A stretch of DNA of 64,000 nt from Cantharellus purpuraceus (lineage: Eukaryota > Basidiomycota > Agaricomycetes > Cantharellales > Hydnaceae). Positions 1 through 64,000 of the stretch are shown one piece after another. Both the position numbers and the translations under genes were made by a program. The stretch spans positions 1 to 64,000 of the forward strand of contig JALBUN010000029.1 in NCBI GenBank assembly GCA_025174535.1, given 5' to 3'. Under the pieces are notes generated by a model that searched no databases, was not told the DNA's origin, and saw nothing but the letters and a program-made list of their open reading frames with translations. Numbering within the stretch: the first letter of the stretch is position 1; every line of letters starts with the position of its first letter.

Positions 1-2004
1 TACTGCACTGTACAGCACATCATCCAACTAATACACTTGGTTGAGTTCTATGCAACGGTGTGAACTAAGTCACGGTGGTGTCACCGCAGACACAACTTCG
101 AATGAACGTTGATTGTGATAGCGTAGTAGGGAAGGGCTGAACCGATAAAGAATATACCGTATTCTGCCCCTGTGGAAGCCGGGATTGATAACTGATCTGG
201 TGAAGCTGCTGCCTGCCGAACCCTTTGCTTGGTCCAAAGGGACTAGTCATGCCTCTAAATCGGACGTGGAGCTATAAAACAGAGGTTCGCCATCCGTCAT
301 CGATTCATCTGTCAAATGCAATTTGCAAAGACTACTTCTCTCACTCTCCTTCCATGTTTTCCACTGGTAGACGCTGCCTCTGCCACTTAATTGCATCAGG
401 ACCTACACGACTTTCAGGAGAAGGCGATGCATCAGTACTCATCGCTGCATTTGGGAGTGGGTTTCTCATCTATGATATGCCTTGAAAGAAGCGCCCTGGA
501 GAGCTCCGGACTTGTCTGCACTATTTCGCAGCGACTGGCAAGTGGGGCCACGTGATGCGACTCGCTCATTAGAGGTTGAGCTGAAAGTGAGGCATGAGCT
601 GACCAAGCTCAAACCCCGCTGCTTAAGAAGGGAAGAGAATGCTTGTGCAAGTATCTCCTTTTTGCATCCCGCATCCCCCCAACATGCGGCTGCGGAATTC
701 TTCCTCAATTTCCAGTGGGTCTCAACGATGGCTAGCGTTTTCAGTCAAACATGGATCCCAACGACAGGCCGCTGTCGGTAAATATGAGGTCGGTGAACCC
801 TTTGAGAATCGCGTTGACGTCGGCCGCGACCCCTAATGACCCCCGTTACCTCCACCTCCGAGTCAAGTCCTTCAACTACGCCCACCTCAACAACGTCCAC
901 TCATGGGAATGATGCTACCGAACTCGCAATTTCAAGAATTCATCCGTAAAACCGAAATCCACAACGCACGAGTTCTCAAGCATAACGCCCTCAGGAAGCA
1001 GCTGTGTGAGCGCCCCAACAGACATAAGGATCCCGTGTTGGGTGATGAAGACGAGGACCCGATGCCTGGCATTTCCGCTTTCATCCGCACTAATGCCTCC
1101 CCTTCCGTCACAATTGTCTCCCCATCGACTTCTACATTGTCTGCCAACAATCGTCTAGACTCGGGATCTCCCCACCCTAAATACAGTCCGGCAATGGACC
1201 TAATCAACGTTAGAGGACTGCCGCTTATCTTTCCCATTGACACGGTCAAGAAAAATCCGCTGCAACAACGCCATTTGATACCTTATGGTCACGATGCTGG
1301 TCGGCAAACCCTGTAGATTCCATATGCATGGGGATCTGAACAGGGATCTGGTCCTTGGATTCTGGGTCAAGTACAAAGGGATCCACCATGAACTGATAGC
1401 ACAGGTATTGATGTGAAGGTGCCAAGCAGGGAAGGACCACTGTCATTCTGTATCTTCATCTAGGTATGGTGAGTGTGCCACCCAGCTGTCAATTTCAGGG
1501 TAGCAACAAAATTTAAGACAGCAAGCCAGCCAGCACAGCCCTGTAGGAAATTGTGCGAATCAAGGGAGTCCTCCTGAGGGAATTGACTCTCATCACCATT
1601 AACACTTTTTTGAATTTCCAAAGGAACAATCAATTGATTCTTCCTCATTATTGAAGTTTTCTAGCCAATACTAGAAAACCAGCTGTTGCTGGTGTACAGA
1701 CATATACCAACCCCCTCAGTCACTCATATAAGTGAGCAACTAGTAGACTAACTTAGATAAGGAGTCATCATAATAATGACTTGCAGTAGAGTGAGTTGTG
1801 CTGGCAGTGCACAGGACATCATGAATGATGAATGGCAGCACATAGCCAGCAGCAGAAGCTCCCAGGAAGGGGGGCTAGACCCTAGAGAAGTCGCAAGGAC
1901 TTCTTGTAAGGAAGACTCTAGAAGAGAGTCACCACAATCATGAGACCACACAGACAATCACAATAGATCATCTGTCAAATAAGAACCCTTCATCAAGTGG
2001 TTAT
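1..2004. other. No recognisable gene; unassigned sequence
   Basis: I see no family I can name. Short open frames exist on both strands, for example from an ATG at 751 and from 903 to 1316 on the plus strand, but they have no recognisable motif and no convincing exon chain. From about 1.45 kb the base composition becomes AT-richer and leads into the gag remnant, so this end may belong to the same degraded retroelement. A small perfect inverted repeat (GTTTTCTAG, 6-nt loop, CTAGAAAAC) lies near 1656-1679. Confidence 0.5.
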
Positions 2005-3060
2005 TTGATTAGAGAAGAAAGGAGGAGACAGTCATCCACTGTCTCCAACGTCCCTAAAGGAAAGGAATGTGCTCAATATACAAGCACAAGTAGAAGTAGC
2101 AATACTTCTACTAGGGAATTGTGCAGCACGGAGTGGCATGAAACCCACAGGTCAATCGCAAGATTGACTGAACAACTCATGTGTAATCAACATGAGATGA
2201 AGAGTGTTAGCAAAACTAGTGCTCAGGCAGCTAAGATGGCTGCTGAAGCAGGGCATGCTGCCACTACTATGGGGCAGCAAATAGCAGAGCTAGGAACAAT
2301 GTTAAAATTGCTCCAAGAGAACTCTGAGCGACACAAGTCACATTGCTGAAGATCAGATTCTTGACAAGAATCCAAATCTGGAGAGTCTGGACCTCCCCAG
2401 GGTGAGAGGGTCCAACCAAATGATCAGTTAGACAGAGGAAATGAAATTCCCCCAATGGAGGGAGTTAGAGACCTAGTAATCCTGGCAAGGCAAGGATTAC
2501 CAATCCAGATTGAAGAGGAAACTCCTCAATCTATGGCAAAGGAGCTCGATCAAGAGATCAAGCTATGGAAACAATGAGAAGTTGAGGCTTCTCATAAACA
2601 TAGATTAGCCCTCAAATGGAAGGCTAAACATGCAGAGCAAGAGCTCAGCCAGCTGTTTAGAGAGCAGTGGCCCCAGCAAGAGCTTAATGTGGCTGTCGAT
2701 TTAAATCAACAGTCATGACATGCACTGAACAATCTCCTAGGACCATCAAGTACAAAGTTTCAGCTATTGTACTTAGGCACTTGCCTTAAAGGTGAGGCGC
2801 AGGAATGGTTCTACAGAAATGTAGAACACTATGACAGGGAAGTCCAAGACTGGACCCTGGAAACTGCAATCCAAGGATTGCAGCGTAGATTCCTACACAC
2901 CCTGATGCATCACCATGTGTCAAATAAATTTGACTCTGTAATACAGGGTCAAAGGACTGTTCACGAATTAATGAACAACCTAGATAAGTATGCAGGTCGC
3001 ATGATAATGCCACCAGTGATGAGCCAGGGCGCATTGAGGACGTATATCAAACCACTCTGA
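2005..3060 (+). pseudogene. Ty3-type gag remnant
   Basis: Two open stretches, 2005-2349 and 2767-3060, are separated by stop codons and frame breaks. The second reads like the core of a retrotransposon capsid: LGTCLKGEAQEWFYRN followed about 30 residues later by a GLQRRFLHTL segment and an MNNLDKYAGRMIMPP segment. That is the spacing of the 'GxAxxWF ... FxxR(F) ... Y' retrotransposon gag domain. The upstream part is polar and helical (Q/E/K-rich), as gag N-termini often are. No protease, reverse transcriptase, zinc knuckle or LTR can be assigned nearby, so this is an isolated dead fragment, of a family different from the gag genes at 21.4, 28.7 and 63.4 kb. Confidence 0.7.
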
Positions 3061-4631
3061 CAGTCCAACTCCACCAGCATCTTTTCATATCAAACTTTTG
3101 AATCCTATCTGTCGCTTCATTTCTCCATGATTTCCCCATTAGTAGTTCAACTTCACTTGGAAGGAGTGTACAAAAGTACACACTGAGTCTTCACCCATGC
3201 ACACTCTATGAATTTTAACCCAAGCATGTAATCTGAAACCTCATCACAAGGACCGTCTAGTGTGACCCTCACATCACCCTGGATAACCTTTCCTGGCGCT
3301 CTTACCCAAGCACGAACATGACAGAATGCTCCATCAGTAGCTGCCTTCGCAGGGGCCTAACAGAAGTAACAGGCTGAATAAGTAGGTGGTGCCCAACATT
3401 TACTTTGGGAGAAGACAACAGGCAAAGCCTTTTAAGTAGCAACACCGAGATTCCTTTGATCAGCTGTGTTCGCATCATGCCATTGTGGTTTGAAATGTGA
3501 CTCAGATGGAGCCCCAACTACCGAGTTGAAACAGATTCATATCAATCGGTCTCTTATTTGTCCTGGCTTGAATACTAAGTAGTTGATTAGTGCTGCAGGT
3601 AGTCATGGCCTATGATCGGACGCCATCTATGTAATCAACGGTTCACCCCTCGGGAAGATTGTGCAATATACGCACCGAGTCTTTAATTAAGCTTTAGGCT
3701 TTACCAATGATTGCTGTAATGTGTATTCGAGGACCTTCAAGGCCCCAGGCGTACAGCGTAGTCCGAATATATGTCGCATGGACCGTCAGATTTGACCTCA
3801 CATATCCCTCAATGATCTCTCCTGATGCGGGATCTGGTGGTGTCACAGGCTGGTTCATCAGTGGTCTCCGCTGATGGACCAAACACATAGTCAATTGTGG
3901 GTATTGCGTTCAGAGATCACAATATACTTTGAGTTAAATGTGTCACTTGCTTTCAGACTCTGTCATAATTACTGATGCTGCCTAGTGGATGCTGCCTAGT
4001 GAGGCCGTTGTCGCCGGTAATCTATCGCAGTCTGAATGCCAAAGGAGGCTCCTACCAACCAGTGCTGGACGCTGTAGTGCTGTAGTGCTGGAGCTAACGA
4101 GACGGATAGCCCACGATGTTGACCAGCGTCCAGTAACCCTGCCAACGGTACGCATCTTACCCTAAAGGACATTTCACAGAAAACGTCACTGCATGCACTA
4201 CTTCAATTCAGTCCCAGCGCTCAGCGCTGGATGGCAACCAACGACCAGAGGAAAGAATGGTCCTCAATGAATGATGCCTAAGAAAGGTGTTTCATGAAAT
4301 ATCTTTCAAAATGGCTGCGCAGGGCCAACATGCAGGCTCTAGCTCTCAAGACTCGAAAGACAGCGCTCATTAGCCGTATGATTCTCATCGGACCCAGTGC
4401 CCATCTACTTCTTTTCTGTTGTTCCAATCACTTCCACCTGCTGCTTCAAACCCAATGGCTACTTATTCTCATAGTAGGTCCTACCCTTAACACAACCGAG
4501 AGGTCGTGATGTCCAGACCGGCGTGGACCCAGTCAGGCTGACACAGTATTATATGATCACGATATCTCTTTTGAACGTGCAAATCTAATATAGAATCAAA
4601 AGTAAGAAAATCAAGCCAAGTCCCTACACTG
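3061..4631. other. Unassigned region with two related short coding-like remnants
   Basis: No intact gene is visible. Minus-strand reads at about 3180-3310 (APGKVIQGDVRVTL...) and 3730-3860 (PASGEIIEGYVRSNL...) have the same layout and share stretches such as GACCGTC followed by TGACC(C)TCACAT. They look like diverged copies of one domain. The 'G-x-x-x-x-G-x-V' pattern is reminiscent of the start of arrestin-like domains, but I would not annotate them as such. A short CTGTAGTG triple repeat lies near 4074-4090. Confidence 0.35.
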
Positions 4632-7204
4632 CTAATCTACATCCATCTCCGGAGGACCAGTGGGTGCACCTTCGCCACTAGCGGGAGCAGCGTCAGGTGT
4701 CTCCTGGTTCTGGGGAGTCTGCGTCCCATTCGTAGCAGGTGGGGTCTCGAGCTTTGGCTTTGGCTTCGGCTTGTTGAAAATGGGCGTCGCAAAGTAAATC
4801 AAGTCATCCCTCTTCTTGAATATCTCTGCACTCGTCAGCGCCGGATCAACATTCTTTGACCGCTCAGCCTGCCTGGCGATCTGATCGTCAAGCCATTTTT
4901 GCGTTGTTGCGGCGCGCTCGATGACGCTCTCCTTTTCCTTATCATCTAGGTGTGCGTACCGCTCCTCTCCGGAAGTAGCTTGCGCCAGAAATGTATTGAT
5001 TGTCTCGCGAAGCTGACTTGTCGCCTTCGGGCGCTCCTCAGACTCACGCCACCGCGCTGCGATCGGGTCACCAAGGGCGTGGAGTGTCTCCAGGCGAGAC
5101 ACGTATGCCGACTTGGGTGCATCTTCACCCTCTTCCGTGTACAGCCAGTCTTCAGCTTCCTGTGACGCTGCCAAAAGTTTCTCCTTCTCTGCAGGCTGTA
5201 CAAACGATGCGTAACGGTCCTCAAGCTTGCTGCGCATGTCATACACGTACTCCTCGAGCGCGTTTTTGCGGTCCTTTAAGGCATATCAGCCTCAGTCACA
5301 CAGGCACAGTATTGCAGATAAATAAATACGAACCTCAGTCTCCATGACAAGCTTGTCAGCAGCATGCATTTGACCCTCTTTCTCAGTAAGAGCTTCGAGG
5401 ACACTCTTGTCCAGAGACGTCGTTCCCGTGACAAAAGGAATGTCCTTCTTAATGACTCGTTTCTTCTTCTTCGGGGCGGATGCTTCTCCATCAGGTGCAC
5501 TATCTACTTCCATAGACTCGTCCTTTTCAACAATCTCCTCCTCAACGTATGCACCCTCGAAACTTAGGAGACCATGAGGGTTAAGTCGGGTCTTGACCTT
5601 CACGATGCTTGATTCGCCTTTGGTGTCTACCACGTGTACACTCTTTGCGTGGAAGTTGGCAATCCAGGGATTAATCGCACCTGGGAGCATAGATGGTTCG
5701 GTATAACGCGCCTCGAGATCGAACGGCTTGTCCCGGAAGAAACTGAGGATCTTGGTGGACGGAATAGCGTTACCCCGAGGGAAGACCTCAAGTTCATTAT
5801 CTTCTTCTGGAGCTCCTTCCGACCTGTCCCAGCAAATCTTGATTGAATAGGGTGCAATGTCGTGGAATGCAAAGTCGCGAACACGGAAAACGGGGGAGAG
5901 CATAGCACATGCAAAAGTGGAACCTCGTGCAATAGCCTCGTCCTGGTTCAAGGTCGTTGAGAGCGTCTTGCTCGGGAACACAGACTGAATACGCTGGCGG
6001 ATTGCAGGGACACGGGTAGAACCTCCAACCAGCTCAATGGCATCTACCTGATCAGCGGTGAGACTGGCGTCTTGGAGCGCCTTCTCAAGAGGTTTCACGA
6101 TCCGGTCAAGAAGACCGGCGATGAGACCTTCGAGCTGTTCCCGGGACAGTTTGGACGACGCATCGATATCATTCATAATGGACTCGACAGAGAGCGGAGC
6201 CTCAGCGTTGGCCGACAAAATCTTCTTGAGACGCTCAACCTGAGTAGCAAGACGGAAGGTTGCCTTGGGATTGGAAAGGACATCGATCCTATACTTCGTC
6301 TTAAACTCCTCCGCGAAATGTCTCACAAGAGCGTAGTCGATGTCGCGCCCTCCGAGGTGGCGGTCATATGCAGTGCTCTTAACATGAAGCTGACCTTTGC
6401 AGAACGCAACAACCGCGACAGAATAGTTAGAGTGTCCGACATCCACGAAGACCACATGTCGAGGCGTCTGGTCCGGCTCTGGGAGATCTGATTTTGTAAT
6501 CCCATAGCCGAGGGCAACAGCAGTAGTATCGTTGATGATGCGGAGAGGATTGAGGTTGGCAATGTTGGCAGCGTCAATGACAGCCCGTCTCTGAACATCA
6601 GTATACCAGCCAGGAACAGCAATGACGACGTCCGAGACGACCTGTTTTAATTCCTTGGCAGCGATATCCCGAAGCTTCCCCAGAAACATTGCCACCAGTT
6701 GCGTCGCCGTGAACACGGTAGGCTCACCAAGATAGTTCACCTAAATGATAGCTTAGCAAAATGATACGATACGAACGCGTCAAACCTACCTTGACACCAA
6801 CTGTGCCATTTGCATCCACCAAGGTTGCATTGATAAACTTTTTCTCAACGTTGAGCACTTCTGGATCAGTCGATGATCTGCCAATTAGCCGCTTGAGAGA
6901 TCCAACTGTATTTTTGAAATTCGACGTCTCCTGGGTCTTTGCTGCTTCACCAATGGACCGCTGCTTGACGCCAAACGAAACCAGTGACCTGAAGAAACCC
7001 GGAGTCAATGACGAGTACGATCGGTCCAGACAAGACACGGAATACACACGGCGTAGCTCGATTAGAAACTTCATTTGTTATGATGTCTATTCCCCGATGT
7101 CTGGCAACACCAATCTGCTGTTGTGTGAGTAAGAACGTATGCAACTATCATTGGAGACTCACCTTGCTTGCGAGATTGCCAAGATCTATGCCTACAACGG
7201 CCAT
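4632..7204 (-). CDS. Hsp110/Sse1-type Hsp70-like chaperone
   Basis: A cytosolic Hsp70-superfamily protein of the Hsp110 (Sse1/Hsp88) branch, which in fungi acts as nucleotide-exchange factor for Hsp70 and as a holdase. I read five exons: start ATG at 7204 (MAVVGIDLGNLASK), then IGVARHRGIDIITNEVSNR, SLVSFGVKQRSIGEAAKTQ, a long exon from about 6735 to 5334, and a last exon 5273-4632. The last intron (5274-5333) has GT..AG ends. The ATPase domain shows the N-terminal DLG phosphate loop, NDTTAVALGYG, FVDVGHS, LGGRDID and ELVGGSTRVPAI. A lysine-rich acidic insert (PKKKKRVIKK) follows the beta-domain and a charged helical C-terminus follows that. The end, EMDVD, is typical of fungal Sse1 proteins. 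Predicted length is about 780 residues, normal for basidiomycete members. The first loop lacks the usual Thr-Thr of true Hsp70, as in Hsp110. No break seen. Confidence 0.93.
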
Positions 7205-9149
7205 ATTATCTTTCTCTAAATTCCAGGTGGTGAATGTAAGGTGTGAAAGGAAAGTGGAAAAAGGCCTTGAGGGGATGGCGTGTCGGGTGGCTGCTGAAAA
7301 AACTAATGAAGCTTATCGGAGTTCAAAGTGAGTTACCTTCGCGTCAATTCTCCAACTTTCTATCACTTTCCGTGCGCGCTGCATGACGTTGCACTGGATG
7401 CGAGAACAATGCTTTCGACTAACTTTTCGATCATAACCTGATCCTAGTCTTACTCGTTGGCACTTCTCAATATTACACTTCTCGCGGTTCTAAGAAGCGG
7501 TTCATTTTGTGCCTAGAACCATGCTCTGCAGTCATTTCTGGCAGGATTTCAGCTCATCTTTGGTAGCCAATTATCAGATCATCAGGCATCGTTCGACTAG
7601 ACCTGACAAGAATGGGTCGGTTGTTTATTTCCTTACTGAATGCTATCGTCCAAAGCATAGACTACCCTTCACCTGCGTCTCTGGAGATACTTTCAAGTTT
7701 CGACATCAACCAGAAGACACTACAAGTCTCCCGAGGTGTGTCGACGAAGGACGGCGCAGTTGTCATATTGCAGAGAACTTCAAATGTCCACGTTCACTGC
7801 CAAATTTAGCTTGCGCCTGATTCTAATGACGGTCACCCCGTGTTATCTTTGTTTTTGTTAGCGTCTGGGTACGACGTGTTTCATACGTGTACATGATGGA
7901 TGAATTTGTGGAGGACCGTACCCGACTAGGGGCCACCGTGGACAGGTCTGCAGGACACGTGTCCTTCGTTGCTCTGTTTGCTTACCTGACAGACGACTAT
8001 TAAAGAAGCCTCTGGAGGCAGGCTTTCTCCAAGCGTCCTGGCCGGCCATCAGAACCGTATTGGATCTCCTTCAAAAGCCTCTCAAACTGGCTTTTCCTCA
8101 GAAACGTTATTAGATCGTAGTCTATCAATTTTTCTTTCAGCTGCACACAAATCCTGTTGGCTTCTTGCGTAGCACACATTTCTGCCTGAGCACTGAAAGT
8201 TTAGATTCATGCAAGGTAGTTCAGACCTGTAGGTGAGTGTACAACATAGATGTTGCGGTAATGACCGCGCCATTTATGTATGGGTTCAGGCCCCCTTGCA
8301 CTTTGATTGAGAGAGTGACACCCGCTTCCTTGGCGCTGCTACGGATACCTTGGTAGGAGTTGCTCATGCACACTTTACACAAATAGGCTCCCTCAATTTC
8401 TTCAGTTTCCGGGAAGATGAGTCATGTCAAATTGCATCCCAGAGAGCCTATGGGCTATCTAGTGTGAGATAGCTGGAAAAACAGTGGTCAGGAGTGGAGG
8501 TCCAAGTTGACTTTAGACGTTCGAATCTGCCATTAGTAATCCATTTGTTCCCACTGCACGGATTTTGCATCGACAAAGTTCGCACATAGCAGTTGCTCAT
8601 TTACAACGTCTTTCATAGTTGTACTTTTCACTCCTGCGGTATCTATCAACCATCATTCACCTATACACTTATGGTGCTGATCCTGGCGCGGTATGCCGCC
8701 AAGTATGATATAGTGTTTCTGATGCTGGTTCGGGGGTATGGCGCTAAGTACGGTAGGATAAATAGCGCTCAGAGACCTGTTTGGTGACTTCTCGACTACG
8801 GGCGCGATAAGCCTGTTTAGGCAGATAGGTATGGGCACGACGCTGTGTATTGCCGCACCGCCCAACAGCGGCACAGTAGGGCGGCACCACTGCACTGATC
8901 CCTGTACGAGAAAGCGGTCCTCGGTACTATATGGCGTCCAAGTCGGTTACATAGGCCCACCTCGCGGCATGAACGTCTAATCGATGCCCATATTTCCAAT
9001 GGGGATATCGGTGTCTCTCTGCTCCGAGTTGCAAGGCCCCTGGGTGAATCTTCGGGTGGCGGGGTTTGACCGTAATGACTCGAAAGCAGTACGAATCAGT
9101 ATAAAGTCGAGCAGCCATCCAGACTTCAACTTGATCAAGGAGCGCCAAC
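7205..9149. other. Divergent intergenic region between Hsp110 and the ABC gene
   Basis: This 1.9-kb stretch separates two divergently transcribed genes. Small open frames (for example 7509-7820 plus) have no recognisable domain or splice structure. I looked for perfect heat-shock elements upstream of the chaperone gene and did not find a clean triple nGAAn array; a TTCTAAGAAG stretch near 7488 is only suggestive. Nothing else assigned. Confidence 0.5.
9100..9106 (+). promoter_or_regulatory. Probable TATA box of the ABC gene
   Basis: TATAAAG lies about 45 bases upstream of the chosen ATG at 9150, a normal distance for a basidiomycete promoter with a short leader. It supports that start. Confidence 0.45.
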
Positions 9150-12039
9150 ATGACCAGCGACAGTCACTCTGAAACGTCTACTCCGTTATTATTCAAGGCA
9201 TCGGCACCCGAATATGACAAAGAGCCTACCAAACCTGCCAAAGCAGAGAAGGACGAGCCACCAGAAACTGTTCTTGAATTCGAGGATATTGGGGTTTGGA
9301 CTGTTATGCGTGAAATTAAGACCGTGGCATCATGGACTCTAACGTATCGCGCAAAGCTGAAACAAGCAAAAGAAATACTGGCTGTTTTTCCTATCATTTT
9401 TCAGTTTCTTCGAGAAATTTTCAATGTGTCTCCTTCGATGATGGCTATTTATCTACTCTCGTCATTTTGGTCTAGCACCGAGGCAAAAACTTCACTATCC
9501 GTCGATGGTTCTGCAATCTGACGACGCATATATAGGAAGCAGCCAGCCTTTATTTTTCAAGTCAATTGTTGAACATCGTACGTGTGGTTGCTGTCATCTC
9601 CGCCCCTAAGACATTGCTAACTCCTTTTTGTCTAAGATCCAGCAAAGTGTTACAAGTCACCACGTAAATGGTCATGCATTAGCGAGAGCCGTAGTTTCTC
9701 AGATCGTATTCACTCTAATGAGCTCGTTGATCAGCCGGGCCAGGTAAACCCTGATGCTATGCGATCAACGAAGAGTTGATTGAACATATACAGAAAACGA
9801 CTAGGCATTAAACTTGCTATTCGTGTCCGCTATTTATTCGAAGAGCGACTGATACAAGGCAAGCATTATGGCTAAACGTCCCGTTGACATTTACAAATCC
9901 TGCATATAGCCAACCTACGATTAGACCTTCCCACATTTGAAGGTGACTCCTATCGTGCCAGACAAGAAAATCACTCATGACGAGCTTAGAACCTGAGACT
10001 GCCGACAAAATTAACAGGTACTTTGGTCACGGTTCCCGTGGAGGTGCTTGGGAGATATTTGCGGACTTGATATCCAAGACAAGCACTTTGACAAGTGTTG
10101 TATCCCAACTCAGTTTTATCTTCGGAGCCTTGAGATCTCAACCTGGTGGATCTTGGTTTGCTGCAGTTTGTTTGGCAAAGTCTCTGTATGTCAGTGTCTC
10201 ACACGATTCACTCTGGAATCACAGTTCGTGTTTGATTGTTCTCACTACTGACGGTGTTACGCTTACCCGCTTCTTCAGCCGCGTATGTTTGGGATTCCAA
10301 CCCACATTACCGTCGGATGCGTTCTTTGTTGGAGATAGTGACCGACTCTACGCATAGAGTAGAGGTCATCAGCGACGTACTTGTCGACTACATAAAGCGA
10401 GGTACGCCTCCAGCTCTGTGTCTGTCTCATTCAGCTTATGTTCTCAGAGTGGAAGAAGGCACGCAACCTACTCGGCGACGAGTCGGATGATTATCCGGAC
10501 TCGATCATGCGCCTACAGAGGTCCAATTTCCTCATGGTGGTTGATGCTCTACAAGAGGACTTTCCTCTCGTGAGACTATATTCGGTCATACTGTTCTTTC
10601 GACAGATCATGACTTCCACAGATTTTTTATGCTTTTCAAGTCTACCTTTCTCCTGAGAGTTTCTCTCTGGCATCCATCGCATTAATCCAGCAGGCCTCGT
10701 CATCATTGACCTGGACATTCTATTCTCTTTTTAGGGATGAAAAATCCTTTCAACAGCGTCTGCTTGAGATAATAACACTTACCGAGCTGGGAAACATGCG
10801 AAATCAACTTGCGGATGGAAAGCTACGATACCCTGAAGATATACCCAAAACGTCGCCTGGAATGGAAATCAAGTTCCAGTTAGTGGCAGTGCCCCTTGAT
10901 AGCTGTCTTAGAGACTTAATGCAATATCACTGACTATACCCCGTCCTGAACAGGCATGTTTCATTTGCTTACCCCAAGGCCGACAACGTCGTCAAGGATG
11001 TCTCTTTCACTATCGGAAAAGGTCAGGCCGTCGTGATAGTTGGAATCAACGGCAGCGGGAAGTCAACACTGCTCAAGCTGTTCAACCGACTATATGACCC
11101 AAATTCAGGCATGATCGCGATCGATGGCACCCCTCTTACTTCCTTTGTCGCATCGGATGTGCGCCGGTCGATGGCCATACTATCTCAAAATTTTACGCAC
11201 TACCCACTTTCTATCCGAGAAAATATCATGATGGGACTTCCTGATGAAGAATACACAACGACTCCCGATAAGGGGGAGAAGGGAAGTCAACCTTCCTGTG
11301 ACGATCGAGTAAAGGAAGCCGCTCGCCGCGGAGGAGCTATTGAAATCATTGAAAAGCAACCCAACGGTTTCGATGGAGTCCTTCAACCCTCTACCTATTC
11401 TTATTCGATGTCATCTTCGGGTGCCAGCCAAGCCTTCAAGGACAAGATGAAAGAGATCTCTAAGCACGCGGATATATCTTCTGGCCAATGGCAGCGACTC
11501 GCCCTGTGAGGGAGCCCATTTAACCTTCTAGTCTCTATCTTAACATTTCGCTTCTCGCAACAGGTCACGGTTATTCTATCGCGCTGCGGCGCCGCACATC
11601 AAGTTGGTAGCTGTCGATGAACCTAGCGCTTCGTTGGATCCAAAAATGGAGTATGAGCTTTTTGAGAGCTTGAGAGCCTTGAGCACAGCTCAGGGAAAGA
11701 CAATGGTAGTCATTATGAACTTCTTTACACTAGAGGAGGTTTTGACTGAGTCTTTCATCAGGTATTCGTGACGCACCGTTTTGGCTATTTGACAAAGCGG
11801 GCGGATCTCATACTGTAAGTCTTGTACACCGTGCATCTAATTTGGATTTATGATTGCTCTAGTGTCATGCAAAATGGGGTCCTCATCGAGCAAGGAAAGC
11901 ATAGTGACCTGGTGGACTTGGGAGGCGAATACGCAAAGCTGTACAAACTACAAGCTGAGGCGTTCTTGCCTGATGTGAGCATGTGAGCGTCTGCACTATA
12001 TATGACTGATGACATTTGGAACAGGATGAGAAGAAGTAA
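9150..12039 (+). CDS. ABC transporter / ABC ATPase, half-size, multi-exon
   Basis: Fungal half-size ABC protein with a poorly conserved membrane/helical N-terminal half (for example FPIIFQFLREIFNVSPSMMAIYLL) and one C-terminal nucleotide-binding domain. Walker A is GINGSGKST (about 11042-11068), followed by an A-loop/Q-loop region (ILSQNFTHYPLSIREN). The signature is the atypical ISSGQWQRLAL (canonical LSGGQ). Walker B is IKLVAVDEPSASLDP near 11600-11640 and the switch His is in FVTHRFGYLTKRADLIL after an intron. The chain ends DEKK, stop at 12037-12039. About ten introns are needed. The donors near 9483 and 9860 fit best as GC-AG introns. At 9957-9977 the reading frame after RARQEN does not join TSLEPETADK without a one-base shift or an unrecognised splice, so this allele may be broken. 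Spliced length would be about 700-750 residues. Substrate unknown; it neighbours a cupin gene, which might mean a role in metabolite export. Confidence 0.82.
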
Positions 12040-12655
12040 TTTCGTCAAGCAAGCAAGCAAGTCTGATATGGCGTTGATAGATGTCAGGTGGACCTCACAC
12101 ACTGCCTCTGAAGGCTAACACGGACTTTAACAATTGCGTGAAAAATATACAGTAGCTCCAGACTGTTGTATAAGGACACATAACTAGCTTCCGCTTGGAC
12201 CACCTTTGGGACGTAGACATTTTATGTATACAACTTCTTTAAGGCCATGCATTCAGGAATACGTGTTCAGTCTCATAATGGCCAGGATTGGTCGAAGGCA
12301 TATGCGTGGGTCTAAAGTTGACTTGCGCACGTCTGTCATTACCATCGATTCAAGTTGTGTACAAGCTACATAGACTCAGGGTCAAATTTGCACATCAGTC
12401 GACAGGAATACGACGAAGCGATTGAAGCTCCCGATCAGCGACATAATCTCTGGTACTATAATAAGCACTTCGAAGTAACCTACAAGGCAATTTTTCCATC
12501 TAAATTTACAGCGCCACGGTGGAAGGCTAGCTTGTGCTGTTTGTACTCAAATCCCTTCCCGGACCGTCTAGGCTCTATTGATTTAAGCTGTTAATCTCCC
12601 TATATTGTCTTCCAATTTCTTACACCCTGGAACGTCAATGTCGACGATTGCAAAT
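12040..12655. other. Short convergent intergenic region
   Basis: This lies between the 3' ends of the ABC gene (+) and cupin gene A (-). An 80-codon open frame at 12355-12594 (+) has no recognisable motif. Nothing assigned. Confidence 0.5.
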
Positions 12656-13413
12656 TCACCCGGAGATCTCAGAATTACTCTTTGCATTCTTCGAGGCGAT
12701 CAACACGAAGAAGAGTTTTGCCCACGTCTTGGGGTGTCGATTATGCCAGGCATGTAGAGTCTCACGTTGAACGGCAACATCTCTGCATACATCCTTGTGA
12801 GCGAGATATCCACGAACGATTAACCACTTGGAGGAATGACGTACCCAACCTTTAAGAGACGTTCATCCCCACTCTCCAGTTCGAGGATAATTTCGCCCTC
12901 AAGGACTACTCCATAGTCGATGGATTTCGTTTGATGCATCGGGAAGAATGTACCTGGTTTCATCCATACTGTCGTACATAGCTGTGTGAGGGGGTGGGAG
13001 TGATACAAACGGTCATGATCAGATTACCCTGCGCAGGAAAATGACATACTGATCCTCCGTTGTCGATGTTAAACGTCTGGTTTCCTGTCGGATCCTTACT
13101 TGTCTCAGAGGAACAGTCTGCAGGGACCCCATCCGTGAACCAAACTGTGTGTGTCCTATTGCAGAAAATATTAGCTGGTCACGTTATTCCGCTTAACAAT
13201 ACGACAGCTACTACATGGTTGTGCCGCCGGGCAATACTCTGATTTATATCTCAGACTTACTGTCGTGTTTTTTTAATCATAGACGAAAGCTCACTGGGTG
13301 TTTCCATGGGAATCATCGTACAAGAATTGTGACTTGTTCTGGTCGTCGTTTCCGGTGACGACTCTTCTGGGTGGAGGAAGCGACGCAATGTCCGGAACTT
13401 CAGCTGATGACAT
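12656..13413 (-). CDS. Cupin-domain protein, copy A
   Basis: Small single-domain cupin of a fungal family often found near secondary-metabolism genes; its reaction is unknown. Start ATG at 13413 (MSSAEVPDIASLPPPRRVVT), stop at 12656-12658. Four exons can be read: the N-terminus, then TVWFTDGVPADCSSETSKDP, then a core with KPGTFFPMHQTKSIDYGVVLEGEI, then DVAVQRETLHAWHNRHPKTW. The first cupin motif keeps one His (PMHQTKS) and the LEGE turn. The second motif has the family's R-E-T-x-H-A-W-x-N. The same exon boundaries occur in copy B (51295-52027), which strongly supports the model. The two copies are inverted and about 38 kb apart. The DVAVQ exon follows a short intron with a weak donor (GTTAAT). 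About 190 residues, apparently intact. Confidence 0.85.
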
Positions 13414-14619
13414 GGATCACGATTCACAACGGGTGGGTGAAAGGTCTTGAGTGGCCTCCGATTTCAAAGCAGATGTAAGTACTTACTTATAGATGACCTG
13501 TAGCAGACAGGGGACAAGGCAACTCCCTTCCTTCCATGCCATATCCTATCCTATGGGTGTTGAATGATGATGCATCATGACTCATCAGTTACTGTGATTT
13601 GATCATCGGAGTACAAAATGGGATTCGTGGACTCGTTCTCACGAACTCTCTCCACGAAAGGTATCATCGATTATCGAATGTAATATTTGTGGACTCGTTC
13701 TCAACTACAGAAGAATCCCATTTTACATTGCTTGCAATATATTGCTTCTACTGCGTATTCACAATGAGCTCCTCCCCAAGACTATGCAAGGGTTTTTGAA
13801 ACTGAATACATAATAACGCAGCGACTCCCATGGACTTCCGCATGTACAAAGCATTTAGATGCCGGCGTATGCTATCATCTTTTTGCGACAATGCTGCTGT
13901 GAAAGCAAATTGTGATAATTTCCATATCTAGGCTAAGCCTATGCCTCAGATGAGTAAATGACTTGAAGACCATTGTATGTCAATACCATATATGGATGCG
14001 GGATGTGTATGGGAATTACTTTGTAAGGAGCCCAGACTCAACGGATATGGAACCTAATATTCAAACTCCAATATAACAACTGATCTTGTTGAGATTAAAG
14101 TGAGACAGTGAACTGTTGTTATGACCTCATTTATTATGCCTAGATCCCCATTGTAAGGGAAACCTAAGCAGATGCTCTACCTGGGTGATGAAGGGAGATC
14201 CAAAGTCACATAGAAGTTTATGTACAGAGGGCAGAACATACCTGACAAAGGGGTATCCAAAGAGAAAACTCTGAGGAGTACTTTGCCAGTCTGGGACTAA
14301 CTATATAGCTCAGAGAATAGAAAGTATTTGCTACCAATAATTATTGGCTCTGGAATGTGCCAAGCAGAATAATAGTCACTACACCATGGGAACTCAATAG
14401 CAAAGAATGCATCCACCCCTACCCAGAACATGCCACATCTCACCTCACATGGCTGCCATCCCACCTGAGCTGTTCTATGGCTCCTCTACCCCCGCTACTG
14501 CACACCCCCCTCCATTGTTACTAGCTGACCCAAACTCAGCACATCTTCTCCTGGCTCACCTCTCTCTTACCACCTTGGTTACCACAGCCAGCCTCCCTTC
14601 CCTTTAAAAACCTTCACTC
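13414..14619. other. Unassigned region at the left edge of the transposon island
   Basis: No gene recognised. The 16-base word GTGGACTCGTTCTCAC (second copy ending A instead of C) occurs twice, near 13626 and 13690. A block at about 13835-13905 matches, in inverted orientation, a block at about 52398-52468 downstream of cupin gene B (both contain TTGTCGCAAAAAGATGATAGC in one direction or the other). From about 14.1 kb the sequence becomes transposon-like but shows no coding motif until the Myb/SANT-like piece. Confidence 0.5.
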
Positions 14620-15037
14620 AAGCTGTGTGAAGAGTTTTCCACACATGACCTCAATCAACTGCTCAGCACAGTGATTGAAGTCAACCCATTCATGGCACCA
14701 TGGTCCATGATTGGTGAGAAGTGGAAGGAGGTAGCTAGCAAAGCTCAAGACCATGGGTACTGTCTCAACAGGGAGCTGGAAACACTCAAAAATAAGGTGA
14801 CTGCACTGCTATCATGGGTAGAGGTATGCATACACTTTATTAATCCTATTTTCAATATAACTATTAATTATACAGGGGGGAGAAGTGGTCAAGATGCTCC
14901 CATCTTAGAAGAGAGTGGGAGCACAATCTGTCAATGTTTGTCTCACTTTCAGGGAAGCTGGATGCAATCCAGCACCTGAAGATTGAGGCTAAGGAGACAA
15001 AGGAGGAGAAAAGAGAGCAGATCAAGGAGGTAAGCAC
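14620..15037 (+). pseudogene. Myb/SANT-like DNA-binding protein fragment
   Basis: The frame beginning LCEEFSTHDLNQLLSTVIEVNPFMAP, continuing EKWKEVASKAQDHGYCLNRE and LKNKVTALLSWVE, matches the three-helix Myb/SANT-like domain common in multicopy basidiomycete proteins (EVNPF...W..VA......G....R....LKNKV..LL). A GT..AG intron (about 14824-14872) follows the domain. A further exon reads KLDAIQHLKIEAKETKEEKREQIKE, a charged helix, before the sequence meets an LTR at 15042. The upstream part has an in-frame stop near 14605. Probably a decayed gene from a transposable element or from a transposon-linked gene family. Confidence 0.6.
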
Positions 15038-15041
15038 AACA

Positions 15042-15510
15042 TGTTACATCCTGTAACACCAAGTCTGACCTCTGGACTCCAACTCCACCTCCTTCTACTT
15101 CATCTCTGTCAACTCCATCTCTGACAATTCCATCTCCAACAACCTGGAACTCCATTTATTGTGTTCTTGATAAGTAGTCTCCTTGATATGGGTTACAATA
15201 ACTGTCACCTTTTATATTGATTAGTATTAGTTTGGACTTAAGTCCAAACTCTGATCTCCTTTCCATGTTGTATTCCATATCCATCTTATTGTTCTCCTAC
15301 TTTAGTTTTTTATTCAATTCTTCAGATACTTATATGGGCTATTCTCTGTATGTGACAGCAGTTCATATATCAACTAAGTTTGACCACCATGACCTTCTTG
15401 GTTGCTAGCTTCTTGACAAGTATCTTCTTGACAATTCAAACTCTGAATCCCTGATCCAACCCTGTACCTCCAAACTCCAAAATATTGGACTGACAATCTG
15501 AAGGGTGTGT
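15042..15510 (+). repeat. LTR type B, 3'-truncated copy
   Basis: Begins TGTTACATCCTGTAACACC and is homologous, in the opposite orientation, to the complete solo LTR at 40369-40975. Shared blocks include AAGTCTGA, GGACTTAAGTCCAAAC, CCATGTTGTATTCCATATCC, CTTGGTTGCTAGCTTCTTGACAAG and ATTGGACTGAC. Similarity is lost after about 15505, so the far end is missing. Confidence 0.7.
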
Positions 15511-15525
15511 TAAGGCTTGGGAAAT

Positions 15526-16240
15526 TGTAAGTACCCTAGGTACTTACATAGAGTATCATAGTTATACTTAATGTATATACAGTATTCCCTTAAGGAATGC
15601 TGCTCTCTTGATAGTTATATATGTTGTAAAACATGTGCATGGTCCATAATATCCCCATCAACATTTACTCTCAATTGTCATCACACCTGTTGACTATCAC
15701 CTCAAGCTCCATATCACAAATAATACTGGATCTTGTTAATATTGATCAACACATGCATTATCAAAGTCACACCTCATATTCTAATCATCATGCTCTCTCT
15801 GATCTCAGTCTTGAGGAATGATCATGTTATCATCATACACACAAACATCTGCCCATACAATGAACCCCTGCATACATTCAGGAGTTATGGACCCATACAC
15901 CAAGTTTTATTTTTCTCATTACTATAGATTACTTGTAAATTCAAATCCAATCACATCTCTTTTTTGTACCTCTCCATTCACTAATATTTCACACATGGTC
16001 AATTTCTCTCCTAACTATAAACATGTGATCATAACAAATCATGTATGTTCTGGATATCATGTTCACTTTTATTTACATAAATACACCTGCACAGACATGT
16101 AGTTCTCCAGTCAATTCTGAATTGTATTAATCTCACTGACTCACTGCTTTTATCTCTTGAAGATTCCAATTGCATATTGGAATACTATGCTATTGTTCTA
16201 CTGACTGCTATTTGTCTACTTAATCTCACAACAGATTAAG
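15526..16240 (+). repeat. Probable 5' LTR and leader of copia element 1 (LTR type G)
   Basis: The segment starts TGTAAGTACCCTAGGTACTTAC. The same start and following 110 bases recur at 18437 (TGTAAGTACCCAGGGTACTTAC, then AGCATTCCATTAAGGAATGCTG), showing a repeated terminal sequence. It lies just upstream of the copia gag start at 16258. The right end is uncertain; CACAACA near 16229-16235 is a possible CA end. AT-rich, with several TATA-like stretches. Confidence 0.55.
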
Positions 16241-16257
16241 AGTCTCATTGATCTACC

Positions 16258-18436
16258 ATGACTCAAGTTGCACTCACTACTTCTCACCCAAAACATGATG
16301 TTCACAAATTTTGAGATCTCAAACCCAAATTGGGACAAGACAACTGGATTTCCTGGAAAAGGGAACTTTTAGCCATGGTGAGAGATTGCAGCTTATATGC
16401 TACTATTCTCAGCACTGATGTTTTACCCTTACTCACAGACCAATTGGTTACTATAACCAATAACATTCCACATATTGGCACTACACCATTATCACAACTC
16501 ATTGATGAATGGAATGATCATAACAATGTTGCATATAACCAGATTTTGTTCTGCATCTCACCCAAACTCCAGAGTGCAATTGATGATACTGACATCACCA
16601 GAGATGCATGGGTCATCCTCATCAGTAAATTCAAATCTACTGACCCAAGCAAGATCAGCATTATTAGAATGAAATACAAGAATTACCATATGATTGAAGG
16701 CCAGTCTGTCATCACATATATCACAATCATGAAGGAATATGGGAATCAGTTGAAATGGATGGGTGAAACAATACCTGATTCCACATATGTGGCCACTTTA
16801 CTCAGGAATGTACCTGAATCCTGGTGTCCAATTGCACAAATGATCCAGATGATCACACATAAGCCAGAGGAGATTGAAGAATGTCTTGAGGCTCATGAAG
16901 CAGACCTCAGTGCCCTGGGAATATCTGTCCAAGCTGGCACTGCATTCACTGTACGGTCTAGGCCTATCTGACCTCTACAACTGAAGATATTGACACAAAA
17001 TCCCTACATTCCACTACCCAACAATAGCTATTATAACAACATACCTAGATCCAATCAATATAACATGTTATGATGCAACCACTGTGGCAAATTGGGACAT
17101 ATGGCTTCTTGATGCTATGCATAGGGTGGTGGACTCAAAGGACAGATGCCTTGGAAACAGAACCAAGGATTTCATGCCCAAACTCCTCAGTTTCTTATAC
17201 AAAGACCTATACAGACTATAAATCAACTACAACATAACATTCAGACAGATAAACCTATGACCAATACACCAGCTCACCTTGCAGGACAAATGAAGGTCAT
17301 TATAATGATTGCCTTGATCACCAAACTATCTGTCATACCAACCCAAGTGTCCATCTCAGCTCCATCATCAATCCATAACAATACACACACATGGCTGGTG
17401 GATTCTGCTGCATCTGGTCTTTTATCTGGAAACTTACCATTGTTTTCCAACATGAACAACATCCCACCTGTCATGATACAAACCGTCAGCAGGGAGTCAT
17501 TCACTGCCAATCAAAGTGGGTCTATATGTATAAAGCTCATATCTGACCCCTCATTTGAATTGCCTGATCTTCACATCATGCTCACCAATGTCATATATGC
17601 ACCCAAACTACATGCCAATTTACTCTCAGTTGGATGAATGACAAATGCCAATGTCAATGTGTTATTCAGTAAATATCAATTGGCATTTTCACTTAATGGA
17701 CAGATCCTGGCACAAGGACTGAACATCAACAATCTGTTCACTTACACTGGATATTCCACTCTAGAAGCAATGAAGAGGCTTTATACAGCAGATGGATTCA
17801 CTCCAAATGTCCATTATAGTCCCATCATGCAGTGTAATAACTGTCCATTATGGGAACAGACCTGAACTCCATTTCAGAAATCTGAAACCCTACCATCTAA
17901 TATTGGCGACATCATTGTATCTGATATATGCAGACCATTCAAGTTATCCATTGGTGGCTACAAATATTTTATCATCTGAATTGATCTAGCAACATGTATG
18001 GCTAGCATCAAATTTCTCAAGGACAAAGAATCCAAGACAGTCATGGAATCATTCAAGAGATACATGGCATGGTTGTTGCATCAGAAGAAGGCTGATGTTA
18101 AGAAGATCAGGATGGATAATGGAGGAGAATATATGGGGAAGGATTTCAAAGAGATGTGCTGTAAGCTTGGTATTCATGAGATGACCTCACCATACACTCC
18201 AGAACACAATGGGATTGCCGAACATTACAATAGGATGTTACAGGAAGGAGCATTGACCTTATGACATGAGGCTGATCTTCCTAACAAATTCTGGGTATCT
18301 ATGATTCATACCATTAATTTTATCAGGAATTGTGTCTTATAACACTATCTTGGAATATCCCCTTATGAAGCTTTCTGGAAGAAGAAACTGAGCATTGATT
18401 GGTTATGCACATATGGGTGCAAATGCTGGGCCCTCA
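16258..18436 (+). pseudogene. Ty1/copia element 1: gag, protease and integrase, decayed
   Basis: A single reading frame interrupted by stop codons, mostly TGA. Gag (16330-16971) has DNWISWKRELLAMVRDC and a UBN2-type capsid. A CCHC zinc knuckle (CNHCGKLGHMAS, then Cys after a stop) sits at about 17070. The protease active site reads WLVDSAASG (near 17395). The integrase shows MDNGGEY and HNGIAEHYNRMLQEGAL (18110-18260). The order gag-PR-IN without RT in between is the copia arrangement. RT and RNase H are missing because another type-G LTR interrupts the frame at 18437. Stops at 16312, 17071, 17116, 17635, 17863 and 18262 would mostly be explained by CGA to TGA changes. Confidence 0.85.
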
Positions 18437-18595
18437 TTGTAAGTACCCAGGGTACTTACTTACTATAGTATGTAGTTATATAGTCATAATTAATATATGC
18501 AGCATTCCATTAAGGAATGCTGTCTTCTTGGTAGATATATGTGCCCATAGGGTGCATATGTAGTAGATGGAACTTAGTTAACTACCACACTGTAC
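18437..18595 (+). repeat. Fragment of LTR type G
   Basis: TGTAAGTACCCAGGGTACTTAC and the following bases repeat the sequence at 15526. It interrupts the copia integrase frame on its left and is itself cut on its right by a type-A LTR at 18596. Only the first 159 bases are present. Confidence 0.65.
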
Positions 18596-19123
18596 TGTTA
18601 TGCACTAGGTCTGATTGGAGGTTGGAGATTGGGTTGGAGGTTGGGTCAGAGTCGGAGAGGGAATTGGGGTACATCGTGGGGGTTGGAATGGACTTGGCTT
18701 CAGCTTATGTGCTGCGACCTCACTAATACTGGTGTCCAAGATTTTGGAGATGGAGTATGACTTAGATAGTTAGGATCAGACTTAGGAACTAGGTGTGATT
18801 CAATATTTGAACTGGGGATGAAGTCCCCAGTTGGGCAACTTAAATACATATTTGAAATCTAATAATAATTACTCCGGTGATGGGTCTCCAAGGCTGACAG
18901 CCTTACATGAGTATGTCTGAGTCCTATGGGGATGGATGTCCAGGTTCCTATGGTGATGCTGATGCATCAATCAGAACTGGACACGGATGGGTGAGAATCG
19001 GTGGTGACAATTGGACAGATAAATGGAGACGTGATGGTTTCCAAATGGAGTATAGATTTCATATGTGCGGGGATCTGAGTGGATTGGATGGGGATCTGGG
19101 CATTAATGAATATAGTCATAACA
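18596..19123 (+). repeat. LTR type A bounding family-I element X
   Basis: 528-bp LTR, from TGTTATGCACTAGGTC to ATATAGTCATAACA, with inverted ends TGTTA/TAACA. Nine copies of this LTR occur in the window. The orientation given is that of TGTTATGCAC reading right; because gag-pol of this family runs the other way, this is the 3' LTR in the gag-pol sense. It is followed by the antisense extra gene. Confidence 0.9.
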
Positions 19124-19225
19124 GTATCTCTCCATTTGGGGCTGAGCCCCTGAGGCCTCATGTCCATGGATTGAATAGGTGAGATGGTTGGGTGCAGTTG
19201 GAGTTATACTGGGGGTCTGGAGACA

Positions 19226-19234
19226 TATAAAAGG
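19226..19234 (+). promoter_or_regulatory. TATA box of antisense extra gene, family I copy 1
   Basis: TATAAAAGG followed by AGGGGC, 28 bases upstream of the second of two nearby ATGs. The same box sits at the same place in the three other copies (29781-29789 minus, 54409-54417, 57229-57237). Confidence 0.6.
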
Positions 19235-19261
19235 AGGGGCATGATTGAGGTCTTATCCTCA

Positions 19262-20744
19262 ATGATGTCAAACCCTTTGGCAAACATGAGTGTGGCCAAG
19301 CTTGAGCAGTTGCTCCTGGCCCGGAGCGGAGATGGAGGGAGGAGGAGGAGGAGGAGGTGGTGGTGGTGGAATGGAGATGGAAGGAGGAGGAAGAGTGGAG
19401 ATGGAAGGAGGAGGAAGAGTGGAGATGGAAGGAGGAGGAGGAGGAGGAGTGGAGACGGAAGGAGGAGGAGGAGGAGCGGAGATGGAAGGAGGAGGCAGAG
19501 ATGGAACAGAGAAGGAGGAAGAAGTGAAAGCCAAGCAAGCCCGCAGGGTCAAGGAACTTGCGGCTGCGATGGAGGCCATGAGACTGAAGGAAGTGGAAGA
19601 GCAGGTGCACTTGCCGTTACATCTGCGGTCATGGCCATTATTTGCGGTGGGTGCAGCTGAGGAAGATGATGTGGCAGAGGTGGAGAGGGTGGAGGTGGAG
19701 GTGGATCCTGATGCCAATATGGAGCTTGATGCAAATGCAGAGCCCGAGGTGGGTGTGGATGTTGGGATGGATATGGAGCCGGATCTGACCTTGAATTGCT
19801 ACAAGGAGATGGCTTGGGTAGCCACGGTCGAAGCTCACAAAAGGGCAGAGCTCTATGCTGCTACCACCAAGAGGAACCTTGAGGTCATGGTTTTTTCATT
19901 GAAGGCACACCTGAGTGCTGATATGGACCAGAGGGTCATATGGTGCAAGGCAGAGAATCATGTGTTGGCGACTTGTAAGAAGGAGCTGTGTGTCGCTAGG
20001 TCAGCGATCCAGCTTTGCAAGCATGAGATGGAGAAGGTGGTGGCAGAACAGCAGGACAAGGAGGAGGAGAGGGAGCACTTGGAGGCCACATCGAGAAGGG
20101 GCAGACCACCCAAGGCTCTGGCTCTGACAGAGCCATTCGGCGGGCCCAGTGTAATTTGTGACTTGTATCGTGATGCGGGTGTGGAGTGTGTGTGGCCTAC
20201 TGGCCCAACTCGCCACCTTCGGTCCTGTGATCGTTGTCAGGGTCAGAAAGGAGGGTGTAGGATCAATGGAAAGTTTGATCCCCAAAGTCAGAGCATCAAG
20301 CCCTGACTAGTGGTACAAGGAGGGGTGGAGAAAGAATCAGAAGGTCATCCAACCAAAAGGTGGCAGATGGAGATGGGCGCTGTGGCAGCTGGGGGTAGCA
20401 GTGTCAGATCAGAAGGAGCAACGACCGGCACAGGTACAGGATGTGTTTCTGTGCCCAACAGTACCATGGGCCAGCTTATCCAGCTGGTTAACCTGCAGTT
20501 GGAGCACCTCTGGCGGATGGAGGGGTTGTTAGTGGACTTGGTGAAGATGATGAAATGGAAGGAGGTTCTTGAGGGTCGGCAGACTGCTGAGTTGCGTCAG
20601 CTGCGGAAGTTCATGGCCCCCTTGGACGAGGATTCAGATATGGGGGATGAGAAAGATTGGGTGTTGGATGTAGAGAGTGATGATGAGTTGGAGACGGAGC
20701 CTGAGGTAGACAAGGGGAGGGGAAAAAGGAAACGCAATGTATAA
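19262..20744 (+). pseudogene. Antisense extra gene of Ty3 family I, copy 1 (coiled coil, Zn2Cys6), broken
   Basis: Starts MMSNPLANMSVAKLEQLLLA, then enters a GGAGGA-rich repeat where indels change the frame. The proper frame resumes as ARRVKELAAAMEAMRLKEVEEQ. An acidic segment, a helical segment (SYKEMAWVATVEAHKRAELY) and SRRGRPPKAL (AT-hook-like) follow. The cysteine cluster is C-x2-Y-x6-C ... SCDRCQGQKGGC, so the second Cys of the Zn2Cys6 pattern is replaced by Tyr. A TGA after SQSIKP (20304-20306) breaks the frame, and the acidic tail (DVESDDELETEPEVDKGRGKRKR) ends at 20744. It faces the chromodomain end of pol, which is on the minus strand. See the intact-cluster copy at 54448-56091. Confidence 0.75.
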
Positions 20745-20904
20745 CTTAAAAAATGAAAATGAAAATGATTGTAATATTTTGGAGTGGAGAAAATGGGGCA
20801 GAGTGAGGTTCCTTTGGAGTTTGGGGTAGACTTGTAATTTCCTTTGTGACTTTGTAATGAATGATTATGTGAAATAATATAATTAGCATCAGTAATGGAA
20901 CTTA

Positions 20905-21183
20905 AGGATTCATAAGAGGGCCAGGTTTGTCTGGATAAGCGGAGTGAAAATCGGAGATGGATTCGGATGCATGATCGAGTTTGGACGTGGAGATCCATGA
21001 GGACTCTTCATTGGTGCCTTCGTATCCAGTCCATTTGACTAGGTACTGGAGCTTGCACTTGTATTGACGATTGATCTTTGAGTCCAGGATCTCAGATATC
21101 TCATATTTGTTATCTCCTTCAATGATGATCGGAGGAGGTGAGGTTGCATGTGACCGGATATCTCGTTTGTAGTAGCAGGTTCA
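20905..21183 (-). pseudogene. Integrase C-terminal chromodomain of family-I element X
   Basis: On the minus strand the frame reads YEISEILDSKINRQYKCKLQ, YLVKWTGYEGTNEESSWIST and SDFHSAYPDKPGPL. This is the chromodomain found at the end of Ty3/gypsy chromovirus integrases. The upstream part of pol is missing: at 21184 the sequence changes to a truncated LTR of another element in the same family. Confidence 0.88.
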
Positions 21184-21352
21184 TCCTAACTATCTAAGTC
21201 GCACTCCATCTCCAAAATCTCAGACACCGGTATTAGTGAGGGCACAGCACATAAACTGAAGCCAAGTCCGTTTCTGACCCCCATGACGCCCCCCAATCCC
21301 TGCTCTGACTCTGACCCAATCTCTGACCCCCAATCGTACCTAGTGCATAACA
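21184..21352 (-). repeat. LTR type A, truncated, at the 5' side of family-I element Y
   Basis: Reverse-oriented type-A LTR from GTGCATAACA (end at 21352) back to CCTAACTATCTAAGTCG, where it is cut at the junction with element X's chromodomain. It directly precedes the leader and gag of element Y, so it is the remaining part of Y's 5' LTR. Confidence 0.82.
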
Positions 21353-21429
21353 GTATATTTGAACTGCCGTACTTGCTCCTACCAATGCCACAATCCACCA
21401 CCAATTCTGAATGCACATGAACCGTCAAG

Positions 21430-22496
21430 GTGCCTGCTCCTAGCATCGACACCATCCCCGAGGTCATTGAAGAACCAACAGACCACATAGAGGCTGTCAA
21501 TGAAGAGGATGATACTCCACGGCGCAAGCCATCTCCCTGCTCACCAGCAGCATCTGTACCCCACAAGCTTCTAAGTCCTGGACCAAGGTCCAGGAACCCA
21601 ACCCATTCAATGGCTCTGATCCGCACAAGTTCCAACCATTCTTGGTGCAATGCCGTTGAATTTCCATGACCGCCCCGGTGCATCCACATCCAATCAGATG
21701 AAGGTCACCTTTGCCATGTCCTATCTCAAGGGCACCGCACTGGACTACTTCGAGCCAGCGCTCATGGACAACTCCAATGACCCAATATGGTCAGAAGACT
21801 ACTCTGACTTCATCTCTGAACTTCAGACCAATTTCAGTCCTTACAACCCTGAGGCCAACGCCAAGAATGAACTTGATTGACTTCAGATGAAGGAAAATCA
21901 CAAGATCGCAAAATACATTGTGTTTCCAGCAGCTAGCTCTGAAAGTCCAATGGGGTGATGCTACACTCTGATGCCAATTTTACATTGGCCTTCCATCCTG
22001 CATCAAGGATGAGATATCACATGTTGGTAAGCCGGATACTTTGGTTAACCTTTGCAAGCTCACCCAATCCATCGACGCCTGTTATTGGGAATGTCAATCT
22101 GAGGTCTCCCACAAAAATTTGGCTGACAACAAATTGGACAAATCATCAGACAAGACCCCAAAGTCCAACAAGGGGTCCGATAAGAAGACTACTACCAACT
22201 CCGCCCAGAAGTCAAACACTGGTAACTCTGCCACTTCTGGTTCCAGTCAGAACAACTCCAGCACAGCTTGCAAGAGCACTCCAGACCTCTCCACCAAGCT
22301 TAGGAAGGATGGCAAACTTACCCAGCAGGAATGCCAGCACCACATGGACAACAACCTCTGTCTGTTCTGCAGAAAACCTGGCCACCAAGCCAAGGATTGC
22401 AACAAGGCAACCTCATTGGCAGCAAAGGCAAAGGGCTGTGCCACCAATGCCATGATGGACAAGTCTGACGCCAAGGCAACGGACCCAAAAAAATAA
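21430..22496 (+). pseudogene. Ty3 family I element Y: gag with zinc knuckle, broken
   Basis: Homologous to the minus-strand gag at 62366-63421. Recognisable segments are VPAPSIDTIPEVIEEPTDHIEAV (the copy at 63.4 kb starts MPAPSIDTIPEVVEE), TFAMSYLKGTALDYFEPALM (capsid), SELQTNFSPYNPEANAKNEL, and after frame changes GKLTQQECQHHMDNNLCLFC with RKPGHQAKDC, a CCHC knuckle near 22365. A TGA (ELD*LQMKEN) and several indels kill it. Comparison with the sister copy shows TG in one and CA in the other where an ancestral CG is expected. Confidence 0.85.
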
Positions 22497-22560
22497 TAAG
22501 CAGTCCTCTAGCCTCCATATGGGCTGAGGGCTGCATTGGTACTCCCCGTACGACAAACAA

Positions 22561-24414
22561 GGTCTGCCTGAATGTATCCACTCTTTTCCACTCTGACTCC
22601 CCCACCCTCCTCATCTACTCCGACTCCATTCCCAATACCGCTATCCAAGCATTAATTGACTCCGGTTCTACTCACTGTTTCCTTGATTCCTCTTTTTCCA
22701 ATTCACATAAACTCCATACATACACCATAACTCCAATATTGCTCCAATTATTTGATGGCACTACTAATGCTGTTATTTCACAAGCTATAGATCTGTCTAT
22801 CTGTTTTTCTGTTGGAGAAATCCAGAACCTTACATTCTATGTTACTCCACTTGGCTCCAGCTGTTCTGTGGTTCTCAGACATAATTGGCCCACCTGCTAC
22901 AATCTGTTGATTGACTGGGCATTGGGCCATATCACATTCCATTCTCCAGTGCAGGCTGTGTCATCCCTGATGTTGTTATGACTATTCATTAACACCCAGA
23001 TCCCCGTCTGATCCACTCAGATCCCCATGCATATGAAATCTATACTCCATTTGGGAACTGTCATGTCTCCATTTATCTGTCCGATTGTCACTGCCAAATC
23101 TCACCCATCTGTCTCTGGTTCCGATTGATGCATCAGCATCACCATAGGAACCTGGACATCCATCCCTGTCTGACTCAGACATACTCATGTAAGGCTGTCA
23201 GCCTTGGAGACCCATCACCGGAGTAATTATTATTAGATTTCAAATATGTATTTAAGTTGCCCAACTGGGGACCTCATTCCCAGTTTGAATATTGAATCAC
23301 GCCTAGTTCCTAAGTCTGATCCTAATTCTCTAAGTCGTACTCCATCTCCAAAATCTCAGACACCAGTATTAGTGAGGGTGCAGCACATAAGCTGAAGCCA
23401 AGTCCATTCCAACCCCCATGATGTACCCTGACTCCCTCTCCAACTCCAACCCAACCTCCAACCCAACTTCCGACCCAATCTCTGACCCCAATTGGACCTA
23501 GTGCATAACAGATGTCACCAGCAACTTTAGGTGTGAAATTATCTTCTGCCTCCACTGACTCTGCTCTGATAGATACTCTATCTCCCCCTCTGTCTATATT
23601 GATGGTGGATGCTATGGTCTTTGCCAGACTAAGCAAATTGGATGGCTCACAAACATTCCAGGTTCACCTCTCCAATCCAATGCTCCTCACCACCCATTCT
23701 ACTCGATCAACTCCACTGGACCTATCTATGGCTCCTAAGGAGTATCACAAGTTCACTGATGTGTTCAGCAAGTCTAAAGCTGACTCCCTAGTAGAACACT
23801 GACCATACGATCTCAAGATTGAGTTGGATGACAACTCCACCCCTCCGCTTGGCCCTATCTACTCGCTATCCCAAAAAGAGCTACTGGCTCTCCAGATATT
23901 CATAGACAAGAACTTGGCCATGGGCTTCATCTGCCCATTCTTATCCCCCCATGGAGCTCCGGTCCTATTTGTCCGCAAAAAGGACGGATCACTCCGTTTA
24001 TGCGTCAACTTCTGTGGACTCAAGATCACTAAGAAAGACCAATACCCAATACCCCACACCGCAGACCTACTCGAGAGCCCATGAAAGGCTAAGATCTATT
24101 CCAAAATAGATCTCTGACATGCCTACCATCTAGTCCACATTCAAGGTGATGAGTGGAAAATGACTTTCCACACTCGATATGAATCTTTTGAATGGTGTGT
24201 CATGCCCTTTTGACTAACCAATGCTCTGGCCACCTTCCAGTGGTTCATGAATGATACCTTCACCAACCTCCTTGATGTTACTGTCCTTGTTTACTTAGAC
24301 AACATTTTGGTATATTTGGATAATGAAGATGAACATTGGACACATGTCTGAGAAGTACTCCAATGTCTCTGAAAACATGGCCTCTTTGCCTGCACTGACA
24401 AATGCGAATCTAAC
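22561..24414 (+). pseudogene. Ty3 family I element Y: protease and reverse transcriptase, interrupted
   Basis: The protease reads [19 protein letters not shown] (active-site DSG near 22660) and [20 protein letters not shown]. The frame is then split by a solo LTR (22974-23510) and resumes as SPATLGVKLSSAS. The RT region shows [60 protein letters not shown] and [13 protein letters not shown] (the YLDD box changed to YLDN, near 24295). At 24415 a type-D LTR cuts the gene. Multiple TGA stops are present. Confidence 0.87.
22974..23510 (-). mobile_element. Solo LTR type A inside element Y, 5-bp target duplication GATGT
   Basis: A complete LTR of 537 bp with ends TGTTATGAC (22974) and GCATAACA (23510). 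GATGT at 22969-22973 is repeated at 23511-23515. Removing LTR and one GATGT rejoins the protease-linker frame as in the sister copy at 61.8 kb. This fixes the exact LTR ends of family I. Confidence 0.93.
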
Positions 24415-25421
24415 TGTTGATTACCAGTTCAAGGATCTTTTACAGTTGTGTAACTGTACTTGATTGCACTCGAAGTAGTGATATTCCTGCTTTGGGCATG
24501 AGTGTAGTATCTGCCTCACATGACTACAAATCTACAGGGTGAGATTGTCTGCCGATAGTCCTGCCATTAGTGCTCTTGTTTAAGTTACTAGTGTGTACTG
24601 CCTTTGCAGAGCATTAGAAGCTTGAACTCATGTGAAGCAGTTTCTAGACTACTTCACACATTGCTGTTACCCACTTCAGAGTGCCACTGGTTGGACAGTT
24701 GGATTCATCCACCTACTTCCTTTAGCCTCTAAGTGCATTCCCCTCTTTTTGGAATATGACACTTGTTCAAATCATGTCAGTATACAATATTCTGATGTAT
24801 ATGAGATATACATCAGAATTTCAATGATACATAAAGCCAGGGAGTTACAATTTGGATATCTTAAAAGATTTTGGATGTGTGAAATTTTCATAAATATAAA
24901 CATATATTCTATATTTTAATAAACTTTAAAAGATAAGATATTTGGTTGAGATGAACATAACTGTTTATATGAATATAATAGGAATGTATGTATTAATATA
25001 ATTGGTATTATATAGGTCATTTAGATATACAAATACCAGGTGGGGATTAAAGATAGTTCAAATTATGTTACAAGTATTGTATAAGAAAGAATCAATGATA
25101 TTTGGATGTTCCTTCAAGAGAGTTGTCACCACTAAATAGGGAAAAAAAGAATTATTTTTGAGAATCATGCCAAAATATCAAAATATCTTTTAATCTAGTA
25201 TATTGTGCAAAATTTGAGAGTCATGTTGAAATATGAAAATAAGTTTGAATTGAAGTGTATTGTGTAAAATTTGAGGAAAATAGATTGTATATATGTATTT
25301 GTTGTATTTCTGAACAAGCGTCTATCTGGACCCCTATGTCCATGAACTCTAGACTCTGGAAGTCTTATTCATTTCTTGCTGCTAAGAAACGTATTACTTT
25401 TCTGCATATAGTCTGCATTGA
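24415..25421 (+). repeat. LTR type D fragment, split by a MITE-like insertion
   Basis: Starts TGTTGATTACCAGTTCAAGG inside the RT of element Y and is an inverted repeat of 30258-30714. Its two parts are 24415-24757 and 25323-25421, separated by an AT-rich insertion. The right end is missing: at 25422 a type-C LTR begins, where the intact copy continues with CCAATACAAAGG. The flanking bases CTAAC (24410-24414) would be the left target-site copy. Confidence 0.78.
24758..25322 (+). mobile_element. MITE-like non-coding DNA transposon, 565 bp
   Basis: An AT-rich insertion with 12-bp terminal inverted repeats, GACACTTGTTCA on the left (24758-24769) and TGAACAAGCGTC on the right (25311-25322), 11 of 12 matching. 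It is flanked by TAT on both sides (24755-24757 and 25323-25325). The empty site is seen in the inverted LTR copy near 30365-30380, which reads GGAATATCTGG with a single TAT. No coding capacity. It contains the hairpin CTGATGTATAT-GAG-ATATACATCAG near 24791-24817. A second, partial copy is at 36912-37350. Confidence 0.75.
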
Positions 25422-25793
25422 TGTGAGGGTGACGCTGATGATGAGGCCACAACAACAAGATACTTGATAAGTGAGAGCTGATAAGAGATAATGCCAGCTG
25501 GTACAGTGGATATCCTCAGTCTATACAGCTGTTTCTGATAAATACATGGGACTTACCTGGTACAGCGGATATCCTCAGAGATCAAGCTGAGGGGATCACA
25601 CTGCACCAAGGTGAGTCTTTATACTAAATGATGGAGACAGATAGGAGAACCAAGATAGGGGAATAATAGGGAGGAAGGATAGGGGAAGTGATAGGGGCAA
25701 TGAAATAGGGGAGACGCACCCTGACAGGCTGTGCTGATAGGGGTGTCAAGAGAAGATACTAAAAATAGAATATGACTCATTTGAACCCTGACA
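25422..25793 (-). repeat. LTR type C, 3' LTR of Ty3 family III element
   Basis: Minus-strand ends TGTCAGGGTTCAAATGAG and ...CCCTCACA; 372 bp. It is a close direct repeat of 28767-29126. Just inside it, on the minus strand, is AAGAGGGAGGTGA, a purine-rich tract ending at the LTR, as expected for second-strand priming. Confidence 0.88.
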
Positions 25794-26389
25794 TCACCTC
25801 CCTCTTAATGCATGTCGTCTCAATATGCACTATCATCCTGTCCATCTCAAGAGAGACACACCCTGAAGCACTCTGCAAGGTCCCTTCTCACTCTCTGCCA
25901 AAGTAGAGCCCATGACAAGTGTTGATGGTGACTCTTCTCTGCCTTGGGGTAAAGTGGGATGGTGAACTCTCTGGGGGATATGGGATCGTCCATGCTGAAA
26001 ACTGCTCCAAGTATCATCTCCCTCCCTCATAGGTGACTTTACCAGTGAGCCCTTGGAAGGCGTATGGTATGTCATAGTTGCCGATGAATAGAGGGTCCCC
26101 GATGTAGTATGTCTGGTGTCTTGATGGATTACGATGCCAGAAGGGGAAATGAACTTGTGGAGGTGGAGATAGGAGGTTATAATCCTCTACAGCACATGCA
26201 GTATCCCTTGAGTCAACTGACCAAGTGATTGATGGGTAGGAATGGAGTGAGCGTAGAGGGGTGGATTCAGACTGGTAAGGCATGGTGGGTTGGGTAGTGA
26301 ACAACGATGGTTTTACTGAGGAAGGGGAAGTGGATTCACTGGCTTATATACAGTTAGTGGAATTTTGGCATGGATGAATTTGGTGAGCG

Positions 26390-27574
26390 CTAAGCTTCAC
26401 TGTGCCTATTCTGCGGCTCTGAAATGTGTCCAATAACACATGTTGGGTTCCTGCCAGCTGTCCAATCAAAGAGGACCTGTTTGGGAGGTTCTGTGAAGTT
26501 CTCAAAGCATCTGAAGGGAAGAGCCGCATAGGTGGCTGCCGAAATATGCCTTGGGGCTTCAGGATTCTCCCGATGGAAGTCTGCAATGCACCTTCTAGCC
26601 CCACTGGCATCCTTAGCTGGGATCCAGAGGTCGTCAGCAGCTCCATAGCCCTTCCAACACACCAGGTATTCCAGTCTTCCTCAGAAAACTCTGCTGTCAA
26701 GGATCTTCTCAACTTCATATTCCTGTACTCCATCTCGAATGACTGGAGGTGGTGGAGGAGATGACTGGCATTCAGGGATGGGATCCTTTTCATAAGGATG
26801 GAGTAAGACAACAGAGAACACTGGATGAGTGCAGCCAAAGATTGGGGGAAGTTGTAGGCCATAGGCATTTCATGAGACCACCTTATTAATCACATATGGT
26901 CCTAACCATTTGTGATCAAGTTTCTTGGTTGGACGGGTGGTGGTGATATTTTGTGCGTTGAGCCAGACCTTGTCACCAAGCTTGTATACTGGGGCTGCTT
27001 GCTGATGGGCATCATAGAATCGTGACATATCATCTGCTGCCTTTTCCAGGGCAGAGCAAGCCTCAGTGGTGGCCATCTCCATATGCTTAGTGAATTCTTC
27101 CAGTGCTTCAAGTTGTGTCTCTTGGATTGGCTCTAGCCCAAGCCTTGGGTGTTGGCCTGTATCAAGCATGAAGGGGGTTGATTGCATGGAGGAGTAGATG
27201 CGGTTGTTGTATGTGAATTCAGCAAGAGGAACCCACTCAATCCAGTCATCCTGGCGCTGATTGATGAAAAGCCTCAAGTATTGTTCAATTTCTTGATTGA
27301 CCCTTTCTGTCTGACCATCGGTTTGTGGATGATATGCTGTGGATGCTGCAACCTTGATCCCCAAAAGCTTATTGAGCTCATGCATAAATTGAGAGACAAA
27401 CTGGGTGCCATGGTCACTGATGATCTCCTCAGGAAGGCCGTGGTGTTCAGGCATGGCTGTTTTGGTTTCAGTCTGATGGACAAGGGAGTGTGCGTGTAAA
27501 ATATCACTTGTGAGCCCTACAGTACATGATTCAAGAACTGAAAACCGGTTTGTCAGGCAGGGCATGCTCCTCAC
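26390..27574 (-). pseudogene. Ty3 family III: C-terminal integrase with chromodomain
   Basis: The minus-strand frame contains EEIISDHGTQFVSQFMHELN (second catalytic Asp), STAYHPQTDGQTERVNQEIE (catalytic Glu), the NNRIYSSMQSTPFML segment and a GPYVINKVVS end before a stop. The chromodomain follows after a frame change: MCWKGYGAADDLWIPAKDAS and ADFHRENPEAPRH. The first integrase Asp, the HHCC domain, RNase H, RT and protease are absent; the fragment runs directly into gag at 27574. Confidence 0.85.
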
Positions 27575-28748
27575 TGCTGACTGGCCTGAAAATCCTGCTT
27601 CTCCTCTTGCTTTGGAATTACTGCCTTCTGCGCTTCTTCCTTGGCCTTCAGTGCAGCTGCTACTGACTCTGATATCATGCCTGCAATTGCTGTTTGTGTG
27701 AGATCAGCTCGGATACATTCCTTGCGTGGTTCAGGGCATGCTGAGGATATATGGCCATGCTTTCCACAGTTATAGCACGTCCAAGTCTCAATGCGATGGC
27801 GGTTGGAGTCAATATCCATAGGTGCAGCACCATTAGAGGTTGCCAAGGTAGTTGGTACAGAGATGACCGGAGTGCTGTGAGGGCGGGATGGGGTAGAGCG
27901 GGCAGGAGTGAGGGAAGTCTGAGCATGTCTCACTTCTAGAAGACGACGGTGGTTGCGGTCAATTTGACAGGCCGCTTCCTTTCATGCCTTGAGATCGGAC
28001 GGGAGGGATGGCTGTGCATGGATCTTGTCAAGAATCATTGCAGGGAGCCCTCGGGCATAGGCATCTTCCAGTGCTGCATCATTAAACCCAGTCCTTCCTG
28101 CTAGTATCTCAAACTGTGCTGTGTATTCATCCGCTGACATGCCAGGTGTCATCCTAAGATCATGTAACTTTGTTCGTGCTGTTTGAGAGTGGTCAGGGTC
28201 CCCAAAAGCATTCTCCACCTGCTTAATGAATTCCTCCAAGGTGGAGACGGTGAGGTCCTGTCAATGACTGCCTGTGTCTCATTGTGCGCCCATACTTCAG
28301 CAGAACCTCCTGTCATAAAAGAGAGGGCATAGAGGATCTTGGTCCGCTCATCTGGGAAAGATGTAGGCTGGACTGCAATGGCAAGCCTGATAGAGCGAAT
28401 GAAACCTTCCGTCTCTGCACAATCTCCATTGAATTTGGCTGGTTCAGCTGCCCTTATTGGGCAAACGGATGACGATGTAGGAGAAGGTGTGGGAAATGAG
28501 GTGGTCTGAGAGATGGTCTGTGCTGCAGTGATGGTGGCAGCAGTGGCAGCATCTGCTAGGTTGTTCTGGACATTGGTGAACTGGCTTTGGAGGTGCTGGT
28601 TCTGGAGTTGCAGCTGCTGGAGCTGCTGTGCCTGGGTGTTGAACAACGCTCGCAGAAAGCCACCACTTTCACCTAGAGTGTCCCAATAGGCTTCAGGGAG
28701 CTGATCGGTCATGGTATCGGTGAAGTAGTTAATAGGGAAAGTGTTCAT
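27571..28748 (-). pseudogene. Ty3 family III: gag with zinc knuckle, frameshifted
   Basis: Starts MNTFPINYFTDTMTDQLPEA, then a Q/L-rich helix (QQLQQLQLQNQHLQSQF), then a capsid segment (AEPAKFNGDCAETEGFIRSI, TKILYALSFMTGGSAEVWAH). The frame changes near 28200-28260 and continues as EEFIKQVENAFGDPDHSQTA. A CCHC knuckle, CYNCGKHGHISSAC, lies near 27765. It then joins directly to integrase, so protease and RT have been deleted. Confidence 0.87.
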
Positions 28749-28766
28749 CTTATGAGCTTGATCTTC

Positions 28767-29126
28767 TGTGAGGGCAACGCTGATGACGAGGCCACAACAA
28801 CAAGATACTCAATAAGTGAGAGCTGATAAGAAATAATACCAGCTGGTACAGCGGATATCCTCAGTCTATACAGCTGTTTCTGATAAATACATGGGACTTA
28901 CCTGGTACAGCGGATATCCTCAGAGATCAAGCTGAGGGGATCACACTGCACCAAGGCGAGTCTTTATACTAAATGATGGGGACGGATAGGAGAACCAAGA
29001 TAGGGAGGAAGGATAGGGAAGTGATAGGGGCAATGAAATAGGGGAGATGCACCCTGACAGGCTGCGCTGATAGGGGTGTCAAGAGAAAATACTAAAAATA
29101 GAATATGACTTATTTGAACCCTGACA
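28767..29126 (-). repeat. LTR type C, 5' LTR of Ty3 family III element
   Basis: 360 bp, from TGTGAGGGCAACGCTGATG (plus strand, 28767) to TTTGAACCCTGACA (29126). Nearly identical to the 3' LTR apart from a missing stretch around GGGGAATAATA. The two outer flanks (ATTGA on the left, GATCT on the right) do not match, so the two ends were not made by one insertion or have been rearranged. Confidence 0.85.
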
Positions 29127-29752
29127 GATCTGTCTCTGCTTCTGCCCTCTCTGCCTCCACTGCATTATCCTCTTCAGCTGCACCCACTGCAAATAACAGC
29201 CATGGTTGCAGATGCAATGATGAGTCTACCGGAGGGGCAGTTGTCAGACAGGTCAACCCTTTCCATGTGACCGAGATAATGGTGACCTTGGGGGTCCCCG
29301 CCTGTATTGGCACACTCAGACTCCCTGGGTGACTAGTCACCCCTGCCCCGGTCACCTTCTCCTCTACCTCCATGGCAGCCTCTAGCTCATGCACCTGCTC
29401 TTCCACTTCCTTCAGCCTTGCAACCTCCATTGTGGCCACAAGCTCCTTGACCCTGCATGCTCGCTCGGCCTTTGCCTCTTCCTCCTTCCGCTTCCATTCT
29501 ATCTCCTCCTCCTCCTTCTGTCTCCGCTCCTCCTCCTCCTCCTTCCGCCTCCATTCCTCCTCCTCCTCCTCCTTCCATCTCCATTCCTCCTCCTCCTCCT
29601 TCCATCTCTATTCCTCCTCCTCCTCTTTCCATCTCTGTTCCTCCTCCTCTTCCTTCCATCTCCGCTCCGCTCCTCTTCTTCCTCCTTCCATTGGGCCAGG
29701 AGCAACTGCTCAAGCTCGGCCACACTCATACTTGCTAAGGGGTTCAACATTG
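29127..29752 (-). pseudogene. Antisense extra gene of Ty3 family I, copy 2, N-terminal part only
   Basis: The minus-strand frame MLNPLASMSVAELEQLLLAQ continues into tandem E/R-rich repeats (GAGGAGGAGGA on this strand) and MATMEVARLKEVEEQVHELEAAME. It is cut at 29126 by the type-C LTR before the AT-hook and cysteine cluster. A TATA box (TATAAAAGG) lies at 29781-29789 on the same strand and a type-A LTR fragment lies upstream of it, as in the other copies. Confidence 0.75.
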
Positions 29753-29780
29753 TTGAGGATAAGACCTCAGACATGCCCCT

Positions 29781-29789
29781 CCTTTTATA
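29781..29789 (-). promoter_or_regulatory. TATA box of antisense extra gene, family I copy 2
   Basis: TATAAAAGG on the minus strand, in the same context (GGAGACA-TATAAAAGG-AGGGGC) as the other three copies. Confidence 0.55.
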
Positions 29790-29891
29790 TGTCTCCAGAT
29801 CCCCAGTATAACTCTGACTGCACCCAACCATCTCACCTATTCAATCCACAGACATGAGGCCTCAGGGGCTTGGCCTTAAATGGAGAGATGC

Positions 29892-30106
29892 TGTTATGAC
29901 TATATTCATTAACACCCAGATCCCCATCTGATACACTCAGATCCCTGCGCGCATGAAATCTATACTCCATTTGGAAACCATCATGTCTCCATTTATCTGT
30001 CCAATTGTCACAATCAATCTCACTCATCCACCTCCAGTTCCAATTGATGCATCAGCATCACCATAGGAACCCAGACATCCGTCCCTGTCAGACTCAGACA
30101 TATTCA
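29892..30106 (-). repeat. LTR type A, truncated
   Basis: Starts TGTTATGACTATATTCATTAAC and keeps about 215 bases, to ACTCAGACATATTCA, where it is cut at the junction with the type-D element. Confidence 0.8.
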
Positions 30107-30119
30107 CAGAGTCCCACCA
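30107..30119 (-). other. Primer-binding site of the type-D LTR element
   Basis: On the minus strand, two bases after the LTR end, the sequence is TGGTGGGACTCTG. Starting with TGG, it would pair with a tRNA 3' end of the form CAGAGTCCCA-CCA. It marks the adjacent LTR as a 5' LTR rather than a solo LTR. Which tRNA it is I cannot say. Confidence 0.55.
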
Positions 30120-30121
30120 AC

Positions 30122-30714
30122 TGTTTTGGAACCCGCAAAATTATGGTGTTAGGGCAAACTCTAAATCACCACAATTCTGTGAATGAACAGCTGAGAAGAA
30201 TATCAAACCCTGCTGCAGCACAACTCCAGAAACGATTTAACGTTTGTACTTTGGTTACAATCCTTTGTATTGGTCAATGCAGACTATACGCAGAAAGGTA
30301 ATACGTTTCTTAGCAGCAAGAAATGAATAAGACTTCCAGAGTCTAGAGTTCACGGACGCTTAGGGGTCCAGATATTCCAAAAAGAGGGGAATGCACTTAG
30401 AGGCTAAAGGAAGTAGGTGGATGAATCCAACCGTCCAACCAGTGGCACTCAGAAGCGGGTAACAGCGATGTGTGAAGTAGTCTAGCAACTGCTTCACACA
30501 AGTTCAAGCTTCTAATGCTCTGCAAAGGCAGTACACACTAGTTACTTAAACAAGAGCACTAATGGCAGGACTATCGACAGACAATCTCACCCTGTAGATT
30601 CGTAGTCACGTGAGGCAGATACTACACTCACGCCCAAAGCAGGAATATCACTACCTTGAGTGCAATCAAGTACAGTTACACAACTGTAAAAGATCCTTGA
30701 ACTGGTAATCAACA
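30122..30714 (-). repeat. LTR type D, complete, 5' LTR remnant
   Basis: 593 bp. The minus strand reads TGTTGATTACCAGTTCAAGG ... GGTTCCAAAACA. It is an inverted copy of 24415-25421 and shows the site without the MITE. Only the LTR and primer-binding site remain of this element. Confidence 0.78.
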
Positions 30715-31240
30715 GTTACTGAGATAGAGGATGACACTGTATGTCACTCTAGTCACACTGGTGTGCAGAAGATGGGTAGAATATGATGATATCTTCTTCT
30801 TTCAGAGGCAGAATGGCCTCCTTATATATTGTATTTACAGGGGCTGACTAATGCTTCTGGAATATTCTACCTATTAATAGATGGAAGCTACTGGAAGGTT
30901 GTGGAAGGTGGAAGAAAGGGGTAGAATATTCCAAGCCAATCACAGGATCTGATCACAGCACTAACACTGATCAGGAGCTGAATAATGGTTCTGGAAAGTT
31001 CTATCTAATAATAGAAGGAAACAGCTAGAATGTTATGGAAAGGGGTAGAATATTCCAAGGCAATCACCTGATTTGATCACCCATCAGCTGATCTGATCCC
31101 TGAGCTAGGCACTGATCAGGCAAAAAGAAGGGTGTCCACCCTGTTCTCTGCACTGGTTTGGACAGCCATGGATAGCCACATGTCATGTGATGATCTCCAC
31201 AGAAAATAGTGCCCTGAGAGGCTGTGGTTGTTAAGTTACA
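30715..31240. repeat. Unassigned repeat with an internal duplication
   Basis: No gene. A block of about 110 bases near 30850-30962 (CTTCTGGAATATTCTACC ... AGGGGTAGAATATTCCAAGCCAATCAC) is repeated in diverged form near 30985-31085 (GTTCTGGAAAGTTCTATC ... AGGGGTAGAATATTCCAAGGCAATCAC). TATATATTG near 30815 is TATA-like. Possibly an LTR of another family; the ends could not be fixed. Confidence 0.4.
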
Positions 31241-31559
31241 GAATATTTATTGATCAGAGACATCTGAGCTTGAATTGAGGCCAAATGCCTGGTCCAAAAG
31301 GGGAGAGCCGGCTGCGCGAAGGTTTGTGGGCGCCTATGGGTCCACAACTGTAGCACAGCAGAAATAAATGATTCTGGGCCGAGTTCTGCATGGAATATTC
31401 CCAGAAAAATATGGAAAAATAGAGAATATTTGAATAAGTCCATTCCAGGTACAAGCATCAAATATATGCTGATATTTAGGAATGGAAAAGCAAAGAATAG
31501 CACATTGGTGCTGCATAAATGGAATTTGATAGGGAAAAGGTGATTCCCATACACCAACC

Positions 31560-32253
31560 TCCCAGTATCTGGAGATTGTTTTATTATTGATGTGCAGCCT
31601 ATCAGGTTGTGCTGTTGACTTCTGTCGGCTCCTATGATTATACATAGGTTCAGCCAATTTGTTGATGCTGACAGCAGCTATGTGCAGCTGTTGTGATTCC
31701 CTGCTTGTTGGGAATCCTTTCACATTACAGAAATTCCCTGCATAGGTGTGTTTTGGTGGGACTTGATCATTGCGTTGAATCTGTATTGCATTGGAGAGAT
31801 ACATTGGTGTTGCCTCCTCTTTGGATTCATTGTCTTGATTGTCTGTGAGGGCTATGCTGAATGATGAGGCCATAAACACAAGATACTCAATAGATGAGAG
31901 CCAATAAGAGATAATGCCAGCTGGTGCAATGGTTATCCTCAGAGATCAAGCTGAGGAAACTGTGCTGCACCAGGCAAGGTCTTTATACTAGATGATACAA
32001 GGAATAGGGGAACCAAGATAGGGGAACAATAGGGGAGAGATAGGAGAGTGCACCCTAACAGGCTATGCTGATAGGGGTGATAAGAAAGGTACTAAAATAG
32101 AAACTGAGTCATATGAACCCCAACATTGTCCCATTCATATAGGGCAATCTCTTCATTCCATTCATCAGCTACATCTATAGCTGGCATTTTCTCCTCTAGA
32201 TGGTCCTTGGGATCATCCATTGCTTCTTCATATTCTTCCTCTATCAGGGAGAA
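31560..32253 (-). pseudogene. Unidentified protein-coding remnant, probably retroelement
   Basis: The minus-strand frame EEEYEEAMDDPKDHLEEKMP, DVADEWNEEIALYEWD is interrupted by a solo LTR and resumes as NQDNESKEEATPMYLSNAIQ, HTYAGNFCNVKGFPTSRESQ, AVSINKLAEPMYNHRSRQKS. The continuity across the LTR shows it was once coding. I do not recognise the family; an acidic linker of a retrotransposon polyprotein is likely. It ends at 32253 against a type-B LTR. Confidence 0.45.
31844..32126 (-). mobile_element. Solo LTR type C, target duplication TTGTC
   Basis: A 283-bp diverged copy of the family-III LTR (TGTGAGGGCTATGCTGA ... GAACCCCAACA on the plus strand). TTGTC occurs at 31839-31843 and at 32127-32131. 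Excision rejoins the host frame. Confidence 0.88.
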
Positions 32254-32771
32254 TGTTAAATGCTGGGATGCTATTAGGGTTTCAATGGAGTAACCAGAGT
32301 TCAGATGCTAGTGATGAAGGGGAGAGGACTTTACTGTTCCAGTTCAACTGGAGACAGAGTGGGGACAATAACTATTGAGTCAGATCGAGTGGACTTGGCT
32401 TCAACTTGTGTGTTGCACCTCCTTGGATCATCGGTCCAATATTTCAGAGTTCACAGTATGGAGTTGGATCAAGGATCTGGAGTTCAACTTGTCAAGAAGC
32501 TAGCAACCAAGAAGTTGATGGGCAAATTTGGTTGATATACAAACTACTGTAATAGACAGAGAGTAGCCTGTATAAGTATGTGGGAAATTGGATGATGAAA
32601 CTAAAACAATAAGACAATAGGACAGATATGGAGTACAACATGGAAAGGAGTTCAGAGTTCAGACCCAAGTCCAAACTAAACCAAGCAATATAAAAGAAGA
32701 AGGTTTGTTGTAACTAACAGAGAATGGAGATGGAGATCTGGAGATCAGACTTGGTGTTACAGGTTGCAACA
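32254..32771 (-). repeat. LTR type B, 3' LTR of Ty3 family II element a
   Basis: 518 bp, TGTTAAATGCTGGGATG ... GGTGTTACAGGTTGCAACA on the plus strand; homologous to the solo LTR at 40369-40975. On the minus strand the sequence just inside it is AGAAGGAAGATAC, a purine-rich tract, so in gag-pol sense this is the 3' LTR. Confidence 0.82.
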
Positions 32772-32890
32772 GTATCTTCCTTCTAGATTGAGTCCATGAG
32801 ATCTTAGTCAGTGTCATGGGAAAATTGTTGGTATATGCATTTGAATTGGTGCATGAGGCTGGCCCTCCTTACCTCTTACCACCATCTGAT

Positions 32891-34601
32891 ATGCCCTCTG
32901 CCAAAGAACTTTGCCAGCAACACACCGCATTAGATAAGTCAATCACTGAAGCTGATGCCGCAGAGAAAAAGAAGGCAGAAGAGGAGAAAAGGATCACAAG
33001 GGAGGATGCAGCTTGTTGTTCCAGCTGCCGGACATCTAGCTGCCGGACTTCTGGGGAGAAAGGAGAGGAGAGGGGGATTAGAGGGGACAGGGGAGGAACA
33101 GGAGCATATAGGAGGCTCAGGAGGTTTGGAGGGGCAAAGGGGGTAAAGGAGGATGGTTACAGGAATGGAATAGGGAACAGGAGAAGCCCCTGTGAGTTCC
33201 AGAACTTCCTGGACATTATTTCACTTTTATTTTCATCATTTCATCATCATGGACACTCCCCCCCATCATCATCTCATCATCCATCCCATCATTGACTCAG
33301 GACATTCACGAATGATTTCATTCATTCATAGGACTTAGTATCATATAAATCACGTCTGTAATGCACTTGAAAAGACAGAGTAATTATCTCTCACATATTC
33401 TGTCTGTGTGTCTGAATCTATTCGTATCTGGAATAACTCCAGAACGAACACGTATTTCTATTAGCATTTGTATATTCTATTAGAATATTGCATATCCCAC
33501 TCGAATCTCGAATTATGAAGCCATTAAATCACTGGATATGTTTTTATTAAGCATTTACTTCAAATCGAATCACCTACTCCTGCTGCCTGCTGAATTAGCT
33601 TGTATCCAGACGAGGACTTATCCAAATCACTCCAAACATCACACCAAGATACTATTCAAGCGTGTCTCTCACATGAATGTGCATACATTGTGTTCCCATC
33701 ATTGCCCCATTTTCTATTCAACTTCTGCTCGTCACTACACCCCAGCAAGACGATTATTCACATTATTCAATAACACAGCTTGAGTCAGGGCAGAGGCTGC
33801 AAAGAGAAGGGCATTATCAGTAGTTGCGAAAGGCAAGGAAATAGCCAGGGATCCAGAGGAAGAATCCAAACTGGACCTCACATGTGATATGTGCATCAAG
33901 TGCAACGACATGTGTGAGTGGGCAATGGTGAGTGAAAATAGTGACTGGATGTCTGGATATCATACTGATGATTGCTTTTGTTTCCTAGACCAGAAAATCT
34001 TGCTCCTGCCTCATGTGCCAGACAAACTGGCTGAAATGCAAGGTAAAAGGGAGTGCTCCTCCTTGATGGAAATGCAATCATGAGGAGGGCAGCAGTGCAG
34101 TGGACCCTTCTCCCAAACATCAATGGACTAGGGCCACAAGTACAGGTCCTGCCATGGAGACCATTCCTCCTGCATTGGTTGAAGCTGTGCAGGATGTTAG
34201 TATTAACGTGGCTGTGGTGGCCCATCGATTAATTGAGGTTTCCAAGCACACCAAAAGGACAAATGCAGCTCTCCAGGGCATCAAGACCTATATGGGTGAG
34301 CTCATGAGGATGTTCCATCACTATATGACAGGACAGAGATGGGGTCCACTCCAAAGGGAGTTGGATGCACTGGAGCTGGAAGTTCTCCACCATATATGAT
34401 ACAGGCTTGAACTCCTCAGGATCTTGAGACTCCATGGAGAATCTCGATAGGTTGGATGATGAGAGGTGGTGGCCATGGGAGGAGATAGATAGGGTGCTTA
34501 GGGAGCAGGAGTTGGAATCAGAAAATCTGGAGAAGGAGGGAACAGTGGATGGGGAATCAGAGGAGTCAGGTGTAGGGGAATCAGAGATAGAGGAGAAGTG
34601 A
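32891..34601 (+). pseudogene. Antisense extra gene of Ty3 family II, copy 1 (coiled coil, Zn2Cys6, acidic tail)
   Basis: Lies between LTR and pol of family II, on the strand opposite to pol. Starts MPSAKELCQQHTALDKSITE, followed by a charged helix (EKKKAEEEKRITRED). A solo LTR (33014-33775) interrupts it, then comes AAKRRALSVVAKGKEIARD. The cysteine part is TCDMCIKCNDMCEWAM, an intron (33930-33990, GTGAGT...TCCTAG), and TRKSCSCLMCQTNWLKCK. Counting across the intron gives C-x2-C-x6-C-x10-C-x2-C-x6-C, the fungal Zn2Cys6 binuclear pattern. A helical region (VEAVQDVSINVAVVAHRLIE, MGELMRMFHHYMTGQ) and an acidic tail (SEESGVGESEIEEK) follow, stop at 34599-34601. Frame changes after the cluster and a TGA near 34430 make this copy non-functional. 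Role unknown; DNA binding is inferred from the cluster. Confidence 0.68.
33014..33775. mobile_element. Solo LTR type E, 762 bp, target duplication CAGCT
   Basis: Begins TGTTGTTCCAGC, ends CAATAACA. CAGCT at 33009-33013 is repeated at 33776-33780. Excision restores the joint seen in the second copy of the gene at about 37722. Short ORFs inside it have no known motif. No other copy in this window. Confidence 0.88.
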
Positions 34602-34664
34602 TGTATCTAGAGAACATGATGACTAGTAAATGACTGAGTTTTCTTGGATAAAAACTGAAGTGAA

Positions 34665-36911
34665 TCAAAACAATATGGGGCCAGGTTTATGAGGATAAGC
34701 CTGGTGGAAATTGGAGATAATCTCCATTGCATGTCCTAATTCCAAAGCTGGTAGCCAGGAGGTTTCATCATCTGTTCCTTCATATCCTGCCCACTTGACA
34801 AGGTATTGCAATTTGCATTTTTGTCTCTTGTTGATCTTGGAGTCCAGGATCTCTGATATCTTGTACTTTGGTTCTCCATCTATGATGACAGGAGGAACTG
34901 GAGTTGGTTCTTGACTGGAGAATGGATCTGGAGTTGAGGGTTCAAGCATGGAAATGTGGAAGACAGGGTGAATGGAGCGCATGCTTTCTTGTAGATGGAG
35001 GGTAAAGGAGTTAGAGCCTGCTTGAGTGATGATTTTGAAAGGACCAAGGTATTTTTCTGATAGTTTCTTGGAAGGTCTTGTGGTATGGATATTGTCAGAT
35101 TTAATGAAAACCTTGTCTCCAACCTTGAAGTCCAGGGCTGGGGATCAGTGACAGTCAGCAGAGGTGGAGTATTGGAGTTGAGCATTGGAGATGGTCTTTT
35201 GGAGATGCTGATGGAGTTCATGGAGATCTACAGTGAAGTCTCAAGCTCTTGAGGAAGAATGGAGATAAACCAGTAGTGGTGTTCAGAGCATTATTATATG
35301 CGAATTCTGTGAGTGGAAGTAAGTTGGACCAGTTGTCCTGTTGGTAGTTGCAATAGACTCAGAGGTACTGTTCCAGAGTCTGGTTCATTTGTTTGGTTTG
35401 TCCATTGGCTTCTGGATGGTATCCAGAGGTGAAATGGAGTTTGATGTCCAAAGCCTTTCTGAGGGTTTGGAAAAAGGAGGACATGAACTCTGTACCATGG
35501 TTGGAGGTAATGTGTGATGGAACTCCATCCTTGGAGAAGACATGGAGCATGAATAGTTTTGCAAGCATAGGAGCTGTGATGGTGTTGACTGTAGGAATAA
35601 AAATGGACTGCTTGGTGAGGCGATCCACAATAACTAAGATGGTGTTGTAACTGGAGGATGTTGGGAGCTTCTCGATGAAGTCCATGGATATGGAGTTCCA
35701 TGGACTCTCTGGAATGGGGAGTTGCTTGAGTAGTCCATAAAGAAGATGTCTCTGTGACTTTGAGCACATACAAGTGGTACAAGACTTGATGTAAGACTTG
35801 ATGGAACCATGGAGTTCAGGCCAGACATAGTCCCACCTGACTAGTTCTATAGTTTGGTTCTGTCCAAAATGACTGGAGATTGGATGGTCATGTTTGTTCT
35901 GGAGTACATGGAGTTGGAGATTGTTCATGTCGGGAACATAGATACAGCTGCCGAGATGCAGTAAGCCTTCTGGGTCAATGGACCAGCGATTGGTCAGTTT
36001 AATGAGATATCTGGAGATGGCTGGATCTGATCAGAGTGTGGATCGGATATCAGAGTGGAGTGTATCACTGTCCATAGTGATGGCTGCTCAGAGGGCTGGA
36101 GAGTAGAACATTGTTGCTTAGAGGGAAGTGGTTAATTGTTTGTTAGTGAACACAGGCCTAAGATTATGCAGGTTTACTGCTGCATAATCATTTCCTCCCT
36201 CTTTAGGATAGACATCCCATTGTCTAGTTGACAAGTCCAGTTTTGTACTGAGTTTGCTAGGATGGAAATGGATTACCAGATTAAACTGGGACAGGAATTT
36301 GGACCAGTGGGCTTGCCACTGTGTAAGGAGTTTGGTAATTGAAAAGTATTTGAGGTTCTTGTGGTCTGTGATGACATTGACTGGAGTTGGAGATCCTTCA
36401 AGGTAATGTGACCAGGACTCGAAAGCTTCAAAGATTGCAAGTAGTTCTTTATCATGGACATTGTAGTTGAGTTCTGCCAGAGTGAAAGTCTGGGAATGGA
36501 AAGCAATTGGATGAACCTTGTTGTCTGTTGGAGAGATGGTTGATAGAATGGCCACCAGTGTGTAGTCAGAGGTGTCAGTTTCTACAATGATCAGAGATCC
36601 TGGGTTCCATTGCAATAAGACTGGAGCTGTGGTGAAAGCTCTCTTTAATGTTTCAAAGGATGTCCAGCAGGAGTCTGAGAACTCCCATGGAGTTCCTTTA
36701 CAAGTTAAATGAGTCAGTGGAACTGTGAGGTCAGAGTAGTTGAATATGAAATGCCTATAGAAGTTGGCAAATCCTAAGAAGGATTGCACATCTTTGACTT
36801 TGCAGGGTTCTGGCCAATCTTGTATTACCTGGACTTTGCTGGAGTCCATAGTAAGTCTGTTTGGAGACAATATATATCCAAGGTACTCAACCATGCTCTT
36901 GTGGAAAGAAC
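34665..36911 (-). pseudogene. Ty3 family II element a: RNase H, integrase and chromodomain
   Basis: On the minus strand from right to left: the tail of RT (HKSMVEYLGYILSPNRLTMD), RNase H (LIIVETDTSDYTLVAILSTI, FTLAELNYNVHDKELLAIFE), integrase with SMDFIEKLPTSSSYNTILVI, TSNHGTEFMSSFFQTLRKAL and SGYHPEANGQTKQMNQTLEQ (D, D, E), then a chromodomain (EILDSKINKRQKCKLQYLVK, WAGYEGTDDETSWLP). The gene is cut at its RT end at about 36911 by the AT-rich MITE copy. Several stops and frameshifts (for example near 35945 and 35230). The second Asp is preserved (TSNHG, usually TSDRG). Confidence 0.88.
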
Positions 36912-37350
36912 ATTTGCACAACACACTTAGATTAAAACTTATTTTCATATTTCAACATGATTCTCAAATTTTACACAATATACTAGATTAAAACATATTT
37001 GATATTTTGGCATAATTCTCAAAAATAATTCTTTTTTTCCCCATTTAGTGGTGGCAACTCTCTTGAGGGAACATCCAAATATCATTGATTCTTTCTTATA
37101 CAATACTTGTAACATAATTTGAACTATCTTTAATCCCCACCTGGTATTTGTATATCTAAATAACCTATATAATACCAATTATATTAATACATACATTACT
37201 GTTATATTCATATAAACAGTTATGTTCATCTCAACCAATTGTCTTATCTTTTAAAGTTTATTAAAATATAGAATATATATTCATATTTATGAAAATTTCA
37301 CACATCCAAAATCTTTTAAGATATCCAAATTGTAACTCCCTGGCTTATAT
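36912..37350 (-). mobile_element. Partial inverted copy of the MITE-like element
   Basis: Reverse-complement match to about 24835-25265 (shared words include CTGGTATTTGTATATCTAAAT and ATCCAAATATCATTGATTCTT). Both ends with the terminal inverted repeats are missing, so it was truncated on the RT side and on the LTR side. Confidence 0.72.
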
Positions 37351-37452
37351 GGAGAACAATAATGGAGTTTGGGGTTGATGGAGGTGGAGTTGAAGGAGCT
37401 GGAGATGGAGATGGAGATCTGGAGATTGGACTTGGTGTTACAGGATGTAACA
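37351..37452 (-). repeat. LTR type B fragment, 3' LTR of family II element b
   Basis: About 100 bases matching the end of LTR type B (GAACAATAATGGAGTTTGGGGTTG ... TTGGTGTTACAGGATGTAACA). The following GTATCTCCCTTCT is the purine tract on the minus strand. Confidence 0.75.
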
Positions 37453-37921
37453 GTATCTCCCTTCTAGATCAAGCCCATGAGATCTTAGTTAGCATCATGG
37501 GAAAATTGTTGGTATATGCATTTTGAATTGGCACACAAGGCTGGGCCAATTTATTAAACATGTGTTGCCTCTCTCCTTATCTCTTACCACCATCTGCTAT
37601 GCCCTCTGCTGAAGAACTTCACCAGCAACACACTGAGTTGGATAAGTCAATCGCAGAGGTGGATGCCACAGAGAAAAAGAAGGCAGAAGAAGAGAAGAGG
37701 ATCATGAGGAAGGAAGTGGCTTGAGTCAGGGTGGAGGCCACAAAGAAAAGGGCCTTGAGGAAGGTAGTTGCAAAAGGCAAGGAAGTGGTCAGGGATCTGG
37801 GTGAGGGGTCCAAACTGGACCTCATATCTGATACATGTGTCAAGCACAATGATGTGTGCAAGTGGGCAATGGTGAGTTGTTATGCACTAGGTCCAAATCG
37901 GGGTTGGAGATTGGTTTGAGG

Positions 37922-38017
37922 TTTGGTTGGAGGTTTGGTTGGAGGTTTGGTTGGAGGTTTGGTTGGAGGTTTGGTTGGAGGTTTGGTTGGAGGTTTGGTT
38001 GGAGGTCTGGTTGGGGT
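37922..38017 (+). repeat. 12-bp minisatellite inside LTR A
   Basis: TTTGGTTGGAGG repeated seven times perfectly plus one variant. The same place in other LTR A copies has one to four units (for example four around 56630-56675). It produces a spurious LEVW-repeat open frame. Confidence 0.9.
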
Positions 38018-38411
38018 TGGAGAAGGAGTCAGGTACATTGTGGGGGTCAGAATGGACTTGGCTTCAGCTTATGTGCTGCACCCCCACTAATACTGGTGTC
38101 CAAGATTTTGGAGATGGAGTATGACTTAGAGAGTTAGGATTGGACTTAGGAACTAGGTGTGATTCAATATTCAAACTGGGGAATGAAGTCCCCAGTTGGG
38201 CAACTTAAATACATATTTGAAATCTAATAATAATTACTCCGGTGATGGGTCTCTGAGGCCAATGGCCTTACATGAGTATGTCCAAGTCCAACGGGGATGG
38301 ATGTCCAGGTTCCTATGGTGATGCTGATGCATCAATTGGAACCGGACACGGATGGGCAAGATTCGGCAGTGACAATCGGACAGATAATGGAGACGTGATG
38401 ATTCCCAAATG

Positions 38412-39232
38412 TGTTAAGAAAAGATATGGAGGGGTGTTGTGGGTGAGTGTAAGATGAAGGTGAGGGATGGTGGCGAAGTAGATTTTTGAATAGGGGAGCA
38501 ATTACTGCAAGGATGCAGATATATGCAGGGTCGATGGAAAGGTGTTGTTTAGTAGAGTAATGTTACCAAATATCAGAATATTTGGTTAAGAACTGGGACT
38601 TCTGCAGAATATTTGAGCAGAAATGGGAATAGCAACACTTCGAAAAAGTGTTTGCTTAATAGAAATGGATGTAATGATCCAAATCGTTCGTAATTTGAGA
38701 TAGAAATATTTTATGCAATATCCTAATGGGATATGCAAAAGATTTCAAATCGAATAGGTCGTTTAGGAGTTATTCCAGGAACGACAGAAAGTTGACACAA
38801 GCTGTTTGTTTGCAGCTTGGAAGGGATTAAAAGTAGTGAATCTCCTTATTGATACTTGTACACAGTTGTAGTTAATATACAATTTGACAATCACATGATA
38901 AAAAAACCTTTTAGTAAGATTGAAACATGATAAAAGAAAAGATGTGGATACTGATAATATGTGATGTCATGGGGAAAAACTTTTTATAGAGAAAGGAATT
39001 TTTACCTGTTTGACTTGAGGTTTATGACGAATGAAAATCATCATAATACCTCCCTTTGTGAGTAGTAGCTATCCCCGTAGAATGAAAGGATGGCTCACAA
39101 AATAAAATCGAAAAACACCTCCTCCTCATCCCTTAATCAAAAATTCCCAAACTTTTCACAACTTTTCCTTATCATAAAACTCCCCCCTCTTGCTCCAATA
39201 GATTGTAATATTACTTGAATAAATTCTTAACA
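38412..39232. mobile_element. Solo LTR type F, 821 bp, target duplication AAATG
   Basis: Begins TGTTAAGAAAAGATATGG and ends AATAAATTCTTAACA. AAATG at 38407-38411 is repeated at 39233-39237. Removing it restores the type-A LTR (CCAAATGGAGTATA...). No coding capacity. Single copy in the window. Confidence 0.9.
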
Positions 39233-40049
39233 AAATGGAGTATATATTTCATATGCATGGGGATCTGGGCATTAATGAATATAGTCATAACATGAGTGAA
39301 ACAGTGACTGAATTTTAGATTTCATACTGATTATTGTTTTTGTTTTCTAGACTGGAAAATCTCACTCATGCCTCATGTGCCAGTCAAACTGGCTGAAATG
39401 TGAGGTAAAAGGTAGTGCTCCTCCTTGATGGAAACATGATTGTGAAGAGGGCAGCAGCATGGTGGACCCTTCTCCCAAGCAATGATGGACTAGGACTGCA
39501 AGTACAGGTCCTGCCACTGAGGCTGTTCCTCATGCATTGGTCAAAGCTGTGCAGGATGTTAGTATTAACGCAGCTGCTGTGGCCCATCAATTAATCAAGG
39601 TTTCCAAGCACATCAAGGGAACAAATGTGGCTCTCCAGGGCATTGAGACACACATGGGTGAGCTCATGGATGTCCCACCACTATACAATGGGACAGAGAT
39701 GGAGTCTGCTCCAAAGGGAGTTAGATGCACTGGAGCTAGAAGTTCTAGGCACCATATATGACACAGGCTCGAACTCCTCAGGATCTTGGGACTCCATGGA
39801 GAATCTTGATAGGTTGGATGATGAGAGGTGGTGGCCATAGGAGGAGATAGATAGGATGCTTAGGGAGGAGATAGATAGGATGCTTAGGGAGCAGAAGTTG
39901 GAATTGGAGAATTTGGAGAAGGAGGGAACAGTGGATGGGGAATCAGAGGAGTCAGGTGTAGGGGAATCAGAGATAGAGGAGAAGTGATGTATCTAGAGAA
40001 CATGATGACTAGTGGATGACTGATTTCTTGGAGAAAAAACTGGAGTGAA

Positions 40050-41178
40050 TCAAAACAATATGGGGCCAGGTTTATGAGGATAAGCCTGGTGGAAATTGGA
40101 GATAATCTCCATTGCATGTCCTAGTTCCAAAGCTGGTAGCCAGGAGGTTTCATCATCTGTTCCTTCATATCCTGCCCACTTGACAAGGTATTGCAATTTG
40201 CATTTTTGTCTCTTGTTGATCTTGGAGTCCAGGATCTCTGATATCTTGTACTTTGGTTCTCCATCTATGACAACAGAAGGAACTGGAGTTGGTTCTTGAC
40301 TGGAGAATGGATCTGGAGTTGAGGGTTCAAGCATGGAAACATGGAAACATGGAAGATGGGGTGAATGGTGTTAAGTGTCTGGGACAACTTGGGGTTCAAT
40401 GGAAAAAGGCTGGAGTTCAGCTGCTAGTAAAGAGGGAGATGGGACTTTACTGTTCCAGTTCAACTGGAGACAGAGTGGGAGCAATACTAGTGAGTTGGAT
40501 CAAGTGGACTTGGCTTCAACTTGTGTGTTGCACCCCCTCAGATCGTCAGTCCAATATTTTGGAGTTTGGAGTATGGAGTTGGATCAGGGATCCAGAGTTC
40601 AACTTGTCAAGAAGGTATTTGTCAAGAAGCTAGCAACCAAGAAGTTAATGGGGAAAATCTTAGTTGATATACTAACTACTGTAATAGACAGAGAGTAGCC
40701 CATATAAGTATGTGGAGAATTGAATGCTGAAACTAAAATGATAAGACAATAAGATGGATATGGAGTACAACATGGAAAGGAGTTTGGAGTTTGGACCCAA
40801 GTCCAAACTGAAACTAAACAATAATAAAGAAGGAGGTTTGTTGTAACCCATAAGAAGGAACTACTTATAGAGAGAACAATAATGGAGTTTGGGGTTGATG
40901 GAGGTGGAGTTGACAGAGATGGAGATGAAGGAGATGGAGGTCCAGAGTTCAGACTTGGTGTTACAGTATGTAACAAATGGAGCGCATGCTTTCTTGTAGA
41001 TGGAGGGTAAAGGAGTTAGAGCCTGCTTGAGCAATGATTTTGAAAGGACCAAGATATTTTTCTGATAGTTTCTTGGAAGGTCTTGTGGTACAGATGTTGT
41101 CAGATTTGACAAAAACCTTGTCTCCAACCTTGAAGTCTGGGGCCAGGGATCGGTGATGGTCAGTGGAGGTGGAGTATC
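40050..41178 (-). pseudogene. Ty3 family II element b: integrase end and chromodomain, split by an LTR
   Basis: Chromodomain at 40050-40334 (PKYKISEILDSKINKRQKCK, WAGYEGTDDETSWLPALELG), almost identical to 34665-34982. The frame is interrupted by a solo LTR at 40369-40975 and resumes as GDKVFVKSDNICTTRPSKKL and GPFKIIAQAGSNSFTLHLQE. It stops abruptly at about 41178, where the dehydrogenase sequence begins. Confidence 0.87.
40369..40975 (-). mobile_element. Solo LTR type B, 607 bp, target duplication AATGG
   Basis: Plus-strand ends TGTTAAGTGTCTGGGAC and CAGTATGTAACA. AATGG at 40364-40368 is repeated at 40976-40980. The uninterrupted site GTGAATGGAGCGC is seen at 34970. This copy defines the complete LTR of family II. 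Confidence 0.93.
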
Positions 41179-41975
41179 TGTTTTGGATGCTCTTGCTCCC
41201 TGCACTCGAGCATTCCACTACTGAAAACGGTGTGAAAGCTCACGTCGTCAACACGTCTTCCTCAGCCCACATATATGCTACTGGCAACGGAATGGATTGG
41301 GCAGCGTTCAAAGGTGGTCCAGAACGTGATGCAAAAATAAAGAAATGGGGCCCAACAGGCTTGCCGGGAACTGGAGCTCAATGGCACCTCTATGGCTTTA
41401 GTAAAATGGTAATCTTATTTTCACTTCAACTCACTAGTAATTATCCTTTCTCACAGACGCACTTAGGGAAATATCATGTTCACCCACCTCCTGAACAGAC
41501 ATCACCACGATAAGGTCGCCTCTTATTCTCTTCACCCAGGTGGCATTAGCACAGAACTTCAACGGCATGTCCCTTTGATCACTCCACACGAGAGCTCAAG
41601 GATTAACATCACGCGCAATGTAGGCATGGTAATGCTATTGAAAAAGCTGCAGCGAGGATGATGTTAAAACCTGTGGCGTACGTGACCTCCAACCCGTATA
41701 TACCCCACTCTAACAAGTGCGCATACTTAGTTACGGTGCGTTTACTCAACTCTGGGCTGGAACCATGCCAGAAGCCGAACAAGCGGTCGGTAGCGTGAGT
41801 GTTATGCTTGCCTTGTTTTTTTTCATGTGGCTTAATAGATTGCCTGTAGTACCTAATCCCATGGGCTCGTATCGGCACTGCCGACCCCCGTGCGGCAGAT
41901 GAGAAGGTACAGAACGAGTTACTGGCATATCTAGAAGAACAGATTAAGGCCATCAAAGAGCCGATACGAGCTTGA
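41179..41975 (+). pseudogene. Short-chain dehydrogenase/reductase, N-terminus missing
   Basis: The C-terminal two thirds of a retinol-dehydrogenase-like SDR. It starts in the helix before the catalytic Ser (MLLLPALEHSTTENGVKA), then VVNTSSSAH (catalytic Ser), FKGGPERDAKIKKWGP, YGFSK (catalytic Tyr and Lys), a GT..AG intron (41409-41466), GNIMFTHLLNRHHHDKVASY, SLHPGGISTELQRHVPL, an uncertain intron to 41730, YGAFTQLWAGTMPEAEQAVG, an intron 41795-41849, and YLIPWARIGTADPRAADEKV to the stop at 41973-41975. The Rossmann N-terminus with the GxxxGxG nucleotide motif is absent because Ty3 sequence begins at 41178. It is convergent with the terpene cyclase copy that ends at 42094. I could not find the missing exons elsewhere in the window. 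Confidence 0.85.
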
Positions 41976-42093
41976 TGACCGTTGATGATCGGCACGTTGA
42001 AATCGTGCACCCGAACATGAGTAAATACAATTATTGTCATACGCACTTGTACCGCCATATACCTATATTCTACCACAACCAGAACATGATATC

Positions 42094-43933
42094 TCAATTT
42101 ACTGAGATATCAGCCGATTGTCGGGCCAAGTTCGAAGTAGTCTCAGCCGCTTGAATGGCCTTGATCGCCAACGCAGTCGTCAGTCCGACGTTGGCGATCG
42201 TGGCCCCCGATGATCCGAGTTTGTATATCGAGCCCGTTGCCCACGACCCATTGTCGCACTGCATCGAAGCCAGCTTCCGGACATCTGCATCGCAAACAAG
42301 TCCAACCGTCGCAGCTGCCAATATACGCATCCCTAATGCGAGGGAGTCTGCCTCAACCTCAAATCGCTCCATGACACGCGCCTTGTAGACATGGTTGAAG
42401 CGCTGATGAACGGAAGGTGAACTCTGCATGAGACGGGAGAGGAAGAAGAGGAACGCCTCTGCTGTTGTGTAGTACAGGGTTCCGTCGGTATATGCGCGAC
42501 AAACGAGACATGAATATACCCAGTCAAGGGTGGACTCCAGTTCATGTCCTCGGCCGTTACGATAGAACAGCGTGAGAACGTTGACACACACGACGGGATC
42601 TGAAGACCGGTTGAATGATGAGTAGTGATAGATATGGCCTGGATCATACCTAGTCGAGGACGAGAGTGATCAAAGTAAACTTGCACCAGACCATCCTGAT
42701 CACGGAACAAAAGCATCTCGTCCATAATACTAAACTTCGTTGCGTCGTCAACATCTGCTACCGTCAACGCATTAGCGGCAGTATACAAGTCATCACTATT
42801 GTGGAAATTATTACAATTTTAAATTCCACGTAGATGCTCTGCTTACGGAAACTGTTCCTTCCAGAACACCGAAGGGACCGATGGCATGGACGAAGAGTAA
42901 CGGAAGAAATTTGACAGACGAGGCGATAGATCGTAATCCACAAGGGACCTGCACGCATCATGAGGGAGACATGTCTGCAGAAAACATATTCGCGTACTTA
43001 TCACCAGTGGCTTCTTGAATGAGAAGCGGCGTATAATTCTGTAATTATTCTGAGACGTGCGAGGAATGGGCTGTGCTTTCGCTTCTCACCTCGTGCAAGA
43101 TTACACCATCGGAAGTCACAAGTCAGGTTTTTCCTATTCGTACGCAGGAAACTCTTGGCTCCGTTCGATCTGGTCCCCACAGAGAGCCTTCAATTGTTGT
43201 GTCACATTGGTGATGTTGTCGAATACAATGCCGTGCATTCCAAAAGAGCGTGCAGTGATCACATTTTCAATCTTGTCGTCCACAAAGATGGTGTGAGCGG
43301 GGTCAATACTGGCCTGTGTCAAGACATGTCTGTAAAATCCCATGTGCGGCTTGCGTTCGTGTGCCTTGGCTCTGAATTGTGCACCGTCAACGGAATTATG
43401 TGTATGATTGATCAAAACTCACGAGATGAAGATCTCATCGAAGAGGGACCACTGGGAAGGATCTAATTTTTTCTCGACTGCGACCCAATCAGGAGCAGAC
43501 ATGTTGGCATTGCGAAGATTCGTCGTCCACTTGCTTTGATAGCTGTGATTGTTTCGATCAGAGTGGCGTTGCTCTTCAACGATTCGCGAGCAATTGAGAA
43601 GGAGTGTGCTACATCACCCGCAGAGAGATTGTACTCTTTGGCTAGTTGAGCGTAGGCCGCCTCTTCAGTCAGGTTCCCCTTTTCGTATTCGAACCAGATC
43701 GAGGAGCGGAGAAGGCGCCTGAGGAGTATAGAGGAGATGGGAGATCTTGAGGACGAGGTAGAGTATGTGAAGAGGACGTCTCCAAGGTCGAATATCACGC
43801 TTGTGAAGCGTACAGTGCTCGAAACCCTCGGTAAATTTGCAACGACATGAGGAATGGTGTATTGTGAATCATTGCCATGATCGTTGATACCGTGGGTCTT
43901 GTCCAGATTTAGCAAAGCAGAAGCAAGGGTCAT
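42094..43933 (-). pseudogene. HAD-like terpene cyclase, copy 1, inactivated
   Basis: Tandem copy of the gene at 45422-47252, with the same exon layout. The N-terminal HAD domain reads FTSVIFDLGDVLFTYS and later IFVDDKIENVITA. The C-terminal class II cyclase-like domain ends with CDNGSWATGSIYKLGSSG, a QW-like motif, and stops at 42094-42096. Two defects are visible. One base is missing between 43508 and 43509 compared with copy 2 (ATGTTGG-CATTG against ATGTTGGACATTG), which shifts the frame in the middle of the HAD domain. The aspartate-rich motif is DDLYTA where copy 2 has DDLDTS; the Tyr codon TAT is at 42783-42785. Introns at 42600-42649 and 42796-42846 have GT..AG ends and match copy 2. 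Loss of the central Asp would remove the catalytic acid of protonation-initiated cyclisation. Confidence 0.88.
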
Positions 43934-45421
43934 GTCTCGTCCTTGAAGTCCTCCACAAACGTGAATGTACGTTTGTATGTTATTGCATAGATGGTCAAGG
44001 TGAGCATTTTAAAGTATTGGTTAGCGCCCTTGGACTTGTTCTAGAATCGTTCCCATTTTTGCATTTCTTCAAAGCGTGATGGACTTGACACTCGGGAGAT
44101 TGAGTACGCCGGACGAATAAAAGAACAGGACTCACCGGTCTCTCGCTATCCTTAGGGCCGGGCAAAAAAATTTCAAGTCAAGGCGATACAGCAGTGCTAC
44201 GATGCAAGTTAACATCGAGAACATGCCTGTCAGAGACACTAGGTACAGAATCCATTCACCGCAAAGGCACAAACACTTTTCTTCAATTGACATCTGTACC
44301 TCAATTTATCAGGTTCAGATTCAGCAGTGACTACGATAGCGTGAGCCGGCAATGTGTAGTCCGAGGTCAAGCAAAATTTTTTGACACCAATAAATATCGG
44401 CAAGCTGGATTGAAAAGTATTAAGCACAGAATTCAGGTCTGCTAAAATTTGCTGACTTTACGATGTTTTTTAAGCTTCGCATAGGATGACCGCATTTTTA
44501 TATCCATGTGTATAAACTCAATGAGCGCGATGAATATGAGTGTGACTAATTGAGAGTGACGTCAGACATCTGAATCTTCAGATGCCTTGTAAATCAAGCG
44601 TTATGTTGAAAGCGGAACTATGCCGGAGTTTAGCTCAGTCTACACGGTATGAGTGTAAAGACTGTTTTATATTTTAGCTATTCCGGAGTTTAGCTAAGGC
44701 AAAGGAAAATGTGAGCAACAATAGCTAGTAACTAAGTGGAATGTCTCACCTCTGTCTACACGGTATGAGTGTGAAGACTGAGGAGAGAGGACGGGAGTAT
44801 GACGTCGAAATATATTACTTATTATGGGTGCTTGTGGACTCACTGATCTATTTCCAACACGCTACTGCTAGTGGAAGTCTTAACGAAAACTGATCCGGTA
44901 GGAAGGTTGGGCTTTATAGTAACTATCCACAGCGGTTGGATTTGGCAGGTAACCTCATTTATTTTTACCAGACTCGGGCAATTACAGGAGCGAAATTTCA
45001 GGACACGCTCCCTGTTACAGCAGACCCTCACATATTGCATTGGATTTGGTCATCGTGCAACCAAATCGGGCGGCAGGTATATAAGCGCCTAAACATTTTG
45101 TTCATCACTGTATATCGGTAGGGCTGAGAGATAGCCTATGCAAATATCATGAGGATTCCCTCATGGAGGAACCTTCAAACAGTCTGCAGCCGGTACCCTA
45201 TAGCGCCTCAGGCCGAAATAACCTGTTTCTCCTCAACCGTGGAGCCTTGAGGCAACATCATCAAAGCCTACAGAACTCAGCAGCGTGGGAAACTTGGAGA
45301 TAGTGGCTCAAATCCAGCGGGGGACTCGATAGGAGAGCAACGGCGAGCAAAGGTCGTAATCATGTACATTCGGAAACCAGGTAAGCTTCTATTCACTATT
45401 CCATATCGACATACCAGTCTC
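43934..45421. other. Intergenic region between the two terpene cyclase copies
   Basis: Presumed promoter of copy 1 and 3' region of copy 2. It contains direct repeats: CTACACGGTATGAGTGT followed by A/G-AAGACTG at about 44640 and 44757, and CCGGAGTTTAGCT at about 44622 and 44684. Short open frames here have no recognisable motif. Confidence 0.5.
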
Positions 45422-47252
45422 CTAACATACTCTCTGGTTCGTAAAAGCATCGGCCGCCTGAATAGCTTTAATCGCCAACGCAGTCGTTAGTCCGACGTTG
45501 GCGATCGTGGCCCCCGATGATCCGAGTTTGTATATCGAGCCCGTTGCCCACGACCCATTGTCGCACTGCATCGAAGCCAGCTTCCGGACATCTGCATCGC
45601 AAACAAGTCCAACCGTCGCAGCTGCCAATATACGCATCCCTAACGCGAGGGAGTCTGCCTCAACCTCAAATCGCTCCATGACACGCGCCTTGTAGACATG
45701 GTTGAAGCGCTGATGAACGGAAGGTGAACTCTGCATGAGACGGGAGAGGAAGAAGAGGAACGCCTCTGCTGTCGTGTAGTACATGGTTCCTTCTATGTAT
45801 GCACGGCAGACGAGGCATGAATATACCCAGTCAAGGGTGGACTCCAGTTCATGACCACGGCCGTTACGATGAAACAGGGTGAGAACGTTGACACACACGA
45901 CAGGGTCTATACACAGATTCAATGATGAGGGTGACAGATATGGTTGAATCATACCTAGTCGAGGACGAGAGTGATCAAAGTACACTTGCACTAGACCATC
46001 TTGATCACGAAACGAAAGCATCTCATCCATGATATGGTGTTTTGTTGTCTCGTCAACATCTGTCACAGTCAATGCAATAGAAGAAGTATCTAAATCATCC
46101 CTGAATATCATGGAGACGGTCACAGCCTGGAACTACACACAAGATGCTCTGCTCACGGGAACTGGTCCTTCCAGAACACTGCTGGGATTTTCGGCTTGGA
46201 ATGTGAGTCACGAAAGAAATTGGACAAATGAGGCGACAGGTTATAATCCACAAAGGACCTGCATGTCGTTTTTAGTCAAACCTTGCACAGGAGTCTAAGC
46301 TTACGCACCTGTCACCAGTGGCTTCTTGAATGAGAAGCGGCGTATAATTCTGTAATTATTCTGAGACGTGCGAGGAATGGGCTGTGCTTTCGCTTCTCAC
46401 CTCGTGCAAGATTACACCATCGGAAGTCACAGAAGTCAGGTTTTTCCTGTTCGTACGCAGGAAACTCTTGGCTCGTTCGATCTGGTCCCCACAGAGAGCC
46501 TTCAATTGTTGTGTCACATTGGTGATGTTGTCGAACACAATGCCGTGCATTCCAAAAGAGCGTGCAGTGATCACATTTTCAATCTTGTCGTCCACAAAGA
46601 TGGTATGAGCGGGGTCAATACTGGCCTGTGTCAAGACATGTTTGTAAAATCCCATGTGCGGCTTGCGTTCGTGTGCCTTGGCTCTGAATTGTGCACTGTC
46701 AACGGAATTATGTGTATGATTGATCAAAACTCACGAGATGAAGATCTCATCGAAGAGGGACCACTGGGAAGGATCTAATTTCTTCTTGACTACGAACCAA
46801 TCAGGAGCAGACATGTTGGACATTGCGAAGATTCGTCGTCCACTTGCTTTGATAGCTGTGATTGTTTCGATCAGAGTGGCATTACACTTCAAAGATTCCC
46901 GAACAAGTGAGAAGGAGTGAGCCACATTTTTGGCAGGCAAGCTATACTCCTTGGCCACTTGCTCGTAGACCTCCTCTTCAGTCAGGTTCCCCTTTTCGTA
47001 TTCGAACCAGATCGAGGAGCGAAGGATGTGCTTGAGGACAACAGAGGATATGGGAGATTTTGAAGACGAGGTAGAGTATGTGAAGAGTACGTCTCCAAGG
47101 TCGAATATGACATTTTTGAAGCGCAGAGTGTTCGGGATGCCTGCTAGATGCGCTGCAATGTGAGGGTGTGTGTATTGTGTAGTATTATCCTCATCACGGG
47201 TGATGTCGTGATTCGCAACAGATGGGTGAGTAAAATTGGCTGTCATATCCAC
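45422..47252 (-). CDS. HAD-like class II terpene cyclase (drimane-type sesquiterpene synthase family), copy 2
   Basis: Fusion of an N-terminal HAD-superfamily phosphatase-like domain and a C-terminal class II cyclase-like domain. This is the architecture of fungal enzymes that protonate farnesyl diphosphate to drimane skeletons, some of which also remove the diphosphate. Exon 1 (47252 to about 46735) has KNVIFDLGDVLFTYS (HAD motif I) and IFAMSNMSAPDW (motif II). After a short intron (acceptor near 46684 or 46696) come ERKPHMGFYKHVL (motif III Lys) and IFVDDKIENVITA (motif IV). Further exons read NYTPLLIQEATGD and SFVDYNLSPHLSNFFRD. After an intron (46102-46157) comes PDDLDTSSIALTV, matching the D-x-D-T-T/S protonation motif (central Asp codon 46089-46091). 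An intron at 45907-45954 precedes VVCVNVLTLFHRNGRGHELE. The end CDNGSWATG is QW-like; stop at 45422. About 530 residues, no break seen. The product is inferred, not shown. Confidence 0.87.
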
Positions 47253-48333
47253 GGATGGAGGGGTGACACGTATGCTTGTGTGCGATTATACAAAGGAACG
47301 AAAAGGTCAAGCTTTTGTATAAGGTGTTGCTAGCGCCCCCCGAATGGATATGGTTTAGTGAGACAAAACCTGAAGGCAGCCATCACCAATCTTATTCTTG
47401 AAGTTCCGAAGGAAATCTAATTTATCCCTGAAGCATGACCGCTGGAAGAATGAAAAGCTTACTATATTGCTGTTTAAACCCCGTTAGGGTTTGAAGGCTT
47501 GAGCGCTTGAGCGCTAACTGGCAGCACTGGGCACTCAGTACTCGGTGGCTTTGAGCGCTGGAAGTGCAGGGTATCCTCTTCAATCACTGCGAACACGGGA
47601 AGTAATGCAGGGCCAACAGCTATCTCGGGACGCTGGACCTTGAGAGGCTGAATGTGAAGTTCGCTACTACTTCATTGGAATTAGTTAGGCAGTTTCAGGG
47701 CATGCGGGGGACCAAGAACGAATATCAAGATCATAGATCTGGACGACCTAGTCAAGTTGATTATATCTGAACGGCGGCCCATGACGAAACAATATCCGTA
47801 TTTTATCAGACTCACATACGGTGCTGGTCTACAAAGATCATTTTAGTAACGCTAATTTCGTTCGCAACGTTAGTTTGCACTATCAAGAGAGGTTTGAGTT
47901 TCACTTCCTTTGTTAAAATGTATGTTTTGGGTACTCATTGTAAAGCTGGTATGGTTATTTCCTCTACTTTGTTTGAGGAAAGAAGGGGAGGGAACAGCTT
48001 TCCCAGTAAGGAAAATCAAGGAAGACACGATACTGGCAACCGTGTGAATATAGTGACGCAATTACACTGCGGAACTAGTTACACTTCGCCACTCATGAAT
48101 TTCAGTATTAAAGACATTTCCCAATACTTCGTGTAATGTCGCTACTCTGCCAGAGAAGATGGATACTAGTCTCAATCTCACTAAAATTCCCTATCTATCC
48201 GAGTTGACGGAGTGACGAACGGCCCAACGGGTGCCGTCACGAGGTCGGCAGTGCCCGGCCGGCTTACTTATACAAAGTGACGACTGCTGGAAGGCTCATA
48301 GAATCCTTTTGACCTCAAGTTGTAAGCACCCTC
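47253..48333. other. Divergent promoter region between terpene cyclase copy 2 and glyoxalase I
   Basis: About 1.1 kb shared by two divergent genes. A GAGCGCTTGAGCGCTAACTG stretch near 47500 is a short direct/inverted repeat. An open frame at 47894-48136 (+) has no recognisable motif. No clear TATA box close to either start. Confidence 0.5.
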
Positions 48334-49227
48334 ATGCTTCCTTTTTCTGCTAGAGCTCTCACACGTACCACTTTACTTTCGCTTCGTCCAGCACTCTCAT
48401 TCATCAAGGAGCACATCCCTGCTTGGCATTCCATTATCACGACTCGCAACATGGTTCGCACAGCCGAAACTGCGTCTTTCCAGGTAAGATGTACTCTATG
48501 AATCTGATTAAGGCTAATCTGACCCTGCAATGACATGCAGTTCAATCATACTATGATTCGTATCAAGGATCCCAAGGCCTCTCTGAAATTCTACCAAGAG
48601 GTGCTCGGGATGGAGCTCGTGTCTGGTAGGTTCATCAACACGCCACACTATTAACAAACCTTAAATTATACAGAGAATAAATTCAGCGACTTCACGCTTT
48701 ACTTCCTCGCGTTTGACCATTCAGGAGGCACGCAAGACATGCAGGAGAAGAAGGCGAATAGGACAAACCGCGAGGGTATGCTTGACGCGTATGACTGAAT
48801 GGTCATTTGCATGGTGCCCTTATTCGTTGGCATGCAGGTGTGCTGGAGCTTACTCATAACCACGGCACGGAGACGGATCCTGAGTTCAAGGGCTACGCTT
48901 CTGGTAATAGTGACCCCGGTCGTGGCTTCGGTCACATTGCGTGAGTTTATGAGCCATACACTCCAGGTTTCATATCTCTCTTACCGTCGTTTTTTATAGG
49001 ATCTCTGTTGATGACGTTGAAAAGGCTTGTGAAAGATTTGAAAAGCTTGGAGTACCGTTCAAGAAGAGGCCTACGGATGGCAAGATGAGGCACATCGCAT
49101 TCATTTTGGACCCTGATGGGTATTGGGTTGAGGCAAGTTTGTTATGTTGTAAAAACAAATAAGCAGTCAGCGTTCTCATGATATCTTTGTGCTGTAGATC
49201 GTGCCGACGAAAATCAACTTGGATTAA
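48334..49227 (+). CDS. Glyoxalase I (lactoylglutathione lyase)
   Basis: Converts the methylglyoxal-glutathione hemithioacetal to S-lactoylglutathione. Six exons. Exon 1 has two in-frame ATGs, 48334 and 48451. The longer form adds [20 protein letters not shown] and about 20 more residues, rich in Arg, Ser and Leu without acidic residues at first, a plausible mitochondrial presequence. The shorter form starts [11 protein letters not shown]. Core: [92 protein letters not shown], ending KINLD at 49225-49227. The metal ligands expected for the family are visible: His of NHTM (Gln in animals), Glu of ELTHNHG, His of GFGHIA, Glu of WVEI. The last intron starts GAG|GCAAGT, a GC-AG intron. A decayed tandem copy follows at 49696. 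Confidence 0.94.
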
Positions 49228-49695
49228 ATTTGATTTTGAAAGAATATGGAGAAGTAAGACAAGAAACAGCTAAGGTTTCTTGTACATTTTTGCGCAACTC
49301 TGAAGGCCGCGAATGTACAGCTACAAAGACGATGGCGACCATGTCAAATGTCAATTATGTTTTCTTATCCCTGTCGGAAACCTCGCTTCGCGTGTACCTA
49401 CGTCTATTATACGGGGTAAAGGTATCGACTCCAGCATCCATTCCTGGATTCAAGAAGATTATCTGGTGCTTTTCGTACCTAAGCATGCTGCCCTGATTCC
49501 CCCTTACCATTTGCACGGTTCTTCTTACTGTAAAGGACAGTGGTATAAGATTGGCTTCATATGCAACTGGCAGTGCCCAACCGACCAACTCGGACTCAGT
49601 CACCGGCGGTAAATGATGCCAGTGGGCAATCATCCAGTGATGCGGTATTCCTCTATATATGATGCCTCAATCACTGAGCATCCAGTGGGATAACC

Positions 49696-50395
49696 ATGTT
49701 TCTTTGTTCTGTCAACGCTCTCACACCTACCACTTCAAGCTCGCTTCGTCCAGTACTCATTCACTAAGATAGAACCGAGCTCTTAATTGGTATTCCGTCA
49801 GTCCATAACCACGACTCGCAACATGGTTCCACGACAAAAACGGCGTCTCTCCAGGTAAGGTGGTGATTGATCTATGCACCTGAAAATCGCTGATCCAACA
49901 CACCCGATCAAACTATATCTCTCATGACGGATCCCAAGCCTTTTGTGAAATTCTACCAAGAAATGCTTGGGATGGAGCTCATCACTGCGTTGACCAGGTT
50001 TAGTTTTACATCAGATAGAGAAAAGGCAGTTAGTGACTTCACGCTTTACTTCTCCGCATTTGATCTGGAGGTATGCAACAAGGCGAATAGGACAACTATA
50101 AAGGGACAGCGGTTGACACATAAGACTTGAAGCTTGATGATCGGTACTACATGCCCTTATTCGTTGACTTGCAGGTGACTCCCACAACCACGGACGGAGA
50201 TGGCTTCTGGGTCCAACGGCTGTGCCTCTGGTAACAGAGAACCTAGCCAGGGCTTATGAGTCAATGTACCACATACTCCAGGTTCATTTCTGTCTTAATG
50301 GCAAACGTTACAGATGACGTTGAAAAGGCTTGTGAGCTTGAGTTACTCACTTGTCATGCAGATGCCTGCGAATGGCGAAATGAGTCCTCTTAGGC
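49696..50395 (+). pseudogene. Glyoxalase I, decayed tandem duplicate
   Basis: Follows the intact gene by 470 bases and is collinear with it from the presequence (MFLCSVNALTPTTSSSLRPV) on. Recognisable parts are DPKPFVKFYQEMLGMELITA, SDFTLYFSAFDLEV and KANRTT; later CACAACCACGGACGGAGATG and TGACGTTGAAAAGGCTTGTGA survive only as nucleotides. Stop codons in the presequence, frameshifts and loss of the C-terminal metal-ligand exon show it is dead. Confidence 0.88.
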
Positions 50396-51294
50396 CCTGA
50401 GACAATCTTTTTCCGCTTTTTATGGGAAATCGGGCAAACTCATGCTAGATATATTGTGGCCAGCAAAACTCAGCCTGGCCCAAGTTTGAAAGGAGATGAA
50501 GGAAATAAAACAGCAAAAACAAGGATTACATTCCTAAGTTTGAAGGATTCAAATGTACAAATGCAAAGTCGATGCTGACGACTGTCAATCATTGTGGTTT
50601 TTTCTAACCCCGGCTGGAAGCTTGGCGCGGCATGCGCACTGTTGTTATACGAGGTCAATCCATCGACTACATGGCATCAACAACCTCGGTTGATACATCA
50701 GACTAACTTGCACTTTCAGGAAAGTGACAATCGTTTCTGTACAGTGTAAATGATGCTACCATTCCAAGAATATGTAATAAGCTTCATAACAAAGGAACTA
50801 ATGCGAGAACCTCCTTGTACAAATGTGCTATACCGGGTCTCACGGTGAAGCTTTTCCAAATAGATTCCTGGCATCTCGAGGGAATCGGGGGTAACGGCTG
50901 GCAGATTGCGCAAAATACATCCGTCACAAGCCTTTGTACGCGTACTTGATTCTATGACCTTGAAAGCCTCAGAGGGTGTAGATGAGATCGCCATAGGAAG
51001 GTAGTTACTTTGTTGCTTGTTCATCAATGAACAACGTTTCAAATGGTTTGTCATCTTGAAGGCGACCACGCTAAGTATGTGCTGAATGACCTGCATGGGC
51101 GGCTGGCAGAGCGCGCAATTCGTGTACGCAGATTCGGCTTCTTTACTAATGCGTCAGCCTCATAGGCTATATAGATGATGAATCAGAGATTGCCGTAAGG
51201 TAAGACATACCTTATTGCTTATCCATCAATCTATCACAAGTCGTCTATATAATCAGAGATATGCTAGGTAACTCAACCAGCGTGTACCTCCTCC
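50396..51294. other. Upstream region of cupin gene B with a diverged tandem duplication
   Basis: Two segments, about 50890-51040 and 51095-51235, resemble each other: both contain GGCTGGCAGA(T/G)(T/C)GCGCAA and later CTCA(G/T)AGG..GTAGATGA and TT(G)TTGCTT(G/A)TTCATCAAT-like words. It may be a duplicated promoter piece. No gene recognised. Confidence 0.4.
51246..51252 (+). promoter_or_regulatory. Probable TATA box of cupin gene B
   Basis: TATATAA 43 bases upstream of the ATG at 51295. Confidence 0.5.
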
Positions 51295-52027
51295 ATGTCT
51301 ACATCTGAAATCCCTCCTCTCGCCAGAAGAGTCGTCACTGGAACCGATGACACGGGCAAGTCAAAAGTCTTGTATGATGATACTAAGGGAAACATCACGT
51401 AAGTTCACTCGCCATATGGAAAATGTCTGGGTCTCTCAATCATACACCAGAGCATATCCAACTGGCAGCCGGTAAATGACTGCTGTATATAGGTCACTAC
51501 AAAAGAACTAATTGACACCTTTTCTGAAATAGGTTTCAAACTATCTGGTTCACAGATGAGGTTCCCGCGGACTGCTCCCTTGAGACAAGTGAGGATCCGA
51601 CAGGAAACCAGACGTTTCGGATCAGTAACGATGGATCGGTAAGAGCGTAGCGCCTCTGAGCAGAATAATCTAATCAACGCTACTTGCCTTGTCTTCCTCT
51701 TCTCTCCCCACAGGTAGGTACGATAGTATGGATGCCACCAGGCGCGTCCGCACCAATGCATCAGACGAAATCCATCGACTATGCAGTTGTCCTTGAAGGT
51801 GAAATTGTACTTCAACTCGAGAAGGGCAGTGAACGCCTCTTGCATACTGGGTATGTTGTCTCTCCAAGTGGTCAATCGTGGCACATGGTACCTTCTCACG
51901 ACTGTACAGAGACGTTATCATCCAGCGTGAAACCATGCATGCCTGGCATAATCGACACCCCACGAAGTGGTCGAAACTGTTCTTTGTATTGGTTGCTTCG
52001 AAGAACTCGAAGAGTAATTCTGGTTAA
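51295..52027 (+). CDS. Cupin-domain protein, copy B
   Basis: Paralogue of the cupin gene at 12656-13413 with the same four-exon structure. Exon 1 (51295-51398) reads MSTSEIPPLARRVVTGTDDT. Exon 2 (51533-51638) has TIWFTDEVPADCSLETSEDP. Exon 3 (51714-51870) has MPPGASAPMHQTKSIDYAVV and LEGEIVLQLEKGSERLL. Exon 4 (51912-52027) has DVIIQRETMHAWHNRHPTKW and ends KSNSG. The last intron (51871-51911, GTCAAT...AGAG) has a weak donor, but copy A requires the same joint and reading on would give a frame without the R-E-T-x-H-A-W-x-N motif. The cupin core keeps His in PMHQTK and HAW. About 185 residues. Function unknown; the family is frequent in fungal metabolite clusters. Confidence 0.85.
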
Positions 52028-52625
52028 ATTCCGGGAAGATGAACGGTGCGACAGTATTATTTATGATCCCTGTCGTCTGTAGTACCAGCTTCACCGGGAA
52101 TGGTGTACTGAAAACATTGATGCAGTGTTTGAAGGTTCAGTCTTTGGTAAATACGCTGAGACACATTTACAAAACGATCGTCAACTATCATTCCAATCAC
52201 AGGATTATGGTGTTCTAATTGCATGAATAAGCTCCTACTGATACTGAATTCAAGCAGGAGAGCCGCGACTCCAACAGGGGCTATTCAGGCCGCAAAGAAA
52301 TGCAAAATGACTGTATTTAGAAGCTTGCTGTAAGGTGAATTTTGAATAAGGATATACGGACAACCAAAAAGCGAACAATTCTCTTGTGACCATATCAAGT
52401 CGCTTTCACAAGCAACATTGTCGCAAAAAGATGATAGCACACGCCGGCATCTAGATGCTTTGTAAGGAGGGTCTGATTAAGTCCTACAAAACTCTCTTAG
52501 ACTGATAGGTTATGGGCCCCGCCATAACTAAATCTATTGAAATTGTCATTTATCTAACCCATATTGAATCCACCTACTCAAAGTTGCCAACAATGTTAAA
52601 CACTGCAAACACATATAAAATCCAC
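52028..52625. other. Unassigned region at the left edge of the second transposon island
   Basis: No gene recognised. 52398-52468 matches 13835-13905 in inverted orientation (both contain the CGCAAAAAGATGATAGCA word and GCCGGCATCTA). The transposon sequence begins close to 52600. Confidence 0.5.
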
Positions 52626-53794
52626 TAAATGGTGATGACTACACTGCATGGCAACAATGCCTTGAGTGGATGCTCAATGACCTAGACCTATGGGAGGTGA
52701 CCATGGGTACAGAGATAGTTCTGGAGCAGTCACCCCAGCAGAACAACAGGTGATCATGGAGTGGAAGAGGAAGGACAAGAAAGCTAGAAAGGAGGTTTGT
52801 CTGAGGATCTTACATCAGAATATGACTGCACCAGACATTTGGACCAGACTACAGAGGATCTTTGAGTCCAGAGCAGTGGTTGGCATTGTCAATATATGCT
52901 GATACTTCTTCTGAACATTTGCTAAAAATGGCACAAACATGATTGCATGGATCCTAGATGAAGATCAATCCTAGAAAAGTGGAGCAGTTCATCAAATGGC
53001 ACTGAAAGCCAAAGTGGATCACTTGGGTGCTACAAAGGGAAAGTGTCATAACTGCAGAAAGAAAGGACATTACATGAAGGATTGTTGGGAAAAGGGTGGT
53101 GGAAAGGAGGGCCAGGCACCATCATGGCTCAAGGAGCCAAAAGATAGAGATGCTGCTAAGCAAGTTGATGAGAGTGACTTTGCATTCATGTTATGATTAT
53201 ATTCATTAACACCCAGATCCTCATCCAATCCACTCAGATCCTCATGCACATGAAATCTATACTTCATTTGGAAACCATCACATCTCCATTTATCTGTCTG
53301 ATTGTCGCCGCTGAATCTCACCCATCCATCTCCGGTTCCACTGATGCATCAGCATCACCATAGGAACCCAGACATCTGTCCCTGTCGGACTCAGACATAT
53401 TCATGTAAGGCTGTTGGCCTCAGAGACCCATCACCAGAGTAATTATTATTAGATTTCAAATATGTATTTAAGTTGCCCAACTGGGGACTTCATTCCCAGT
53501 TTGAATATCAAATCACACCTAGTTCCTAAGTCCAATCCTAACAATCTAAGTCATACTCCATCTCTGAAATCTCAGACACCAGTATAAGTGAGGACACAGC
53601 ACATAAGCTGAAGCCAAGTCCATTCTGACCCCCACGATGCACCCTGACTCCTGCTCCAACTCCGACCCAATCTCTGACCCCCAATTGGACCTAGTGTGTA
53701 ACAATTCATGACAACTGAAGTTGTACTTGCATCCATATTGGCTTCTGATTGGCTTGCCAACTCAACAGCCACAACTCATATCACTTGCAACAAG
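52626..53794 (+). pseudogene. Ty1/copia element 2: gag and start of protease, twice interrupted
   Basis: WQQCLEWMLNDLDLWEVTMG and, after a frame change, RKDKKARKEVCLRILHQNMT, IWTRLQRIFESRAVVGIVN are a copia-type gag of a group common in basidiomycetes. A CCHC knuckle, CHNCRKKGHYMKDC, lies at about 53047-53090. The frame continues to DESDFAFM, is interrupted by a solo LTR (53189-53703), and resumes TTEVVLASILASDWLANSTATTHITC (protease start, D/N-S-x-A-T-T-H-I type). It is then cut by the family-I LTR at 53795. Confidence 0.85.
53189..53703 (-). mobile_element. Solo LTR type A in copia element 2, target duplication ATTCA
   Basis: 515 bp; plus-strand ends TGTTATGATTATATTC and GTGTGTAACA. ATTCA at 53184-53188 is repeated at 53704-53708. 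Excision rejoins the copia reading frame. Confidence 0.92.
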
Positions 53795-54306
53795 TGTTAC
53801 GCACTAGGTCCAATTGGGGGGTCAGAGATTGGGTTGGAGGTTGGGTTGGAGTCAGAGTATGTCGTGGGGGTCAGAACGGACTTGGCTTCAGCTTATGTGC
53901 TGCGCCCTCACTAATACTGGTGTCCGAGATTTCAGAGACGGAGTACGACTTAGAGAGTTAGGATTAGGAACTAGGCATGATTCAATATTCAAACTGGGGA
54001 ATCAAGTCCCCAGTCGGGCAACTTAAATTCATATTTTGAAATCTAATAATAATTACTCCGGTGATGGGTCTCCAAGGCCGACGGCCTTTCATGAGTATGT
54101 CTGAGTCCGATGGGGATGGATGTCCAGGTTCCTATGGTGATGCTGATGCATCAATCGGAACCGGAGACGGGTGGGTGGAATTGGCGGTGACAATCGGACA
54201 GGTAGATGGAGACATGGTGGTTTCCAAATGGAGTATAGATTTCATATGTGCGGGGATCTGAGTGGATTGGACAGGGATCTGGATGTTAATGAATATAGTC
54301 ATAACA
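53795..54306 (+). repeat. LTR type A of family-I element 1
   Basis: 512 bp, TGTTACGCACTAGGTCC ... AATATAGTCATAACA, inserted in the copia protease. The left target site would be ACAAG (53790-53794). Followed by the purine tract (minus strand AAATGGAGAGATAC) and the antisense extra gene. Confidence 0.9.
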
Positions 54307-54408
54307 GTATCTCTCCATTTAAGGCCGAGCCCCTGAGGCCTCATGTCCATGGATTGAATAGGTGAGATGGTTGGGTGCAGTCAGAGTTATACTGGGGGTC
54401 TGGAGACA

Positions 54409-54417
54409 TATAAAAGG
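54409..54417 (+). promoter_or_regulatory. TATA box of antisense extra gene, family I copy 3
   Basis: TATAAAAGG, in the same context as the other copies, about 31 bases upstream of the ATG at 54448. Confidence 0.6.
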
Positions 54418-54447
54418 AGGGGCGTGATTGAGGTCTTATCCTCAACG

Positions 54448-56091
54448 ATGTCAAACCCTTTGGCAAGCATGAGCGTGGCCGAGCTTGAGCAGTTGCTCTT
54501 GGCCTGATGGAAGGAAGAGGAAGAGGAGTGGAAATGGAAAGAGGAGGAGGAAGCAGAACAGAGACGGAAGGAGGAGGAGGAGGCGGAATGGAGACGCAAG
54601 GAGGAGGAGGAGGCAGAACAGAGATGCAAGGAGGAGGAAGAGCAGAGGCAGAAAGAGGTGGTGAAGATGGAACGGAGAAGGAAAGAGGAGGAAGCGAAGG
54701 CCGAGAGAGCCTGCAGGGTCAAGGAACTTGCGGCCGCAATGGAGGCCGTGAGACTGAAGGAAGTGGAGGAGCAGGCACACAAGCTAGAAGCCGCCATGGA
54801 GGTAGAGGAGGAGGTGACCAGGGCAGGGGCAACCAGTCCAGGAAGTCTGAGTGTGCCGATATGGACAGGGACCCCTGAAGTTGCCATCATCTCCGTTACA
54901 CAGACGGAGACAACTCATCTGAAAACTGTCACTGCGGAGGACTCGCCATTACGTCCATGGGCACGGCCATTATTTGGATTGGGTGCAGCTGAGGAAGATG
55001 AAGCGGCGGAGGTGGAGAGGGCGGAGGTGGAGGCAGATCCCGATGCCAATATGGAGCTCGATGCAAATGCAGAGCCTGAGGCGGGTGTGGATGTTGGGAT
55101 GGATGCAGAGCTGGATCCCACTTTGAATTCTTACAAGGAGATGGCTTGGGTAGCCGCAGTCGAGGCTCGCAAAAGAGCGGAGCTCTATGCCGCTACCACC
55201 AAGAAGAATCTTGACGTCACGGTCTTTTCATTGAAGGCGTACCCGAGTGCTGATACAGAGAAGCGGGAGGCGGATCGGAGGGTCATATGGTGCAAGGCGG
55301 AGAGTCGCGTGTTGGTGACCTGTAAGAAGGAGCTGCGTGTCGCAAGGTTGGCGATCCAGCTTCGCAAGCACGAGATGGAGAAGGCGGCAGCAGAACAGCA
55401 GGACAAGGAGGAGGAGAGGGAATGCTTGGAGGCCGCATCGAGAAGGGGCAGACCACCCAAGGCTCTGGCTCCAGCGGAGCCATTTGGCAGGCCCGGCGTA
55501 ACTTGCGACTTGTGTCGTGATGCGGGCATGGAGTGCGTGTGGCCTACCGGCCCAACTCGCCGACTTCAGTCCTGTGATTGTTGTCGGGGTCGGAAAGGAG
55601 GGTGTAGGATTGATGGAAAGTTCAATCCCCGGAGTCGGAGCGTCAAGCCCCGACTAGTGGTACAAGGAGGGGCAGAGAAAGAATTGGAAGGTCATCTGAC
55701 CAAAAAGCGGCAGATGGAGACAGGTGCTGTGGCAGCCGGGGGTAGCAGTGTTGGATTGGGAGGGGCAACGACTGGTGCAGGTATGGGGTGCGTCTCTGTG
55801 CCCAATAGTACTGTGGGCCAGCTTATCCAGCTGGTTAACCTGCAGTCGGAGCACCTCTGGTGGATGGAGGGGTTGCTAGTGGACTTGGTGAAGACGATGA
55901 AATGAAAGGAGGTTCTGGAGGGTCGGCGGACAGCCAAGTTACGTCAGTTGCGGAAGTTCATGGCCCCTTTGGACAAGGATTTGGACATGGGGGATGAGAA
56001 AGATTGGGTGTCGGATGTAGAGAGTGATGATGAGTTGGAGACAGAGCCTGAGGTAGATAAGGGGAAGGGAAAAAGGAAACGTGATGTATAA
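54448..56091 (+). pseudogene. Antisense extra gene of Ty3 family I, copy 3, with complete Zn2Cys6 cluster
   Basis: Starts MSNPLASMSVAELEQLLLA; a TGA follows immediately (54507) where copy 4 has CGA. E/R-rich repeats lead to ERRRKEEEAKAERACRVKEL, AAAMEAVRLKEVEEQAHKLE. From 54658 to 55905 the frame is open. It includes a Pro/Thr linker, an acidic segment (AEVEADPDANMELDANAEPE), a conserved helical block (SYKEMAWVAAVEARKRAELY), SRRGRPPKALAPAEPFGRPG (AT-hook-like), and CDLCRDAGMECVWPTGPTRR followed by LQSCDCCRGRKGGCRIDGKF. All six cysteines are there: C-x2-C-x6-C-x12-C-x2-C-x6-C. A helical stretch (GQLIQLVNLQSEHLWWMEGL) and an acidic tail follow, with a TGA at 55903 (copy 4 has CGG). The normal stop TAA is at 56089-56091. 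Confidence 0.78.
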
Positions 56092-56244
56092 AAAAAAAAA
56101 TGGAAATGATTATAAATTTCAGAGCAGAGAAAAATGAGTCGGAGTGATATTCCTTTGGAGTATTTTGGGCAGGCTGGTAATTTTCCTTGTGACTTGTAAT
56201 AAAATGATGATGCAAAATAATAGAATTAGCATTAGTAATCAAAC

Positions 56245-56585
56245 TTAAAGATTCATAAGAGGGCCAGGTTTGTCTGGATAAGCGGAGTGAAAGTTGGAGA
56301 CAGATTCGGATGCATGATCGAGTTCAGATGTGGAGATCCATGAAGACTCTTCATTGGTGCCTTCATATCCAGTCCATTTGACTAAGTACTGGAGCTTGCA
56401 CTTGTATTGACGGTTGATCTTCGAGTCCAGGATCTCAGATATCTCGTATTCATTGTCTCCTTCGATGATGATTGGGGGAGGTGGAGGTTGCGTGCAACCG
56501 GAGATCTCGTTTGTGGTAGTGGGTTCGAGCATTGATATATGGAAGACTGGATGAACTGCTTGGAAGTGGTCCAGGAGGTGGAGGG
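56245..56585 (-). pseudogene. Family-I element 1: integrase end with chromodomain, truncated
   Basis: Minus-strand MLEPTTTNEISGCTQPPPPP, YEISEILDSKINRQYKCKLQ, YLVKWTGYEGTNEESSWIST, stop at 56245. About 50 bases of upstream integrase remain before the LTR at 56587. The convergent antisense gene ends 153 bases away. Confidence 0.88.
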
Positions 56586-56586
56586 T

Positions 56587-57126
56587 TGTTACGTGCTAGG
56601 TCCGATTGGGGGTCAGAGATTGAATCGGAGGTTGGGTGGGAGGTTGGGTGGGAGGTTGGGTGGGAGGTTGGAGTACGTCGTGGGGGTTGGAACGGACTTG
56701 GCTTCAGCTTATGTGCTGCACCCTCACTAATACCGGTGTCCGAGAGATTTCGGAGATGGAGTACGACTTAGAGAGTTAGGATCGGACTTAGGAACTAGGC
56801 GTGATTCAATATTCAAACTGGGGAATCAAGTCCCCAGTTGGGCAACTTAAATACATATTTGAAATCTAATAATAATTACTCCAGTGATGGGTCTCCAAGG
56901 CCAATGGCCTTACGTGAGTATGTCCGAATCCGACAGGGATGGTGTCTGTTCCTATGGTGATGCTGATGCATCAATCGGAACCGGAGATGGATGGGCGGAA
57001 TTGGCGGTGACAATCGGACAGGTAAATGGAGACGTAGTGGTTTCCAAATGGAGTATAGATTTCATTTGCGCGGGGATCTGAGGGGATCGGACAGGGATCT
57101 GGACGTTAATGAATATAGTCATAACA
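56587..57126 (+). repeat. LTR type A, 3' LTR (gag-pol sense) of family-I element 2
   Basis: 540 bp, TGTTACGTGCTAGGTCC ... AATATAGTCATAACA. It contains four units of the 12-bp repeat. It lies in element 1's integrase at the point that reads AGGGT|GAAGG in element 2, so AGGGT (56582-56586) would be the left target site. Confidence 0.9.
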
Positions 57127-57141
57127 GTATCTCTCCATTTA
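57127..57141 (-). other. Polypurine tract of family I
   Basis: On the minus strand, AAATGGAGAGATAC directly precedes the 3' LTR. The same sequence is conserved at 19124, 29891 and 54307 beside the other type-A LTRs. It fits the second-strand primer site and confirms that the extra gene lies inside the element, between pol and the 3' LTR. Confidence 0.6.
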
Positions 57142-57228
57142 AGGCTGAGCCCCTGAGGCCTCATGTCTGTGGATTGAATAGGTGAGATGATTGGGTGTGG
57201 TCGGAGTTATGCTGGGGGTCTGGAGACG

Positions 57229-57237
57229 TATAAAAGG
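57229..57237 (+). promoter_or_regulatory. TATA box of antisense extra gene, family I copy 4
   Basis: TATAAAAGG followed by AGGGGC. With initiation about 25-30 bases downstream, the first usable ATG would be at 57265 rather than 57244. Confidence 0.65.
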
Positions 57238-57264
57238 AGGGGCATGATTGAGGTCTTATCCTCA

Positions 57265-58998
57265 ATGATGTCAAACCCTTTGGCAAGCATGAGCATGGCT
57301 GAGCTTGAGCAGTTGCTCTTGGCCCGACAGAAGGAAGAGGAGGAGGAGCGGAAATGGAAGGAGGAGGAGGAGGCGGAACGGAGACGGAAGGAGGAGGAGG
57401 AGGTGGAACAGAGACGGAAGGAGGAGGAGGAGGCGGAACGGAGACGGAAGGAGGAGGAGGAGGCGGAACGGAGATGGAAGGAGGAGGAGGAGGCAGAACA
57501 GAGATGGAAGGAGGAAGAGCAGTGGCGGAAAGAGGCGGCGAAAATGGAACGGAGAAGGAAAGAGGAGGAAGCAAAGGTCAAGAGGGCCCTCATGGTGAAG
57601 GAACTTGCGGCAGCAATGGAGGCTGCGAGACTGAAAGAAGTGGAGGAGCAGGCGCACAGGTTAGAGGCCGCCATGGAGGTAGAGGAGGAGGTGACCAGGG
57701 CAGGGGGAATCAGCCACCCAGGAAGTCCGCGTGTGCCAATACGGCCAGGGACCCCAGAAGTCACCATTATCTCCATTACACAGACGGAGACAACTCGTTC
57801 GAGGACTGTCACCGCGGAGGACTCGCCGTTACGCCCACGGGCACGGCCCTTATTTGAGTTGGGGGCAGCTGAGAAAGATGATGTGGCAGAGACGGAGAGG
57901 GCGGAGGTGGAGGCAGATCCCGATGCCAATGTGGAGCTTGATGCAAATGCGGAGCCTGAGGCAGGCGTGGATGTTGGGACGGATGCGGAGCCGGATCCCA
58001 CTTTGAATTCTTACAAGGAGATGGCTTGGGTAGCTGCAGTCGAGGCTCGCAAAAGAGCGGAGCTCTATGCCGCTACCACCAAGAAGAACCTCGATGTTGC
58101 GGTCTTTTCACTGAAGGCGCACCCGAGTGCTGATACGGAGAAGTGGGAGGCGGATCGGAGGGTCATATGGTGCAAGGCGGAGAGTCACGTTTTGGCAACC
58201 CGTAAGAAGGAGCTGCATGTTGCTAGGTTGGCGATCCAGCTTCGCAAGCGCGAGGTGGAGAAGGCAGCAGCAGAACAGCAGGACAAGGAGGAGGAGAGGG
58301 AACGCTTAGAGGCCGCAGCGAGAAGGGGCAGACCACCCAAGGCTCTGGCTCCAACGGAGCCATTTGGCAGACCCGGCGTAACTTGCGACTTATGTCGTGA
58401 TGCGGGTGTGGAGTGCGTGTGGCCTACCGGCCCAACTCGCTGACTTCGGTCCTGCAATCGTTGTCGGGGTCGGAAAGGGGGGTGTAGGATTGATGGAAAG
58501 TTCAATCCCCAGAGTCGGAGTGTCAAGCCCCGACTAGTGGTACAAGGAGAGGCAGAGAAAGAATTGGAAGGTCATCTGACCAAAAAGCGGCAGATGGAGA
58601 CAGGTGCTGTGGCAGCCGGGGGTAGTGGTGTCGGATCGGAAGGGGCAACGACTGGTGCAGGTATGGGGCGCGTCTCGGTGCCCAATAGTACTGTGGGCCA
58701 GCTTATCCGGCTGGTTAACCTGCAGTCGGAGCACCTTCGGCGGACAGAGGGATTGCTAGTGGACTTGGTGAAAACGATGAAACGGAAGGAGGTTCTGGAG
58801 GGTCGTCAGACAGCTGAGTTACGTCGGTTGTGGAAGTTCATGGCCCTGTTGGACGAGGATTTGGACATGGGGGATGAAAAAGATTGGGTGTCAGATGTAG
58901 AGAGTGATGATGAGTCAGAGACGGAGCCTGAGGTAGATAAGGGGAAGGGAAAGAGGAAACACGATGTTTCGAGCATTGATATATGGAAAACTGGATGA
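57265..58998 (+). pseudogene. Antisense extra gene of Ty3 family I, copy 4, one stop codon
   Basis: The most complete copy: open except for one TGA at 58441-58443 (copy 3 has CGA). MMSNPLASMSMAELEQLLLA, five 30-bp repeats encoding A/V-E-x-R-x-KEEEE (57360-57510), KELAAAMEAARLKEVEEQAH, AEVEADPDANVELDANAEPE, SYKEMAWVAAVEARKRAELY, RGRPPKALAPTEPFGRPG, CDLCRDAGVECVWPTGPTR, stop, LRSCNRCRGRKGGCRIDGKF, GQLIRLVNLQSEHLRRTEGL, then the acidic tail VESDDESETEPEVDKGKGKR. The last codons differ: after KHDV the frame runs on into pol sequence (SSIDIWKTG, stop at 58998) because a deletion has removed the normal stop and the chromodomain region. About 570 residues if the stop is read through. Likely nuclear DNA-binding protein by motif; no function known to me. 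Confidence 0.78.
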
Positions 58999-60177
58999 AC
59001 TGCTCGGAAGTGGTCCGGGAGGCAGAGGGTGAAGGACCTGCTGCCTGCGCGAGCAATGACCTCATAAGGACCTAAGTATTTCTCAGAGAGTTTCTTCGAT
59101 GGGCGGTAGTCCGGAAGTGTTCGGCCTTAACAAATACTTTGTCTCCAATTTGTAGGTCCGGAGCTGGAATGCGGCGTCGGTCTGTGGAGACTTGATATTG
59201 TTTCTGAGCATCGGAGATGGTTTCTCGGAGATGTTGGTGTAGTTGATCGAGGTCGGTTACGAATTGACGGGCTTTGGTGGAGGCAAGTTCCTTCTCAGGG
59301 TGGACGGAGATGTTCGGATGGTAGCCTTTATTAGCAAAGAACAGAGAGATGCCGGTAGTCATGTTCGGAGCGTTGTTGTAGGCAAACTCTGCTAACGGAA
59401 GCAGATCAGCCCAGTTGTCTTGTTGATAGTTACAATAGATTCGGAGATATTGTTCCAGGGACTGATTCATTCGTTCCGTTTGTCTGTCTCCTTCAGGATG
59501 GTATCCAGAGGTGAAGTGAAGCTTCATGTCAAGAGCCTTTCCTAGTGTGCGGAAGAAGGAGGACATGAACTCCAAGCCCCGATCGGATGTGACATGCGAT
59601 GGGACTCTGTGTTTAGAGAATACATGGAGAACGAACAATTTAGCTAGCGAGGGGAGGTGATGGTGTCATGCATCGGAATGAATAGTGACTGTTTGGTGAA
59701 CCTGTCAACAATCACAAGTATCCGAGCAATGGGGAGCTTTTCTATGAAATCCATGGAGATGGAGTTCCATGGTTGCTCCAGGATCAGAAGTTGCTTAAGC
59801 GGTCCGTAGGGTTTGTGCCTTTGCGATTTTGAGCACATACAGGTGGTGCAGGAGTTACAGTAGTGTTGAATGTATTCCCGCATTTTTGGCCATACATAGT
59901 CTCGTTGGATTAATCCTTGTGTGCGATTTTGCCCGAAGTGGCCGGAGATCAGGTGATCATGATAATACTGCAAAACTTGGAGTCGGAGGCCGTTGGCGTT
60001 GGGGACGTATATCTGGTTGTTGTGTCGGAGGTGTCCTTTAGGGTCAAGTGACCATTTCAGATCAGAAGGGTTGTCCAAGTGTTTAACTACAACAGGATCA
60101 GATCGGAGTGATGAGCGGATGTCAGAGTGGAGTTGGTCGATGTCCATAATGGTGACAGCTTGGAGAGTGGGAGTCAT
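58985..60177 (-). pseudogene. Family-I element 2: integrase, chromodomain deleted
   Basis: The HHCC zinc region reads YHDHLISGHFGQNRTQGLIQ ... YCNSCTTCMCSKSQRHKPYG. The core has SMDFIEKLP (Asp), TSDRGLEFMSSFFRTL (Asp) and GYHPEGDRQTERMNQSLEQY (Glu), then NNAPNMTTGISLFFANKGYH and GDKVFVKAEHFRTT. A frame break lies near 59640. After 59070 the frame is lost; the segment that encodes MLEPTTTN... and the chromodomain in element 1 is absent. Confidence 0.9.
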
Positions 60178-60239
60178 GAGGGTGGATGCTCATAGGGACG
60201 ATGCCAGCTGCTTGTTAGTAAACACAGGATGAAGTTGTG

Positions 60240-62273
60240 TGGGTTTACAGTGGCATAGTCGCTACTCCCCTCTTTAGGGTAGACGTCCCAGCGTCTAGTT
60301 AACGCGTTGGGCTTTGCTCCAAGTCAACCTGGACGGAAACGGATAATGAGATTGAACTGAGATAGGTATTCGGACCATCAGACTTGTCTCCAGGTGAGCA
60401 GTTTCATTGTGGAGAAATATTCCAAGTTCTTGTGGTCAGTTATGACGTCCACCAGATCAGAGGGACCCTCAAGGTAGTGTCTCCATATCTGGAAGGCTTC
60501 ATATATGGCAAGGAGCTCTTTGTCATGGACGTCATAGTTCAGTTCAGGGGGCATAAATGTACATGAGTGAAAAGCGATCGGGTGGACTTGTCTGTCGTCT
60601 GGAGAGATGATGGACAGGATCGCGGCAAGTGCATAGTCGGAGGTGTCGGTCTCTAATAGGATAGGAACATCTGGAACCCAATGAGTCAGTATCGGAGTGG
60701 AAGTAAAGGCTTTTTCAAGGTCTCAAAGCTCTGTCTACATTCATCAGTGAAATTCCATTGGATACCCTTCCTAGTGAGTCGGGTGAGTGGGACGGTGATA
60801 TCGGAGTAGCCGTGAATGAAGCGGCGGTAGAAGTTGGTGAACCCGAGGAAGGACTGTACATCCTTGACTTTCCGGGGTTCTGGCCATTCCTGTATGGCTT
60901 TGATTTTGTCATCGGACATTGTCAATCCTGCCGGGGAGAGGATATAGCCTAGGTATTCGACCGAGTCGGAGTGGAATTCGCATTTGTCAGCGTGGGCAAA
61001 GAGGCCATGCTTTCAGAGACGTCGGAGTACCTCTCAGACATGTGTCCGATGTTCTTCTTCATTCCGAATATACCAGAATGTCATCTAAGTAAACAAGGAC
61101 GGTCACATTGAGGAGGTCGGTGAAGGTATCATTCATGAACCGCTGGAAGGCGGTTGGAGCATTGGTTAGTCTGAAGGGCATGACGCACCACTCAAAAGAT
61201 CCATATTGTGTGCGGAAGGTCGTTTTCCATTCGTCACCTTCTTGGATACGGACTAGATGGTAGGCATGTCAGAGATCTATTTTGGAATAGATCTTAGCCT
61301 TTCGAGGACTCTCGAGTAGGTCCACGGTGCGGGGTATCGGGTATCGGTCTTTCTTGGTGATCTTGTTGAGTCCACGGAAGTCGACACATAGACGGAGTGA
61401 TCCGTCCTTTTTGTGGACAAATAGGACTGGAGCTCCATGGGGAGATAGGGATGGGCGGATGAAGCCCGTGGCCAAGTTCTTGTCTATGAATGTTCAGAGA
61501 GCCAGTAGCTCTTTTTGGGATAGCGAGTAGATAGGGCCAAGCAGAGGGGTGGAGTTGTCATCCAGTTCAATCTTGAGATCATATGGTTGGTGTTCTGCTA
61601 GGGAGTCGGCTTTAGACTTGCTGAACACGTCGGCGAACTCATGATACTATTTAGGAACCATAGATAGGTCCAGTGGAGTTGATTGGGCGGAATGAGCGGC
61701 AAGGAATATCAGATTGGAGAGGTGGACCTGGAATGTGTGAGAGCCATCCAGTTTGCTTAGTCTGGCGAAGACCATAGCATCCACCAGTGATATAAACGGC
61801 AGGGCAGATGGAGTATCTATTGGAGCAGAGTCAGCGGAGGCGGAAGATAGTTTCACACCTAAAGTTGCTGGTGACGCTGGGGATGACACAGCCTGTACTG
61901 GAGAACAGAATGTGATATGGCCCAATGCCCAGTCAATCAACGGATTGTAGCGGGTGAGCCAGTTATGTCTGAGAACCACAGAACAGCTGGAGTCAAGCGG
62001 AGTAACATAGAATGTAAGGTTCTGGATTTCTCTGACAGAAAAACAGATAGACAGATCTATAGCTTGTGAAATAACAGCATTAGTAGTGCCATCAAATAAT
62101 CGGAGTGGTATCGGAGTTATGGTGTATGTATGGAGTTTATGTAAATCAGAAAAAGAGGAATCGAGGAAACAGTGAGTAGAACCGGAGTCAATTAATACTT
62201 GGATAGCGGTATCGGGAATGGAGTTGGAGTAAATGAGGAGGGTAAGGGAGTCGGAGGGAAAGAGTGGATGCAT
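60240..62273 (-). pseudogene. Family-I element 2: protease, reverse transcriptase, RNase H
   Basis: Protease: [20 protein letters not shown] near 62190 (active-site DSG) and [62 protein letters not shown], and on the minus strand near 61075-61110 a [13 protein letters not shown] box. RNase H region around 60240-60925 includes VKDVQSFLGFTNFYRRFIHG at its start. Stops (for example near 61649, 61490 and 61268) and frame breaks near 60720 and 60300 inactivate it. Confidence 0.88.
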
Positions 62274-62365
62274 TCAGGTGGACCTTGTTTGTCATATGGG
62301 GAGTACAAATGCAGCCCTCAGCCTGTACGGAGGCTATAGGACTGCTTACTATTTTTTTGGGTCTG

Positions 62366-63421
62366 TCATGGCATTGGCAGCATGGCCCTTTGCCTTTGCT
62401 GCTGATGAGGTTGCCTTGTTGCAATCCTTGGCTTGGTGGCCAGGTTTTCCACAGAACAGACAGAGGTTGTTGTCCATGCACGCTGGCATTCCTGCTGGGT
62501 AAGTTTTCCATCCTTCCCCAGCTTGGTGGAGAGGTCCGGAGTACTCTTGCGAGCTCCAGAGTTATTGCCAGTGCCAGAGTTGTTCTGACCGGAACCAGAG
62601 GTGGCAGCATTACCCATGTTTGACTTCTGGGCAGAGTTGGTAGTAGTCTTCTTATCGGACCCCTTGTTGGACTTTGGGGTCTTGTCCAATGATTTGTCTG
62701 ATTTTTTGTTAGCCGAATTTTCATGGGAGACCTCAGATTGACATTCCCAATAATGGGCATCGATGGATTGGGCAAGCTTGCGAAGGTTAACCAAAGTATC
62801 TGGCTTACTGACGTGTGATATCTCATCCTTGATGCGGGATGGGAGACCAACATAAAATTGGTGTTGGAGTGTGGCATCACCCCATTGGACTTTCAGGGCT
62901 AGCTGCTGGAAGCTCACAATGTATTTTGTGATTTTGTGATTTTCCTTCATCCAAAGTTGATCGAGTTCATTCTCGGCATTGGCCTCAGGGTTGTAAGGAC
63001 CGAAATTGGTCCGAAGTTCAGAGATGAAGTTGGAGTAGTCATCTGGCCATATCGGCTCATCAGAGTCGTCCATGAGCACTGGCTCAAAGTAGTCCAGTGC
63101 GGTGCCCTTGAGATAGGACATAGCAAAGGTGACCTTCACCCGATCAGATGTGAACGCATCGGGGCGGTCATGGAAGTTCAACCAGCATTGCACCAAGAAT
63201 GGCTGGAGCTTTCGTGGATCGGAGCCATCGAATAGGTCAGGTTCTTGGACCTTGGTCCAGGACTTAGGGGCTTGTGGGGTACAGATGCTGCTGGTGAGTA
63301 GGGAGATGGCTTGCGCCAGATTTGGAGAGGGCAGAGTGTCGTCTTCTTCATTGACAGCCTCTATGTGGTCCATCAGTTCTTCAACGACCTCAGGGATGGT
63401 GTCAATGCTGGGAGCAGGCAC
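62366..63421 (-). pseudogene. Family-I element 2: gag
   Basis: Long open frame MPAPSIDTIPEVVEELMDHI ... KVTFAMSYLKGTALDYFEPV, SELRTNFGPYNPEANAENEL, VQWGDATLQHQFYVGLPSRI, then an S/T/N/K-rich linker and KLGKDGKLTQQECQR. A one-base loss near 62478 shifts the frame just before the CCHC zinc knuckle seen in element Y (CLFCRKPGHQAKDC). Otherwise intact from the ATG. It lies 78 bases inside the 5' LTR. Confidence 0.9.
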
Positions 63422-63498
63422 CTCAACAGTTCATGCGTGTTTGGAGTTGGCGGTGGATCATGGCATTGGTAGGAGTGAGTATGGCAGTTCGAATATAC

Positions 63499-64000
63499 TG
63501 TTACGCACTAGGTCCAATTGGTGGTCAGAGATTGGGTTGGAGGTTTGGTTGGAGTCGGAGAAGGAGTCGGGTACGTCATGGGGGTCAGAACGGACTTGGC
63601 TTCAGCTTATGTGCTGCACCCTCACTAATACCGGTGTCTGAGATTTTGGAGACGGAGTACGACTTAGAGAGTTAGGATCAGACTTAGGAACTAGGTGTGA
63701 TTCGAACTGGGGAATGAAGTCCCCAGTCGGGCAACTTAAATACATATTTGAAATCTAATAATAATTACTCCAGGGATGGGTCTCCAAGGCCAATGGCCTT
63801 ACATGAGTATGTCCAAGTCTGACGGGGATGGATGTCCAGGTTCCTATGGTGCTGCTGATGCATCAATCGGAACTGGAGATGGATGGGTGGAATTGGCAGT
63901 TACAATCAGACAGGTAAATGGAGACGTGACAGTTTCCAAATGGAGTATAGATTTCATACATGCGGGGATCTGAGTGGATCAGACAGGGATCTGAGTGGAT
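63499..64000 (+). repeat. LTR type A, 5' LTR (gag-pol sense) of family-I element 2, runs off the window
   Basis: Begins TGTTACGCACTAGGTCC and follows the other copies to the last base; about 20-30 bases of its far end are outside. Together with 56587-57126 it bounds a 7.4-kb element. The minus-strand sequence just inside it, GTATATTCGAACTGCCATAC, is conserved in element Y, but I cannot identify a standard TGG-type primer-binding site. Confidence 0.9.

Follow-up and report, generated by a model that had tools for sequence, protein, structure and literature searches.

Organization of the locus

The window analyzed here is a stretch of 64,000 nucleotides (positions 1-64,000, forward strand, of contig JALBUN010000029.1 in assembly GCA_025174535.1) from Cantharellus purpuraceus (Cantharellales). 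The span under study (53795..58998) holds two copies of a gene that, as originally predicted, lies opposite to pol, between the end of pol and the LTR. Its attribution to a Ty3 chromovirus family with an antisense gene stands (integrase C-terminal chromodomain PF00385, E 3.9e-7 in copy L011). The span contains two nested elements, with element B inserted in the integrase end of element A.

Element A runs on the minus strand. Its 3' LTR (TGTTA...TAACA; 53795..54306), delimited by repeat matches and by reading of its ends, is followed by TATAAAAGG (54409..54417, plus strand), in a segment conserved in other copies, and by antisense gene copy A (54448..56091, plus strand; in-frame TGA at 54505 and 55903), for which selection was measured across copies. 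Beyond it lie the integrase C-terminus and chromodomain (56260..56586, minus strand; tblastn, with PF00385 in L011), cut by element B. The latter has its own 3' LTR (56587..57126, TGTTA...TAACA; repeat matches and ends read), and ~100 bp inside the element carries TATAAAAGG (57229..57237, plus strand; segment conservation across copies). Antisense gene copy B (57268..58998, plus strand; ORFs and tblastn) has an in-frame TGA at 58441 and has lost its native end to a deletion at ~58968, which fused it to the integrase and removed the chromodomain. The remainder of element B, all on the minus strand, comprises RNase H/integrase (58968..60778; tblastn), a 208-aa ORF between gag and RNase H (61650..62273) that is a putative protease by position, and gag (62369..63430; PF03732 and PF16297), followed by the 5' LTR (63499..63993; repeat matches, with the last ~25 bp unmatched).

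Two further copies of this gene (family 1) occur in the window, namely one at 19265..20741 (plus strand) and a fragment at 29164..29750 (minus strand). The prediction of four copies, each with TATAAAAGG ahead of its ATG, was borne out: this TATA box is found at 19226(+), 29789(-), 54409(+) and 57229(+), in every case 30 bases from the ATG of the same gene. The window has just one more occurrence, at 15216 (-), which is unrelated to the gene. The TATA box lies within the element, ~100 bp outside the LTR, and the repeat matches led us to reject the start of the gene as part of the LTR.

The window also contains a member of a related family (family 2), whose antisense gene consists of an interrupted exon 1 (32891..33927, plus strand) ending ...CDMCIKCNDMCEWAM, a 61 bp intron (33928..33988, plus strand; GTGAGT...CCTAG) with splice sites also seen in other copies, and exon 2 (33989..34601, plus strand; CLMCQTNWLKC... 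and an acidic tail), which has stops and a frame change. It faces an RNase H/integrase/chromodomain region (34668..36708, minus strand; tblastn) that is 58-65% identical to that of family 1.

The antisense gene is part of the mobile unit

A search of the 40 Mb genome placed the family 1 gene at more than 100 loci (106 of 1087 candidates scored); for its integrase, 150 of 1012 candidates were scored. Perfect 5-bp target duplications enclose the whole LTR-gene-pol-gag-LTR unit in 6 of the 10 elements checked. The gene lies directly beyond 15 of 16 integrase ends, sampled mostly from the upper part of the integrase list and not at random; one of these ends (C2:14209) already had a listed gene 2.1 kb away, so among ends with no gene in the list the count is 14 of 15. 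We also looked for, and did not find, signs that the gene was captured next to just one insertion. Where a listed family 1 gene and integrase lie no more than 3 kb apart, they are tail to tail in all 43 cases, and distances in the gene correlate with those in pol (r 0.77, 151 pairs). The arrangement is that of an antisense ORF between pol and the 3' LTR (aORF-3R) present in most copies. Of the sampled ends, L046 is the one without the gene. In one copy (L034) of a different and less decayed Ty3 family, with longer stop-free frames, no opposite-strand ORF of at least 60 aa was found on the 3' side (~2710-3635). The pol frame of L034 begins to be covered at ~3635, and ORFs of 113 and 76 aa lie beyond that point, opposite the pol frame.

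Selection and conserved signals

Twenty family 1 copies were fetched from among the best gene matches, and pol could be aligned in 18 of them. Duplicates were left out (L006, a duplicate of L017, and L013, a duplicate of L020), as were L007, L008 and L012, repeats of L014, L010 and L016; the close pair W57 and L002, from a duplicate region on C8, was retained. In both families pN/pS counts skip codons with more than one change, gaps or a stop. The partial copy W29 was excluded from pN/pS without CpG transitions, and L016 and L021 from the comparison of segment divergence.

Without CpG transitions, the pN/pS of the family 1 gene is 0.151 (0.119-0.193), as against 1.07 for the shifted frame and 0.137 for RNase H/integrase, and codon positions 1 and 2 are less diverged than position 3. 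The reading frame of the gene is hence selected about as strongly as RNase H/integrase, and the claim that this is the element's own gene under purifying selection is upheld, a dN/dS near 1 having been sought and not found. CpG decay was rejected as the cause of the low ratio. Transversions common to 2-3 copies show no silent excess (22 N, 14 S). The ORFs on the minus strand opposite the gene were likewise dismissed as independent genes (reverse frames 0.97, 0.94 and 0.45 vs 0.30); the value of 0.45 we take to reflect shared silent positions.

Between LTR and integrase, divergence reaches its minimum in the TATA/leader segment (0.010, vs 0.094 for the LTR and 0.096 for third codon positions), and TATAAAAGG is present in all 20 fetched copies, chosen as they were among the best gene matches. 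This segment resembles a promoter core, which suggests that the gene is transcribed on its own. A poly(A)-type signal precedes the integrase end in family 1, and TTGTAATAAAATG is found in 17 of the 18 copies that reach the gap.

A second family with an intron

Two related Ty3 chromovirus families share this layout, in which an accessory gene antisense to gag-pol separates pol from the 3' LTR. Among the matches listed for family 2, 28 of 34 integrase loci have the gene tail to tail with integrase, and its product has a cysteine spacing similar to that of family 1. The family 2 gene is interrupted between Cys3 and Cys4 by an intron of 59-67 bp, with the donor GTRAGT in 21 of 24 copies and the acceptor TAG in 21 of 21; exon 2 has a pN/pS of 0.19 vs 1.05 and 1.68. 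The intron appears to be a small one of the spliceosomal type, which, from its splice sites, only the antisense transcript could splice; the family 1 gene has no intron at the corresponding point. Profile comparison of the two proteins gave a weak similarity (probability 3.8%, E 0.011), so that the argument for homology comes chiefly from position, strand and the spacing of the cysteines.

Features of the encoded protein

The protein has a charged N-terminal repeat, a Cys6 cluster, basic patches that by eye resemble nuclear localization signals, and an acidic tail. The predicted pattern C-x2-C-x6-C-x12-C-x2-C-x6-C was recovered in an alignment of 29 copies, with each cysteine conserved in 27 or 28 copies out of the 28 that span its position. 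Its interpretation as a Zn2Cys6 domain is borne out in the cysteine spacing and not in profile searches: Pfam searches with the protein gave no hit, Zn_clus (PF00172) included, at E<=1 or at E<=10, and none of the 19 Zn_clus places in the genome coincides with a listed gene place. In the classical Zn2Cys6 domain the basic run is in the first half of the cluster, whereas here it is in the second.

The proposed AT-hook (RGRPPK) is variable: its core is present in 10 of 28 copies, with G in the other 18 at the fourth position (the second R of RGR), and none was seen by eye in the family 2 protein. The N-terminal repeat is mostly 10 residues long, with runs of E and R/K, and varies in number between copies; it resembles a single charged helix (ER/K type) more than a coiled coil. 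Its W and Q residues look like the outcome of CpG decay of CGG.

No recognized regulatory domain was detected with Pfam. Protein database searches with the gene returned nothing at E<=1e-3 (7999 and 3785 candidates scored), a PDB search found no relative, and viral contigs yielded none of either pol or the gene. As a control, pol recovered 4653 relatives at E<=1e-10 among 8000 scored, with identities reaching 75%; four of the best 120 carry names and come from Trametes (two), Leucocoprinus and Coprinellus. Since fungal elements are present in the protein set, the antisense protein must be too divergent, too lineage-specific or unpredicted there.

Functional implications

The presence of the gene at more than 100 loci together with codon-level selection excludes chance, and what we have here is almost certainly an element-borne, selected antisense protein gene. 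We propose, with a probability of roughly 55%, that it is an accessory gene whose product is a nuclear DNA- or chromatin-binding regulator of the element. A separate mRNA would be made from the antisense strand, starting from the gene's own promoter-like core ~100 bp inward of the 3' LTR. The genomic RNA would retain the family 2 intron, and reverse transcription would not erase it, because it is predicted to be spliceable on the antisense strand only. The protein would enter the nucleus, where the Cys6 cluster would bind DNA or chromatin, and would regulate the element through feedback on LTR transcription or by countering the silencing of copies. Nuclear DNA or chromatin binding has about even odds; against DNA binding stand the want of a supporting relative in Pfam, PDB or the protein databases, the missed Zn_clus profile and the inconstant AT-hook core. 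Regulation of the element's own expression is a more tentative proposal.

An unlikely but serious alternative is that the protein belongs to the pre-integration complex as an accessory for integration or nuclear entry, which with the integrase chromodomain reaches or chooses targets and has no role in transcription. The strength of selection, close to that on RNase H/integrase, the adjoining integrase and the basic patches would all suit such a role, and nuclear entry is among the roles suggested for plant antisense ORFs in PMC7264820. A promoter-like core and antisense strand of its own, however, point to expression independent of gag-pol, for which a component of the particle would have no need. 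It is quite improbable that the gene is a host gene captured long ago and merely carried, or a chance neighbor of insertions. While the family 2 intron fits a cellular origin, and a divergent host source is possible given the share of gene candidates scored, the gene occupies the same place and strand in two families of diverged pol, is under purifying selection in both, diverges in step with pol and is enclosed by the target duplications. Passive carriage does not fit these observations; an old host origin may still apply. Least probable of all is that the functional product is an antisense RNA with no coding role, for example one that gives rise to small RNAs or controls copy number, the open frame being incidental. 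Antisense control of retroelements has been described, and PMC7264820 discusses it for the antisense ORFs of plants; moreover, conservation peaks in the promoter core. Selection at the codon level in both families already disfavors this reading, but it could be an additional role.

Relationship to known antisense genes

According to PMC7264820 and PMC11963269, maize Grande (gene23), rice RIRE2, and Retand of Silene and other plants have a gene of this orientation and position, and what antisense genes do in LTR retrotransposons is unknown. Grande gene23 is transcribed from a promoter of its own and its product is nuclear (PMC7264820). The TRP28 domain of Retand is predicted to bind DNA, its function being unknown (PMC7264820, PMC11963269). 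These plant genes are like ours in strand and place; but Retand is a non-chromovirus plant lineage (PMC11963269), the domains of the plant proteins, by their descriptions, are of the TRP28 or SMC type in place of a Cys6 cluster, and the text available of the two papers mentions no intron, in contrast to family 2. In fungi, Boty-like elements of Botrytis cinerea carry brtn, likewise an extra gene in antisense orientation, located between pol and the 3' LTR (PMC7264820; Zhao et al. 2011 on Boty, by its title as cited in PMC8365987). Compared by description, brtn shares with our gene its place in a fungal LTR element and differs in its ascomycete host.

HBZ of HTLV-1 is a bZIP factor made from a spliced message. 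It is likewise a nuclear protein encoded antisense at the 3' end of a retroelement (PMC11963269), but the HTLV antisense promoter is inside the 3' LTR (PMC7264820), in contrast to the TATA box outside the LTR here, and we claim no sequence relation to this retrovirus. As to splicing, family 2 has conserved splice sites and family 1 no intron at the corresponding point. Fungal Zn2Cys6 factors share the six-cysteine spacing and differ in the Pfam match and in the order of the basic run. The original prediction had also held the combination to be undescribed: searches of the open PubMed Central library turned up no basidiomycete chromovirus described as having a Cys6 antisense gene. Antisense genes as such were already known from plants and one mould, whereas this protein and its intron seem to be new.

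The fullest scenario is that a fungal chromovirus group keeps an antisense gene, with an intron and a promoter of its own, that encodes a new family of Cys6 DNA-binding proteins, which would switch the element's own expression or lift its silencing as an independently evolved HBZ-like regulator, the antisense orientation preserving the intron through reverse transcription; taken whole, this is doubtful. With many copies in two families, integrase-like selection and a sharply conserved promoter core and conserved splice sites, the ORF is very unlikely to be an accident, which makes transcription, splicing, localization and DNA binding directly testable. Should introns indeed be kept through antisense orientation, this would provide a simple and general rule by which retroelements could accommodate spliced genes.

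Organization of the chromovirus copies in the window

The span 53795..58998 comprises two Ty3 chromoviruses on the minus strand, elements A and B, with B sitting within the integrase end of A. Each has an LTR of ~0.5 kb (TGTTA...TAACA), ~140 bp of internal sequence carrying TATAAAAGG between LTR and antisense gene, and then this gene itself, ~1.7 kb long on the plus strand, with its 3' end towards the 3' end of pol. The copies in the window are thus decayed, as in-frame TGA codons interrupt the antisense gene of both and the chromodomain is missing from B. Named relatives of pol among the best 120 matches come from Trametes, Leucocoprinus and Coprinellus (64-70% identity), which makes an agaricomycete source likely.

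The genome searched amounts to 40.15 Mb in 50 contigs, window included. Copy counts in it may be inflated by pairs such as that of the window and contig C8, where several features of ~32000-59000 recur at ~31000-60000 in inverted order and with 95-100% identity, as in another haplotype or a duplicated segment. The window also contains an HSP70 gene split into two or more open pieces (4632-6740, minus strand; PF00012), a piece of an ABC transporter gene (10934-11509, plus strand; PF00005), the gag of a copia-type element (16315-16968, plus strand; PF14223) and a tandemly duplicated gene that matches HAD hydrolase (42094-44008 and 45422-47285, minus strand; PF13419). The duplication covers ~3.3 kb, with 86-99% across the repeats that were listed, and the gene has a DDLDTSS motif presumably resembling that of class II terpene cyclases.

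The antisense gene is part of the mobile unit

We fetched 20 further copies of family 1, the chromoviruses including A and B, picked by their match to the gene. Complete elements have the order LTR, promoter stretch, gene, gap (between the gene's 3' end and integrase), integrase with chromodomain, pol, gag and LTR. Of the 10 copies whose second LTR could be reached, perfect 5-bp target repeats are present in six (L014, L023, L024, L025, L027 and L031); L019 and L028 lack them, the former sharing an LTR with a second element, and in L016 and L021 one element end was not located. At L019 two family 1 elements stand in tandem, with a second gene copy beyond the common LTR.

Sampling was also carried out integrase-first: for family 1, the 500 bases beyond the integrase end were taken at 16 loci. 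In 15 of these the integrase runs directly into the gap and then the 3' end of the gene (14/15 when one end with a listed gene 2.1 kb off is left out), and in L046 it does not. Among the matches listed, at least 43 gene/integrase pairs are less than 3 kb apart, each of these 43 in tail-to-tail arrangement. The antisense gene belongs to the element, in the position between pol and the 3' LTR originally described. No such antisense gene was seen in the single copy read of another Ty3 family, L034. This family, represented by L034 (~2640-4401) and by 489-nt RVT_1 matches, has longer frames free of stops, reaching 1342 aa, and is apparently younger.

Selection on the coding sequence

Across 29 gene copies dN/dS is 0.30 in the real frame, and 0.83 and 0.78 in the other forward frames. 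CpG observed/expected is 0.73, and CpG transitions, read as decay of methylated copies, inflate dN/dS. Without them pN/pS is 0.15 for the gene (bootstrap 0.119-0.193, 28 copies), 1.07 (0.80-1.47) with the frame shifted by one and 0.137 (0.104-0.175, 18 copies) for RNase H/integrase, the intervals being only indicative because comparisons between pairs of copies depend on one another. Codon pairs that differ by one transversion were sorted by the number of copies sharing the change: those common to at least four copies comprise 7 nonsynonymous and 28 synonymous transversions (28 and 2 in the shifted frame), those common to 2-3 copies 22 and 14 (30 and 3), and singletons 75 and 50 (83 and 17). 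Thus, it is the common, older differences that are purged of amino-acid changes, a pattern that the 2-3-copy class does not show; such purging is as expected from selection acting in live elements and ending after insertion. Gene and pol distances are correlated (r 0.77, 151 pairs). The antisense gene is a protein gene under selection, with a ratio well below 1 as anticipated, and these codon-level data speak against a non-coding antisense RNA as the product and against a host gene passively carried by the element.

A conserved promoter-like core and putative end signal

Non-CpG divergence was measured in 18 copies from the LTR through to the start of integrase. The TATA box and leader have the lowest value of the stretches measured (0.010), with 0.022 in the 45 bp adjoining the LTR (the expected site of plus-strand priming), 0.060 in the gap and 0.094 in the LTR; the gene has 0.096 at third codon positions and 0.042 at first and second. 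The promoter-like signal claimed ahead of a conserved ATG was recovered: TATAAAAGG is kept in 20/20 fetched copies and the ATG in 19, being lost in L015. Further, TTGTAATAAAATG is found in 17 of the 18 copies that reach the gap. The conservation of TATAAAAGG, the ATG and TTGTAATAAAATG points to a putative antisense transcription unit but does not prove that it is transcribed.

A family 2 gene with similar cysteine spacing and an intron

The Ty3 element at 34.7-36.7 kb, a member of the related family 2, is 58-65% identical to family 1 in RNase H/integrase. Beside its pol end the opposite strand encodes CDMCIKCNDMC, followed by 61 bp running from GTGAGT to CCTAG and then by CLMCQTNWLKC; family 1 has no intron at the corresponding point. 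The gene lies tail to tail within 2 kb at 28 of the 34 integrase loci assigned to family 2 at 81% identity or more (27 by script, C10:370167 by eye), and was not found within that distance at six, of which C11:688695 adjoins an exon 1 end.

Taken alone, the short exon 1 pattern does not outperform the reversed control (49 vs 60 matches). By eye, 24 of the 49 carry the family 2 codon ACM or GCM, and a GTRAGT donor directly follows exon 1 in 21 of them (reversed control 0). For the acceptor, the exon 2 start was searched with a pyrimidine and two unspecified bases ahead of it, and 21/21 matches read TAG there (reversed control 1). Intron lengths taken by hand at eight paired places, two of which are a duplicate between contigs C8 and C29, are 59, 61, 61, 62, 62, 65, 65 and 67 bp; no length is divisible by three. 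Exon 2 has a pN/pS of 0.19 in four copies, with 1.05 and 1.68 in shifted frames. Since the splice signals lie backwards on the gag-pol strand, genomic RNA should, by splice polarity, keep the intron through reverse transcription. At ~39300 of the window a second family 2 antisense gene seems to have received an insertion in its intron, the 3' half of which is directly preceded by a family 1 LTR end.

The predicted protein

The N-terminal E/R repeats originally described are present, their length varying between copies, and the acidic tail was seen by eye, along with NLS-like basic patches, in both families. The AT-hook fares worse, its core being polymorphic (10 R, 18 G). As for the Zn2Cys6 cluster, the spacing stands, with each of the six cysteines kept in 27-28 of 28 copies, and the family assignment is not supported by profile: Pfam gave no Zn_clus match in the antisense protein even at E 10, and a Zn_clus search of the whole genome (44 candidates, all scored) yielded 19 matches, none at listed gene places. 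Classical Zn2Cys6 members share the cysteine spacing but have their basic run in the first half of the cluster, whereas here it lies in the second half, after the fifth cysteine. Profile comparison places the second halves of the family 1 and family 2 clusters in register, if weakly (probability 3.8%, E 0.011, one comparison); hence the case for homology of the two proteins draws chiefly on position, strand and the spacing of the cysteines.

Relation to known antisense ORFs and proposed role

Earlier reports place antisense ORFs at the same position in plant Grande, RIRE2 and Retand (PMC7264820; PMC11963269) and in fungal Boty (PMC7264820; Zhao et al. 2011, cited in PMC8365987), with Grande gene23 being expressed from a promoter of its own and giving a nuclear product (PMC7264820). 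On these accounts, place and antisense strand are common to those elements and the present ones. An antisense ORF at this place is thus already known; as far as the open-access literature searched shows, the new parts are the Cys6 cluster, its occurrence in a chromovirus of what is probably an agaricomycete, the intron, and selection as measured here.

Together, the antisense gene is carried by the elements, encodes a protein and has been under selection; its promoter-like core is conserved, as are the splice signals in family 2. The main rival to a regulatory function is an accessory role of the protein in integration. Under the regulatory reading, which we propose, a separate mRNA would be made for the antisense gene, its product would be imported into the nucleus, and the Cys6 cluster would bind DNA or chromatin. 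The protein could affect the expression or silencing of the element that encodes it.
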